Source: Paragorgia papillata
Taxonomy: Eukaryota > Cnidaria > Anthozoa > Scleralcyonacea > Coralliidae
DNA length: 64,000 nucleotides
Reading direction: 5' to 3'
Assembly: GCA_035771165.1 (NCBI GenBank)
Contig: JAWNZC010000351.1
Location: 6,987,501 to 7,051,500 of the forward strand
A program made the translations under genes and the position numbers. The notes under the pieces are model-generated. The model was not told the origin of the DNA and ran no database searches. It saw nothing but the letters and a program-made list of their open reading frames with translations. Below are positions 1 through 64,000 of this stretch, one piece after another (the stretch's first letter is position 1; the number at the start of each line of letters is the position of its first letter).

Positions 1-159
1 CCTTTCCGCAAGAAGTGAATGGACCACGTGATCTTTCTTTTTGACAAATTTGATTGGCTATAAATGTCCAAAGTTGTCCGAAGTTTGGGATGTTCGAATT
101 TTTGTGAGAGCCAATCAAATCTCTCAACGCGTTAACCACGCAATTCGTGCGGAAAGGTC
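1..159. mobile_element. MITE with TA target site, copy 1 (cut by window edge)
   Basis: The ends are imperfect inverted repeats, CCTTTCCGCA at the left and GCGGAAAGGTC at the right, followed by TA. A second copy lies at 40432-40589 with the same internal words (ACGTGATCTTTCTTTTTGAC, GTCCGAAGTTGTCCGAAGTT, CCAATCAAATCTCT). The TA flanks suggest mobilisation by a Tc1/mariner-type transposase, which is inference. The first bases of the left end fall outside the window. Confidence 0.8.
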
Positions 160-1484
160 TATTGCGAGTAAAAAGAAACTTTTGAAATTTTACCTCTCAC
201 ATATGGAATAGCGCGTTCTGGCGATCTGGCTAACGTCAGCCGTGACGACTTTACTCTGGCTATAACGTCAAACGATTCTGGTTGTCAAGAGCAGACTCGA
301 TCTATAGTTGTCAAAGGGTTAACTCATATATCCGAGGGCTTTCCCATAGGTTAATAAAACCGCCTGGCGTTAGCCTGCAGAATAAGCAATTCGGACAGGA
401 AAAGATTATTAAATCGATTCGCGCGAACGGCGTAAAAAGTTAGTCTTTCATCACGCAGATTACCAATCAAAACCGTATAATCATGATGGGTCAAGTGCTC
501 TGGGTCAACTAGTGTTTCTTTTCAAAATAATTCAAATTGGTATTGATTACCCATGGTCCACTACAACTGCTGAACTTCGTAATTAACTGTGGCAGTGATT
601 ACAAACTAGAACACATTAATTGCGAAGATATCTCAATCAATAGGAATTAAATCATGCCGTTGGGACGAACGTTTCGGTATACCATACAGGAAATCAACAA
701 CTCGTATTACTACTACTCGTGACATTCATGCACAACCCCGATAATCGGTAGAGTGTTATATCGTCTGTAAAGTCGTGCTAGTTGAGTCAGCACTTTCTTT
801 GTTTGATAGGTCGTGCGACCCCAGTCCAGCGCGAAACACTAATATTGTAATAATTACTCTGAATTGCATGAGCGCGACTCAGACTGTCGAAAGGTTGCGC
901 AAGAGTATCTGATTGTGCATATACAATTGATATTAAACAATATGTTTTATAGATCCTCATAAAAAGATACAACTCATTCACAATTTCACATTAAAACAAC
1001 ATACGTAAAGTGGGTACCGTTGGATAAAAGAGTTTACATTACCTTAAGAATGTGGGAACTGCTGACGATGACAACAACAACAACAAAACACAGTTGATAT
1101 CTTCCAGTCTTGATCCCCGTTGCGTCATCGGCAATCGCGTGACTTGCAGGTGATGCACTTACCGGATATAATGTGACTGCGGAAGCACGCGAGCCCTTCG
1201 CCCACTTAAGGTGGTAGAGGAAGAATATATTTGTATCTTATTAATTCTCTGTATCTTATTATTTGCAAAAAATAAATATGCAGTCACAGAAGTTATTAAA
1301 GTTACAGAATAAAATAACAGGTTGCCTAAATAGCCATATGGATTAAGTAGTTTAACGAAAATAGACAACAGTTACACATAGTTTATTGATCAGCATAACA
1401 TTGCACATTGCGAATACGGTGGCAGGATAACTACTAAAGCATTCTCAGTTAATTCTATAATATGATTGGGTGATGTATTGAGAT
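160..1484. other. Intergenic, no gene seen
   Basis: No ORF here looks like a protein family. Positions about 225-370 contain two degenerate pieces of the dispersed GCGTTAGCC / TTTACTCTGGCTA family (best copy at 12529-12650). Confidence 0.5.
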
Positions 1485-1583
1485 TATTCTGAACTCAGTT
1501 GATGTGGGTGTGTCGTTTCTCCCACAATAACAAACATGTAGAATTTTCAATTGCTATTATATTTGATAATAGCAAAGATATAT

Positions 1584-1906
1584 AGAGAATAATACATATG
1601 GATGTGCGGAAATATGAAATTTATTTCGAGTGTTGACCAGGATATCTCACGAGTGAGCGAAGCGAACGAGTGACATATCCTGTTCAACACGAGAAATAAA
1701 TTTCATATTTCCATGCATCCATGTATTGTTCTGTTTATTATATAAAAAAATTGTCCTATTGCCTTGCAAAAATTGCATTAAACTATAATGCTGATTCAGC
1801 GATAATCGTCACATGTGCGATTATCATAAATAATCGCACATGTGAGATTATCATTTTTATTAGTGGCGGAAAAATCAATAAAACACTCTATTTTATATAA
1901 TAAAAA
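1584..1906. mobile_element. Hairpin-bearing repeat, copy 1, inserted in the foldback element
   Basis: This 323-bp unit recurs at about 7556-7878 and in part at 37290-37378. Its first half is an imperfect hairpin: TACATATGGATG and GAAATATGAAATTTATTTCG pair with CGAGAAATAAATTTCATATT and CATCCATGTA, and the loop reads GAGCGAAGCGAACGAG. The second half carries paired TTTATTATATAAAA / TTTTATATAATAAA and the word ATCGCACATGTGAGATTATC. AAAGATATAT flanks it on both sides (1574-1583, 1904-1913), a likely target duplication although low in complexity. Confidence 0.75.
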
Positions 1907-1964
1907 GATATATTACCTTCAGCTTCGATAACTCATTATGCACATATGACGTCAAAATGTTTAA

Positions 1965-2203
1965 AGGTGCTGTCCAGTCCGTCCTGCGCATGATCCGAAT
2001 CTTTGGCAGAAAACCAAGTAATTCGGCGAGGATATCTCTTCGAATTTCTTCTATTTCTTCTGAAAATGTTTTATTTTGGGTACAAGTAATGAAGAGGAAG
2101 CAAGAAAAGCTTACAATCTTGAATAAGGTATCAGTAAATATTTTTCTAAATAGAGATGTAAACATTAGTTTCGTACATGCGCAGAACGGACTGGAGGGCA
2201 CCT
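1965..2203. mobile_element. MITE, 28-bp TIRs, TTAA target duplication
   Basis: AGGTGCTGTCCAGTCCGT begins the left arm (1965-1992) and ACGGACTGGAGGGCACCT ends the right arm (2176-2203), with about three mismatches over 28 bp. TTAA flanks it at 1961-1964 and 2204-2207. The intact relative near 8630 has a single TTAA at the matching place, so the empty site is visible. TTAA duplication is typical of piggyBac-type transposition. ORFs crossing it on both strands are not genes. Confidence 0.85.
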
Positions 2204-2341
2204 TTAATCAGTTGTATATCGAACAACTTGAAGTATCTCAACAACGAAGCGAGCAAACGGAAAACTGTAAAATATGTTACTCTCATTTTAAGTGTTCTTT
2301 CAAATAAGACCACCTTGATTTCCGTTTCATGGGCACTTTAA

Positions 2342-3002
2342 ACATAATCGTAAAGTTGAAATGAAAGTTTGGCCCAGTTTTGACCACAAATGACGTGATC
2401 TTGTGCCTTTTTGTGCTCGAATTTAGCCTGGAACCCTGGCCTAATCAAAGAATATGGGCCACTGATATAACCACTAATTAGACTTCTGCTTTCCTATTGC
2501 TTAAAATTTTCGCGCGTTTTTATTGGCTATGAGTGAAATTGCAATCATCATCAGTGGATTTACGGCCCTGGTCGTTTGAGATCACCTAATTAGATTTTAT
2601 AACACACGTTAAGTACCACAGAAAGTAGGAAAACGGAAGGGGGAAAAAGAGAGAAAAACGACCTGAAATCGATCTTTCAACGATGACACAATTAAATTTT
2701 TCCCCCCGCAAAAATCGCATTTTTCACGTTGTAAAGAAAGACATACTTCAATTCGATTTTTTGTACTAATAGAAAATCATTTACTTGTTACAAAATTTAA
2801 ATAAAAATTTTCCTACACTTTTCCACATTACTACAAAAGAAAAAGGCTCAGTTCGAGCTAGCCTGGTGACCTGGCCCAATTTCAAAAGAAATATGGGCCA
2901 GGTAACCACTAATCTCATTCTTGCCTCATCACGTTTACACGGAAGCGGGCGAATTAGAAACCATACCGACATTTGCATGCACTTGCATGAAGAGTCCACC
3001 TG
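2342..3002. other. Intergenic, no gene seen
   Basis: Two related stretches near 2430-2510 and 2855-2930 share the motif GGGCCA..TAACCACTAAT. No coding similarity is recognised. Confidence 0.4.
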
Positions 3003-3196
3003 TAGCCTCCTCCGCAGGCATCTCTGTTAATTTTATAAGAGAAGTCAGAAGAGAATCGTAGTTTTGATGTTAGGTTTTTTCTTGTCCCCCGTCCTCCTCG
3101 ATCTCCAAAACGCGCGGCCTGAGCTTATACCACAGGTAACCCAACACAAAACTATACGACTTCTTTTATAAAATTAATAGAGATGCCTGCGGAGGA
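3003..3196. mobile_element. Foldback MITE with perfect 9-bp target duplication
   Basis: Left arm 3008-3044 (starts TCCTCCGCAGGCATCTCT) pairs with right arm 3159-3196 (ends AGATGCCTGCGGAGGA). GTCCACCTG flanks it at 2994-3002 and 3197-3205. A 9-bp duplication fits a Mutator-like source, which is inference. CTCCTCCGCAG ends recur near 8110, 8780 and 50090. Confidence 0.85.
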
Positions 3197-3205
3197 GTCC
3201 ACCTG

Positions 3206-3729
3206 CATGTTTACACACGATACCGGACAAAATTTGTAACAGTGTGCGTGCATGGGGACAAAATATTAAACAGACGGAGCCGTGCAAGTTTTGATGCGGT
3301 GCCGCATGCAGAATAATATTTTGGGTTATTTTAGGCTCGCTTTTAGGAGTTTTTTTCAAGATGGCTACCTTTGTAATCATCTTATAATGTCACCTAACTC
3401 AAACAACAAAAACCCGCTGAACTCTTGTCAAAAACCGAGTTACCAGGTGAGTTTACCAAGCTTCATTGCCTCAAGTTTTTAGACTAGCAGCTAAATACAG
3501 GAATGGCTTCGACTTCATATTAGTCAATATTAGTATATAGCTCGATCTTTACTGGTGTTTTCTAGCTATAGGCATGCAGTAAACTCGCCATTGGGTTGCG
3601 TTAGGGTATAAGCTAGGCAAATTTCAAAAATGCGAGCCCAAAATATTTTCTGTCTAGTACGCCCTGTAAAAGGTGTCTCAGACCCGGCATATATGTGAAG
3701 CCGGATCAATCGCGTACAGTTTTAGTATA
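3206..3729. other. Intergenic, no gene seen
   Basis: AT-rich sequence with no convincing ORF, repeat or RNA gene. Confidence 0.4.
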
Positions 3730-3757
3730 GTTTTTGTGCTTATGTTGTGTTCTTTTC

Positions 3758-4377
3758 CATAGGCGTACGGGCCGGGGGGGCTGGGGGGCTGCAGCCCCCC
3801 CAGTTGCCGAAAAATTGGCTGTATTCGGGCAAAAAGGATTCTGCCTTAAATTAATCAAATGTTGTAATAATGCAACTTAATGACATCACTGATTGCCATC
3901 GAGGGAAATCGGGAATTTTATTGTTGTTTTTCGTTTATCAATGTGATCAAGGGTGTAGGCGTCAGCTGTCAATACAGGCATTGTCCAAACGCTATCTCGC
4001 ATATTTGATATTATACCTAATAAATTTCGAATTACTCAAGACAAAAATAAAAATTATTTAGTTTTTCATGTCGGCTTCCCTCTTCTCTGCAGCCATTGTG
4101 CAACGTGTTACTCGTGAAATGTTTCCGCGGGAGAACTGTACATGTAGTTATCCACTCAATCTAAATTTGGAAAATCTGCGTTGCGCCCGCGTGGTGCGGC
4201 GACCAAAAATACCAGAATAGTGCCCTTAAATTACAGGAAATATCTTTTCAGAGACTCAAGAGTTCAAAATTTTTTCCGGGGAAGCATGACCCGGACCCCT
4301 AATAAATTATGACGTCGTCATTTGTTCGGGCAAGTTATGTTCAGCCCCCCTTGCAAAATGTTGCCCGTACGCCTATG
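3758..4377. mobile_element. hAT-like non-autonomous element, 8-bp target duplication
   Basis: The 620-bp element starts CATAGGCGTACGGGC and ends GCCCGTACGCCTATG, a perfect 15-bp TIR. TTCTTTTC flanks it at 3750-3757 and 4378-4385. Just inside the left end is a G/C palindrome centred on CTGCAG. No transposase is encoded. An 8-bp duplication fits hAT. Confidence 0.85.
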
Positions 4378-4441
4378 TTCTTTTCAGAGAGCTGTGTGCC
4401 TTTCAGAGAGCTGCAGTGCTCAAGCTGGCGTGTCCTTCAGA

Positions 4442-4549
4442 CCCCGTTTACACTAGAGCAAAAGTATCCGGATTCACATTGTTTTTTATTCCCATTTGGA
4501 TGAAAAACAATGTGAATCCGGATACTTTTGCTCTATAGTGTAAACGGGG
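4442..4549. mobile_element. Near-perfect hairpin MITE
   Basis: CCCCGTTTACACTAGAGCAA at the left pairs with the right end, which finishes AGTGTAAACGGGG. Stems are about 47 bp around a short loop. It lies inside the minisatellite. TCAGA flanks it on both sides within two bases. Confidence 0.8.
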
Positions 4550-4970
4550 CATCAGAGAGCTGTCTGCTCAACACGTGTGCCTTTCAGAGATATCTGTGTG
4601 CTGATGCTGTGTTCTTTTTGTGTTTTTCATAGAGCTGTGTGTTTTCAGAGAGCTGAGTGCTCAAGATGTGTGTTTTCAGAGAGCTGAGTGCTCAAGTGTA
4701 TGCTTTCAGAGAGCTGTGCATGTGCTAATGCTGTGTGCCGGCTTTCAAAGATGTCTGGATTGCTCAAGCTGTCACAGCTCTCTGACAGACACGCCAGCAG
4801 CTGTCTGCTCATCACTTGTGCCTTTCAGAGATCTGTGTGCTGATGCTGTGTGCTTTTTGTGCTTTTCATATATAGAGCTGTGTGTTTTCAGAGAGTTGTG
4901 TGCTTGTGCTGCATGTGTGCTTTCAGAGAGCTGAGTGCTCAAGATGTACGTGTGCTTCAGAGAGCTATAT

Positions 4971-5291
4971 ATATATATATATGAAGAAAAACGTGAATTC
5001 GGGCACGAAACGACAGCGCTGCATATAGTTTTTCTTCATTTATTTCAATGGCCCGGCCCTCCTTAGTACCCTGTCTCTACATGAGGTAGTTATTTGTTCA
5101 GTCAGCCTTGTGATAATCCTCTCAGTTTGGGAGGCACAAACATGAAAGCACACTATAAAACGGTGTCTTCTCTGAGAACCTCAAGCTCAACTCATTTGCC
5201 ATGTTATCAGTTGTCTTGGGGGACACATCAGAAACCCTCCGGCTCGTATACGTAGATTGGAGAGGACGGTACAACAACAATGGCGGTAAAT
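4971..5291. other. Short AT run and small inverted pair
   Basis: A short TA run (about 4964-4982) is followed by ATGAAGAAAAAC and its complement GTTTTTCTTCAT (about 5027-5038). Nothing else is recognised. Confidence 0.4.
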
Positions 5292-5295
5292 TTAA

Positions 5296-5764
5296 AGTGA
5301 ATATGACACGAAAATTAAGTTTGTCTTATTTTAAAGAACGCCTAAAAAGACAAAGTAACCTCTTTTGCAGTTTTTGGTTTCCTTGCTTCGTTTTTGAGAT
5401 ATTTAGGTTGTTTGGTATGTAAATCTCGCATGTTATGACGTACACGTGCATATTAATAACTTACTGGGAAGGTTATATATCTTTACTATTATCAAACCAA
5501 ACTTAATTCGAAGGAAGCATGTGAGTGTGTTTCTCCCACAACATCAAATAGAATTTCAAGTGACTTTGTTTGATAATAGGAGAGATATATAAACTTCTCT
5601 GATAAGTTATTATGCATGCACATATGTACGTCACAACATTAGTGTAATTTACATATCAAACAAACTGAAATATCTCAAAAACGACGCAAGGAAACCAAAA
5701 CCTGCAACAGATGTTACTTTGTTACTTCAAATGTTCCTCCAAATAAGCCAATGTCATATACACC
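5296..5764. mobile_element. TTAA foldback element, copy B
   Basis: TTAA lies at 5292-5295 and 5765-5768. The left arm (AGTGAATATGACACGAAAAT) and the right arm (ending ATGTCATATACACC) are imperfect complements. The internal words TTTTGATAATAG-like and GTTTCCTTGCTTCG match the better copy at 8247-8768. The ORF at 5201-5422 runs into the left arm and is not a gene. Confidence 0.7.
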
Positions 5765-5974
5765 TTAAGTGTAAAATTGGTATGGCAAATCCAATGACAG
5801 CTGTTTATTGAACGGACAAAAAATAACAGTGATGGTGCCAAGAAAACCATGCAACTACTGTTCTTTAATTCTGCCTGCCAGATCCGTGTGCAGCTGTATA
5901 CTAAGCCAGATGCTGCACGAACATTACGAGGAAGAGGAATATGGCCAATGTAACCAACCACACCGACATCGAAC

Positions 5975-6577
5975 TCTCTGCAGTTGTCTTGCCACCCTCT
6001 TGTATGCATGTGAGACCTGGACTACAGTCGACATGCCAGAAAGCTGAACCACTTCCATCTGACCTGCTTACGCAAAATGCTACACAACAAATGACTAGAC
6101 AAAGTTCCAGACACTGAGGTGAAGTGAGGTCCTCACTCAAGCAGGCATGACGAGCATCTACACCATGCTCCGCATGGCACAGATGAAATGGGCTGGCCAC
6201 CCCGTATACGTATGCCAGATGAGTGCTTACCTAAGCAAATATTCTATAGTGAACTGCAACATGGCAGGCATTCCCAGGATGGGCAGAAGAAGAGGTACAA
6301 GTACACTCTCAAGGCCTGTCTCAAGAGTTTCTCTATTGACCCCACCAAATGGGAGGAGATCGCTGCTGATCGGTCAGCCTGGCACTTTCATGTCTACACT
6401 GGTGCTGCGGCTCATCGGAACAAGCGCATCAGTGACGCTGCAAAGAAGCGAGTCACTTACAAGTCTAGAAAAAATACCACCACCCTTTTGGGTCAGCCAC
6501 CTGCACTACCCTGATCTCACTGCGACAGACATTTCCGGGCTTGGATTCAGTTGATCAGCCATCTTCGAATCCACTCA
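5975..6577 (+). pseudogene. RTE-type non-LTR retrotransposon, 3' coding remnant with C2H2 finger
   Basis: Three pieces of one reading line survive in shifted frames: a stretch with LLYACETWTTV near 5997-6030, a longer one with MPDE.LPKQIFYSELQHGR and FSIDPTKWEEIAADRSAW (6188-6514, open), and a C-terminal finger H-C-x12-H-x4-H-like segment (6521-6574, Cys then HLRIH). The first finger cysteine is lost beside a stop. This order, RT tail, basic linker, single finger, is known from endonuclease-reverse-transcriptase elements of corals and other invertebrates. Stops and shifts show that it is dead. The 5' part is absent. Confidence 0.8.
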
Positions 6578-6590
6578 AGCTCGGAATGAT

Positions 6591-6770
6591 TGAGCTCAAG
6601 TATGAACACGCCATTAGAGATGTGCTGATGGTTTGGAAAAATTGTTGGAACAGATAGTGATGATGATGGTCCCCTTTGAGCACGAAGGAGGAACATCATC
6701 ATCACTATCTGTTCCAACCATTTTTCCAAACCATTGCACATTTCTAATGGCGCGTTCATACTTGAGCTTG
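6591..6770. mobile_element. Foldback element with about 75-bp arms
   Basis: AGCTCAAGTATGAACACGCC and GGAACAGATAGTGATGATGA in the left arm (6593-6668) pair with TCATCATCACTATCTGTTCC and GCGCGTTCATACTTGAGCT in the right arm (6694-6768), over a loop of about 25 bp. It directly follows the retroelement remnant. Confidence 0.8.
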
Positions 6771-6783
6771 TTTTCCAGCATGC

Positions 6784-6960
6784 ATATCCTCTCATCTAGA
6801 ATTTAGGATTATCCTGAATTGTGAAATGGTGTAGAATTCAGGATAATCCTGAATATTAAAGAAATTAAATCCCAACCCCCCACGTCAACTCCAACCCCCC
6901 ACGTCAACTCCAACCCCCACCTCTAAACCTGACCCTAATCCTAACCACTGCTGAACTTAA
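6784..6960. mobile_element. Half of a C-rich MITE related to 50605-50955
   Basis: The order TATCCTCTCATCTAGAATT, an inverted motif (GGATTATCCTGAATT / AATTCAGGATAATCC), TTAAATCCCAACCCCCCAC and CTAAACCTGACCCTAATCC parallels the complete element at 50605-50955. No matching right end is seen. Confidence 0.55.
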
Positions 6961-7290
6961 GTTATTACACTATTCTTGGTTTTTATCTGACGTCACAGCG
7001 GCCATATATATGCACAATCCGTATCCTATGGGAATTTAAATCTATTCTTATTCATACATTTCGTATTGTTTTACCCCTCAACGGTATCACGTGAGTGAAA
7101 ACGATCCATTGTTTAATTTCAGCCTTCCGGTTCTCTTCATTATCTATGATTCATTAAGCCATAATTAGGAGTTCATTTAAATGCTCCTCCCACTTATTGT
7201 CTGGCATATTGTCTCTACAAGTCAGGCTGATAACTTCATTTCTGTAAATGTTAAATGTTTAACTTTTAGCGACTATTTTGTTGGCGACAC

Positions 7291-7446
7291 TAAAGCCAGT
7301 TTTCCACTTGCGATTTTTTTCGCGCGAATCGACATTTCTAATTGTAAATATTTAATAGATTTCTAATTAGTTCCAGCCCAGACCTCATAAGACAAAAGAA
7401 AAATTCGATTCGCGCGAATTTATTCGCGAGTGGAAAACCGGCTTAA
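7291..7446. mobile_element. MITE with TAAAGCCAGTTTTCCACT ends
   Basis: The left end TAAAGCCAGTTTTCCACTTG and right end AGTGGAAAACCGGCTTAAAG are inverted repeats, continued inward by TTCGCGCGAATCGA and TCGATTCGCGCGAATT. The length is about 156 bp and no coding is seen. A TA duplication is possible at the left but altered at the right. Confidence 0.75.
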
Positions 7447-7555
7447 AGACGTCTTGCACATGCATGCGTCAAAACGGTGGATCTGGAGAACAACTTCAAA
7501 ATTCCGACCTTCAACAAAACAAATAATCAATGAAAATTAAATTTTATAGTTTATA

Positions 7556-7878
7556 AATAGAGAATAATACATGGATGTGCGGAAATATGAAATTTACTTC
7601 GAGTGTTGACCATGATATCTCACGAGTGAGCGAAGCGAACGAGTGACATATCCTCTTCAACACGAGAAATAAATTTCATATTTCCAAGCATCCATGTATT
7701 GTTCTGTTTATTATATAAAAAAATTGTCCTATTGCCTTGTAAATATTGCATTAAACTATAATGCTGATTCAGCGATAATCGTCACATGTGCGGTTATCAT
7801 AAATAATCGCACATGTGAGATTATCACTTTTATTAGTGGCGGAAAAATCAATAAAACACTCTATTTTATATAATAAAA
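7556..7878. mobile_element. Hairpin-bearing repeat, copy 2
   Basis: It is nearly identical to 1584-1906 from ATAGAGAATAATACAT to TCTATTTTATATAATAAA, with the same GAGCGAAGCGAACGAG loop. The hairpin arms differ from each other by a few bases. No clear target duplication is seen here. Confidence 0.75.
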
Positions 7879-8104
7879 GGCATTTATCCTCTACCAAGGG
7901 AATAAGTGCAAGTGGTTTATTTTTCTGTGAGTATTAAATTAACAATTACATGCAAGCGTATTTCTACGTTATTTTTGTTATTGCACTTTTCTTAGCCTAG
8001 ATGGAGGTCAAATCATTTTATTAAATTAGATTAAAAATATAATTTTAACTTGGCTGAACGTCGAAACTTTGAACTTGTTCTTTAACAGTCTTTTCCAATC
8101 ATTG

Positions 8105-8242
8105 CCTCTCTCCTCCGCAGAGGCTTGGCGGGAGCCTAGGCCCTAGGGAAGAGGGACCCCTGGGGAACCTCTATTGGGACATTATCCTTTCAAGCCCAAT
8201 AAGCTCCCCATGGGTCCCTCTTCTCTAGGCCCCTTAACCCCT
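8105..8242. repeat. Hairpin with CTCTCCTCCGCAG end
   Basis: GGCCCTAGGGAAGAGGGACC and AACCTCTATTGGG pair with CCCAATAAGCT and GGGTCCCTCTTCTCTAGGCC. A complementary TTCTGCGGAGGAGAG lies just beyond the next element at about 8776, so a foldback was probably split by it. Confidence 0.65.
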
Positions 8243-8246
8243 TTAA

Positions 8247-8768
8247 AGTGCCTATGAAACGAAAATTAAGTCTGTCTTATTTCGAGTCTTATTTGAAGGA
8301 ACACTTAAAATGATAGAGTAACATTTTTTCAGTTTTTCGTTTCCTTGCTTCGTTCAAGTCTTGAGATATTTAAGTACGTTTGTTTGATATGCAAATTAAA
8401 CATTTTGACGTCACATGTGCATAATGACGTCACATGTAATAATCGAGAAGAGCTATATATATATATATGTCTTTGCTTTTATCAAACCAAATGAATTCGG
8501 AGGCAGCATGTGGATGTGATTCGCCCAGAACACTAAACACGTAGATCTTCAAGTGATTATTATATTTGATAATAGCAATTTAGATATATAACTCTTTTCG
8601 ATAACTCATTATGCACGTGTGACTTCAAAATGTTTAATTTGCATATCAAACAAACTAAAATATCTCGAGAACCGTACGAAGCAAGGAAACAAAAAACTGC
8701 AAAAGATGTTACTCTATCATAAGTGTTCTTTAAAATAAGACAAACTTAATTTTCGTTTCATAGACACT
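8247..8768. mobile_element. TTAA foldback element, best copy (C)
   Basis: The 522-bp unit is flanked by TTAA (8243-8246, 8769-8772). The ends AGTGCCTATGAAACGAAAAT and ATTTTCGTTTCATAGACACT are complements, and the pairing continues imperfectly for about 180 bp per arm (GTTTCCTTGCTTCG / CGAAGCAAGGAAAC). No ORF is seen. TTAA suggests piggyBac-type transposition, an inference. Related copies lie at 1485-2337 and 5296-5764, with an end at 22582. Confidence 0.85.
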
Positions 8769-8783
8769 TTAAGCTTCTGCGGA

Positions 8784-8938
8784 GGAGAGTCATCGCAGAA
8801 ACTGGCTTGCAGCTGCTACGCGAGTACTTGCATCTAATTAAAAGGAATTCGCAGTGCATCATGTTTTTCCGCTCTGAGTTCTTTTAAATTAGATGCAAGT
8901 TTTCGCAACTTGCTGCTAGTCTGTTTTTGCGATGATGG
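8784..8938. mobile_element. Foldback MITE
   Basis: CATCGCAGAAACTGGCTTGC and CTTGCATCTAATTAAAAG pair with CTTTTAAATTAGATGCAAG and the terminal TTTTTGCGATG, leaving a loop of about 35 bp. Confidence 0.75.
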
Positions 8939-9449
8939 TAAAAGAGGCTTTAGAATGACTATCTTGACGTGATGGGCAAGACGTCTATACCTTGTCAATC
9001 AAATAGAAACTGCACGTGTCACATGATTATAATTGATAACTTTTCTCACGTGACATCTGAAATTGTGTTCCTCCCGACGAGTCACAAGTAAGTAATGCTT
9101 TATATTGCGATGCTGCGTGTTAGCAACGCCATTTTTGTTTGTTTGCAATTGTTCGTTCTTTATTTGTACATTTCATTCGTGTGGAACAATATATAACCAC
9201 GGCACCGCCGTTTATAGGACTGGGTCTGCTTCTTATAACTTTTATAGCCGGCGCTAGAACAACAAGACATTAGCATACTATGGCATAGGTTCATGTTGTT
9301 TTGTACTTTTCGGTAAAGAAATACTGGCCGGCAAAAAAGAACGTAAATATATAAGTGGTGCTTCGAGAATTTTCTTTCGCGAGCCTTCTGAAAGGAGTTG
9401 CAACTTGCAAAAGGCAGTAGTGGGAAATCGCCATAAAAGGCGTGTAATA
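8939..9449. other. Upstream region of the first 69-residue gene
   Basis: No ORF or repeat is recognised. GTCACATGATTA and CTCACGTGACAT (about 9016-9057) are an inverted pair with E-box-like cores. Any regulatory role is untested. Confidence 0.4.
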
Positions 9450-9474
9450 ATTTGCATGAAAAGAGTTATATAAA
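9450..9474 (+). promoter_or_regulatory. Octamer and TATA box
   Basis: ATTTGCAT (9450-9457), a perfect POU-type octamer in reverse orientation, lies nine bases before TATATAAA (9467-9474). Transcription would start near 9500. The spacing and the spliced 5' leader that follows support a genuine promoter. Confidence 0.65.
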
Positions 9475-9631
9475 TATGAATTGCAAATTATTGCAAATTT
9501 AATTGCGACTAGTCGTTTGTGTAAAAAGCTCTAAAAGTTTCTAGCTCTCAAGACTCGAAGCTTTTTGCTGTTTGACAACCAAGCCAAGCCGATCGAGGCA
9601 AGACTTGAAAGCAACAGCTATATCGATCAAA

Positions 9632-10012
9632 GTAAGTTCTCCTGCATGAACATGCTTAGCTACATCATAACGAAAAAATGTACGTTAGTACGTTTAACTC
9701 TTGAAAACATTCGTTTGTTTATACTTGGCTATGGCCAGCTCAGTGTAACTTCCAAATCGTCTCAAATTAAGATTCTAAACTGAGATTACGTTGAGACACA
9801 GTTTGTTTCAAAGTGTCTTCGTTATACTTTGATCAGATATAGTTTATAACGAACATATATATATACATGTCGAAAGTAGTGATGTTTGTGCCGCCAAGCA
9901 GATTATTTACGTAGGCCTAAACTCATTAAATGTGTGTAATTTGCTTTTACTCTTAGATACCATATAAGCCATTATACAATTTGAGTAATTAGATTCCTTC
10001 TTTTCATTACAG
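9632..10012 (+). other. 5' UTR intron of the first 69-residue gene
   Basis: The donor reads CAAA|GTAAGT and the acceptor TTTTCATTACAG|GATAG, after a pyrimidine-rich tract. The leader exon runs from about 9500 to 9631. It is likely, but no transcript confirms it. Confidence 0.7.
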
Positions 10013-10038
10013 GATAGATAAGTTATTTCGACAAAATA

Positions 10039-10248
10039 ATGAATGTTCTTTGGGCGATCATTTGGTTTCTGCTGCTAATTTTCATAGCTTGGCCTGTTGG
10101 ATTTTTCTGTGCCGGTTGGTACGTGTGTTGCTCACCGTTCGAAGCTTGTCTCGAGGCATGCAAAACAATCACAGACCTACTAATGAAAGGATTAACGTTT
10201 CCACTCGAGGTCGCCAAACACATGATAGAAGGCAAGAGTGGATGGTAG
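10039..10248 (+). CDS. 69-residue two-segment small membrane protein, copy 1
   Basis: The 69-residue protein starts MNVLWAIIWFLLLIFIAWPV, a hydrophobic segment (about residues 4-23). A Cys/Pro-rich turn (CAGWYVCCSPFEAC) and an amphipathic C-terminal half (about 36-69, ending EGKSGW) follow. It may be a small membrane or hairpin-inserted protein. The function is unknown and I assign no family name. The start is the first ATG after a good acceptor (exon 2 begins 10013). The reading is well supported because a paralogue on the other strand (46596-46805) keeps length and pattern: FLAWPIGFFAAGWYV, SPFEAC, LPLEVAK, EGK.GW. Seven or more cysteines here drop to two in the paralogue. Confidence 0.85.
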   Translation: MNVLWAIIWFLLLIFIAWPVGFFCAGWYVCCSPFEACLEACKTITDLLMKGLTFPLEVAKHMIEGKSGW

Positions 10249-10482
10249 CAATATTGCAACAAGTTAACAGTTAACTAGAGCGTTCGATGACATTAATTAT
10301 CCACCTGCTGTTCACCATAGCAACGTATAATTTTATTGGGTTTGTTAGTTTTTGTAATTCGTCTGGTGGATTGTATGTGGGTACTAGCTTCGGTATAGTG
10401 CGACTCAGTTGACTTTAACACCAGAACAGGAGAATTGAATACTTTAGTTGCTGTTCGACTGCTTGGTTTTCAAACTACTTGA

Positions 10483-10488
10483 AATAAA
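10483..10488 (+). terminator. Poly(A) signal AATAAA
   Basis: It lies 235 bases after the stop codon and is followed by a T-rich stretch, giving a spliced mRNA of about 0.6 kb. Confidence 0.6.
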
Positions 10489-10509
10489 GGATGTTATATT
10501 TATTCGGTT

Positions 10510-11288
10510 GAATTGAGCTTTTGTCTTTAATGAGAAAATATGCATTAATATATTCATGTTGCATGATATAATATCCCACATTCCGGTGCATGTGGTTGAG
10601 CACTCTATGGATATAAATAGGTAACAAATAGCATTACGCATAGCCCACCACTCTAGCAGTGGTTTGAGCACTCTAGCTGTTCCTATAATAACATATCCAT
10701 GTTCGTGCGCTGATGAGCTGTGGTACAGCGAAATGTACGTACGTCTGCAGATTGAATATAATGATAGATTGAAGTGGGCGTACGAAATTTCTGCATGTGT
10801 TTTGACACATCTGTGTAACTTAGTGTGTTTTTCATGCCTACTTTGCAACACTTTTTTTATGTACTTCATATATTGATGATCATATACTGCATATTGCTAA
10901 ATTTCTGACAGCTTATTTCTTGTGATAATTTAAAACATAGCTACATGCGGAACTTTAGCAGTATAGAAAGCCTACCAGTGACAGTGTGTTTTGACAGATA
11001 TACGTGGTCGGACGGCTTAGCCTCCTGTAGTTGTCTAAGTTGTACTTTTTACCTTTGTCAGAAGTCTAGAATCTGAAATAATCAGCAGATTGTGAAAGAA
11101 ATCTGACAATTGTCGCGACAACAAATATATATATTGCTTGCTCTTGCCATTTCATGTGTGCATCTGTCTCGTTTAATCCCAAGATGCATGATCTTTAGTG
11201 CTACTTTACGAACTTTTAACAAAATGTAAATTTTCGGGTCTTTTTGAGTCATCCCTTTTAGGCTAGCCTTCGCAGCAGGCGTTCTGTT
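10510..11288. other. Intergenic, no gene seen
   Basis: Short ORFs on both strands (for example 10444-10869 minus) show no family pattern and overlap the gene's 3' UTR. Confidence 0.45.
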
Positions 11289-11512
11289 CTGGGGGAGAGG
11301 GTTGAGAAGGGCAGCGGAGAGAGGCTTGAGAGGCGCAGGTGGAGCGCGCGCGAGAGGCGAGAAAAAAATAAAGTGAGGCGAGAAGAAAATATGAGGGGGG
11401 GGGGCGACTCGCTTTATATTTTTCTCGCCTCGCACGCACTCCACCAGCGCCTCCCAAGCCTCTTTCAACCCGTCTCCCTTAATCCCTGCCCCTCTCAACC
11501 CTCTCCCCTGCA
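11289..11512. repeat. GC-rich imperfect foldback
   Basis: GGGGAGAGGGTTGAGAAGGG, AGGCGCAGGTGGAGCG and CGAGAGGCGAGAAAAA pair with TTTTTCTCGCCTCG, CACTCCACCAGCGCCT and CTCAACCCTCTCCCC. It is much richer in G+C than its surroundings. The open frames on both strands follow from the base composition. Confidence 0.7.
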
Positions 11513-12000
11513 TATACTGGCGGTGTTAGGGAGTTCGGGCGCGGGCGGTACGCCGTCCCGCCTGCACGTAGCCTGCACGCAGCTCTCAACCGCGAGGCCG
11601 GAAGCTAAAAGAGGAACCGAGAGGACTTCGACAGAAATACAGAATTCTTCTGTTCAAAGGCCGAACTGTTAAAAGGTTGGTACACTATTTACTTCATACT
11701 AATTTACAAGTACCGTACTTCACTATTTCATTGTTTAGTTTTCTGATATAAAATGCCGCAACGATTTATTAATTATTTTATATCATATGCCAGAAGCCGT
11801 CTAAATATCTGATTTGAAAACACCGAGACCTAGTCACCTAGCTTCTCAAACGAATCAGTATTTAAAGAGAAATTTAAGGTAAAAGAACATCTTTAGGCTT
11901 AACTCATTCACCAACAGCCAAGTCCTGCTATTAGCCAGGTCTTTATTGACGTAGAAGGAAATTTCACTTAACGACTTGCCACTGGTTGTGATGTTTAAAA
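11513..12000. other. CpG-rich patch, then AT-rich DNA
   Basis: 11520-11660 is CpG-rich and could be an untranslated first exon of an unseen gene. No confident donor or start was found. Confidence 0.3.
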
Positions 12001-12205
12001 TCAAACGAGAACGCAAGTCATCGCAAGTTGGCAGTCACGCTATCTCAGCCAGCCGCTCTGAATAATTTCCCGAAAATATTATGTGCCGTGACAAAGTTAA
12101 AACTTATTTAAAACACTCATGAAACCTTTATTTTGTTAATTTGGGTGAACGACCGCCACAGAAATTTGTGACTGCCAACTTGCGATGACTTGCGTCCTCG
12201 TTTGA
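12001..12205. mobile_element. MITE with about 38-bp TIRs
   Basis: TCAAACGAGAACGCAAGTCA and TCGCAAGTTGGCAGTCAC pair with GTGACTGCCAACTTGCGA and TGACTTGCGTCCTCGTTTGA. There is about one mismatch plus one base shift, and no coding. Confidence 0.8.
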
Positions 12206-12528
12206 TTAGGGCTTTATAATAGTATCATCTGCATACATATTTCTAGGATAATAGAATGTTCTAAGCAGTATGGCAAGCCGTTAATATAGATTAGAAATAA
12301 TAACGGACCCAAAAGAGAGAAAAAGTGCTTTCTGTTGGATTAAGGTATTCGGTAAAATGTTTAGTAGCTTCAGGAAGTCCTGATGAAAGCTCAGCCTATC
12401 TCACAGAAATATTTATTAAAGGTTTCAGCATTTGGATCAGTAATTTTTTCCTTGTCCAAGAAACGTTATTACCTGATTTAGTATTTTTACATTCATTCAA
12501 AATGGAGTGAAAGGGTTAAAGAGATAGG

Positions 12529-12650
12529 TTAACCCTTTCACTCCCAACTTTCCAGGCACTCTCCCATTTGACAAGTAAAATCGTCTGGTGTTAGACAGAA
12601 TAAAAATAATAAAGTACGGAAAATTCCATATTTGGGAGTGAAAGGGTTAA
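12529..12650. mobile_element. Short MITE of the GTCTGGCGTTAG family, perfect 19-bp TIRs
   Basis: TTAACCCTTTCACTCCCAA (12529-12547) and TTGGGAGTGAAAGGGTTAA (12632-12650) are exact complements. The core GACAAGTAAAATCGTCTGG then TGTTAGACAGA marks a family seen, often degenerate, near 230-365, 16711-17040, 22462-22581, 24511-24629, 51946-52005 and 58870-58910. Confidence 0.85.
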
Positions 12651-13982
12651 ACAAAACCATAGAATAATAATTTGGATGGGTACTTGAGTATGATTAAACT
12701 GATCTCCTTTGTGTTTTCCTCATGGATTACTAAGCTTGCACCATACCCAGCAACCATCACCAGACATTCAACATGATCACCGGTATTTGAGAAGTACTTG
12801 ACTTATTCAGTTGTTTGTGGGGAATAATCAAAAGTGAAAGTGAAACACACACTGGTTGCTCTCTCTCGAGTGAGTTGAGTTTTGTTGCACTTTTGAAATG
12901 TGGCTTGACTTTATACTGCCCTATAAAGATGTCCTTTTTGGAATGGTTTCTGTCATTGAACAGTTACAAGCTAAGAAGTAGTTTTGAAACTGTGACGTTG
13001 TTTATGACTCACTTTTATTATCTTATACACTGTACTAGAAATACATGAATGCCACAACCCCTCACCTGCTTTTATTAAATGCTTTTTTGAAACACCCCCC
13101 ACCCACCCTGATTAAAATTAGCACACCTGATATACAGCCAATATATAAAAACAAACAGATATAAAAACAAATGATAATCCTCAAGATAATTCTATAATTT
13201 ATGGATAAGTTGACTAAACTGATTTAACATATCAAAACAAAACTTACATTTCATTATTAAATTCTGGTTGTACAAAATATGTTTTTAGGTTTCAAAAGGG
13301 ATTATTTTTAACAAGCTTTAAATGGCTTCCCTGTGCATACATGTTTTGCAAAGGCAGAATTAAAAGTCAACAGCTGAAAAATTACATTTACAGTAGAGTC
13401 TGAGATAAAAACAATTCGGTAGAATTGGATTCTAGAAAGAAGTATTAAACAGACAACGTTTCAGTTGAAAATTTGGGAATACAGCCAAAAAAATCGCCAA
13501 AGCCCATGAGTATTTAATAATAAAAGATCAGCCTGCAATGCCAATGAAAAACGTCACATCTACATGAGCTTATAAAGGTAGTGTTTTAAGTTAGCTTTAG
13601 TTAAGCTGATTTATGGTTTGGACGAGCAAAGGGAAAGCACGAAAACGTGAAGCTGACGTATATTGTTTAGGTTAAGCGAATACTTGAAAACAACAAGAAT
13701 CCTACCATTAACTTCAAAATGATTTGACTACGGAGTGACTACAAACACTGCAGATCGAGTTTTTGTTACTATACGATGTTTGGTTTCTTCAAGTTCTCTG
13801 GTTTCTCGTCAAGATATATTAAACGGGTTGTTTGTGTTTGTATATCCTTCTTTTCTTCATGCTCCATTTCGTTTCATTTAAATAAACAAAAGCAAAATAC
13901 TATTTGTTTGAGAGTTTATAGTTTTCTTCATCGCTAGTCATCAGTGGCCAACTATTCTTACCACGTGACACCGTACCAAACA
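12651..13982. other. Intergenic, no gene seen
   Basis: A C-rich stretch at 13035-13130 (ATACATGAATGCCACAACCCC ... CACCCCCCAC) resembles 20448-20520, so it is a diverged dispersed repeat. Otherwise nothing is recognised. Confidence 0.45.
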
Positions 13983-14053
13983 TACATATATATATATAGA
14001 AATATATATATATATATATATAATTATATATATAATTATATATATATATATAA
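13983..14053. repeat. AT dinucleotide microsatellite
   Basis: TA/AT runs broken by GAA and AATT. ORFs reading YIYIYI on both strands arise from it. Confidence 0.95.
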
Positions 14054-14950
14054 ACTATTTCCCAGATTTCGTCTCCCTCGCTTTTTCTACACACGTGTAA
14101 AGTGGACTACATGCATGTCGAGATTAGCACCTTCACCGGGCTCTGGGCCTACGGCCCTACACCCGGGCTCGGGATAATGTATATATATTATATATGTGTT
14201 TGATCCAAAATAATCTCGAAGCTACTGAGTGTACATGTACTTAGTTACCCGAAGTTTGCTAGAAGTTGGGTCTTCAACTGTGTCTGTTGGCAAAGCTCTT
14301 GCTCTCTTATTTCCCATGTAAACATGATTGACTGGCTCACCTACCTGGGCTGGCACTAAAACTATGTACATGTACAGTACACGTGACAAAATTTGTTTTT
14401 ATCAGTTTTTTGTGTCTATTGCGCATGCGCTAGTAGACACATTGCTGTTGAGTGGGCTAAAAAGTGTAGCAGTAAGTATCCACTCAAACCCATTAAATGG
14501 CAGTGACAACTGATGACAAACTACCGAGGCCAACATACCGTAACTGTTGTACACCAAAGTATTTGATAAGTCATAATTGCTATGACACCATACTGTATTC
14601 AGTTTCAAACCAAAAAACGAGATATTCTCATATTTTGTATATTTTATATTTTTATTAGCTTTGCCAGATAATAATATTATGTTTATGTACAGATAAGCAA
14701 TGTACAAAAGCTACTTACTACACTATACAGTTAAACAAACTACATGTAAATGCTAGTAATGATGGCAGGGGATCCACAACAATGATTAGCCAATTATTAT
14801 ACAATTATATTAGCCAAATATTCATACAGAGTATGTTTTTACAAATTTAGTAAGTATTTAATTTTTCAGTATGAATAGCAAAAAATTTTATTCATTGTGA
14901 TATGTACTGTAGCTCACGTTTTTGAAATGATGACAAAAGTGTTTTAATAT
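14054..14950. other. Intergenic, no gene seen
   Basis: A small GC palindrome (GGGCCTACGGCCC, about 14147-14159) is the only structure noted. Confidence 0.4.
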
Positions 14951-15692
14951 ACACTTGTTGACTGGTGCCGAGGGAAACATTGAGTTTTACGGACCCAAAG
15001 GCTTCAATGTCACCCGAGGGCTTTAGCTGAGGGTGACATTGAAGCCTGAGGGACCGTAAAACTCGATGTTTCTCGAGGCAAAAGTCAACAAGTGTTTTGT
15101 TATATACCAAAGACTTTTAAAATACAAAATACCAAACTGACTCGAAACTTGTAAAAGGCAAAAAGATTTTCCAAAACACTTTGAAACTTGTAAAAGGCAA
15201 AAAGACTTACCAAAACACTTTGACTTTGTCTTCGTATTTCAATTCAACTAAACAAATACACCAGACTCAACGAGTACAAAGAACAGCTTTAAATTTATCC
15301 AGGTTTTCTTCAGACCTTCTTTGAAGATGTATAGATAGTCTTTCCTTTGGAAAATGGACTATTTCGTACCAAACAAGCTTGAAACAGCTCTTGTTTTCAA
15401 AATGTTCCGAAAAGTCCAAAGTTCTTGATCTGATGCAATAATCATTGTGTATTCACGTGAACAACGCATGAGTAAAGCTGACATCAGAGGGAAACATTGC
15501 ACTGTTTCCTTCTTCGTTGTTGATGTCAGAAGGAAACAGTGCAATGTTTCCCTCAATGTTTCTTTCTGCTGAGGGAAACATTGCACTGTTTCCCTCAGCA
15601 GAAAGAAACATTGAGTTTGTTGAACAACACATGACCATGATTTGACCAATAGGATTTCATCTTTGGCAAACGAAAGTCTTTGGTATATAACA
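14951..15692. mobile_element. Modular foldback element with several hairpins
   Basis: A first hairpin spans 14951-15095 (ACACTTGTTGAC / GTCAACAAGTGT, with GAGGGTGACATTGAAGCC inside). Then GTTATATACCAAAGACTTT (about 15098-15116) pairs with AAAGTCTTTGGTATATAAC (about 15670-15688). A second group of palindromes at 15489-15612 repeats AGGGAAACATTGCACTGTTT in both orientations. The middle matches the element at 27706-28245 (ACCAAACAAGCTTG ... AAGTTC, CTTCAATTCAACTAAA-like), so they are relatives with different hairpin modules. No coding is seen. Confidence 0.65.
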
Positions 15693-16699
15693 AAGTCTCA
15701 TTTAACATATATGGACCCATTAGGGCCCAGACAGAGTAGTTGAATAACTGTTGTGGTGTCCCTGTTGAATAGGCAATTGAAAGCTAAAAGTCATATGCAG
15801 TACTAATAATAAGGACTGATTACCTGTAAGAAGAATTAGACAAAGACCTCAAGTACTGGTACAGGTACAGCATTGTTTTTACCAATTAGCACAGTACTTG
15901 TGCAGTAGCCATAGGCGTAAAATGCAGCAGACACAATGCACAACATATTCTCAATTCACAAGTTCTGCTTGTTCATGTACAGTTCATATTTAAAACAATG
16001 AGACTTCCTGTCTTACCAGAACTGATAAATTGCACATTTAGCACAACAAGCAAGCAAGCCCAGCACCTAGGTGTGAGCCTTTCTCATGTAAATACGAATG
16101 AAAATCATCTTGCCAAAGCAGGCTAGATCGGGTACCCATGCAGGCTGTATAATGTATAATGCAGACAGTAACTTAATGTTTGACTAAAATGCTTATGGAA
16201 GCCCCTTCCCCTGTGACTTATGTTCATGAAACTTTCCAGTAAGATTAGTAACATTCTTGCAATTAATTTTGTGCCCAGTGGTTACCGTAGTTACCTTATG
16301 TAGATCATTGCAATGGCAATGAGTCTAAAAGATTACTGGTCTTTGCATATTTTTCATCTTTTTTCTGTCATTTCATGAGTTTTCTTTGGTGAAATTTTTT
16401 TTTCAAGTCAGTTGGTTTTGTTAATATCACAAAATTTCATGTTTTTTTAACATTAAGCAAAATTTGTCTAATAGAAGATTTTGAATACTGGTAATGAAAA
16501 TTACAAACTAAGGAATAAACTTCCTCTTGAACTGTGCAAATTTTACCTAAGGAAGCACAAGAAATTTGGGGGCTAATTTAATTTTTTTAAATGTGTTGAT
16601 GTCATAAAATGTCTCGATTATCAGTAATTTTCCTGCCAAATTAGCAACCAGCTTGCATGCGGTCATAAAACCCTTAAACCAGAGTAAAGGAGATGTTGG
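15693..16699. other. Intergenic, no gene seen
   Basis: AT-rich, with no ORF of interest, no repeat array and no RNA gene. Confidence 0.45.
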
Positions 16700-17056
16700 T
16701 TGAACACGAGCTGGCCAAAAATGGCCCCTTTAGTGTTTTGTCTAATGCCAGATGATCAAAGGAAGAACCTCAGACATCCGAGGCAGCAATGGGTTAACAA
16801 GTGATTAACCTATTCCTGCATGAGCCAGCCAAAAATGGCCCCTTTATTGTTTCACTCTGTCTAATGCCATATAATTTTACTCATCAAAGGGAGAATCTCA
16901 GACATCCTTGGCAGCAATGGGTTAACAAGTGATTAACCTGGCTAGTGCCTGTATTCCTGCCACAACTGGCCAAAAATGGCCCCTTTATGGTTTTACTATG
17001 CCTAACACCAGACGATTTTACTTGTCAAAGGGAAAACTTTCAGATATCCCAGGTGG
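16700..17056. repeat. Tandem array, three units of about 115-140 bp
   Basis: Each unit has GGCCAAAAATGGCCCCTTTA, then CTAATGCCAGA...TCATCAAAGG, a CAGACATCC-like word, and GGGTTAACAAGTGATTAACC. The units derive from the GTCTGGCGTTAG MITE family. The third unit is cut by the LINE end at 17057. Confidence 0.75.
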
Positions 17057-17545
17057 CTTTCAAGTTCAAGTTTCAAGTTTTTTTAATTCGCACTATTTCA
17101 CATAAATACATTGAGACAAATAATTACAATAATACAATTCGCACAAACAATACGTACATAGTTCAACAATTCAGTTGTGCACAGAGGTTGAATTAAGGAG
17201 CCGAAGCTTTCGAGGCAACCACTGCAACTTTCAGATAAAAAATGAATAAACGAAGTTAAACTAAATATTGTTGAAATTCATAGCAAAATAATGATTATTC
17301 CTGACTTTTTAGAAGATGTATATAGCTTTATATCGCAAAGTAAGAGAAGAAGAATGTTTAACATCAGTATAAATTGTTTCCCATATTTTTGATGAAATAA
17401 ATTTAAATGTATGAGTTCCATAGTTAGTTCTTACTTTTGGCTTAACTAGATTCATTTTAGCAGCATACCTTGTATTATAGGAATGCTGCTCAGTTACAAA
17501 AGTAACGAATTGGGAAAATACTGACGGGATATTTGAGTTCATATT
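17057..17545 (-). pseudogene. Non-LTR retrotransposon 3' end
   Basis: Read on the minus strand, 17542-17309 encodes the tail typical of LINE reverse transcriptases: HSYNTRYAAK, RTNYGTHTFKF, KIWETI, then a hydrophobic end. The 3' UTR follows, with GTATTTATGTGAAATAGTGC and a tail of AAACTTGAAACTTGAACTTG repeats at 17057-17080. The clade is uncertain (CR1/L2-like). The fragment is 5'-truncated near 17545. Confidence 0.75.
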
Positions 17546-17704
17546 TAAAATTTTATAAGTAAATTCAGCAATTCTGAATTAAAAATTTTTTAATATATTA
17601 TCAAGTTTCAAAATTCCTAAGATATAATATGGCGTAGCACTTTCTCTATGATATGCAAAACACATATTTTTAATACACTTATTTTGTTTAGTTCGTAATA
17701 ACGT

Positions 17705-18053
17705 ATCTTAGTTCACGATCACCTCGGTTTTCTTTGATGTACCACGGTTGTTTATTTATAACAGTTACTCCCAACCACGCATAAATCAAGTTAATTGCCC
17801 GGGCAATTAACTTGATTTATGCGTGGTTGGGAAAATAAGCTTAATCAATGATCACGAATGTGAGAAAGGATTTATCATCGCGACGGAAGTGTTTTTTAGA
17901 CAACCTCTGTGATAACGAACTCAATATCTCAGTTTTCTTAGGCAACCTCTGTGATCGTGAACTAAGTAGGTTAGTTACCTCAACCTTGGTAACTACGTAA
18001 GTTATTTATAAATAACTGACGTAGTGACCTCAGTTTCGGTAACTAACCTATAC
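17705..18053. mobile_element. Foldback region with nested hairpins
   Basis: CTTAGTTCACGATCACCTC (about 17707) pairs with CTCTGTGATCGTGAACTAAG (about 17945-17964). Inside is the 62-bp perfect palindrome. A third hairpin, GTTAGTTACC.../...GGTAACTAAC, spans about 17970-18048. Confidence 0.65.
17770..17831. repeat. 62-bp perfect palindrome, no spacer
   Basis: CCCAACCACGCATAAATCAA begins it, CCCGGG is the centre (17798-17803), and the right 31 bases are the exact reverse complement of the left 31. Confidence 0.95.
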
Positions 18054-18517
18054 TTAGTCAACTTTGAGGTAATACATGTAAGTGGTGGCAATGAGTTTCA
18101 TAAAGAAATTGTACCAAGAGTAAGTCTGGTTGACCGGACGTTTTCTGGGACCAATTAGTCGTCACAACGGCGTCATCAAAAAAGGAAAATTCCCATAAAC
18201 AATTAGGCAGTGAGCCTGCATGAGTTGTCTATGACTACAGTATGAGCTGATAGTCGTAGCTGCAGAGTTAACTATCGTTCATAGACATCGAGTTTTCTGC
18301 CATTATTTTGCATTTAAAACTTGACTATTTTGCTACTAGTGGTCTGTTGTTGCCAATATATAGTGAATAGCTCAGTCAAACAGAATGCAGCATTTGTAGT
18401 AGTCTACTAGTTGGTTTATATACTAATGTGTATTAACTCAAGAATGAAATAAGATATGAAGATTGAGTAAAAGGTAGCCAAAACAAAATTGGTAATTTTA
18501 ACATTTAATTTTTACAG

Positions 18518-19473
18518 TGTGGACTTGCACAACATGAGATGGAAGATGTGCACAAGGCAACTCTTCAGTCCCAACAAAAAGCACTTGACAGTAAGTTAAA
18601 ACTGTATGGAGAAGACCATCCATCAACCGCAGACAGTTATGATAGTATTGGGGTCACAAAACATGAGTTGAAAGACTACAAGTCAGCTCTTCAGGCCAAA
18701 CAAACAGCACTTAACATCCGATTAAAGCTGTATGGAGAAGACCATCCATTAACCGCAGACAGTTATCACAATATCGGGGTGACACAACATGAGATGAAAG
18801 ACTACAAGTCAGCACTTCAGTCCAGCCAAAAAGCACTTAACATCAGGTTAAAGCTGTATGGAGAAGATCATCGATCAACGGCAGAGAGTTATCATAGTAT
18901 TGGACTTACACATCATGAGATGAAAGACTACAAGTCTGCTGTTCTGTCCAGCCGAAAAGCACTTAACATCAGGTTAAAGCTGTATGGAGAAGATCATTCA
19001 TCAACCGCAGACAGTTTTCATATTATTGGGGACACACAACATATGATGAAAGACCACACGTCAGCTCTTCGATCCGAGCAAAAGGCTCTTAACATTAGGT
19101 TAAAGCTGTATGGAGAACACCATCAATCAACGGCAGAGAGTTATCATAGTATTGGGGTCACACAACATAATATGGAAGACTACAACTCGGCTCTTCATTC
19201 CAAGCAAAAAGCGCTTAACATCAGGCTAAACCTGTATGGAAAAGACCATCCATCAACTGCAGACAGTTATCGTAGTATTGGAGTCACACAACTTGAGATG
19301 GAAGACTACGAGCCAGTCCTTCAATCCAAGCAAAAAACACTTAACATCAGGTTAAAGCCGTGTGCAGACGACCATCCATCAACTGCAGCCAGTTATGGTA
19401 TTGGGGACACACAACATGAAATGGAAGGCCAAAACTCAACTTTTCAAGCCGGGGAAGACGAGCTTAACTTCAG
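18518..19473 (+). CDS. Exon a: kinesin-light-chain-type TPR array
   Basis: About seven and a half 42-residue (126-bp) repeats follow the pattern SIGVTQHEMKDYKSALQ, KALNIRLKLYGEDHPSTAD. The acceptor is TTTTTACAG|TGTGGACTTGC. Codons before the first ATG (18539) read GLAQHE, matching the repeat, so the frame is coding from the exon start and the ATG is probably internal. The donor TTCAG|GTATGT leaves phase 2. Beyond it the frame is intron read-through. Such TPRs bind partner proteins or self-assemble. The units are alike at the DNA level, which suggests recent expansion. Confidence 0.85.
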
Positions 19474-22400
19474 GTATGTTAGGGCAGTCTGCATGGGCAC
19501 CTTAGATATATTTCACGTTGGATACCATTTAGTTATGTTTGACATAGGTTAAGTGAAGGAGAGGGAAGGGAAGGGAAAGGAAGGCAAGGGGAAGGGAAGG
19601 AAAGGAAAAGGAAGTGAAGGGTATATTGTCAACTACCAGTAGCAAATACCAGTATGTTTGACGACACCGGTGTTAGCTTTAATGATTTGATCACATTTGA
19701 ATGGTTATAATAGGAAAATAATGTTTAAAATCAGTAGTGACCTCAATTAATATTTTCTTGTTACATAAGCATGTAGTTTAATATTACTATAGCCACTTAA
19801 AAAGTGGGGGGGGGGGGGGGGGGGGGGGGGCAGATCCCTCTACCAAAAAAGTGTGGTGGCCTTGGCCACCTGACCCTCTCTTTACCGTAAATTACGGTGA
19901 TTCTTATATTATAAATTAGAAAAACAGTTACAGAACCATCCTCAGAGAAACATGAGAAAATTTTTCATGATTTTCTTACACTGCTAAAGTCAACCGAAAA
20001 ATTTGATTAATTCTCACGGATTAGCGTTTAAGTTGTCGCGAGAATATCTCGTGCACTTAAGTTGGATAAAACTCGCCTCCAATCCCTGTGCGGCTCGATA
20101 GCTCAACAGGTAGAGCGGCGGACCGGTATTCCGAAGGTGCGAGTTCAAATCCCGCTTGAGTCAGCCGAATTTTTCGGTTGACTTTAGCAGTGTAAGAAAA
20201 TCATGAAAATTTTCTCATATAAAAACAGTCTGGCAGATTCTTTGTCTACGAGCATTTTCAAAAAGCATTGTAATGGCTAGATTTGGTATAGGTACATGAA
20301 AGACTCACTTGAATACCGAAGTTCCGTTCCACATCTGAACTTTAAAGAGGAAATGAAATGAAAATTAAGTTTGCTTCATCTTCACGATCTCCTGAAAGTG
20401 ATAAAGAATGACTTTTACAGTTTTTCCATATCTCACTTCATATGAGAAATACATGAACTCAACAACCCCTCGCCCGCTTTATATGCCTTTTTTAACCCCC
20501 CCCCCCCCCCCCCGTCCCCTAATTTCTGTTTTTTGTTGTATTAATGATCAGAAAACATCCCAGAAAATTAGTTACCAAGGTTCATCTGTAGTCATGTATT
20601 GACACACCGAAAGAGCATGCAAAGTCAATATTAAAAAAAAAAAACACAACGAGATGAACCAAATACGTAGTTTCCTACGGCACGAAGTATAGTAGGAAAT
20701 GACAAGTTTTCATTCAAAAATATATATAAACAGTGGGCAAGAAAAGGCACAATGCCAACGTCCCAGCGTTTTTGTTTCATATGTAAATGAGATAAGATAT
20801 GACGTAAAGTTATGTGCAGATTATTAACTTCTTATTAACCGAGAGCGCAGTCATTACGGGAAAATATCAGACCGAGGTCTTGACAGTATGGACCGAGCCC
20901 ATAGGGCGAGGTTCGTACATAAACTGACCGAGGTCTGATATTTCCCGTAATGACCAAGCGATCGAGGTTAAGTAAGAGGTTTATTATATGGCATGGCTTT
21001 TTTAAACAACATACTTTACATACGTATAGCCGTGACATAGAATCGTCATTTTCAATCTTGTTCTTGTTCTTCTATTGCTTTCATGATAGTAAGGCTCTCT
21101 TTTAGACTGTTCATCGTCCGACTCATACACGATTTAGTGCTTAGTTTACTAAATTCATTCAATTTTTACGGCTTTTCAAAGTTTCCTTTCGTAAACAAAA
21201 TGACTAACCAAATCCGTAATCCGGACTGGTCCATTACCGGGAAATTACGGACCGGCACGTGACGTGTCTCATCCAATCAGAGCACGCAATTCCACCGGAA
21301 GTAACTTGTGTCATATAATAATGTGAGTTATTGGAAAATCATGTCTATCTTTGGAATTATTGAACAATATTATTTAAAACTTTGCAACTATACATGGACC
21401 GCAACATACAAGACCAATTTACGTCATAGTTCATCACATATACATATCAAACAAATATAACTTGAGAGCAAAGTGAAATATGGAAAAACTGTTAAAGTAA
21501 TTCTTCATTATTTTTTGAGATCTTGAAGATAGAGCAAACTTAATTTTTATTTCATTTCCTCTTTAATGATTTAAAATTACATCTAAGCACTTAGGAGTAC
21601 TTTAAAGACTGCAAGTTTTATTTTGTTTCCGCCTCAACCTCGCGTTTTAGACAAAGTGGATATACGTTTATTTTTAAGACTTTAATATTTACATTATTAT
21701 ATAATTTGAACATTAGCTATTAATATCAATATTGTTATTTAGTTTCTCAATGTAAATTTTTTTTAATGTTTTTCTTTATTTATACACGACTCATGCACAA
21801 GCTTGTAGAGCATGTCAAAATAATGGTTATCTTATCTTATGTGCCAATTATTTTTTTTACTAGATGCACAATTGATGAAGGTGGGGGAAGTATTTCCTTT
21901 CCCTCTGCGGGTGCCTTCTTTTACTTTCCAGCTAACGCTGTTTCAAGGCCCACTAGCATAACGTGCACTCATGTGGTTAAGAAAAACAATCTGTTAGAGC
22001 TAAGAAAGGGGGAGTATTTCTGCAGCAGCATTGTCGCTATAGAGTCTGAAGAACCAACTTTTGCCAAGCCAGTCACGGTATTGCTGTCTCATTCAGTTGC
22101 AGTCCAAGGTCCTTATCTTGATTACTATGATGTGACAATGATGCAATGTGGACAACAGTGGAATGATTTGGTAACCAAACACTGCAATAAATTTGAAGGT
22201 ACTACATATGTATATTTGAGTTTTGTCGTGGTTATTTGTCCGACGTTTTGAATGAGAATCCTAATCGTAGATAAATACCTAATTATAAACATAAACCTAA
22301 TAAAAGAAAAAGCTGTGAAAAACCAAACCAAAACAAATAGAAAGTAAAACTTGAAGAAAGACTAAAAAAGAAAATAACCACCGACACAATTCGAAAAAAA

Positions 22401-24553
22401 ACAAAACAAGTCGCGTTTCCACCGAACGGTTAGTAAACCACTCGGCCACTGAAATCAATTGTTAACCCTTTGGTGCCTGTATCGTTTCTTTTGGAACGAT
22501 GCAGCCTTTAGTATTTTACTCTGGCTAACGCCAAACGATTTTACTTGTCAAGGGGAAAGTGCTTGGGTGGCAAGGGGTTAAAGTGCCTATGCAACAAATT
22601 TTTCAAGTTTGACATAATAACATCAAAGTAATTTTTGATATCGCTTCTTTTGAGTGTAAAATTTTTAGAACGAACAATTAAATAGCCCCCCCCCCCCTAC
22701 CAACGGCGCACCGGCTTTATTCCTTGTCCGTGACGTAATGGGTTAATATTTAAATAATTTATAATTATGCAAATAACACTAAAGACCTCGCTCTCGGTTA
22801 TTAAGTAGTTAACATCAGTACTCTGCTACGCTTTTTTCCCTTTTAGATCTCCCTGAAAACAGTGGGTTACGTTTTCCTGCCATACGCGACTATCTGCCAA
22901 TGGCAATGGCAACAGTCCAGGGAAGTTGCACCGCAGCAGTTGCGACAAGAATCAGAAGTGAAACTATTTTGGTGCTTCCTGATAAACCTTGTGTTTTTTT
23001 AAAGTCGTATGGGGAAGAAAGCACGCTGAAAATAAGTTTTCCTGTTTCTGCTGTGGAGATGGAATGTTGTTTGAGCGTAAAGGTAATTCATAATGTATTA
23101 TTTCGATGTAATGTCGTGTGGCTGGGGTTGTGATATGGTTTGGTATCATTTATTTTATTTTTATCATATTTTATTTCATTTCGCTTTGTTTTGCTTTCTT
23201 TCATTTTATTTCATTTCTTTTTTTCTTTTATTTCATTTTTTAAATTTAATTTAATTTTTTTAATTTCATTTCATTTTGTACGTTATTAGTGTTTTCAGCT
23301 TGAGTTGGTAAAGTTTTTTCGTATGATTTTGCTTTTGTTTTTGCTGAGCTCCAGACGGGACTGGTAGACCGACGTTGTTTTCGATATTTATACGCCTGGG
23401 AACTAGTCAAACCGTACGTGTGTCACAAGTACTTGTTGGGTTAGAAGTCGCATTGTGTCAGTTTATTTTCAGTAAATGTTTTTTGTACGTTATTAGTGTT
23501 TTCAGCTTGAGAAAAAAAACAATAAAAAAACAACAAAACTTTACCAACACAAGCTGAAAACACTGATAACGTACAAGAAACATTTACTGAAAATAAACTG
23601 ACACAATGCGACTTGTAGCCTATAACAAGTACTTGTGACACACGTTGACTAGTTAAAAAAGTTAAAAAAACTAAAAGGTTCCACCGTTAAACATAATTCA
23701 TTTCTTTTGAATTTTCTTTATGATTTACTAAAGTATTGGATAAATAATTTTAAAAACTTTAACATACCACAAGATTACAGGGTCAGGGTCCTGTTGGGAC
23801 ACATGGGGAACACCGGGACATTGAGATGGCTTGAACAATTTGGGTTGGCAATGACCGTTTACAAAATGGAAATAATTGTGTTGTTAATTTTTTCTTAGTT
23901 ATTTCCGGCATGCGAAATACTTGATATGGATACAAGGTCAAATGAAGATGAAGATGAAGATGAGGATGAGGACGAGGACGAGGACGACGAGGAGGACGAC
24001 GACGAGGAGAAGGAGGAAGAAGAAGATAAGGAGGAAGAAGAAGATAAGGAGGAAGAAGAAGATGAGGACGAGGAGGAGCAAGAGGACGAGGAGGAGGATG
24101 AGGACGAGGATGAGGATGAGGACGAGGATGAGGATGAAGATGACGATGAAGATCCAGTGTATTTTCCAGTAATTGAAGTTTCAGGACGCGAGAAGCCTTT
24201 TCTTAAACATGTTGATGTGGAGTTGGTTTATTGTCATAACGATGTAGCTGAATTGGACGATGAGCTATTGCCTATTGGCAAGAAGGAACCTTTTTCACCA
24301 GAATGTGGAGTTTTGTTTTCCAGTCAAAAATCCGACCAAAGCAACACAACCTGGCAAACAGAGGATACAAATGCAACGATCGAACGTCTTGAAAACAATC
24401 GAGTAAGAATAGCTTTTTCTGTCGCACATTTTTCTAGGTGAGTGTAATATTGTGGCATTTCTGTATTTCTAGGTTTCTTAATTAGCTAGTGGATTTAAAC
24501 ACACTGTCGATTAACCCTTTCATGCGCGTTGTTGTTGTCGAACAACTTTCTCT

Positions 24554-24586
<33 letters not shown>

Positions 24587-27500
24587 ATCAGGGGGAGACG
24601 TGTCGGAGAGCCATGCGTGAAACGGTCAAGGGATTGGGGTCGTGGGCAAAGCAGTGTGGGAAGCAAAGCAGTGTGGAAAGCAAAGCAGTGTGGGCAGCAA
24701 GCCAGTATGGGAAGCAGGCAGTACGATAATTAGCAGGGCAGTATGGGAATTAGCAAAGCAGTATGGGAAGCAAGGCAGTATAGCAAACATGGCAGTATGG
24801 GAAGCATGGCAGTATGGGAAGCAAGACAGTATGGGAAGCAAGACAGTATGGGAAGCATGGCAGTATGGGAAGCAAGACAGTATGGAAAGCAATGCAGTAT
24901 GGGAAGCAAGACACTATGGCAAGCATGACAGTACGGCAAGCATGACAGTATGGGAAGCACGGCAGTATGGGAAGCAAGACAGTGTGGGAAGCAAGACAGT
25001 ATGGGAAGCATGACAGTATGGCAAGCATGGCAGTATGGGAAGCAAGACAGTATGGGAAGCAAGACAGTATGGCAAGCATGGCAGTATGGGAAGCAAGACA
25101 GTATGGGAAGCAAGACAGTATGGCAAGCATGACAGTATGGCAAGCATGACAGTATGGGAAGCAAGACAGTATGGCAAGCAAGGCAGTATGGCAAGCAAGG
25201 CAGTTTGGGAAGCAGGGCAGTATGGCAAGCAATGCAGTATGGGAAGCAAGGCAGTATAGGAAGCATGGCAGTATAGGAAGCATGGCAGTATGGGAAGCAT
25301 GGCAGTATGGGTATGGGAAGCATGGCAGGCAAGCCAGTATGGGAAGCATGACAGTATGGGAAGCATGGCAGGCAAGCCAGTATAGGAAGCATGACAGTAT
25401 GGGAAGCAAGACAGTACGGGAAGCATGATAGTACGGGCAGCAAGACAGTATGGGAAGCATGGCAGTATGGGAAGCATGGCAATATGGGAAGCAAGACAGT
25501 ATGGGAAGCATAGCAGTATGGCAAGCAAGATAGTATGGGAAGCAAGACAGTATGGCAATCATGGCAGTATGGCAAGCAAGACAGTACAGGAAGCAAGACA
25601 GTATGGCAAGCAGGGAAGTATGGGAAGCATAGCAGTACGGGAAGCATGGCAGTATGGCAAGCAGGGCAGTATGGGAAGCATGGCAGTACGGGAAGCAAGA
25701 CAGTATGGCAAGCATGGCAGTATGGGAAGCAAGACAGTATGGCAAGCAGGGCAGTATGGGAAGCATGGCAGTACGGGAAGCAAGACAGTATGGGAAGCAT
25801 GGCAGTATGGGAAGCAAGACAGTATGGCAAGCAGGGCAGTATGGGAAGCAAGACAGTATGGCAGGCAAGACAGTATGAGAAGCAAGGCAGTATGGGAAGC
25901 AAGGCAGTATGAAAAGCAAGATAGTATGGGAAGCAGAGCAGTATGGCAAGCAAGATAGTATGGGAAGCAAAACAGTATGGGAAGCATAGCAGTATGGGAA
26001 GCAAGGCAGTATGGGAAGCAAGGCAGTATGAGAAGCATGGCAGTATGGCAAGCATGGCAGTATGGGAAGCAAGACAGTATGGGAAGCAGAGCAGTATGGC
26101 AAGCAAGATAGTATGGGAAGCAAAACAGTATGGGAAGCATGGCAGTATGGGAAGCAAGGCAGTATGAGAAGCATGGCAGTATGGGAAGCAAGGTAGTATT
26201 GGAAACATGGTAGTATGGGAATTAGCAAGGCAGTATTGGAAGCATGGCAGTATGAGAATTAGCAGGGCAGTATGAGAACTAAGGCAGTATGAGAATTATC
26301 AAGGCATTATAGTGGTGCGGGACCCCTTTTAGGGCAGCTCGCAAAAGGCTTCCCTTCGCTAGCCTGGATGTCGGCTTGGGTAAGCGGTAGTACATCCTAT
26401 GCCACCCTTCGCAGGGTTACGCGTGGTTCAGGGGTAGCGGTGGCGTGAGCATGAAAATAGCATCTGATAGCGACTGCGTCCTAATGGTTCAGTTCGATTT
26501 CTTATGTCCTTGGAGAGGCAGATTACCAATACTATTGGTAAATGGCTTGCCATACTGTTCTAGCTAGCGGAGCACCGTAGTACTCCTAACAAGCTCTGTG
26601 GAGAGTAGGGGCCATAAGTAGTACATCTGGCAAATGGTATCCAATCCAATTTACCACCAGTCGTATTACAATACTTGCCACTGGGTTGTGGTGATGAGGA
26701 GGCGCGACGGTATCAACACCAAAAACAAATCAAGTGCGAAGGAGTTCATGAGGAGATGAAAGTCGAATAGCGATGGGGGAATGACGAAGCGACAGACGAG
26801 GATAACGCTGGTAGTCGTAGTCGTAAACCTGCACGTTGGCGGTTTGCAAGTGATTGTCGCTCTGCCCATACCACCGGAGCAATATGGCAGTTCGGTAGCT
26901 TTTCAGACGACAGAGCAGCTCTTTTTTGAGAGGCCACTGCTCTGCTCAGGCTGCCCCAAAGTAACGGTTGCTCCGTCTAACCTGGCCAGCAAACTGCGCG
27001 GATTGTCTCATCTTGCGGTCGAAACAATTGAAAACAAAAAGCAAACAAACAAGCAGCACCGACAGGAATCCAGTGTGCCACGTGTGGAAGACTATGTGAA
27101 TCTGCAGCAGGGCTTGCAGCCCATGCACGTGCCCACGATCGTTGAAGTGACCTCAAAAACAGTCTTCGTTGGGCACGACGTGACATCCATTATTATTATT
27201 ATAAGGATTAGCGAAGCAGTGTGGGAATTAGTAAGACAGTGTGGGAATTAGCAAGGCAGTGCATGTGGGAATTAGCAAGGCAGTATGGCATCTAAGGCTG
27301 TATGGGAAGGAAAGCAGTATGGGAAACAAAGCAGTATGGGAAGGAAAGCAGTATGGGAAGTATATCCAGATCAACCTCTCATTGCTCAAGAGCTTATTGC
27401 AATAAATTAGATGGTTTGATTTTGTATATATTTTTTTTAAATTGTATTTTGGCCTTGTCAGGTTGGTCTTGTCCACGGCACGGAAATTATATTTTAAACC

Positions 27501-30500
27501 ATGCAATAATTAGGTGTAATTAGGTATAATTATTGTGTAAAGGACTGAGTTCTAGTTAATAAAATGCGCAATGTACTGCGCATTTTGAGCTGGCCTCCAC
27601 CAGGGCCATTTGTTCCCGCCATTTTGTTTTTATTCGCCATCTTGGCCCAGTTCCCTACAAATGGCCCTGGGTACGAGGTTGTATCCAGATTTATAAAGGG
27701 TTAATGTCTGCTCCCGAGGGAAACAGTTAGTTTTGTTTTCCCGAGAGTCTAAATGTTTCCGGAGACGAAGTCGAGGGAAACATCGAGACTCGAGGGAAAA
27801 CAACTGTTTCCTGAGGGAGCAGACATTAAGTGCTTTGTTATATAGCTAGAGTTTCGCTGAATAATTTCGACGTTTATCAAGGGAAAGTACACAAAAGACA
27901 AACTGAAAGACTTACTAAAAAAATTACGCCTGACTTCGTAAATATTTCACTTCAACTAAATATGAGTCTCAGAACAAAACAACAGCAATACATTTCTCCA
28001 GTTAATCTTCACACATGCTTTAAAGACCTATAAATAATATTTTTTGTATCAAACAAGCTTTTGTTTATAGGATACCGTGAAGAGTTCAAAGTTCTGGCGG
28101 GCAACAATTGCAATATTATTGACCGAGTGGGCAATAAGTTCTCAATTGTTGCCCACTCGGTCTACATTGGAATTTAGCTAAGGTCATGTGACCACAAACC
28201 AACCAATGACAGTCATCGTTTTATCCAGCCAAACTCTAGCTATATAACAACTGGTGTTGTTTCTAGTAATATGGCCATATGAGCGATGTTGAAGTTTCAA
28301 TACTAACAGAATACTATTAATTGCAATGGTCAAAATGAAGGCAATGTTTATCCTTAGTAGCAACTTTTGGAGTGCTTGAAAATCATTTATAAACTCTGTC
28401 GTTGTGTTGTTATACAGGTGGTTTTTCATTGGAAGGAGGAAGAGAAGAGCAGCCCTACCTGACATCAGAATGATGGAGACCTTTGGTGAGCCATCTTCAA
28501 CAAATGTTGTGGTAGTTTTTTTGGCCGTTCAACAGATGACGTCTCTTACTTCAATCATGGCGCCCCAGAACAAGAATAGAGAAGTTGAAAGGGAATGGGG
28601 ATTTAAAGGAGAAGAATGTCAGAAACCTGTCCAACCTTACCAAGAGGCGTATTTTTGTGTTCATTTGTTACCAAAGAAGAAACGTTTATCACTTGACATT
28701 GACACTATCTGGTAAGTTAGAATATTTATATATACTCTGACTTGAAAATTAAATACGCTCCTTCCCGCTAATAGGCCGCCTCCGTCTAACAGTTCTCTAC
28801 TTCTAATGGGTCTCCTTCTTCTGATAACTTTTCTCTCTTTAATACGCCCCTTCCCTCTAATAGCCCCCCTTTTCTTTGTTATGCTCTCTCCTTCTATGAA
28901 CCCCTCCTTCTTTTAAGCCCCCTTTCCTCTAATAAGCCCTTCCTATTAAGCCCCCTTTCCTTTATTAAGCCCCTCCCTCTAATAAGCCCCTTCTTCTATT
29001 AAGCCCTTTCCATTTTAATAAAAGGAAAGGGGCTTAATAGAAGGGGGGCGTGTTAAAGGGAGGGGCTTAAAAGCTCCTCCTCTAATAAGCCCCTCATTCT
29101 CTTAAACCCCTTCACTTTAATAAGATCCTCCCTCTAATGAGCCCCTCCTATTAAGCCTCTTCCCTCTGATAAGCCCCCTCATTCTATTAAGCCCCCTTCA
29201 CTTTATTAAGCTCCTCCCCTATAATAAGCCTCTCCCTCTATTAAGCCCTTTTTCCTCTGATAAGCCCCATTCTTCTATTAAGCACCCTCCCTTTATTAAG
29301 CGCCCTCCCTCTATTAAGCCCTCTCCTTCCAATAAATCTCTCCCTCTTTTAAGCTTGTACCCTAACCTATATAACTTATACGATAGCCTGACTCACTAGC
29401 TTGTTTACTGCCTAGCTTATACACTAACCTGACTTACTAGCTTGTTTATGCCTAGCTTATACACCAACCTGACCCACTAGCGTGTTTACTGCTTAGCTTA
29501 TACACTAACCTGACTCACTAGCTTGTTTATTGCCTAGCTTATACACTAACCTGGCTCACTAGCGTGTTTACTGCTTAGCTTATACACTAACCTGACTCAC
29601 TAGCTTGTTTATTGCCCAGCTTATACACTAACCTGACTTACTAGCTTGTTTATTGCCTAGCTTATACACCAACCTGACCCACTAGCGTGTTTACTGCCTA
29701 GCTTATACACTAACCTGACTCACTAGCTTGTTTATTGCCTAGCTTATACACTAATAACCTGATCCACCAGCTTGTTTGCCACCGAGCTTATACACTAACC
29801 TGACTCGCTAGCTTGTTTACTGCCTAGCTTATACACTCACCTGACCAGCTATAGCTTGTTTACTGCCTAGCTTATACGCTAACCTGACCCACTAGTGTGT
29901 TTACTGCCAAGCTTATATACTAATCTGACCCGCTCGCTTGTTTACTGCCTAGCTTATACACTAACCTGACCAACTAGCCTAACTTATAGATTTTTTTAGT
30001 TATTTATTTTATTAATTTCAGTTTTGGGCTTGAACGTGTAACGAAAACGTTTAACGATATTGATGATGGATTGGATTTAAAAGGAAAGCTGATGTACTTT
30101 TTGTGTAGTCGTTGTAAAAAGAAGGGACACAAAAAGACTTTCTTGCAAAATATTCGTATCAAATCAGCGAACGACAGACAGGTATGTTGCATGACGTTTG
30201 TTAGGACACTGGTGTATTTACCGCTGTGATTGTCAGATTCTGAGTCCACAATTACTGCTAGTATTATTAGACGCCTGTATTCTAAAAGCTCACTCACACT
30301 CAATGAGTGGCCCCTCACATTCAATGCGTCTCCACTCACCCTCACTGAGTATGAGACTACACTCACTCTCCAACCATTCAATTGAATGGTTGGAGAGTGA
30401 ATGTAGTCCCATACTCAGTGAGTGGAGACTCATTGAGTGTCGAGTTGCACTTATTAATGAGTGGGCCACTCATTGAGTGTGAGTGAGCTTTTAAAATACA

Positions 30501-33500
30501 GGCGTGAGTTTCTGAGCCCACAATGCTATTATCTGTAGTTTCTAGAGGTATTATATGTAGGAAAAGGACTTAATCATGCATTCATGTATGTGCTGATGTG
30601 AACCTGTCCAGCTAGGCCAACCGAAGAAAAGCGCGGGGGAAAAGCTTGAATTGCGTTTTTTGAACGTTTTTTTGTGCTGAGGGAGTGGTTTTCTTTAAAT
30701 TTTTAACTGAAAATGTATAATAAAGCCTTCGGCTTCGGCAGATAACACAGTCTTCGATAATTTATTGATATCAAAATAGTCTCATCCAATAATTGTTTAT
30801 TATTATACAATACTGATACAATCTCGACTGTCATTGGCTTAAAACCTACAGACAATTCTTGATGTCTTTCCACCTACAAAATATCAAAAATTATCTGTAG
30901 CTATGATGCGCTGGCCAGCGGTTTGAACAAAACAAACATGGCGGCCGTCCTAGGAGAGAAGATCAGAAGCGGATTAATCCGGCGGATTTGGCACGTTTTG
31001 TTGACGCTAAAAACCACCAAGAAAAACCAAGCGAGCTACACATATAGCTGTTAGAGTTTAAAGCAGTGTTTGAAAGAGAAAATTGTATTCGAAAGCGAAA
31101 AAAGTTGGCGAACCTCGAACTGAAGACGGTATGAATATTTACTATTTTTACCTAACTTTATAAAAAAAACGTTCTAAAGGCTTCTACATTTATCATATTT
31201 CATGCGTCATATTTCAAGTCCTAGGACTAGAAATATTATTTTCTAGTCCTTGGACTGGAAATAACATTTCTAGTCCTCTTCCCGGTAGAATTCAGCGCTT
31301 GTGATTAATAAAATTAACGTGATACGCCATATTCATACGTGATTTAATTGATCAGTTGCTTAGCTTATAAATGACGTGAGCCAACCGCTTGTTGTTATTG
31401 CTCTGATGAAGGCCTGAGTCAACAGGCCGAAAGCTTAGCAAATAAATATTTTACGTGGTGTTTCCACAAAACTTATTTGTATTACATTATCGCCATGAAA
31501 ACTTTCAAAGAATTAAATAAAAAATTATACGTGGTGTTTTCACAAAACTTATCTGAATTAAAATTATTATGTTTTGCGTTTGTGTTATAGACTGAGTTTG
31601 TTGTGGCGGAGGACTGTCACGAAGCAGGTAGGTCGGTCGAGGTACATTTTTCTTCATTTTAGGACTCAATTCACAACCCCCGGCGAGAAACTGAAAAGAT
31701 ATTTGTTGTTTTTTATTTTCTAGACGAGACTCCCATTTCTCCTCCACTTGAGACCAATGAAAATGTCCCAGGTACAGGTACATCTGTTTTTAAAGCGACT
31801 CTTCTTTTTAGAAAAGACGCAATTGTTTTTTAATTGTTTTTTAGTCAGGATAGTGAGGTCCTGTTACATGCATATTAAAATACAACACAACAATAAGTAA
31901 TTACCGAGACGGAGCCATTCAGCTAGTTAGTGACTGAGGCCCAAACTGCCCACTGCCCAGGTCACTAACCCTAGCTTAGTTACCGACTTCGAGGTAACTA
32001 TTTGACTTAATTCATTCATAATATAGATACGATATCTGTCGTTATTAAAAAAATAATATTATTCAAGACGTAGTTTTAAAGCAATATAGTAGGTCATAGG
32101 TCATTTAATATGCAAGGTGACTAACCTCTACATTTATATTATCCGCGGCATATCAAAGATAATCGACGCATCAATAACCTAATATAACATATTTTGATTA
32201 AATTTAAACAATATCAGCTGATAAATTAGTTGCTTCGTTTGTCGGTCGATCGGTCAGTCAATTAGTTAGTGATAGTTTGTCTTTCAACTAGTTAGTGAGT
32301 CCGTAGTTTTCGTTTTATTGTCCAAGTTGTAGAAGTCCTTTGCAGCATGATAAATACACTTCTGTTTCTACCAATTTGTGTTGGCTTTTGGTAGATGTAA
32401 TTGTTGTTTATCCTTGTGTTGTATGTATGTATGAAAGTTGGTGTTTGTGTTTAGTGTAGTTTGAAGTCGTAATCTATTAGGTCATTTAAATTATCGGGTC
32501 ATTTATTATTGTACACCTAAAAATACAAAAAAATACATCGACGTCTAATTGCCAAGAGAGTCCAGTTTATGATTTTTAAGGCTTCAGTTGCTGTACAAGC
32601 TGTCGTTAGTTAATCTCAGAGAAAACTCTGAGCTCTAGACAGAGCTCTAACCCACAACCTTCTGAATGTCAGACGGACGTTCTCACCATTGAGCCACTGG
32701 AACTCAGATGGTGGGAACTAGTCAAATCGTATACGTGTGTCATAAGTACTTGTGGGCTACGAGTTGCATTGTGTCAGGGTTTTTTTTAGTGATTCAATGG
32801 TTTTCTTCGTTAGTATATTGAAGTTGGTTATAAAATATAAAGTTTCGTTTGTTTTTGCCGTAAGTTATAAACACGTACGGTTTGACTAGTTCCCAGGTAT
32901 ATTATCGTAAACAACCTCGGTCTACCATCTGAGTTTCAGTGGCTCAATGGTTAGCGCGTCCGGTTGGCATTTGGAAGGTTGTGGGTTCGAGTCCTGTCTG
33001 GAGCTCAGAGCTTTTTGAGGTTATTAACGGCAACTTACGACAACTATTAACGGCAACTTATACGTACAGCAAAAACAAAGGAAACTCTACTAACTTCAAG
33101 CTGAAAACACTATACTAACGTAGGAAAAGTAATAATAATTGTACACCGAAATTTTGCACTATAATATCCTATCGCTAAAATCCGTCTTTCATCTTCCTTC
33201 AACGAATCTCTTTTTTAGCTTTTCGCAGAGCAAAATCCTTGGAACATTGAATTCTTAGTACTTAGGAGCGTTCATAATTTACTTAGTGGGGAGGCTATGG
33301 TGATTTTAATTTTTTTACTACATTTTTTTGGAAGCCCTCCCTAATATTCACAGGGGATTTCTTCTGCCTCCCCCCCCCCCCCTCCCTCATGTGATACCAT
33401 CCATGCAAAGGTAAATGTTTGTGACCCCCTACTCTAAAGTTGATCTGACTTCCTCTAAAATGAGTGATAAGTGTATAGTCATTTTGCACATGAGTATTTC

Positions 33501-35513
33501 ACATGTCAGTATTTCCATCATTTATAACTAAACTTTATTTTCGCAAACTGAAACCCTTCACAACAAGTTAAAAAATACCACTAATGATAATTGCATGCTT
33601 TCCAATACAAATAATCTTCCACACTTTATACAAAAATGACTGTACTGAATTTTATTGCTGTTTTATTAAAGGTAATTTTATGATGACCCCCCTCCTTGCA
33701 CTCTGTTTTATTTTGGGGGTGATTTTCGAAAGCCCTCCCAATCTCGTTCCCAGAGCCCACGTTCCCCACCCGGGAAACGAGAGATTCTGGGATAATCCGT
33801 TTCATATCGTTACATTATTGGCTGAATAGTGAGCATGAGTTGGTCTGAAGTAACCGGAAGTAGAATTAATAAAACCAAAATAACAAAGATGTCGGACGAC
33901 AAGACTCCAGTGAAGACGTTGCTGCGATCGATATCTTCGCCGTATGTGTGCAGATGCTGTAATGCGAGTTTCGCCAACAGCAACCCCATTGACTTGTTTG
34001 GGGAAAAGTCAAACAAGGAGAACATACTATCCAGATTCCGCTCGGATATTTACGCATGCGTACCTCAACCGGAATAACAAGAATCCTGTGATTTAAAACG
34101 GATTATCCCAGAGTCTCTCGTTTCCCGGGTGGGGAACGTGGGCTCTGGGAACGAGATTGAAGCCCTCCCCTAAAACTTATTGTTGAGAAATTATGACCTC
34201 CCCTCAAAATCGTCATAGCCCCCCCCCTCCCCCGCTAGGTAAATTATGAACGGAGTCTTAGGAGCAGTAAGAAGGGCTTGTTATGGTACTCAGAGTAGCA
34301 CCTAATATGATTATTTTCCAAAATTGTTTTAAATAAGAAAATATTTTAATGCTATTGTTATTAGTACCTTGTTGTACCTTGTTAATAGAACATATACATG
34401 GTTTGGAAGCTCTTTTGTCTTTCAACATGAAGCATGGTCATGTTGAACTGACAATGGAGTTCCTTATATGGAAGTAAATTCTATGGACAGGTGACGATGA
34501 AGCACCACAACACGATCGGAAATCGCATAGAAAATTGGACACTTTCATGGGGCAGTTCGCAGTCCACGTGCGTGCTGGCTCAAGTGAGTTTTGAGGACAT
34601 TTGAAACTGATGAATTTGAGAAGGGTAATGGCTTCGTACATCGCGAAAATTCCACGAGTTGTCAACAAACCGTATTCTATGGCAAGCCCAACATTCGTGC
34701 TATGCGCTCGTGGAAGAATTATGGTCGAGCGACGATTTTGAGCGGAGATGTTTGACTTTGAGCTCGGGGTGTCCTCGCTGAAGTGTGCAGCCTGTCGGCC
34801 GTGTATTGATGACGTTTACACGCAAGATATTCGTTCTACGCATGCGTAGCTAATACGGGTCAGCCCGTATTTCGCGAGCATCGACAGCCGCCATTTCCGA
34901 TCGTGCACGTGACGATGAAGCAACTCACTAAATAAACCCGAGCGTTGCTATTGGATGACTGCTTCATTATACAGAAAATACAATACCGTGAAATTGCACA
35001 AATTTCCATGAACTTGAACAAAAACATAGAACAATCACTTTTGGACGAGTTTCCAAACCATGTATGTGTTCTATTAACTATGGTTGTACTTATAAAAGAT
35101 CCGGGTTTTTACTATCTTATTCTTAGTCCTTTCTGCCCTGACGATGAACGCTTAATTCGAAAGCTCGGTCATTCTTTTTAATTTCTATTTTATTATAAAC
35201 TATTTTAATAAAAATCTATAACCAGCAGAAACAAACTGTGTTATAAAGATGAAATACCCTAGCTACAAACCAATCTTAGATTTAATAATTATGTCGTTAG
35301 TAGTGTTGAATCGTTTTGATCTCAATTTCCATAGATGTGCTCGGGGACGCCGAAATCGTTTTAATAGCAAAAAGAATTCCGGAGCGGTGGAAGGAAATAG
35401 GTCTTTTGACGGCGCTATTCGAATCGTGCGAAATTAACGGTATACGGTGCTCCAGAATTGACGTCAAAAGCTTTGACCATGCTCACGCAATTCAACGAAA
35501 GAAATGGAACTAG
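18518..35513 (+). CDS. TPR-ZU5-UPA-Death protein, PIDD1-like C-terminal order, 5' end open
   Basis: Nine exons (18518-19473, 21864-22198, 22847-23082, 23899-24437, 28418-28711, 30022-30181, 31591-31627, 31724-31771, 35335-35513) join with every phase matching and no internal stop, giving 927 residues. Order by this numbering: TPRs 1-315, ZU5 about 320-430, second ZU5-like region about 431-688 with an acidic run (about 523-594), H-F-S at 686-688, UPA-like 689-840, linker, Death-like from 869. In PIDD1 ZU5 segments self-cleave at HF|S and the Death domain recruits RAIDD or RIP1; here that role is inference. TPRs replace PIDD1's LRRs. The exon carrying the true start lies upstream and was not found. 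Confidence 0.75.
19806..19830. repeat. 25-base G homopolymer
   Basis: An uninterrupted G run. Its true length is uncertain because such runs are poorly sequenced. Confidence 0.95.
19952..20219. mobile_element. Foldback element enclosing a tRNA-like sequence
   Basis: ATGAGAAAATTTTTCATGAT and ACTGCTAAAGTCAACCGAAA on the left pair with TTTCGGTTGACTTTAGCAGT and TCATGAAAATTTTCTCAT on the right. Arms are about 52 bp and nearly perfect. The tRNA-like 20092-20162 abuts the right arm. Confidence 0.8.
20092..20162 (+). tRNA. tRNA-like sequence, probably a tRNA pseudogene or SINE head
   Basis: A cloverleaf can be drawn: a 7-bp acceptor stem (GGCTCGA / TTGAGTC, two G-T pairs), D stem GCTC/GAGC, an anticodon stem with one mismatch, T loop TTCAAAT. 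A-box TAGCTCAACAGG and B-box GAGTTCAAATC are present. Position 33 is C rather than T and the T stem has a mismatch, so a working tRNA is unlikely. The loop would give anticodon GGT. Confidence 0.5.
20346..21562. mobile_element. TTAA foldback element, 1.2 kb, with inner insertion
   Basis: TTAA lies at 20342-20345 and 21563-21566. AGAGGAAATGAAATGAAAAT and AATTTTTATTTCATTTCCTCT end the arms, which extend inward (AGTTTTTCCATATCTCAC / GTGAAATATGGAAAAACTG). The hairpin at 20838-20968 sits inside. It has no transposase. Confidence 0.7.
20838..20968. repeat. Hairpin, arms with ATATCAGACCGAGGTC
   Basis: TTATTAACCGAGAGCGCAGTCATTACGGG pairs imperfectly with CCCGTAATGACCAAGCGATCGAGGTTAA, and AAATATCAGACCGAGGTC with GACCGAGGTCTGATATTT. 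The loop carries GGACCGAGCCCATAGGGCGAGG. Confidence 0.75.
21864..22198 (+). CDS. Exon b: ZU5 domain
   Basis: Acceptor TTTTTTTTACTAG|A; the first base completes an Arg codon begun by exon a. CTIDEGGGSISFPSAGAFF followed by YFPANAV matches the ZU5 opening (GG.L..P..G....IP..A), and later FAKPVTVLLSH and a W near the end fit the fold. The donor GAAG|GTACTA leaves phase 1. ZU5 is a beta-rich module found in UNC5, ankyrin and PIDD1. Frame before 21864 is intron. Confidence 0.85.
22199..22846 (+). other. Intron b-c with MITE and tRNA-like fragment
   Basis: 22462-22581 is a GTCTGGCGTTAG-family MITE (TTAACCCTTTGGTGCC / TGGCAAGGGGTTAA). AGTGCCTATGCAAC follows TTAA at 22578-22581, the left end of the foldback family at 8247. 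On the minus strand near 22400-22440, TCAGTGGCCGAGTGG looks like a tRNA A box without its B box. A C tract lies at about 22686-22698. Confidence 0.6.
22847..23082 (+). CDS. Exon c: continuation of the ZU5/UPA region
   Basis: The acceptor CCCTTTTAG|AT gives GAT (Asp) with exon b. The piece reads DLPENSGLRFPAIRDYLPM to AVEMECCLSVK without a stop and ends in phase 0 at AAAG|GTAATT. No named domain is recognised alone. By position it links the first ZU5 to the second ZU5-like segment. Confidence 0.75.
23083..23898 (+). other. Intron c-d with T-rich run and hairpin
   Basis: 23143-23280 is an imperfect TTTCATTTTATT repeat. At 23400-23655, AACTAGTCAA, GTGTGTCACAAGTACTTG and AGTTTATTTTCAGTAAATG pair with complements in the right arm. 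The outer words recur around the tRNA-like pair at 32.7-32.9 kb. Confidence 0.7.
23899..24437 (+). CDS. Exon d: acidic run and second ZU5-like segment with H-F-S
   Basis: Acceptor TTTTTTCTTAG|TT, phase 0. After LFPACEILDMDTRSN comes a run of about 70 residues almost wholly Asp and Glu, coded by a GAN repeat (about 23938-24152). Then YFPVIEVSGREKPFLKHVDV, a tryptophan, and VAHFSR at the exon end. HFS is coded at 24427-24435. The donor CTAG|GTGAGT leaves phase 2. The acidic length is probably polymorphic. In PIDD1 the HF|S bond is broken by an intein-like attack of the serine. Confidence 0.8.
24642..26312. repeat. 17-bp minisatellite, about 95 units
   Basis: The unit is GGGAAGCAAGACAGTAT with variants AGCATGGC and GGCAAGC. 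Because 17 is not a multiple of three, all frames read the same 51-bp cycle, and the unit lacks stops in several frames. Long ORFs therefore open on both strands (two of 492 codons on the minus strand). They are not genes. Confidence 0.95.
26313..27204 (+). pseudogene. RTE-type retrotransposon 3' end inside the minisatellite
   Basis: The stretch is richer in G+C than its surroundings. At 27074-27136 it encodes a C2H2 finger (CATCGRLCESAAGLAAHARAH), and after a short tail it ends in ATT repeats (about 27188-27201), as such elements do. No intact RT is seen, so it is a rearranged fragment. Minisatellite resumes on the far side (27205-27362), which shows the insertion split the array. Confidence 0.65.
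27205..27362. repeat. 17-bp minisatellite, remainder
   Basis: Units such as GGGAATTAGCAAGGCAGTA and GGGAAGGAAAGCAGTAT resume directly after the retroelement tail. Confidence 0.85.
27363..27705. other. Intronic, no feature recognised
   Basis: AT-rich DNA. A short inverted pair AAAATGCGCAATGTACTGCGCATTTT spans about 27561-27586. Confidence 0.5.
27706..28245. mobile_element. Modular foldback element, relative of 14951-15692
   Basis: The first hairpin (27702-27832) pairs TAATGTCTGCTCCCGAGGGA with TTTCCTGAGGGAGCAGACATTA; its loop reads GACGAAGTCGAGGG. GTTATATAGCTAGAGTTT (27837-27854) pairs with AAACTCTAGCTATATAAC (28224-28241). A second hairpin (28099-28164) has GCAACAATTG.../...CAATTGTTGC and CCGAGTGGGC / GCCCACTCGG. 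The middle resembles the other element (CAAACAAGCTT, GAGTTCAAAGTTC). Confidence 0.7.
28418..28711 (+). CDS. Exon e: UPA-like segment
   Basis: The acceptor TTATACAG|G completes Arg, so HFSR runs into WFFIGRRKRR, comparable in position to the aromatic stretch after the second cleavage site of PIDD1. The rest has alternating hydrophobic stretches (NVVVVFLAV, AYFCVHLLP). The donor CTG|GTAAGT leaves phase 2. It lies after a 4-kb intron filled with repeats. Confidence 0.8.
28740..29352. repeat. Minisatellite of about 20 bp, TTAAGCCCCTCCCTCTAATA, with inverted block
   Basis: Pyrimidine-rich units with drift. At about 29016-29069 the strand flips (GGAAAGGGGCTTAATAGAAG), so one block of units is inverted. 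Confidence 0.85.
29353..29995. repeat. 41-bp minisatellite, about 15 units
   Basis: The unit reads TGCCTAGCTTATACACTAAC then CTGACTCACTAGCTTGTTTAC. Changes between units are few. Confidence 0.95.
30022..30181 (+). CDS. Exon f: end of UPA-like segment
   Basis: Acceptor AATTTCAG|T, completing Cys; then FGLERVTKTFNDIDDGLDLK, LMYFLCSRCKKKG and FLQNIRIKSANDRQ. The donor AGACAG|GTATGT leaves phase 0. The ND.DDG pattern with the following strand fits the end of a UPA module. Confidence 0.8.
30272..30506. mobile_element. Foldback element with CACTCAATGAGTGG words
   Basis: CGCCTGTATTCTAAAAGCTC and ACTCACACTCAATGAGTGG pair with the right arm (CCACTCATTGAGTGTGAGT, AGCTTTTAAAATACAGGCG). The centre is CCAACCATTCAATTGAATGG. 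About 25 similar bases (CTGAGTCCACAA.. / CTGAGCCCACAA..) flank it on both sides. Confidence 0.8.
31190..31500. mobile_element. Retroelement tail with hammerhead-like core
   Basis: CTCTGATGAAGGCC, a loop, AGGCCGAAAGC (about 31410-31435) has the order CUGAUGA, stem, GAAA of a hammerhead ribozyme, with stem GGCCT/AGGCC. ACGTGGTGTTTCCACAAAAC follows and is repeated at about 31530. Such motifs are known at the ends of Penelope-like elements. No coding part is present. Confidence 0.45.
31591..31627 (+). CDS. Exon g: 37-bp linker exon
   Basis: Acceptor GTGTTATAG|ACTGAG, donor AGCAG|GTAGGT. It reads TEFVVAEDCHEA plus one base. It is accepted because the incoming phase 0 and outgoing phase 1 both fit its neighbours. 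Very short exons are easy to mis-call. Confidence 0.6.
31724..31771 (+). CDS. Exon h: acidic linker exon with two possible donors
   Basis: The acceptor TATTTTCTAG|AC gives GAC with exon g, then ETPISPPLETNENVP. Two donors, CCCAG|GTACAG (31771) and TACAG|GTACAT (31777), lie six bases apart and keep the same phase, so two forms differing by two residues are possible. Confidence 0.6.
32632..32703 (-). tRNA. tRNA-like sequence, degenerate
   Basis: Read on the minus strand: TGGCTCAATGGTGAGAACG (A box) and GTGGGTTAGAGCTC (altered B box), with possible acceptor GTTCCAG / CTAGAGC. It is the inverted partner of 32933-33004 and probably a pseudogene. Confidence 0.45.
32933..33004 (+). tRNA. tRNA-like sequence (GGC in anticodon position)
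   Basis: Acceptor GTTTCAG / CTGGAGC pairs with three G-T wobbles; D arm GCTC..GCGC has one mismatch; anticodon loop TTGGCAT; T arm GTGGG TTCGAGT CCTGT. The boxes TGGCTCAATGG and GGTTCGAGTCC are intact. The wobble pairs and its place in an inverted repeat favour a SINE head or pseudogene over a working alanine tRNA. Confidence 0.5.
33739..34159. mobile_element. Inner TIR element, 64-bp arms, 9-bp target duplication
   Basis: CAATCTCGTTCCCAGAGCCC begins it and GGGCTCTGGGAACGAGATTG ends it. The arms continue to about 33803 and 34097 (GGATAATCCGTTT / AAACGGATTATCC). AAGCCCTCC flanks it at 33730-33738 and 34160-34168. It shares end sequence and duplication length with 37730-38543. Confidence 0.85.
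33889..34077 (+). CDS. Short ORF inside the inner TIR element, Cys-Cys motif
   Basis: From ATG 33889 the frame reads MSDDKTPVKTLLRSISSPYV, then CRCCNASFANSNPIDLFGEK and ENILSRFRSDI to a stop, 62 residues (an upstream ATG at 33829 adds 20). C-x-x-C followed by DLF and an amphipathic helix recalls the first half of a ZAD-like zinc module, a weak resemblance. It fills the element between its arms, so it may be a relic first exon of the autonomous transposon or a captured host exon. It could also be chance. Confidence 0.35.
   Translation: MSDDKTPVKTLLRSISSPYVCRCCNASFANSNPIDLFGEKSNKENILSRFRSDIYACVPQPE
34505..34908. mobile_element. Inserted segment with 14-bp direct repeats
   Basis: GTGACGATGAAGCA occurs exactly at 34491-34504 and 34909-34922. 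Just inside, CACGATCGGAAAT and ATTTCCGATCGTG are complements. No coding is recognised; the ORF at 34438-34668 (minus) crosses the boundary. Confidence 0.6.
35335..35513 (+). CDS. Exon i: Death-like domain with frame disturbance
   Basis: The acceptor AATTTCCATAG|AT gives GAT (Asp). DVLGDAEIVLIAKRIPERWK then EIGLLTALFESCEI fits helices 1-3 of a Death domain, including the core Trp. The open frame stops at TAG (35511). A better continuation, APELTSKALTMLTQFNERNG, lies one base out of frame between about 35448 and 35520. Then VVVALGKDEQQSLAQKVG returns to the first frame and would stop at 35602. This pattern needs one extra and one missing base, real or from assembly. Confidence 0.65.
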
Positions 35514-35653
35514 AAAACAGTAGTCGTGGCTCTTGGTAAAGATGAACAGCAATCTTTGGCTCAAAAAGTGGGGTTTGGATTCTTTATCCATAGGCGTAGA
35601 CAATGACCAAATAACTTTTTTGCCATATTGATATATAGGAGGTCTTAGGAGGT

Positions 35654-35770
35654 GGGGGATGCAATATGGCGGCTCAACCGGGCAAAAGCTAAAGTGAACC
35701 TCGTTAGCTAAAAGCTAACGTTAGGTTCACTTGAGCTTTTGCCCGCTTGAGCCGCCATATTGCATCCCCC
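35654..35770. mobile_element. Hairpin MITE
   Basis: GGGGGATGCAATATGGCGGC and GGGCAAAAGCTAAAGTGAAC pair with GTTCACTTGAGCTTTTGCCC and GCCGCCATATTGCATCCCCC, with one short mismatch region and a loop around AAAAGCTAAC. Confidence 0.9.
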
Positions 35771-37289
35771 ATATGGTCACGTTGGACAAGTCATTTTGAG
35801 TGACTCTCAAGAAAAACTGACTGTGAAGAATAGTTTCAAGCCTGTTGGAAAGCTCAACAACAGTATGTTCGGGAAAAAATATGAGTTTCTATTCGCAATC
35901 GGTCAGAATTTTGGATCAGTTAAATCGATTTATTTTTAGTGATAGAGCTTCTTACTTTTATTTTACTCGCTTATTTGCTTTAATTTTCTTAATTGTTTTG
36001 TTCAGTTTGTAGATATATACCAGTTTGTAGAAATATACCTGTTAGGATACTTTTGTTTATCATAGATTGCGAAAGTAAACAAAACACTGGCCTACAGCCG
36101 GTTTTTAACTCTGGTGAATGGCAGTAATTGTCAATCAAAACTATCAAAAACACTTCTCCTTGAATATATTCTCCTTTTCTGTTAATTTGAAGCAGTAATT
36201 TTGTAGAAGAAGCTCTCTCTAGGCTTGGTTTTCGCCAAATTTGGTCACTTCAGCCGCCATCTAGAATTTGCCCGCTTGCCAGCCGCCATTTTGGAGCTCA
36301 AACGTGGTCACACTATGGAAACATCCTTAGCTTGTTGTGAGTAGCCGTAGGCTCGATTTCCAAACGTCAGATCCGAGCAGCGAAACTTCTTGGGGGTCCG
36401 GGGGCATGCTCCCCCGGAAACTTTTGAAATCTATAGTCTCTAAAATGGCATTTCCTGCACTTGGGGAGAAGATTTTACACAATTCTCAGCGTTTCAGGTT
36501 TTTGTGAAGGGGTCTGGAGAATGAAATTGATGACCCAGAGGGGGTTCCTGGGGCATGGCCCCCGGGAAATTTTGAAGCTCTCAAATGCCATTTCAGAGGT
36601 AAAAAATGCCATACAACTGAGTCGGATATGATATAATATAGGTAAAGTAATGGTAGATCGCAGGCTCCAGCGCGGTATAATTCAATATGGCGCACAAAAC
36701 GGGTTTCAAAACACGCGTTGGGGAATTTAAAATCATTCATGGATTATTTATTTATCCAGCGACGGCGAAATACGATGGAGACACGGCGAATTTGCTACAA
36801 AATCCGCTCAACCATCGGTGAAATTCGCCGTTCGCCGGCCTAAATCTGAAGGACTGAATTTTGAAGTTTGAAAAGTCATAAAATACTAAAAAAAAACAAC
36901 CGTTGAGTTAAGTTACATGCGTGCGATACATACGGAGACTGGATTATATAGGAGCCAAGGAAGGTACCATTTCATATTAGTCACTAGCGTCAGAAGAGCG
37001 ACTGAGATCCAGTCAATAACCGCTGAGTACGAGTGTTCCAAACAAAATTTCATCATGCAAAGGGGGGGAGCGACCGCTCCCCCTTTGGCTACGTCCCTGC
37101 ACCAAATCGTAGTTTCATTTAGGCCCACATGCAAATTAGTTTCCTATTCAATTTGGGCCCCTATGCAAATTACATCATGTCTATTAAAGCATAACGGGAA
37201 GATAACATGTTTTGAGTTCATTATTTTTAGACACTACGTTTAGGATTATTGTCAAGGATAATCGATAAGCAAATGTTATCCTTATCGAA
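35771..37289. repeat. Intergenic with GGGGGCATGCCCCC-type hairpins
   Basis: GGGGGCATGCTCCCCCGGAA (about 36399) and GGGGCATGGCCCCCGGGAAA (about 36552) head two loosely related units. GGGGGGGAGCGACCGCTCCC then TTTGGCTACGTCCCTG (about 37060-37100) looks like a hAT-type end. No gene is recognised. Confidence 0.55.
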
Positions 37290-37378
37290 TAATTATCACA
37301 TCATAAATAATCGCACATGTGAGATTATCACTTTTATTAGTGACGAAAAAATCAATAAAACACTCTATTTTATATAAT
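37290..37378. mobile_element. Fragment of the hairpin-bearing repeat
   Basis: ATAATCGCACATGTGAGATT through CACTCTATTTTATATAATC matches the last 85 bases of 1584-1906. Confidence 0.7.
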
Positions 37379-37536
37379 CATGAATATATTATAGTGAGTT
37401 TAAGTAAGAGTTACTTCACGCGACGCTACTCAGCCAATGAGAACACACAATTTCAACGGAAGTAACTTCAAGAAATGACGACATGTCACATGAATTCTGA
37501 ATTACGAATTACAGGTTGTATTAACCGCTGGTAGAA

Positions 37537-37543
37537 TATAAAG
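37537..37543 (+). promoter_or_regulatory. TATA-like box
   Basis: TATAAAG lies 108 bases before the start codon of the CAAX-protein gene. Confidence 0.45.
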
Positions 37544-37650
37544 TGTGCTTGTGGGCGCACTGATATCACCCTTCGACATGCGAGAAATATAGGTTTTTAG
37601 TTTTTCTTGCAATTGGATGTTGAGCTGTTTGTCATTAGATAAACAATAAC

Positions 37651-40600
37651 ATGGATAATTCAAACGATACAGTAGAGGTATGTGTTTAGTTTACTAACTT
37701 ATCATTAACCTGCTTGGCGTCAACAGACCCATTCTCGTCCCCAGAGCCTCTCCCGTGCTGGCGCGCTGAAAAGGCTCTGGGGGAATCCAAAACCGGAACA
37801 CCAAGATTCTTTGGTGTTCTTTCTAAAGCGCATGCGTTTAAGTTCGCGGTTTGGGAGTTGGACACGAGATCACCGACAGTTGTTTGGAATATAATTTTCC
37901 TTTCGTTTTCGATTCTGGCGGTTTGGCTGTCTCGTATTGACTCGTTTGACTTTGGAACAATTCTGATTGTGGTATATTCCGTTCGAAGAAAGTCATTGTC
38001 GAGTGTGGCTCATCGCCGCTTTTATTCGGTGGGGCAAAAGGCATTGAAATTTACGAGTTCGCTTCAGAGCTTGGCAATACTAGAGCCGCGTCGGAATTTC
38101 TTCGTATTTACGGCTACTTTTAGTGAAGGTAGTTCTCTTTAATATGTTGCACCGTTCGTTTATATTTGACGTGTATATTTCAATGAGATTCTTATTAATT
38201 GTACCATGCACGAACAGCCAGCAGTGTGCTGTCTAATATCGTCTATCGCCTATCTATTTCAAATTGCTGTCTGTCTTCTGTGTTTCATTTAATTATATAA
38301 GGGGAAACGGGTTGATTGCTTTGAAAAACGTTCGATTAAATTGTTCGGATTAGAACTATGATTAGAATTGTGCTTCGTTGTCAGTTTTCGTGTCTCAAAT
38401 ACTGTTTATTTATAAACATTCACTAAGCTCCGTCGTTATATAGGGCCTTTGAATTTGAACAACCAATCAGATCGCGATGCATATGGATTCCCCCAGAGCC
38501 TTTTCAGCGCGCCAGCACGGGAGAGGCTCTGGGGACGAGAATGCAACAGACCCTGTCAGCGGAATTGCTTGTGTTTTTATTAAAGAAATATGTATTTCAG
38601 ACAGGAAATTTCAGGACTGTATTAGCGTTGGGGAAGTGCTATAATATTTTCAATCTTTTACAGTAAGGCCAAAAAAACTAGCTATATGGCACTGGGGTAC
38701 ATCAAAAATAACAAATTATGGAAAATGTCATTTGGATATAATTTTATTCGTCCGCCATTTTGATTTTAGTTGTTCCCAGGCCCCGTCAAACGCGCATTTT
38801 GCTTCGCCAGGCGCGCATTTTTTGTCGCGAAAAAAGTATTCCGCGCGCGGTTAGCAAAGTTAGCAGTCTGGGCCGTACATGTAGTGATGTAGGTTGGATT
38901 TTGTTTTTAGTGCCCAGGCATGACAATATTCTTCCCAAAACTAAATATTAATTACAGTAGCACATCTATTAAAGCTAATTTTGAGCACATTACTGGGTTC
39001 CACCACCATGCTTGCTCTTGCAAGATGCAAATCATGCTGCAACTCAGCCCTATGCTGCTCAAAAATTTAGTAAAAAGATTAGGGTCAGCGTTTTGCTGCC
39101 AGGAAAAACTAGGTAGTGTTGAGAAAGTGGAAACCCAGATATTTTTTTGGCCTACTGTAACTCAGTTTATTCCTGTTTCCTGAGTGTGACATATTAACTG
39201 GTCAGAGAACAGAGAATTCCGTAGGGTGAAAAATAATACTTTGGTAAAATAAAGGAAAGAGAAAATTGGTTGCTGTAAGTTACAGTACTAAATTGATTGT
39301 AAAGTTTAAACGGTCAGTAATGTGAGGAGGCAATGAAGGTATACCCTCCTCCCCCAAACACTCTCAGAATTTGGTTATGCTAGTCACCACTGCTGTTTCT
39401 TTGAAGCACAGAAACTACCTCTGCCTAAACTAATTTCTGGCCATCACGCACATGCTGAGGTGTAGAACATGTTTCAAATTTGAAAAAGACTTGAGTTTTC
39501 AAATACCGTAAACTAGACAAGAACAATGATCTTTTAAAATTTATATTAAAAATTATTTTTAAATATCAATTCTGGGCGATCCAAGCCTGCTCTTTGGAAG
39601 TCAGGTAAAATGGTTAGAATTTGGGAGTGTCTCAGACAATCTGGGAGAGTTGATGTGTATGGATTAAACATTGTGTACACATGAAGATTGTAGCACTTCG
39701 AAGCACCAAAAACATCAAAGGTGTGGGGGCATATGTGAACTCCATTCAGGGGCTGAAAATTACTGTTTGACATCAGACAATGCCCACCAAACTTGGTAAA
39801 TGTCAGAACAAAATAGAATTTACCAGTAATGTCCATCCAAATCATAAAGAAATTTCTGTTCATGATGTGTGAAAGAGAAACTTTTTTTTACAGTAGATAA
39901 TCAAGGCTGAAGCAGAATATGAAATTGCAAGAAATTCAATACTTTTGCTCATAGTATTAAAGTACATGTAGTGGTGTTTATTCTGTTACTCTTACATTCT
40001 GAATAATCGTACAGGGCAAAATACATAGTGTAGAGTGGAAAAATCTATTGCAATCAATAATAGTTTACAGATAGAGCAAATATGAATAATACTAGTGGAA
40101 AGTATAGAGTGGAAAAATTCGCAGAAGTCAATACTACTATAGAGCAGAATAGATAATACTGTAGTATATAAATTAGAAATATTCCCAGACGTTGCTCAAC
40201 TTCATTCTCGCCAATAAGTTGTACGTGTTAGACGCTCTAACCATTGAGCCACTGAGGCTCAGATGGAGAGCCAAGGTTGCAAATTCATAGTCATATGTGC
40301 TCCTAAGTGGTAGCGTTTGCATATGAGATGTTGTTGTTAAAGTGACATGATAGTTGTACGTATACATGTAGTACGTTTGCGAGCTTGGTGTAATGTAACA
40401 GACGTTCGGTGGACGTTCGTCAAGCTCAATAGACCTTTCCGCACGAAGTAAATGGATCACGTGATCTTTCTTTTTGACGAATACGATTGGCTAATGTCCG
40501 AAGTTGTCCGAAGTTTTGAATGTCCGAAGTTTTGCGAGAACCAATCAAATCTCTTAAAGCGCTATCCACGCACCTCATGAGGAAAGGTCTATTACTCAGA

Positions 40601-41897
40601 AAAGATTTCTGAGACCCTAGTTTTTGCTTGGGTGCTTTTATCTTGTTGCAAACCCACTGCTGACCTGTACTACATGTATCTCTTTTTGCATCTTTAACTG
40701 CTTGTCTGATCCCGCATTATTCTGGCTCTTTCTGTACAGGAGGTCGATCCACGTTCCGTGGCAAGATTGATTGAACCATACCAAACGCACAACCTAAGAA
40801 ATTCAACAGCTGAGGGAGCATTTTCAGAATCTGGAGGAATGTTTTCATCTCGTTCTTTACAAATTGCAAAAATGTATATTGAAGCCAGAGGTGGTGGACC
40901 ATGGTCACTTAAGACTCCTGAGGGTTATTTGATTTTAAATGCTAGTGATAGTGTGTTCTTTCTCTGCAAGAAGGTGACGCCTGATGAGCAAGGATATGAA
41001 ATAGCCACGTACGATGAAGCGACAGACGGTGTTAAAATCTTAGGATACCTACCACATCATTCATATGATTCTCGCAATGTTTACGATAACATTCTTGGCT
41101 CGCTTACTGAGGACCGAAGTTTTGCTGTAGTGCTGATACAAAGCACAGACAACAAGTCAGCAACAGTATGTGTCTTTGATGTTGCCAATGCCATCTGCTT
41201 GTTGGCAAAGAAGTGTTCTGAAATTGGTTTTCTTGGGTGTGACCTATTTGATGTGACCATCAACCCCCAAGCCATATCCCAAGGACAGTACAGGATTGCT
41301 GCACTGAATAAAATTGGGGACGTTAATTCAAAGATGGGAGTACGAATCTGGGATCTCGTAACTCTTGGCGAAAGATATCTTCCTTTAAAATGTTTTTGGA
41401 AAACCCCAGGAACAAGGGGGAGTATGGTGAAATTCTCACCTGCTGCTCGTGTTTTGTGCGTATTGGGTGATATTTGGTATAATCGTCGCCCTAATTCTAC
41501 GTGCTTATTGATGGACCCCATACTTCTGGACCCTTTGTATATGGTGGAGTACGGTGTTAACCATTGGGTGCGACCAATGTGTAACGTTTTCCCAACATTC
41601 TCGACTAGTGGGTTGAAGTTTGCTCTTTTTAACTGGACAGTCGAAAACACCAATGACCCTCGTCTTCTGTTTTTTGAGATTCCTTCGAATTCAAGAGGAA
41701 TGCAAACCTTGAAAGAACTATGCAGATATTTCATTCTCAGTTTGGTGATCGATGATTCAAAACTAATCGAGCTGCCATTGCCGAATACTTTGATTGCGTA
41801 CTTAACTTCGGTCTCTCCCTCTTTTCGTTACGCGTGCCCGGAAAAACGAGAAGAAAAAGTGGCGGAGAAGAAAGGAAAGTCATGCATTTTAATGTAG
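37651..41897 (+). CDS. Two-exon gene, 394-residue protein with WD40-like segments and CAAX end
   Basis: Exon 1 (37651-37677) codes MDNSNDTVE; the donor GTAGAG|GTATGT is phase 0. Exon 2 (40740-41897) follows TTTCTGTACAG and opens EVDPRSVARLIEPYQTHNLR. The reading from 40740 to TAG is open for 385 codons. GVRIWDL (about residue 209) and GSMVKFSPAARVLCVLG are beta-propeller-like, so a divergent WD40-type fold is possible. The C-terminus is lysine-rich and ends C-I-L-M, a CAAX box that would be prenylated, probably farnesylated given Met, and would hold it at a membrane. The partner and pathway are unknown. The intron carries transposons, including one only 52 bases past the donor. Confidence 0.8.
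37730..38543. mobile_element. 814-bp TIR element, 9-bp target duplication
   Basis: CATTCTCGTCCCCAGAGCCT and AGGCTCTGGGGACGAGAATG are the ends. Arms run about 58 bp (to GGGGGAATCC / GGATTCCCCC). CAACAGACC flanks it at 37721-37729 and 38544-38552. The ORF at 37714-38142 spans the boundary and is not a gene. Confidence 0.85.
40432..40589. mobile_element. MITE with TA target site, copy 2
   Basis: GACCTTTCCGCACGA and the right end GGAAAGGTC are inverted, flanked by TA. It is the full-length version of 1-159. Confidence 0.85.
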
Positions 41898-41933
41898 CTT
41901 ATTCTGGTCCCTGTTTATCAGTGGAAAAGATTC

Positions 41934-42462
41934 TTGAATATTTCGTTGGCAAGGAGCATGAGCTGCATTAAGCGCACATTCGGTAAGCGCAAATTTCTCT
42001 ACAGTGCCTCGATTCTTTTTAACGCGTTAGACAATAAATGTAAGCAACTCGCCATGTCATCAGCAAGTACTACTGGTGCTCCTACAATATTAAGAATAAC
42101 TACCACTAAAAACAAACTCCGTTATTACTTTCTCGATAAACTTACTTGTATTGACCATCGAGAAGATTTGTTTTGATTAAACTGTAAATTTCTATTGAAT
42201 TGTATGTAAATGTATTTCTACTTAACTATGGCCAACTTAATATTATTTTTTCCTGTATTTTAAATATATATATATATATATATTTCTAAAATTCATTAAT
42301 AATTCATGAGGAAAAAAAGAAAAATCATCTATATATGTGATATAGACTCGCTCTATTCTCGTTTTCTATTACTACGCCAATGAACGTATGAAGTGATTCT
42401 TTTTAGTCTACATATATATATATATTAGGTTAATACTTCTTTTCCCTCGTGAAATAAAGTTC
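41934..42462 (+). pseudogene. Non-LTR retrotransposon 3' end
   Basis: 41934-42176 encodes RTFGKRKFLYSASILFNALD then KNKLRYYFLDKL, the tail of a LINE reverse transcriptase. The 3' UTR ends GTGAAATAAAG before the pentamer array. It begins about 40 bases after the stop of the CAAX-protein gene, so that gene's 3' UTR is probably retrotransposon sequence. AATAAA at 42033-42038 or 42452-42457 could serve it. Confidence 0.7.
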
Positions 42463-43834
42463 TATTCTATTCTGTTCTATTCTATTCTATTCCATTCCAT
42501 TCTATTCTATTCTATTCTATTCTATTCTATTCTATTCTATTCTATTCTATTCTATATTCTATTCTATTCTATATTCCATTCCATTCTATTCTATTCTATA
42601 TTCTATTCTATTTTATATTCTATATTCTATTCTATTCCATTCTATTCCATTCCATTCCATTCTATTCTATTCTATTCTATTCTATTCTATTCTATTCTAT
42701 TCTATTCTATTCTATTCTATTCTATTCTATATTCTATTCTATTCTATTCTATTCTATTCTATTCTATTCTATTCTATTCTATTCTATATTCTATTCTATT
42801 CTATTCTATTCTATTCTATTCTATATTCTATTCTATATTCTATTCTATTCTATTCTATTCTATATTCTATATTCTATATTCCATTCCATTCTATTCTATA
42901 TTATATTCTATACTATTCTATTCTATATTCTATATTCTATTCCATTCTATTCTATTCTATTCCATTCTATTCCATTCTATTCTATATTCTATTCTATTCT
43001 ATTCTATTCTATATTCTTTATTCTATATTCTATATTCTATATTCTATTCCATTCCATTCTATTCTATTCTATATTCTATATTCTATTCTATTCCATTCCA
43101 TTCCATTCTATTCTATATTCTATTCTATTCTATTCTATTCTATTCTATTCTATTCTATTCTATTCTATATTCTATATTCTATATTCTATTCTATTCTATA
43201 TTCTATTCTATTCTATTCTATATTCTATTCTATTCCATTCCATTCTATTCTATTCTATTATATATTCTATTCTATTCTATTCTATATTCTATTCTATTCT
43301 ATTCTATTCTATTCTATTCTATATTCTATTCTATTCCATTCCATTCCATTCTATTCTATTCTATTCTATTCTATTCTATTCTATTCTATTCTATTCTATA
43401 TTCTATTCTATTCTATTCTATATTCTATTCTATTCTATTCTATTCTATATTCTATTCTATTCTATTCTACATTCTATATTGTATATTGTATATTCTATAT
43501 TCTATATTCCATTCTATTCTATTCTATATTCTATTCTATTCTATTCTATTCCATTCCATTCCATTCCATTCTATTCTATTCTATTCTATTCTATTCTATT
43601 CTATTTCTATTCTATTCTATTCTATTCTATTCTATTCTATTCTATTCTATTCTATTCTATTCTATTCTATTCTATTCTATATTCTATTCTATTCTATTCC
43701 GTTCCATCCTACCCTATCCTATCCTATCCTATCCTATCCTATCCTATTCTATTCTATTCTATTCTATTCTATTCTATTCTATTCTATTCTATTCTATTCT
43801 ATTCCGTTCCGTCCTATCCTATCCTATCCTATCC
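42460..43834. repeat. TTCTA pentanucleotide array, 1.4 kb
   Basis: Units TTCTA with TTCCA and TATTCTA variants, and CCTAT near the end. It starts exactly at the retroelement 3' end, which probably seeded it. ORFs reading FYSIL are artefacts. Confidence 0.95.
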
Positions 43835-44663
43835 TTGAAAGTCCTTGAAATTCAATTAAAGTCCTGGATTTTTTTCCTGTTGTTTTACCGTCAAATTAAC
43901 CATGCTAAAATAACTGAACTAAATAACGGTGCTGCTTGCTGGCGATGGTTTAACTATTCACCTGAGTAACAACATCTTTGTGAAATTTGAATAGACAATT
44001 TAATATACGACGCGTTAAGATATTCCTCTGATCATGAGTCTGGGCGTGTATCACATTGCAGCTGTAATGTTAGTGAGTAATGCTGAGATTGGTGAGAATC
44101 GATGTTGTCATGTCTGAAAATCAGCATTGTTGTTGACTGAATAAATACTTCACAGCGCACTTTCTTTCGTCAAAAGTTTATATTGTTTGCAATATAAGTA
44201 TGTTATTACCACGTAGTCTTGCTAGAATTATTCACAACAAAGTTCTTGTGGTAATTCTTGAAATCTCATTTTCATCTTCCAAAATTACAGTAGTCAGCTC
44301 CACATTGTTCTCTGTCGTTTACAAGTGTATTCTCTTCGTGGCCGGATATAGTTCGTCTTCTTCAGACGTATTTCTAACAACCACCGTAGTTAAAAAGGTC
44401 TCTAACCCGTTTTTAAAAAAGTTCTCCATGTTGTGAGGAGTGGACATGTCCCAACCAGTCTTGGACAAAAATACTTCTGTTCGCTCTTCGTTTTTCTAAC
44501 TCTGATTGTTCATTTTAGGGCAACTCGTCCTCGTAACATCTGGTTAAATTACCGCCATTGCTGACAAATGTAATAAAAACGTTACTGCAAAAACACTTGG
44601 GAACGGGTAACCGGTAACCGCCAACCAAGAATAGACGCTAAAAAAGACGCTAGCCCCAGGGGT
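43835..44663. other. Intergenic, no gene seen
   Basis: The ORF 44200-44436 has no recognised pattern. Confidence 0.4.
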
Positions 44664-45170
44664 TAAAACATAGGCGTACGATTGTACGTCGAAATTAACT
44701 TGACGTACGCCAAGCATCTACCAAGGGTCCAAGACGTACGATATCGTACATGAGCTTTTTCAAGTTTTCGTCACAAATTCGGGCGAACAATTAACGAACG
44801 TTCGCCGCTTCGCTGATTACCATCTTTCATGAAATAAAAGAACTCTTGTTTTTTTTACACGGATAGAGAGACTGGGGTTAATGTGCAGTATTTTTACGCG
44901 CAAAAAAATTCTGACGTTCTCATCCAATCTCAAAATGGAGACTGAAGTTGAACCTTGTGTTTTACATTCATCTCTCGTGTTGTTTTTATGAGTTATAAAT
45001 CGGTTATCGCGTATACGATGCTATTTTATTTCTCAAGTACAGCAAATAGATATAATAGAAAACATCGGTGCTGATCTATTGCTAATTTGTAGTTTGGAAA
45101 CTAGTTTAGAAATCGTACGTCAACATCGCTTGGGCGTACGCCAACTTAGCTACCGTACGTACGACCTAGT
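44664..45170. mobile_element. Foldback element with GGCGTACG ends
   Basis: TAACTTGACGTACGCCAAGC (about 44696) pairs with GCTTGGGCGTACGCCAACTTA (about 45128). The outer words GTACGATTGTACG and CCGTACGTACG also match loosely. No coding is seen. Confidence 0.6.
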
Positions 45171-45410
45171 ACTCTCTTTCTGAAACATTTTTAACCCATG
45201 TAGCCAATGAGAATGTTCATACGATATTTTCCACTAGCGAAAAAAATCGTATAACCAATCAGGAAGCCGATACGATATATAGTATATACTTCTTCGCGAT
45301 ATATAACGACAAATGAACAACGATAACTTCGAAAAACGTAAATAATAGTTTATGATTACAATTTCAATTTGTGTAAAGAAAAAAGTAAACACAATATGGC
45401 AAATAACTAT

Positions 45411-46511
45411 ACTACCATTTGCAATCAACCGTTAGGCGTGATCGTTTTTTCACGTTTGTTTACGTTTGAAATGTTCACGTTGGGCGTAATTCGTTTGTTA
45501 TTTTAAACCTGTAAACCAACTGATTTGAACCGTGAATGGACAATCATTTGGCAAGTCCCGCCCACAGGTTTGACAAACGTGAGAGCATGTTTTCGAGTGT
45601 ATTTTGCACGTACATTTACAAACGACGAAGCCGAAATTGTTAGATTTTTATGGGAAACGATGGAGTTTATCGGCAGTCGATCACGGTGAGGATAGAGCAA
45701 CTGTCGATCTTTGTTTTGGCATCGAAAAGTTGACTGCCGATTGTGATTTGGGTGAGAAAACGTCGTTCAAGTAATTAAGTAAACGTGTTGGCAAATTTTT
45801 GATGGAGTGCAGCCTTCACCTTATAATATTTTAAACAGGTCAGTTCGAGTCGATCACGAAACGTACTTCAAATCAATATTAATATATTATTATCGCAATG
45901 TTACTACAAACAACAACCAAGGTAAGTCAGTGTATTTTGTTTATGCATGCTATTAAATTCGCTCAAAATAATTTTAATACACTGAAATAAGCAAAATACA
46001 CTTCCCTTGGTTGTTGTTTGTAGTAACTTTGCAATATAAGTAATATTAGTTTGAAGTACGTTTCGTGATCGACTCGAACTGACCTGTTTAAAATATTGTA
46101 AAGTGAAGGCTGCACTCCGTCAAAAATTTGCCAACACGTTTACTTAATTACTTGAACGACGTTTTCTCACCCAAATCACAATCGGCAGTCAACTTTTCGA
46201 CGCCAAAACAAAGATCGACAGTTGCTCTATCCTCACCGTGATCGACTGCCGATAAACACCATCCTTTCCCATAAAAATCTAACAATTTCGGCTTCGTCGT
46301 TTGTAAATGTATGTGTAAAATACACTCGAAAACATGCTCTCACGTTTGTCAAACCTGTGGGCGGGACTTGTCAAACGGTTGTCCATTCACGGTTGAAATC
46401 AGTTGGTTTACAGGTTTAAAATAACAAACGAATTACGCCCAACGTGAACATTTCAAACGTAAACAAACGTGAAAAAACGATCACGCCTAACGGTTGATTG
46501 CAAATGGTAGT
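45411..46511. repeat. Large inverted duplication, arms about 510 bp
   Basis: Arms 45411-45922 and 46005-46511 are reverse complements with few differences, around an 82-bp spacer that is itself partly palindromic (GTGTATTTTGTTTATGC / AATAAGCAAAATACAC). Each arm carries a 65-codon ORF (45503-45700 minus, 46222-46419 plus). The copies differ at seven residues, so no selection for protein is evident. Confidence 0.9.
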
Positions 46512-46526
46512 AATAACTATCGTTGT

Positions 46527-46532
46527 CTTTAT
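46527..46532 (-). terminator. Possible poly(A) signal
   Basis: A minus-strand AATAAA (plus TTTATT, about 46527-46532) lies about 65 bases past the stop of the second 69-residue gene, near the edge of the inverted duplication. Confidence 0.4.
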
Positions 46533-46595
46533 TCCCCTAATTCATTATTTAATAAACTTTACAACAGTATTTTCATTAAATTGTTTTTGTTTCCA

Positions 46596-46805
46596 TCACC
46601 AGCCTGCTTTTCCCTCTACAAAACGTTTGGCAACTTCAAGGGGTAACTTCACTCCGCGCATCAGAAATTCATTCACATCTTTGATAGGTTCCACGCACGC
46701 TTCAAATGGTGACAAGCAAACATACCAGCCAGCGGCAAAAAATCCGATTGGCCAAGCAAGAAACCAGAGAACGAGAAGCCAAATGACTGCCCACAGCGGG
46801 TTCAT
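46596..46805 (-). CDS. 69-residue two-segment small membrane protein, copy 2
   Basis: The start MNPLWAVIWLLVLWFLAWPI gives a hydrophobic segment (about 4-24), then a turn SPFEACVEP and an amphipathic end LPLEVAKRFVEGKAGW. It matches the copy at 10039-10248 at about 60 percent of positions, same length, opposite strand, 36 kb away. An acceptor (CTTTCTTATAG, minus strand, exon from 46822) lies 17 bases before the ATG, so a 5' UTR intron is likely here too. The first exon was not located; TATATAA on the minus strand near 47240 is a candidate TATA box. Function unknown. Confidence 0.8.
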   Translation of the reverse strand: MNPLWAVIWLLVLWFLAWPIGFFAAGWYVCLSPFEACVEPIKDVNEFLMRGVKLPLEVAKRFVEGKAGW

Positions 46806-46822
46806 GGTACAAACTTAATTTT

Positions 46823-47290
46823 CTATAAGAAAGATGTACAAAATAAGGGGGCCGAAATTCGCAATTATCAAGTAAATAAGGGCAAAGTTAGGTTAGTTTT
46901 ACTTCAGTTTTACACTAATTAGTCTATTATTTATGTCGACGCAATCTTTTGTAAGCCCATCGTTAATAAAAATATTGTTATAGTCTTGGCTAACCCACGA
47001 AAGCGTCTTCACGAAGACTAATTAATTTATTCTTCGCTATGATCCCGAAAACACGAACAACGTTTTGACTGTTCTATTTCAGTTCTTTTCAGCACTATTT
47101 ATTCACACAGTCAAGTAAACGAACGCCTATCGAAGCGAGTTCAACAGTTTTTCAGCCCGGTCCATGTAATCACCCCGTAAGTATATATCAACTATATAGC
47201 CCCCAAGCAGGATGAATTGAGCAATTGCCGTGCTTATATAATTTGCCATGTAAGTCAGTTGTGCTGGCATACAAAATATATTGTATTAAA
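46823..47290 (-). other. Probable 5' leader region of copy 2
   Basis: No donor could be fixed. No other gene is seen. Confidence 0.35.
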
Positions 47291-47606
47291 GGTGAGGTAA
47301 TACGGGCAACATTTTTCTTCAACTTTCAACGCACTTGTTGCGTTGCAAGTTAAAAAGCGTTGTTGCACGTATTACCACCCACCTTATAAACATTGTCACG
47401 CAACAATGATTTTGTTGCAAGTTGAAAAAATTTGTTGAAAAAAGTAGACTCCTTTCTACTTGCTGCGACATGCTGTTTCAACTTGCAATAAAATCATTGT
47501 TGCGTGACAATGTTTGAGGTGGGTGGTAATGTACGTGCACAACAAGGCTTTTCAACTTGCAACGCAACAATGTTGCAGCAATTTGTTGCTCGTATTACTT
47601 CACCTT
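47291..47606. mobile_element. Foldback MITE, AAGGTGAGGTAATACG ends
   Basis: AAGGTGAGGTAATACGGGCA and GCTCGTATTACTTCACCTT end it. ACAATGATTTTGTTGCAAG and CTTGCAATAAAATCATTGT are complementary near the centre. Arms are about 140 bp. A diverged relative may lie at 62500-62630. Confidence 0.85.
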
Positions 47607-48483
47607 AATGAGTCACATGCAAGGAATGCGTTTCCTGGAGATATTTGTAGTACAACAGTACAAATAAAATACAAATATTGATAAATAGTAATCTTACACT
47701 GTATCCACGTCGATATAATTAAAAATTCTGTATGAACACAGTGAAAAATGTGATACACAGGGATACATTTTGGATAACTTATGTTCAAAATTATAGTTGT
47801 GCCGTTAAGCTTTCACTATTGTAATTCACCCGAAGCAGCGCAAATTGAATAATGACATATTTCCTTTTTAATCAAATATTTTCAAATTATACTGTCAATT
47901 TTCAGTGATTATTGATGACTGATCAAATTGAAGAAATGTGAACATGCATGCAGTAAAAATATTCAATACTAAAAACAGCAATAGCAATCAAGCGTCGTTT
48001 GTCGCGTTAACGAGCTGCATACATACCCATACACTAGTCTATATAAATAAGATAGCGATTGTTACCACTCTAAAGACATCAATATGTTTTTTATATCATC
48101 AAGAAGAACTCGATACTCACCAATAAAGAATTATGTGCAAACTTTGAGCTTGTAAAGACTTGAAATTGCTGTATAATTAAACTCTTCGTCGGCGGATAGT
48201 TAAACCTGAAGTGCAAGCTTGGCATAAGCCCAGTAGCGTGACTTGGAAATGGCAACAAACCAAAGTGTATATAACAGGTACCAACGTATCGAGGCGTACA
48301 TACAGATATGTTGCCATAGCAAATACCTGCTGGTAGCATCTAGATTCCATGAGTTTTATAACTGCTGGATAAGTGATAAAATCACACTCATTTCGTAAAC
48401 ATAATAGATAATATACTTAGGATTATATTATGTTTTCACTAAGCTTGAAAAAATAAAAAATAAACACTTTAAGTACTGTTTAA
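47607..48483. other. Intergenic, no gene seen
   Basis: AT-rich, with no recognised feature. Confidence 0.4.
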
Positions 48484-48576
48484 TAAACGAGCAGGAGTGT
48501 TTTATCAGATATAAAGACACGAGGCGAAGCCGAGTGTTTTTATATCTGATAAAACACGAACTGCGAGTTTATTGAA
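48484..48576. repeat. Hairpin with GGCGAAGCCGAG loop
   Basis: TTTAATAAACGAGCAGGAGT and TTTTATCAGATATAAAGACA pair with TTTTTATATCTGATAAAACA and GAACTGCGAGTTTATTGAA. Confidence 0.8.
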
Positions 48577-48889
48577 CGGCTTCAAAAACGAACTACTTGG
48601 TAAGTTCATTGGCGGAGTAAGTTTGAAAAATAACCTTGTCTAAGCCGAGAAAATCAAAGCTAAAGTTTATGTAAATCAGGTGGTATCTTTATCACATATA
48701 AAGACACTGATTAAACTTTAATTTCTTTTGAATTTTCCTCATGAATTATTGATGAGTTTTTGAAATATAATTAAACTTTTATGTCTGCGGTAGCTCTTGC
48801 TTTCAGCGCACCAGGACAAAATTATGAGCTATATATTTCGACTATTCATTAATGTTATCGCTATTTTTACCATGCATCCTATATCTCTG
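48577..48889. other. Intergenic, no gene seen
   Basis: AT-rich, with no recognised feature. Confidence 0.4.
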
Positions 48890-48893
48890 TTAA

Positions 48894-49607
48894 GGTAATT
48901 CCTCTAATTCTTCCAGAAATGAAAAGTTGCTGAAACTCTCCAGTATTAACGTTTATGATATGTTCATAGTAAGATAACAAAAAAAAGTTGGGGTCACCCA
49001 ACTCGTTTAGAAAATACAGCTGCCAGGCAGTATATGATGTTTTCCCAATATGTATCTATTTTGGCTAACTTTTGATTTCGTCTTGTTACCTTGAAAAATC
49101 CTTCTTAAAAGCACTTGGGAAGAAAATTTGACAGAAATGACAATTGATAAACATTTTTGCGATATAAGAATGTCCACATTCTTTCTTGTTACATGTTTTT
49201 TTGAAGCTGCGGTACGATATTTCAATTTCTCGAAATGATTTTTTGTCTATACTTTCATATATGCTTTAGAGCTGGTGGAGGAAATAAATAATTAGAAAAA
49301 AAGTGGGGGTCACCGAATATCTTCGTGAGCTACAGAAGGTTAAAGCTTGAACATGGAGCGTTTCCCTATTATTTCATCTCTATATACGACACCACGCAAC
49401 AACTTTTTAATTTTTTTCAATAACCAAAAAGTAGTATCTAGTAGTATCTTTAGTTAGTATCTTCTTGTCAACGTTATTAGTGGCTGATTTAACCTCCTTA
49501 GTGACATTTTCATGTGTTTTCGTCACTAATGCACTTAGATACATCTTGAATTAGTATTGCAGAATTATGCGCAGAAAAGATGCGCACTGCAAAACTGAGG
49601 AATTACC
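48894..49607. mobile_element. 714-bp element with TTAA target duplication
   Basis: GGTAATTCCTC starts it and GAGGAATTACC ends it; TTAA lies at 48890-48893 and 49608-49611. Two internal GGGGTCACC words occur (about 48990, 49306). No transposase. Confidence 0.75.
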
Positions 49608-49611
49608 TTAA

Positions 49612-50604
49612 GGTGGCTTGATAGTCTAAAACAGGAGAAATTACATTTTTTCTTCATATAAACATTTGTACAGGGCTCATGAGGTTAATTATAGTTCATT
49701 GCATAGCTCTAGTGGTGATCTTCATTATTGAAAAGTTTTATACTTGTGCGCGCGTGTATAACTAGAGAAATTGTGTTCGTGGTAAGCGGCAGATTTTATG
49801 CAAATTAGGTTTTCTCGATTTATTGGAAACATGATTTCTTCACTTATTAGGTAAACTTTGAGGGTATATTTACTGTATTTGTAAAAGTGCGCATAAGTTG
49901 TAACAATGCATCCTTGATAAAAATTTGGCTAAATCATAATTTGTTCGATCAGATTCCTGAAGGGTGATCTATATGAAAACAAGACGCCTGGGTCAGGCGT
50001 TTACTTGGGCAACTGGCAAAGTGCGGTGGGACTTGGGTAAAAGATACTGATTGTAGAGTTATTGCAGCAGGCACAAAATCGAAGGCCTCTCTCCTCCGCA
50101 GAGACTCAGCCTGGTTCCCAGGCCTCTCTTTTTAACGTCGAGCGGCAGACCGAATTGTGAGAGGCCTGGAATAAAATGTTTTGCTTGGCCCCAAATCTGG
50201 CCCCAAAACTGGCCCCAAATTATACAGGCACCAAACGGCCGTTTGGCGGAAAACCAAGGCAGATAACACTCACGTCGGTCTACACAATTCTTTATAACAT
50301 CATATAGCAAGGTTGGTCTACTGCCGAAACGTTAAAATAGCATATTTCGATTTGTATAAATGTGTTTCAACACAATCACTTCCCACGCCGAACACTACTT
50401 TATAAAGCCTCGTATGTAACAACCTTTTAACGTAATGTAAAACAAAGAAACCTACTCATTTGCTGTCTGCTCTCAAGAAGAAGTTTGTTTAAATGCCCTC
50501 GTTCATAAAGATTAAAGAATCCGAGCTCCAGCAGGATTCATGTGATGATAGTCTTTGATAGATAAAGATGAACATTTTCCGCTAGTCCTCTCGCTCGACA
50601 GCAT
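49612..50604. other. Intergenic with small repeat pieces
   Basis: CTCTCCTCCGCAGAGACTC (about 50089) recalls the ends near 8105. TGGCCCCAAA occurs three times at 50190-50220. AAGGTTGGTCTACTGCCGAA (about 50310-50329) resembles the Penelope-like end at 58978. No gene. Confidence 0.5.
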
Positions 50605-50955
50605 ATCCTCCTACCTAGAATTACCAATAATCAGTAAGTGTGAAATCCCTAGAATTACCAATAATCGTTAATTTTAAAAAACTAATTCCCAACCCACCAC
50701 CCCAACCTAACCCTAACCCCCCCGGAAACCCTAAACCTAACCAAAACCCCCGGTGAACCTAAACCTAACCACAACCCTCCGGAAAAATGAGCCTCCTCTC
50801 AGACCCAGACCACAACACCCCTCTAGGATTTTTAGCTTTATGTGTTCAAGTTTAACATCCCCCATGTGGGACAGAGAATTACCTACAATTACCAATTATT
50901 GGTAATTCAAGGCCGTTTCACACTTACTGATTATTGGTAATTCTAGGTAGGAGGA
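50605..50955. mobile_element. C-rich MITE with telomere-like interior
   Basis: TCCTCCTACCTAGAATTACC and GGTAATTCTAGGTAGGAGGA are the ends, followed inward by AATAATCAGTAAGTGTGAAA and its complement. The interior has AACCTAACCCTAACCC and CCTAAACCTAACC, close to the animal telomere repeat TTAGGG. Confidence 0.8.
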
Positions 50956-51945
50956 CATGTTGCAGCTCGATGCCTATTCTATGACGTCACCAAAATACGT
51001 TCGAGAGAAAAGAGGACTAGGAACTAGTCTGGCAGAGACTCTATACCTCGCTAGCAAACGTGGGAGTGGGCCGAGGAAGATCAGATCGAGAGCTGAATGT
51101 GGTGCATACTTCACACTAGTGAACATATTTAGGAACTATACTGATCTGTCAATTTTTTATAGTAGCGTTGTCTTATTCTTTAGAGACATTTTTGTATTCC
51201 GCTTTTTATAATCAACTGACAGTACAAACGTGCAATTTGTCATAGATCCTGACTCAAAATATATAATTAATTTTTTAACACTCTTAACTTGACAGGAAAT
51301 ATTTGATATCACTTTTCAGAATGAACCTTCACAATATCTGTATACTTCTCAAACTCATTAATAATTCATGAACCAAAAACAAAAGAAATTAATCAGTGCT
51401 TTGAAATCGGAGGAAAAGTACTAGTACTTTGAAATCGGAGGAAAAGTACTAGTACTTTGAAATAAGGCAAATTATATTACGTTTCAGAGGTATCTTCGGA
51501 GTTTTGAGTTTGAGAAGTCAGTTCAAATACTCGACGTCGGACTTTACCGGGATTACAAAGCCCTCGTGCATTAAAAAGGCTCGCCTTTTCAAAAAGCACT
51601 CGGACTTTGAAATCCGTCTCTGAAGTACCCGAAAATGAACACTGATTTTTCAAATATATATACTGTACATACAGTAAAATTCGTAAAATAAACATCTCTC
51701 TGCATAAACATGCAGTTAATCACACGCATGATCTTAATTATTCTATCCAGCAACACACAATAAGCTAAATTGCTACAATTGATTAGCACGAGAAGAATGC
51801 AACAAAAGCGTCATGACAAATCGTTGACCACCAAAACCGAACGGCGTCTCAATTTTCCTTTCATAAACGGGATGTGTCTTTGCCATACCAAACGGTGTTC
51901 CCTCGGTACCCTTGCTAAAATTCAGTTGGAACAACAGATAAGTGT
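50956..51945. other. Intergenic, no gene seen
   Basis: A 29-bp unit with GAAATCGGAGGAAAAGTACT is tandemly repeated at about 51403-51462. Otherwise nothing. Confidence 0.45.
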
Positions 51946-52680
51946 TAACCTTTTCACCTCGTGGGGGTTTCCTATTGGCAAGTAAAATCGCCTGGCGTTA
52001 GCAAGGTGTATACGCGCGTCCTTCGAGTTGAAATAATACTTTTTTGTTAGGTGTTTCTTCCTTGACTTCAACCGCAAGTCTGACATGCTCGCAGGCTCCC
52101 AAAGGAGAGAGAGACACCCTGCACAGACTGCATTCAGTTTACATTCCGCCTCCAATAGGCGACTAGGAAGTCACGTGATCTCAATCCTCTTAAAATAGCA
52201 GGTATGGGATTATAACCCTATAAAACGGATATAGGGGTGGTGTTTTAAGTAAAATTTCAGAATTTTGATTTTTAAAACTTAGTGCATTGTCTTGCAAGTT
52301 GTTAATACATGTCGTAAATAAATATACTCCCTTCGCTTGCTTGACCAAGGTCTATAATTATTTCTACAGTAAGTACTCAGTTAATTCGCACGCGATATAA
52401 TTGCGGTGCCCTGACGAGTAGCCCCTGAGCGGCTTACGTTAGGTGGCTTTATATTGTGGGTGTCACATTTTGTGGAATCCGTACGCTAGCCCGCGGAATC
52501 GTACGCCTGCCGCCAGGGCGCTTATAGGCGCCGTATATAAGCGCTCTGCCTGCCACGGACACAGAAACGTGGGCTCTGGGAAGGAGAATGAAGTTGACGC
52601 CAAGGATAATTTTGGCGGCTTTTTGACGACATGTCCGAGAAGCAAAGCATTCCGCAAGTAAATACATTTTTACACTGATA
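51946..52680. other. Intergenic with MITE and TIR-element fragments
   Basis: 51980-52005 (GGCAAGTAAAATCGCCTGGC) is a GTCTGGCGTTAG-family fragment. GTGGGCTCTGGGAAGGAGAATG (about 52568) is a right end like that of 33739-34159. No gene. Confidence 0.5.
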
Positions 52681-52760
52681 AACTAACGAGATTACTAGTT
52701 TTTATAACGAAATACGTTTCGAGCGGAGCCCTTCATCAGAGTTGTTCAAATGTGCTTGAT
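52681..52760 (-). mobile_element. Retroelement tail with hammerhead-like core
   Basis: On the minus strand ACTCTGATGAAGGGCTCCGC then TCGAAACGTATTTCG: CUGAUGA, short stem GGGC/GCUC, GAAA. It resembles the Penelope-like tails at 59.4 and 61.5 kb, with no coding part. Confidence 0.4.
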
Positions 52761-52807
52761 CATGATATTATTTGTTTATTCTGGTTGTGAGTCAGCTGTT
52801 CGTTCGT

Positions 52808-53420
52808 TATTATTATTATTATTATTATTAACGAATTTTTACAGAGGATAAACAGTTCAGTATGTAACATACTGTTATCAGTATGCGTCCTCTTTCTATA
52901 TATACCTATAGTACATCATACAGTAATTAATAAATAGTAGAAAATACAGCATATATAATAAGAATAACCAAACAAATAAATAACTATAAAAATAGTAAAT
53001 AAATAAACAAACAGCAAATAAATAAGATCACACAAAATGTGTGTCCAACAGACTCATAAAACTTTAAAAATCCTTTTCACTTTTTATACTAATCGGAAGG
53101 TCATTATATATCTTTGCGGCGGCATAATAGAATGACTATCTGGCATATTCAAGCTTTATAAAAGCACGAGGAGCATTGAGAGCACGTCTCTGTTAATTCG
53201 TTCGTTGGTGCGGAATCAATAGGAAGCGACGTTTTTGCCGCCGAACAGGGCACGGCTTTTCAGCACTGTCTCTGGTTATACATTCAAGTTCAAGCGCACA
53301 ATAAAATTGTTTTACATTATCATATCTGACTAATAAATATTTTATTGCATTTTTGTAGTAGAAAAAGTTTTCCTTTTGAATATCATTAATTTGGATCATG
53401 CACATACTGGCGTGATGTAC
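52808..53420 (-). mobile_element. Probable non-LTR 3' region with TTA tail
   Basis: The plus strand starts with eight TTA units (about 52808-52832), a minus-strand TAA tail. AT-rich sequence resembling a LINE 3' UTR follows. No protein signature was recognised, so the call rests on the tail. Confidence 0.35.
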
Positions 53421-54248
53421 ATGTGAGTATGTCCATGCATGAGTGGATTCATGCTAAGTTGCTAACACCCCATAATTCACAAATACGCCATGCACGCAGG
53501 CGTGAGTTTAAATTAATTATAGGGTATATTTCAAGATACGTAATAAATAATGAAGCTCTCCCCCAACTAAAACAGAGACAGAAAGGATTATATTTTAATA
53601 GGAAAGCTATAGGATTTACTGACCACAACTGCGTTTAAAGCCGTTTTAATATTTCACAAGATCATGGCAAAGAATGTCAGTTTTGTGATAACAATATACG
53701 TGTCAAGTAGATAATGGCATGTGGCACGAGGATTCACAAGTGAGTTCCTAAAATGTGTAAATGAATTAGTTCAATGAAGAATATCTGTACTCTTTATCAA
53801 ACTTAGTTTGATAAACGCTAGAAATAAACATAAAGCACAGCTACAAATATTCATACATTAATGACCGTTGAATTAAGGTTAATCCAGCAGATGTCTACTG
53901 TCTAAACTCAGACGTACACTGATTTGGCGTTCGATCTTCCCCTAGCGCTGTGAGCTAGGAAAATTCAAAAACGGACTCAACATCTGCGCAAAAACTGTTC
54001 AAGGAAAAACAGTGAAATACAAGAGCACTATAGATGTATATGTTTGGACATGTTATGAGCTGGTCATTCATATCCATCTAGAGTATACGTTGCGTTTTAC
54101 GCAAGCTGTGATTGGTCAGTTATCGTAGTTATATCGAGCTATGAAAACACGGCTGTGACGTCACGGCACATTTTTAGTTTTGATGCAATATATAACACTC
54201 GAGAAAGTTTGGGAAAATTTGAAAGTACTTAAATATTTAACAATTTTT
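53421..54248. other. Intergenic, no gene seen
   Basis: The 71-codon ORF at 53423-53638 has no recognised pattern. Confidence 0.4.
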
Positions 54249-54346
54249 CGCCGAAGGCGAGGTGAATATCGGTGAATAACCGAGACGAAGTCGAGGTTAT
54301 TATTCACCGATATTCACTGAGCCTAAGGTGAATAATTGTTTTAGTA
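54249..54346. repeat. Hairpin with GACGAAGTCGAGG loop
   Basis: CGCCGAAGGCGAGGTGAATA and TCGGTGAATAACC pair with GGTTATTATTCACCGA and TATTCACTGAGCCTAAGGTG. Confidence 0.8.
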
Positions 54347-55087
54347 TAAATGCACATTTTCGTACTTTTAGGATCAACATTTTCTTTGAAATTGTTAATT
54401 TCCTCGTCTGTCGCATTCACAAATTGGCTGGCGGCCATTTTGAATAAACGCTATAGGTGATTATCGAGAATTAGTCCGAAGTAGCTCGACCAATCAGCGC
54501 GCGCGATTTTCTATAATCACCTGTGTATTTATAGTATATATATATATATATATAAAGCGAGTTTCCAAAAACTCTCGTGTTTGCATATGACATTTTTAGG
54601 CAATATTTAAACATGATATATACTACCATACAACGAATGCATGCATTGAGTTCAATGTTTACCTTGGTAGGAATGAAAAGTACATACGTGTAGTATAGGT
54701 TGTTACCATCAGATTCATGATCAAGATCTTCATAGTGAAAAAAATTACGTATCAGTGCTGTGTATATTGTTTATATTTGTGTATAATACGAAACGAATGC
54801 AACGTTTTGTGTGAAGTGCATCAGTTCTATCCTGTTTGCCAAATCAAAAAACCCCATCTACTTTGTAAAGGTTTCTCAAATTGATTTATTAAAAGGATTC
54901 TGCTTGCACGTGAACGATAGCTTTTCTTTTTATACAATATACGTCTATATATTAACTGAATTAGTTTCAAACATTTTAGAGTGTTATGTTCAGTAATAGC
55001 ATAAAAATTGGACTATAGTGCCAGAAACGTCGTCAGCTTTGATACAAAGTTCATGCAACTTGATATTTTGTAATTTTATATCGAAAA
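54347..55087. other. Intergenic, no gene seen
   Basis: CCAATCAGCGCGCGCGATTT (about 54490) is a word common near MITE ends. A TA run lies at 54535-54554. Confidence 0.4.
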
Positions 55088-55542
55088 ATGATCTATACAT
55101 TTTATAAGAAGGCTATAGCTATTTAATATTCTGCCTAATATGGAAATTATATCTATATATTTTATAGGAATTAAGGCGAGCTCTTTGGAATATTACATTG
55201 AATATTGAAATTCTATACATGTATTTTATAGGAAAGCTAGCTCTTTGACATTCTACATAATATGGAAATTATATATCTATTCATTTTATAGAAAAGTTGG
55301 CTCTTTGAAATTCTAAGTTTCAAAATTCTATAATTTTTATAGGAAGGTTAGATCTTTGACATTCTACATCGAATATGGAAATTACATCTATATATATATA
55401 TACATTTTAATTAGGAAAGCTCAGTCTTTGAAATTTTACATAATATGGAAATTATATCTATAGATTTTCAAAAAGTTTAGCTTTTTGAAATTTTACATAA
55501 TATGGGAAATCAATAAATCTAAACATATAATAGAAAGTATAA

Positions 55543-55609
<67 letters not shown>
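55088..55609. repeat. Degenerate 60-75-bp tandem array and TA microsatellite
   Basis: About seven units of ATTTTATAGGAAAGCTAGCT, CTTTGAAATTCTACATAATA and TGGAAATTATATCTATA, then a TA run (55538-55609). Confidence 0.8.
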
Positions 55610-55614
<5 letters not shown>

Positions 55615-57116
55615 TTAACTTTTTGTTGATTACGTTTTAGCGAGTTACCATATCACATATGCACGATAAAACGTTCCATGCATATATGCACATAAAACTC
55701 AGATCAAAACAGATTTTTTTTTGAATCGTGCGTCATTGGTCGGTTATCTATTTGCTAAATAACGGGTCGGAGGTGAATTATTGTTTACTCGAACAGATAA
55801 TAATCAAGGTATGATCAAACGATAGCCCGCCGCAGTTAATTGCATTAAGGGTTAGCCATTCGATGACTAACCCACGCAGCTTAATTCACAAGAAGTTCTT
55901 GCTAGAAACTCAAGCATCTGTCAGGCTTTTACGTTTCACTCATCTTACGTGAACATCGATTAGAAAACTTGGGGCATAAAATATGCGACTATGTCAACAT
56001 AGAAAGATCATTGCATTAACGAAAATAGGAATCTCTGTCAGAATATCTTCGTTGCTGGCTTTGCTCGGCACAGATTAGTACTCGTTGATTTTTGGTCAAC
56101 CACAGTTAAAATTCAAATTTACAAAAATGATTAAAAATACAAGACTAAAGAGAACATATGGACTAATTTTCTCGTTCAGATGTTAACTGTTTGGTCTACC
56201 GTTAACTGGAGGGGTATATATAGGTGGGGTATATAGTACACATGTATTGTAAGAATAGTACAGTTCAAACGTTGCTAAAAGTGTTGTAATATTTTGAAGC
56301 ACGACACAGAGGATGATAAATATTTATTCAAATAATATAATTTATTCAGATAATATTTATATATAAATATTATAGTATTGACATTCATTTGATATATCTA
56401 GAAATCTAGCTTTATCAACCCAAGACCGAAAGTATTGTTTCGTTTCAAATTAATTACACTGTCACAATATATGAATTCTTCTGCGCAATCACAAAAGGTG
56501 ACTCACACATGTTTCTCCTGGAGATATTTATTGAATGTTTTTTTCCGACAAGTATAAAGAAGTTTAGTTACGTCAATACTTCTTTTCAACTTCCTTAGTA
56601 AAATAACATAGCAAAAAAAATCTATATAAGAGGCGAGTATGTTCGCAAGGTATGTTTAGTGTTGGATTATCATTAACATACTGAATTTAGTTCGTGAATA
56701 ATTACCTTTGACCGATGTTAAAAGAAGACAGGATACTGTCTGCAACATTGCATGTAAAAAATAAAAAATAAATAAATAATAAATGATACTATTTCTGGGT
56801 AAGGATCAGTGATTGTGGCTTGAGGCTTATCCCATTGTTACTGACGATGTCATGAGACAAGTACTGCATTTTTCAACAGGACGATCTCCTCAGATTATAT
56901 ATAGCTGCAGTGGCGGTGCCAGTAGTACAAGTTAGGCAGTGGAATCATAACGGAAACTCAGTCGCTATTGCTGCCCTGAATAAGAAAACCTTTCTGTCGT
57001 CGATGTTTCCCAAGACAATCAAGCAACAACAACTCAACACCTTGGCTTTATGAAACTGATACATTCGCGATCAGAAAATTCTGTTAGTCAGAATATTGTA
57101 AAGGAACGCAAACGGC
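55610..57116. other. Upstream region of the GPCR gene
   Basis: No gene. TATATATAG (about 56896-56904) is a possible TATA box 210 bases before the start. An out-of-frame upstream ATG (57050) opens a 70-codon frame that overlaps the real start. Confidence 0.4.
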
Positions 57117-58352
57117 ATGAACGTAACAAGCCCATCCTCAAGAAATTTGCCATTCTCAGCAAAACTTTGGCTCTCGTTGGCATTGATTGTGTTAAACGTG
57201 TTTACAGTTATCGCAAATGTATTAGTAATTGGAATTGTTTTGGCAAATCATCGTCTTCATAAATGCACGAACTATCTAATAGTGAACCTAAGCGTCGCCG
57301 ACATGTTATTTGCGTGTACCTCGTATCCTTTCGTGATAGGATCGATAATAAATAACAACAGAGCCACCTATAACGCCCTCTGTATATTTGTCGGCTTCTC
57401 AGATTCATTTTATACAACATCGGCGTCGTTCTCGGTAGCTATAATTGCCTACGAACGCTACTACTCTATAATCCATTGCCTGCACTACGAACAGTCAATG
57501 ATGAACAGGAAAACTAAACCAGTCATTGCAGGCGTTTGGATAGCATCACTGCTTATATCATTGGCACCTTTGCTCAACTGGGGTACGTATCATTTTGAAA
57601 AAGCTCAGTACAAATGTACATTAGCTTTTCAATACGACAAAGGACATTTCTTCTTTAGGCTTGTGGTGGCTTTTTTGATTCCTCTATCTGTCATGTCGGT
57701 TTGCTATAACTGGATATTCATGGTGGCCAGGCGGCACGCTAATAGCATCACTAACATTGAGATTCGAGTACAGAACGATCTTGTTCATGGCGTACAGCGA
57801 AACAATTTCAACACCAAACATCACACTGGTTCTGTCTTTATCACTATAGCGGTTTACATCATTTGTTGGTTGCCAATTAACACCTTGTATCTCGCCAAAA
57901 ATCTTAAGCCAACAATCATTATTCCCACCCAAGTCCTCACTAGCAGTTGTATCTTATCATTACTTTCAAGCAGCATCAATCCCGTTGTGTACGCTTTAGT
58001 GACAGGAAAGTTCAAGAAAGGCTTCATCCGACTGTGCAATAAACTCAGATCGCAGAAAAATCGCGTCGTACCAAGCAAAAGAACTTCTCCTGGAACATGG
58101 ACGTTATCCAGCGTGAGATTCTCGCGAAGAGGATCGATATCAAATACACGATTTCTTTACAAGGGTGACAACAATGTAGATAAAGCAACCGAACTAGAAG
58201 GAAACACAAATCGAAAGCAGTCCCTTGTTTTGCTCGAAGTGCAAAGTCTGGAAAGAAATTCTCGTCTCTTAAGTCCAATTGAAAACAGAGGTGGTTCTTT
58301 TCTGTCAGTTTCAAAGAGAACGGCTGAAACGAGACCTAAGTCACCAGAATAA
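57117..58352 (+). CDS. Class A (rhodopsin-like) G-protein-coupled receptor, amine-receptor-like
   Basis: 411 residues, intronless. N34 in TM1, LSVAD with D62 in TM2, C89 before TM3, E113-R114-Y115 ending TM3, W141 in TM4, C167 in the second outer loop (pairs with C89), P189 in TM5, C250-W251-L-P253 in TM6, N288-P289-x-x-Y292 in TM7, C307 as a possible lipid anchor. N2-V-T is a glycosylation site. Counting back from R114, residue 96 is Asp at 3.32, the amine-binding position of aminergic receptors; the TM5 serines and Tyr 7.43 of that class are absent. The ligand is unknown. The C-terminal tail (about 310-411) is Ser/Arg-rich. The start fits the length and TM1 spacing. Confidence 0.9.
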   Translation: MNVTSPSSRNLPFSAKLWLSLALIVLNVFTVIANVLVIGIVLANHRLHKCTNYLIVNLSVADMLFACTSYPFVIGSIINNNRATYNALCIFVGFSDSFYTTSASFSVAIIAYERYYSIIHCLHYEQSMMNRKTKPVIAGVWIASLLISLAPLLNWGTYHFEKAQYKCTLAFQYDKGHFFFRLVVAFLIPLSVMSVCYNWIFMVARRHANSITNIEIRVQNDLVHGVQRNNFNTKHHTGSVFITIAVYIICWLPINTLYLAKNLKPTIIIPTQVLTSSCILSLLSSSINPVVYALVTGKFKKGFIRLCNKLRSQKNRVVPSKRTSPGTWTLSSVRFSRRGSISNTRFLYKGDNNVDKATELEGNTNRKQSLVLLEVQSLERNSRLLSPIENRGGSFLSVSKRTAETRPKSPE

Positions 58353-58916
58353 ACTGAAGAATTAACCAATATGAACAATGTCAATGATGCTCGTTCTGGC
58401 GTTTCGTAAAAACGACGTTATACAATAATTTCGATCGTGTTCCGTCTAAAGGAAAAGCAGTACTATATAGAATGGTAGTATATGAAAAGTAGTACTATAT
58501 AATAAGTAGTTCTTAGAATTTTGCCAAACGTAATATGAGCCGCTCAACGATACCGATATATGGCAATGATATAAAACATGTCTCTCTTTCCTGTTCTTCC
58601 TTTTAAAAATATACCGGTTTTATCAACTTTAATTATTATAATAATATAATAACGATTTTATTAAGGCATATCTACATAGTAGCTCTGCATCCTTAAACTT
58701 AATCTAGAGAACTAAAATCTTTCGTAAGCCTTATTGGCCAGCAAAGTTTTCATCAATCCCGAAAAGGATCCAACTTTTCCAATCAACTCTGTTAAATTAG
58801 TGTAAAGTGTAAAAATATGGTTTTTATAACTCCTTCTCATTCGAGAAGTTCCTCTTACAGGCTAAAGGGATAAAGCTGAATAAAATTGTCTGGCGTTAGC
58901 CGAATTAAAAAAATAT
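58353..58916. other. 3' flank of the GPCR gene
   Basis: AATAAA overlaps the stop codon (58348-58353) and is probably too close to serve. 58870-58910 (AATTGTCTGGCGTTAGCC) is a GTCTGGCGTTAG-family fragment. Confidence 0.45.
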
Positions 58917-59746
58917 AGAAATAAAAGTAGCGTGCTGCGTTGGCATAAGTGTTGAAACAACAATCGAAATATAGTAAGGTTAGATATACTGCCGAAACAG
59001 AGAACGTATAGGAGTCAAACGTTTCTCTCTGACGAAGGATGTTTCGGCAGTATATATCTAACCTTACTATATTAAAAAAAAATATTGTTTAAGCTTCACA
59101 TTCCTTCAAAGTCGTTCAGCTGTCGAGCCCTAATAGCTGTACGACAAACGGCGGGTACATGAAGGTAAATTGTTCTAATAACGAAGAAGAAAAAGGACAA
59201 CTCGCGTTAAATTAAGAGACAAAATATTAACAATTATACGACGTGGAAAAGTAGAACGCATGGGGGAGCGATTGCAAAAACAACAAATTTCCCCTTACAA
59301 AAACAACTTATCCGTTTGCTGCGGAGATCTCGAATGTGAAGCTTAAACCTTCTGTTGATAAAACTTTCTGTTATACAACAATCGAAATATAGTAAGGTTA
59401 GATATACTGCCGAAACAGAGAACGTAGGAGTCTAACGTTTGGAGCGAAGGCCCTTCGTCAGAGAGAAACGTAAAGAGTGTAAACAAACAATGAGCTTATA
59501 TACGAAAGGTAATCATGCGACCAAAAATAAGCCAATCAGATAAAAATAACAATAGCAAATTGATAATGAGATGCGAAAAATTAGCCAATCAAAGCAAAAT
59601 AACAATAACAAATATAGATAATGAGATGCGAAAGACATTTGCTATTCATACCGTCGATGAGCAAAAAGGAGGGGGTGTAAAAAGGATGAGCGAGAGTAAA
59701 AATAGATAAATTAATAAAGTGAAAACGCTGTTTATGTCCGCCCTTG

Positions 59747-60088
59747 CTAAACAGAAACTACATCTTCAGAGGTGTTAAATAAAAGAAAAACGTTCGTTGA
59801 GTCCGTGAGGATGAATGGTACCAATTTTGAAAATGAGACTTTTGCGGCTGACATTACCGCCAGAAATGGGTGAGATGGCACAAACTTTCGTGTCTGAAAT
59901 ACAATGGTTGGCACTATTAAAATGTCGGGCAACAGGCTTGTCAACATATCATTGTTCCTCACGGAACGAAGATGTTCAGCAAACCTGTCAGATAAGCGTC
60001 TGCCAGTTTCACCGATGTAAAGCATGCAACATTTAAATACAGTAAATGATGTTGGAAGAGATGCAAGTAAAATTATGCTCAATAACAA
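59747..60088 (-). pseudogene. GIY-YIG endonuclease remnant, minus copy
   Basis: CCMLYIGETGRRLSDRFAEH then LRSV matches the GIY-YIG core of Penelope-like elements. The frame then shifts, and the tail TDSTNVFLLFNTSEDVVSV matches the other copy. Confidence 0.8.
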
Positions 60089-60291
60089 AATTAGATTTAG
60101 GTCCTAAAATACATGTGGAGTTAAGAAAGGAACACATGTAACAACGGGTACGGGAACAAGAAAAGGTACCCGCTGGTGCCATTAGATTTTTTCTAAGGGC
60201 ACTATACGCACTAAACCATCACGAATATGTTTCTTACGCCGAAAAAAATTAAAGGGTTATCGGTGAAAATAGCTGACGTTTCAGGATCATT

Positions 60292-60786
60292 CTATAGGAT
60301 ATGAAAATTGCGGCTAATGATATCCTTAACTTTGTAGTTGAAAGGATGAAATGTGAGAACTAATGGTATTTTATTATCAGAAACTCTTTCTAAAGGTTGT
60401 TTTAAAGTGTCAGGACGAGGAATACTAGATGCTTTGTTAATAGCAGTGTCTAACAGGTGGGTGGGATAGCCACGCTGGACAAAAAAGGATTTCATTTCCA
60501 AACATTTGGTCTCAAAGTCTTTGTCATCACTGCATAGGCGGCGAAGTCGCAGAAATTGAGAGTATGGAATGGATTGTTTAGTGTGTTTGGGATGAGAGGA
60601 TGAAAATAAAAGGTAACTATGTGAATCGGTCGGCTTATAAGAGACAGAAGTCATGAGCGCATTATCACTAATCGATTGTATCGTTCGAAGATTTGTTTTT
60701 CAACATAACCAACAAATAAGTTTGCGTAGCTAGGGCCCATTTTGGTACCCATTGCTACTCCACTAATCTGTTGGTAATGTTCACCA
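60292..60786 (-). pseudogene. Penelope-like reverse transcriptase remnant
   Basis: On the minus strand GVAMGTKMGPSYANLFVGY (about 60700-60760, the RT motif around the palm) leads to MTSVSYKPTDSHSYLLFSSS, SIPYSQFLRLRRLCSDD and LVLTFHPFN (60292-60654). The order and motifs are those of Penelope-like RT. The 5' part is missing. Confidence 0.8.
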
Positions 60787-60841
60787 TCAAATGAATTTGT
60801 ACTCACCCTCAACAATTTTTCATTTGATGCATCTCTTCCAA

Positions 60842-61172
60842 CATCATTTACTGTATTTCTTGCAATAAATGTTGCATGCTTTACGTATACATCGGTGAAC
60901 CTGGCAGACGTTTATCTGACAGGTTTGCTGAACATCTTCGTTCCGTGAGTAACAATGATGTTGACAAGCCTGTTGCCCGACATTTTAATAGTGCCAACCA
61001 TTGTATTTCAGACATGAAAGTTTGTGCCATCTCACCCATTTCTGGCGGTAATGTCAGCCGCAAAAGACTAGAAAAGCGTCCGTCATTTTCAAAATTGGTA
61101 CCATTCATCCTCACGGACTCAACGAACGTTTTTCTTTTATTTAACACCTCTGAAGATGTTGTTTCTGTTTAG
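60842..61172 (+). pseudogene. GIY-YIG endonuclease remnant, plus copy
   Basis: NIIYCISCNKCCMLY (a Cys cluster) leads to YIGEPGRRLSDRFAEHLRSV, DKPVARHFN.ANHCISDMKV and RKRLEKR, then a stop at 61170. It is more complete than the minus copy. No RT precedes it. Confidence 0.8.
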
Positions 61173-61450
61173 CAAGGGCGGACATAAACAGCGTTTTCAC
61201 TTTATTAATTTATCTATTTTTACTCTCGCTCATCCTTTTTACACCCCCTCCTTTTTGCTCATCGACGGTATGAATAGCAAATGTCTTTCGCATCTCATTA
61301 TCTATTTGTTATTGTTATTTTGATTTGACTGGCTAATTTTTCGCATTTCATTATCAATTTGTTATTGTTATTTTTATCTGATTGGCTTATTTTTGGTCAC
61401 ATGATTACCTTTCGTATATAAGCTCGTTGTTTGTTTACACTCTTTACGTT

Positions 61451-61485
61451 TCTCTCTGACGAAGGGCCTTCGCTCGACTCCTACG
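61451..61485 (+). ncRNA. Hammerhead-like core, damaged
   Basis: CTGACGA (61457-61463), stem GGGC/GCTC, but CGAC where GAAA is expected. The minus copy (59461 backwards) has CAAA in that place. Both look like decayed versions of CUGANGA-stem-GAAA. Confidence 0.35.
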
Positions 61486-61568
61486 TTCTCTGTTTCGGCA
61501 GTATATCTAACCTTACTATATTTCGATTGTTGTTTCTACACTGCCTAAGCAGCACGCTACTTTTATTT

Positions 61569-62133
61569 CACTTTTTTTATACAGATGGAAAAAGACTGAG
61601 CAAAGATAACTAAGTGGAAAAATTGGGTTTTTTAGAAGTAATATTGGGCATTTCACTCGATTACATAGCATGTTCTAGGGATTTTTGGTGAAGGAAAATT
61701 CGAGTGTAGAATATATACATTTTAAGCCCAAAGGAAAAATGTTGGCCATTGCCCATTGAAAAACTATAACATTTAGACAGCCAAAACCAATTTTAAGTTA
61801 AATGAAAAGTTGATCTTAAATTTCTTAATAGAACACTTTCAGTTATATAACCGCATGGTGAATATTCTTAGATGCCATTAACTGTGGATATTACAGAAAT
61901 TTTAAACCCCCAAAATAAATGATTAATAAATACATGGCAAACATTCAAATTATAAAAACGCGTATTCATTGCAAATCTGATGTTAATTTTTTTATACCAA
62001 GTAACTTAATGATATAGTTGAGCAAATATAAAACGTCAAGGCCAATGGTTATAGTTGTTTTCATGTGTTAAGAAATAAGGAAAACCTTGTGCAATTATTG
62101 CCAAACTTGAAAACGCAATGGGATTGCATTGCC
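61569..62133. other. Intergenic, no gene seen
   Basis: AT-rich, with no recognised feature. Confidence 0.4.
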
Positions 62134-62467
62134 CGCCCTTACGAAAATTTCATATAAGACTTCATATACGATTTCATATATATATGAAATGTCAATTTCA
62201 TATATTGAGTTTGTAATTTCATATATGAAATTAAACATTTCATATATGAATTACAAATTCCATATATGAAATTTCTTATTCCATATATGAAATTTTTGCA
62301 TGAAGATAAAAATTTCATATATGGAATAAGAAATTTCATATATGGAATTTGTAATTCATATATGAAATGTTTAATTTCATATATGAAATTACAAACTCAA
62401 TATATGAAATTGACATTTCATACATGAAAGCGTATATGAAGTCGTATATGAAATTTTCGTAAGGGCG
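62134..62467. mobile_element. 334-bp palindrome made of TTTCATATATGAAA words
   Basis: CGCCCTTACGAAAATTTCAT begins it and ATGAAATTTTCGTAAGGGCG ends it. The arms pair throughout around a centre near 62295-62303. Each arm holds several self-complementary TTTCATATATGAAA words spaced by about 20 bases. Confidence 0.9.
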
Positions 62468-64000
62468 TGCAGAGGATATAGACGCAGCATCTACTTTTTG
62501 GAACGTTTCGCGACAAATTGAATTGCAGCGTGTAACATCCTACTGCAACTTGCAATATTTTTTTCAGCAAAAATTGCGTTGCATGTTCCAAAGAAGATTG
62601 CCTCGTGTAATATGGCCTTTATATGCCAGCGTTTATAATACAAAGGAACACAATGCTACACAATACTTATAGAGATCCAAATGTAATGGAAACTTTAAAC
62701 CAAGCTAAGTATATAAGAAATATATTTAATAATACGAAAGCCGAATTCAAGAAATGTTGTAATACTCATTCAAAATATGAGATGTGATTGGTAAAATCTG
62801 CTCTGGTTACTAGAAGCCATTAACCTGAGCTTTCGGTGCTGACGTCAATTGTCCAATATTTTTTCCTTTATCGGATGGTTGACGTCATTCGTCCAATATA
62901 TCTTTTTGGTTCGAGTATTACCATATATAGACAAATGAAGTTTGTTAACAGAAATGCAAAATTAATTGGGGAAATTCGGCCAATCAGAAGAGTCGAATAA
63001 ATTTTCAATGAATCACAGCGTCGGACAAGTAAACGGAAGGTCGCGGGTTCGATCTCAGCTGGTCGAATAGAGTTTTTCTCTACTCACCCGGTATGGTTCG
63101 TCACTCGTAGTACCTAATATCATTATTCTATGTATACTACATCTCTCTCTCTATATATATACCTCACTCTACCTCAGTATATCATCTGTGTATGCTTGCA
63201 AATTTATGCAGTTGGAGCACATGAGGCTAAGAGAAAAAACAAACACCCAGCATGTAAACCCCAGGACGTACGTCATATGATTATCTGGCTATAAAAGTTC
63301 GACGCCGCAAATATTCCAGATACATCTATAATAGGATGACATGACTCCTAAAGAGTATAACTGAAATTGTTTGAAAACAAATACTCGTGGTTATAATTGG
63401 CTGATAAGCTCTTAATTTGTATTGCGCGTCGTGCATTAATTTTGAATGAGGTATAAGTCCTGTGGAGGCTAACTATGCAGGTCACATTAAACAACATATC
63501 TCTAGTTGTAAGCAGTTGCATATCTCTAGTTGTAGTTGTAATCCGTCGGCATAGTGGTGATGTCGTCCACAAAATGGCTCATTTAGTTCAGCATGGTTTT
63601 GGTTGAAAACGTGTTTCACGCGCATCTTCAACTTATCCATCTTGCTAAAGAGTCTATTTCTATACTAATACATTTTTCTGAGTATAATATATGTGCTATA
63701 GTCTGTGGGATCGAGGAGCAAAATAGCTGGGTGAACGAGCTCTTAAACGCCTGTATTTTGGTCCTTCTCACAACATTTTCTGTGTGCGATATGCAACTGC
63801 TTCAGTTGTTGTTTCTAATTGTAAATTAAGGTGTCCACAACGCACATTTTGATTGGCTGGGCTCATGCATGTAATCATATATAGGAGTGAAGATATAGCC
63901 TGCGTCCAGGCTCTTCGCGGGGGTTTGTGGGTTGCATGGGGGCGGAGTGCGATTAGGGGGCTCGCACTGTGCAGATTAGGATAAATATCACGAATAGCGT
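62468..64000. other. Intergenic, no gene seen
   Basis: 62500-62630 (GCAACTTGCAATATTTTTTT, GCGTTGCATGTTCC) may be a diverged relative of 47291-47606. GGTCGCGGGTTCGATCTCAG (about 63039) is a tRNA B-box-like fragment. A CT/TA run lies at 63141-63162. Short ORFs show no family pattern. Confidence 0.45.

Follow-up and report, generated by a model that had tools for sequence, protein, structure and literature searches.

We lean towards reading the gene in this 64,000-nucleotide stretch of DNA (the window) as a 3'-damaged member of a tandemly amplified family of TPR-ZU5-ZU5-UPA-like-Death proteins, self-cutting sensors that would present a UPA-like-Death fragment. Both the PIDDosome and the NLRP1/CARD8 inflammasomes run on self-cutting ZU5-UPA modules. 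If our reading is right and the genome is cnidarian, as the character of its gene families suggests, an early-branching animal holds a family that couples this module to TPRs and a Death domain, which would suggest that the module was a general output cassette joined to many sensors.

Gene model and relatives in the same genome

The sequence-only reading had joined nine exons in matching phase and placed the gene end at 35604. Translation and a splice-site check bear out the join: all sites are GT-AG, the phases agree, and the product is 927 aa long with no internal stops. The end has to be moved, as the reading frame stops instead at a TAG at 35511-35513. The features of the window, in its own coordinates, are as follows.

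11631-11720, + strand: 90-bp element of the gene family, a possible promoter or non-coding 5' exon
18518-19473, + strand: exon 1, TPR array (KLC/NPHP3 type), 318 aa; AG before 18518, GT after 19473, phase out 2
21864-22198, + strand: exon 2, first ZU5 domain (Pfam ZU5, 2.7e-10); an equal 335-bp exon is found in c149a-c
22847-23082, + strand: exon 3, end of the first ZU5, which lacks an HF/S motif, then the beginning of the second ZU5
23899-24437, + strand: exon 4, acidic insert, then the main portion of the second ZU5
23944-24153, + strand: run of 70 D/E/K/Q residues within the second ZU5
24427-24435, + strand: HF/S motif at the end of the second ZU5, predicted self-cleavage site (Phe/Ser)
28418-28711, + strand: exon 5, UPA-position segment, part one, without a UPA profile match
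30022-30181, + strand: exon 6, UPA-position segment, part two
31591-31627, + strand: exon 7, short linker exon
31724-31771, + strand: exon 8, short linker exon
35335-35513, + strand: exon 9, Death exon, truncated, with its stop at TAG 35511-35513
35462-35463, + strand: deletion junction, 11 bp missing in comparison with c149a-c and c150a,b, with a frameshift inside the Death domain

Judged by sequence comparison, the nine-exon join is more than chance, because the same order on the same strand (TPR, ZU5, middle exons, Death) recurs at five of the six TPR-type relatives read (c149a, c149b, c149c, c150a and c150b). The domain order first proposed for this single gene thus recurs in a gene family of this genome. 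Three of the relatives, c149a-c, are intact (1137, 1096 and 1073 aa, counted from the TPR exon), and all exon phases recur in them. At the sixth, c368, the exons from ZU5 to exon 6 are present; in the 17 kb read, the 7 kb before them hold no TPR and the 10 kb after them no Death of this type. We then sorted the matches of a ZU5 genome search by hand into TPR-type loci, which puts the family at 12 loci or more. Among the 12 loci in this census, a second-ZU5 exon was found at 11, a Death exon at 11, and an upstream TPR piece at at least nine; C150:526495 and C150:782987 have no TPR piece nearby among the matches listed.

Exons 1-6 and 9 of the window can be aligned to c149a-c over 91-100% of their length, and window introns 1, 2, 3, 4, 6 and 8 over only 0-24%. 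The two linker exons were often missed by the aligner in this comparison and were located by direct search instead: each of the five relatives searched has exon 7 as well as all or part of exon 8. A search of a large protein collection gave no match at E <= 0.001 among either 7304 or 7996 candidates. Because ZU5 is common in animals and yet nothing matched, the collection seems to be without close animal relatives.

The Death exon and its lesion

The Death-like domain of the sequence-only reading is found in the relatives, while the window copy is truncated. Relative to all five relatives, window exon 9 carries the 11-bp deletion, after which the frame stops mid-domain, and only about the first 42 residues of the Death domain are left; in the relatives the frame of this exon continues for about 90 residues before its stop. 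Where a profile search of the joined translation had been expected to find ZU5, UPA and Death, it matched ZU5, and neither UPA nor Death was matched in the window copy by Pfam. Four relatives were compared with the Pfam Death cut-off of 22.6 bits: c150a exceeds it with 28.3, c149c and c150b both reach 21.8, and c149a has no Death match. Death was the best match in three of these four. CARD_2 appeared only at E 0.07-0.1 in three relatives, and in c149a it was the top match, below the cut-off.

As a further check, we searched with a Death profile made from the five relatives and one C443 copy. Its top match was 1wxp (THO complex subunit 1, E 0.007), a chain that we take to be a Death domain; vinculin and TRADD had similar scores in this search. 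From these scores we regard the Death domain as real in the relatives. The family Death exon is related to many other Death exons of the genome, and upstream of one of them, a C443 copy, inspection by eye found no other domain-sized frame in 8 kb.

The lesion bears directly on whether the window copy makes a product of its own. We consider it an even call that it is a pseudogene and that its relatives alone are functional, an explanation that is compatible with the family reading. The deletion breaks the frame for the remainder of the Death exon, and the family shows a birth-and-death pattern, with other lesions in two of the five relatives (an insertion in exon 4 of c150a and a frame break in exon 2 of c150b). 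Against this, each of the other eight exons has an open frame and good splice sites, and the second-ZU5 exon after the insert has a dN/dS of only 0.17-0.25 between the window and five relatives, so that decay of the window copy, if any, is recent. A product without most of the Death domain could, moreover, be a decoy. Because any product holds half a Death domain at most, the window copy would be a decoy that does not signal or else a pseudogene of recent origin. For the Death and UPA-position exons, many pairs give a dN/dS close to 1, a value compatible with diversification and also with relaxed constraint.

ZU5 units, the HF/S motif and PIDD1

The first ZU5 domain stands as originally called: in the window it scores 40.8 bits against a Pfam cut-off of 21 (E 2.7e-10), and all six aligned family members match the Pfam model. 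The second ZU5-like segment is in register and ends in HF/S, but it has no Pfam match in the joined window protein and its profile match is weak. In a profile comparison with the second ZU5 of another ZU5 protein, L029, it reached E 0.034 with a probability of 1.5%, the two being collinear with HF opposite HF. A PDB search returned ankyrin-1 at E 1.3, ranked below an unrelated TFIIS fragment at E 0.17. We assign a ZU5 fold to this segment tentatively. The acidic run within it varies in length among the TPR-type relatives and is absent from all three sister loci read.

The HF/S motif at the end of the second ZU5 is present at all seven TPR-type loci read (the window, c149a-c, c150a after an insertion, c150b and c368), with HF/C in all three sister loci read. 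HF[STC] occurs once per protein in the window and c149a-c, and HF/S is absent from the end of the first ZU5 in all six aligned sequences. PIDD is described as cutting itself at HF/S following each ZU5, and the nucleophile at such a cut can be Ser, Thr or Cys (PMC3210808). The motif is a strong extra point for a PIDD-like reading, and the second ZU5 is predicted to cut itself there.

For the UPA-like segment, the position and length fit UPA, while no profile similarity was found in the searches run. Specifically, the UPA profile of Pfam was unmatched in six family members, including the joined window protein; a profile of exons 5-6 scored no better than shuffles against the UPA position of L029 (163 of 200 shuffles scored as high); and the UPA model, run against the genome exon by exon, found no more than six hits, all sub-threshold and all on C92. 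The C92 loci are separate from the family, carry the strongest ZU5 matches of the genome, and are presumably UNC5-like. A UPA-like fold for exons 5-6 is suggested by position alone, the sequence tests being negative.

How far, then, does the likeness to PIDD1 (LRR-ZU5-ZU5-UPA-Death) extend? The window family shares with it the domain order after the repeat array, the HF/S that ends the second ZU5 and, in the relatives, a C-terminal Death domain. It differs in having TPRs where PIDD1 has LRRs, in lacking HF/S after the first ZU5 where PIDD1 has it after both, in the acidic insert in the second ZU5, in being multi-copy, and in a UPA that is undetectable by profile. The PIDD1-like platform of the sequence-only reading therefore survives in its domain order and HF/S motif; the first HF/S, the UPA profile match and Peptidase_S68 are missing, and Death is truncated in this copy.

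It is unlikely that the gene is a true PIDD1 orthologue in which LRRs were exchanged for TPRs, even though the order after the repeat array is the same and the HF/S is equivalent to the cut before UPA. The family is a lineage expansion of at least 12 loci, and its first ZU5 ends without HF/S. Peptidase_S68, the PIDD model, is not among the Pfam matches of the joined protein and has no genome match over its cut-off (best 21.5 bits versus 31.9, in an exon-wise search that may miss split domains). A closer sister subfamily exists with HF/C, one member of which, c396, lies just downstream of an open frame for HEPN_DZIP3-NPHP3_N. Taken together, these points lead away from PIDD1 and towards a local ZU5 family of the NLR-like kind. 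We also considered C347 (L029) as a possible PIDD1 orthologue: it has ZU5 matches, HFS and HFT, and two Death exons, one over the cut-off and one below, and in 6 kb, of which four frames were scanned, no LRR was evident by eye.

A structural adaptor of the ankyrin/UNC5 kind, that is, a membrane or spectrin scaffold and not an immune or death platform, is improbable. Among solved structures, the family profile does match ankyrin ZU5 domains best (top E 0.0006). However, no ankyrin-repeat match was found at E <= 0.01 in the three + frames up to the TPR exon, and the HF/S motif, the kinship of the Death exon with many others, the tandem expansion with lesions, and the sister locus beside HEPN_DZIP3-NPHP3_N all speak against a scaffold. 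The window family shares with UNC5/UNC5CL the order ZU5, UPA position, Death; it differs in its two ZU5 units and its TPRs, and no receptor part was found.

The 5' region and a proposed mechanism

The kinesin-light-chain-type TPR array at the N-terminus is confirmed by Pfam (1.2e-59; TPR_12 198.8 bits) and by seven anchored units of 42 aa in the window copy, with a spacing of 42 at all six steps. The first in-frame ATG of exon 1 is at 18539, and the acceptor of the exon falls within a TPR unit, so that a 5' part of the gene model is missing. That two genes are present, one for the TPRs that stops after exon 1 and another for ZU5-UPA-Death further downstream, is very improbable. In favour of two genes, the TPR frame remains open beyond the donor for 15-36 codons, up to a stop, at the six loci read, and the TPR exon is missing from the 7 kb upstream at c368 and, among the matches listed, near the two C150 loci above. 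Against them, the window and c149a-c have kept the donor GT and the phase-2 junction with the ZU5 exon, copies differ from one another beyond the donor by insertions or deletions, and the TPR-ZU5 order holds at six of the seven TPR-type loci read, window included, though window intron 1 is unalignable to c149a-c.

Upstream of exon 1, a Pfam search of the three + frames of 1-18518 at E <= 0.01, which is insensitive to short exons, gave no match, LRRs and ankyrin repeats included; a comparison of this stretch with those upstream of c149a and c150b showed shared pieces. The 90-bp element was found by genome search at 12 places, each 3.5-11.6 kb upstream of TPR exons. These belong to eight of the 12 TPR-type ZU5 loci, and none was found elsewhere. 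The element has no ATG in any of the four copies read, and no frame is open across all four, which suggests a non-coding 5' start upstream of exon 1. All 12 copies share the strand of the family TPR exons that they precede, and we therefore discarded a reading of the piece as a repeat. A second piece close by, at about 11839-11885, is present in further loci too (L019, L022 and L032).

In our best reading, the family sensors would work like NLRP1/CARD8 and PIDD1-CC. The number of repeats in the TPR superhelix varies from copy to copy; the superhelix would bind a ligand or itself be the bait. The second ZU5 would cut itself at HF/S, giving TPR-ZU5-ZU5 and UPA-like-Death fragments that are held together until the C-terminal one is freed or clustered by a signal, either ligand binding or, as in NLRP1/CARD8, N-terminal removal. 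Clustered Death domains would then recruit a Death-domain adaptor, as RAIDD is recruited by PIDD1-CC. We infer the self-cleavage, the cytosolic place, the ligand sensing and the partner of these proteins. Two descriptions of known systems are relevant: in NLRP1/CARD8, filaments assemble at a lower threshold owing to UPA (PMC7794386), and cell death is caused by PIDD1-CC, the UPA-Death fragment, and not by PIDD1-C (PMC11637483). With this family one could ask directly whether cleavage at HF/S and the release of UPA-Death are ancestral traits, and its selection pattern, a constant cutter with a fast-changing output, is testable as well.

More speculatively, and with considerably less confidence, these may be lineage-specific self-cutting TPR receptors, NLRP1-like trip-wires from which the Death fragment is freed when the TPR array is engaged or destroyed. 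The tandem arrays would stand under a shared upstream element, selection would hold the ZU5 cutter constant and let the UPA-position and Death output diversify (as in an arms race, or to specify private signalling channels), and truncated copies such as that of the window would be decoys.

The likeness to NLRP1/CARD8, in which FIIND (ZU5-UPA) is followed by CARD, lies in the N-terminal sensor and in a single predicted cut before a UPA-position segment with a death-fold domain. The NLRP1/CARD8-type motif is [HS]F/S between ZU5 and UPA, and the window family has HF/S at the expected place, where cleavage is predicted. In contrast to NLRP1/CARD8, the family has Death and not CARD, two ZU5 units, and a TPR array in place of NACHT-LRR or a disordered bait. 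The order TPR-ZU5-UPA-Death was not found in the text of the literature searched. Those texts do describe cnidarian and sponge NACHT-ZU5 proteins, TRADD-N with UPA-Zu5, and expanded sponge ZU5 proteins (PMC8260672, PMC12909245, PMC8195603, PMC3482391), which resemble the family in joining ZU5 or ZU5-UPA to varied partners, some of them in expanded families; in this genome, the sister locus c396 has HEPN_DZIP3-NPHP3_N immediately before ZU5. The TPR-CHAT proteins of the coral Acropora belong to expanded families and carry a PF13424 TPR array at the N-terminus (PMC12314368), the same Pfam TPR type as in the window family, and have a CHAT domain where the family has ZU5-UPA-Death.

A family of TPR-ZU5 genes

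The sequence-only reading had proposed nine in-phase exons at 18518-35604 for a TPR-ZU5-ZU5-UPA-Death protein. We re-derived the exons from the sequence and recovered both exons and phases: every internal junction is GT-AG and in matching phase, and no stop interrupts the 927 amino acids of the joined frame. The proposed end at 35604 did not hold, as it lies beyond the frame, which terminates at a TAG at 35511-35513. Pfam bears out the N-terminal TPR array (TPR_12 in exon 1, 1.2e-59) and the first ZU5 (exon 2, 2.7e-10); a scan of the remaining segments of the gene gave no credible match.

In the assembly containing the window (617.9 Mb, 473 contigs), 31 ZU5 matches reach E <= 0.001. We read 20 stretches around ten of them, comprising six loci of the same TPR type (c149a, c149b, c149c, c150a, c150b and c368), three sister-type loci (c4, c300 and c396), and c314. 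In five of the six TPR-type loci, the TPR exon, first ZU5, exon 3, second ZU5, exons 5 and 6 and Death exon lie on one strand in the same order; these five also have exon 7, and exon 8 whole or in part. Locus c368 retains exons 2-6; neither a TPR exon in the 7 kb upstream nor a Death exon of the family's kind in the 10 kb downstream was found. A Pfam Death match of unassigned kind lies on the same strand there, approximately 10.5 kb beyond exon 5. When spliced, c149a, c149b and c149c give complete proteins of 1137, 1096 and 1073 amino acids, counted from the TPR exon, with identical phases.

Compared with these three copies, the window gene aligns over 91-100% of the length of exons 1-6 and 9, and over 0-24% of introns 1, 2, 3, 4, 6 and 8; intron 5 aligns over 53-92% and intron 7 (96 bp) over 95-100%. 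The exon order is kept despite an unalignable intron 1, as expected of one gene. Intron 4 is 3980 bp long in the window versus 113 bp in the c149 copies. Within it, at 24600-26300, we noted by eye a long array of short GGCAGTATGGGAA-like units, which opens long frames on both strands.

Twelve ZU5 matches were sorted by place to the TPR type: three on contig C149, seven on C150, one on C351 (the window) and one on C368. A second-ZU5 exon is found at 11 of the 12 places, the exception being C150:2041202, and at 11 a family Death exon follows on the same strand, with none near the C368 place. Nine of these Death exons are near complete and open, C150:2046683 is partial (residues 1-74 of 88), and that of the window carries a stop. 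At least nine places have a TPR piece upstream on the same strand, at a distance of 0.8 to 12 kb; for C150:526495, C150:782987 and C368 there was none among the matches listed. The three C149 copies stand in tandem within about 50 kb. Locus c149b has another open Death exon 3.6 kb beyond its first (C149:1666504-1666764, minus strand, 86% identical to the query), a possible alternative last exon.

Exon 1 begins within a TPR unit, directly after a splice acceptor. An alignment of the sequence just upstream at six loci revealed no common coding exon, and Pfam found no match at E <= 0.01 in three plus-strand frames of 1-18518. The first in-frame ATG, at 18539, falls in a block that all six loci retain, and translation may start there. 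Further upstream, a 90-bp element (11631-11720, plus strand) occurs at 12 places genome-wide, in a search that scored all 12 candidates. Every one lies 3.5-11.6 kb upstream of a family TPR exon on the same strand, and together they fall at eight of the nine loci having such an exon. The 11 others match the window copy at 90-93% identity. None of the four copies read has an ATG, and they share no open frame; we regard the element as a candidate family promoter or non-coding first exon. A neighboring piece near 11839-11885 recurs in three other stretches read from the assembly (L019, L022 and L032). The anchored TPR unit count varies from 7 to 11 among copies, with units of 42 residues except at one step.

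The putative second ZU5, the predicted cleavage motif and the UPA position

The second ZU5-like segment proposed from the sequence alone aligns in register with tandem ZU5 domains and lacks a credible Pfam match. When the joined window protein was searched against PDB, the top match was an unrelated TFIIS fragment (E 0.17) and the second was the ankyrin-1 tandem ZU5 (E 1.3), in register over exons 2-4. The family profile matches ankyrin ZU5 domains via the first ZU5 (best four, E 0.0006-0.004). A frame on contig C347 (L029:2415-5479, plus strand) has two Pfam ZU5 stretches, the first followed by HFS and the second by HFT. Comparing its profile with that of the family places second ZU5 on second ZU5, with HF opposite HF, at E 0.034 and a probability of only 1.5%. 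The segment may adopt a ZU5 fold. Downstream of the C347 frame are two Death exons, of which the one at 57.4 bits passes the Pfam cut-off of 22.6 and the other, at 18.8, does not.

At the site itself, all seven TPR-type loci read, including the window copy, have A-H-F-S, and all three sister loci read have H-F-C. As described in the available part of PMC3210808, PIDD cleaves itself at HF/S following each ZU5, the nucleophile of such cleavage may be serine, threonine or cysteine, and the site in CARD8 and NLRP1 is SF/S. Whereas PIDD has two HF/S sites, the TPR-ZU5 family keeps the equivalent of the second and lacks the first.

The UPA-like segment (exons 5-6) fits in position and length, but sequence comparison did not bear it out. 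Pfam found no UPA in six joined family members, and in a profile comparison of this position with its counterpart in the C347 frame, 163 of 200 shuffles scored as high or higher. An exon-by-exon search of the genome with the UPA model returned six matches, all sub-threshold and all on C92, indicating that such a search is poor at picking up domains divided between exons; the joined proteins were negative too. From position, length and company, we infer that the segment is a UPA.

The Death exon and selection

The proposed Death domain stands in the relatives and is cut short in the window copy. The last exon runs uninterrupted to its stop in five relatives, encoding approximately 90 residues. 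Tested singly against Pfam, one of four exceeds the Death cut-off (c150a, 28.3 versus 22.6 bits), c149c and c150b fall 0.8 bit below it, and for c149a there is no match to Death. With the five relatives and one C443 copy combined in a profile, the best solved structure is 1wxp, a chain of THO complex subunit 1 that we take to be a Death domain (E 0.007); vinculin and TRADD follow at E 0.5 and worse.

The window exon is without 11 bp present in all five relatives, so that the frame is lost and then stopped; beyond this come one more difference, of 1 bp, and another change of frame. The loss is not typical of a sequencing slip, but with a single assembly an error is possible. The window copy is probably either a pseudogene of recent origin or a decoy that lacks Death signalling. 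Other lesions affect two of the five relatives: c150a has an insertion in exon 4 immediately ahead of the motif, and the frame of c150b is broken in exon 2. With intact and broken copies, the family looks like one of the birth-and-death type.

A genome search with the Death exon gave 94 rows, of which 81 lie outside the TPR-ZU5 family, several of these being pieces of one exon; 20 cover nearly the whole exon, at 56-64% identity to the query. Contigs with such exons include C443, C330, C251, C368, C72, C265 and C329, among others.

Pairwise Nei-Gojobori dN/dS estimates (short sequences, non-independent pairs)
Window versus relatives, exon 2: 0.38-0.60 (5 pairs)
Window versus relatives, exon 3: 0.22-0.52 (6 pairs)
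Window versus relatives, second ZU5 after the insert: 0.17-0.25 (5 pairs)
Window versus relatives, exon 5: 0.43-1.14 (5 pairs)
Window versus relatives, exon 6: 0.34-0.92 (5 pairs; the c149c block started six bases off the acceptor)
Window versus relatives, first 42 Death codons: 0.72-2.27 (5 pairs)
Among five relatives, whole Death exon: 0.58-1.26 (10 pairs)

On these estimates the putative self-cutting part appears to be under constraint, and the output side to evolve freely or to diversify, a picture that relaxed constraint would equally give.

UPA promotes assembly of NLRP1 and CARD8, according to the part of PMC7794386 available. By analogy with this and with PIDD1-CC, we propose that the TPR part would act as sensor, that self-cleavage would occur where the second ZU5 ends, and that activation would release or cluster a UPA-like-Death fragment, perhaps acting with a partner. 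Of this scheme the sequences show the gene and its family, the TPR array, the first ZU5, the motif and, in relatives, the Death domain; the folds of the second ZU5 and the UPA, like cleavage, sensing, release and a partner, are proposed.

Other ZU5 partners and other features of the window

The sister subfamily has eight second-ZU5 places, one of them in pieces, on C4, C300, C213 and C396, and the three loci read do not have the long acidic insert. At c396 a 774-aa frame stands immediately upstream of the sister ZU5; in it HEPN_DZIP3 and NPHP3_N score above their cut-offs and NACHT below. These are neighboring frames, and their join is putative. At c314 (stretches L027 and L028), Macro-WWE, ZU5 and Death frames share one 17-kb stretch, about 5 kb of it masked. 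Judging from c396 and c314, ZU5 frames adjoin several kinds of partner domain in this genome.

The published parts available to us describe NACHT-ZU5 in cnidarians and early-diverging animals (PMC8260672, PMC12909245), an expanded ZU5 group in sponges (PMC3482391), and two separate fusions of TRADD-N, one with UPA-Zu5 and one with TTC28-like TPRs (PMC8195603). Among the matches listed from open full-text literature on ZU5, the portions available contain no description of TPR-ZU5-UPA-Death. A search for relatives in other cnidarians gave no match at E <= 0.001 in a large protein collection, which seemingly contains no close animal relatives.

Other features of the window
40710-41897, plus strand: SOCS-box frame, 395 aa (Pfam 23.6 versus a cut-off of 23.5 bits)
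42400-43970: extended TTCTA-type simple repeat that leaves frames open in each of the three plus frames
57102-58352, plus strand: rhodopsin-type GPCR open frame, 416 aa (7tm_1, 1.6e-45)
59747-61172, both strands: frames with a YIGETGRRLSDRFAEHLRS-like motif, presumably typical of retroelement GIY-YIG domains
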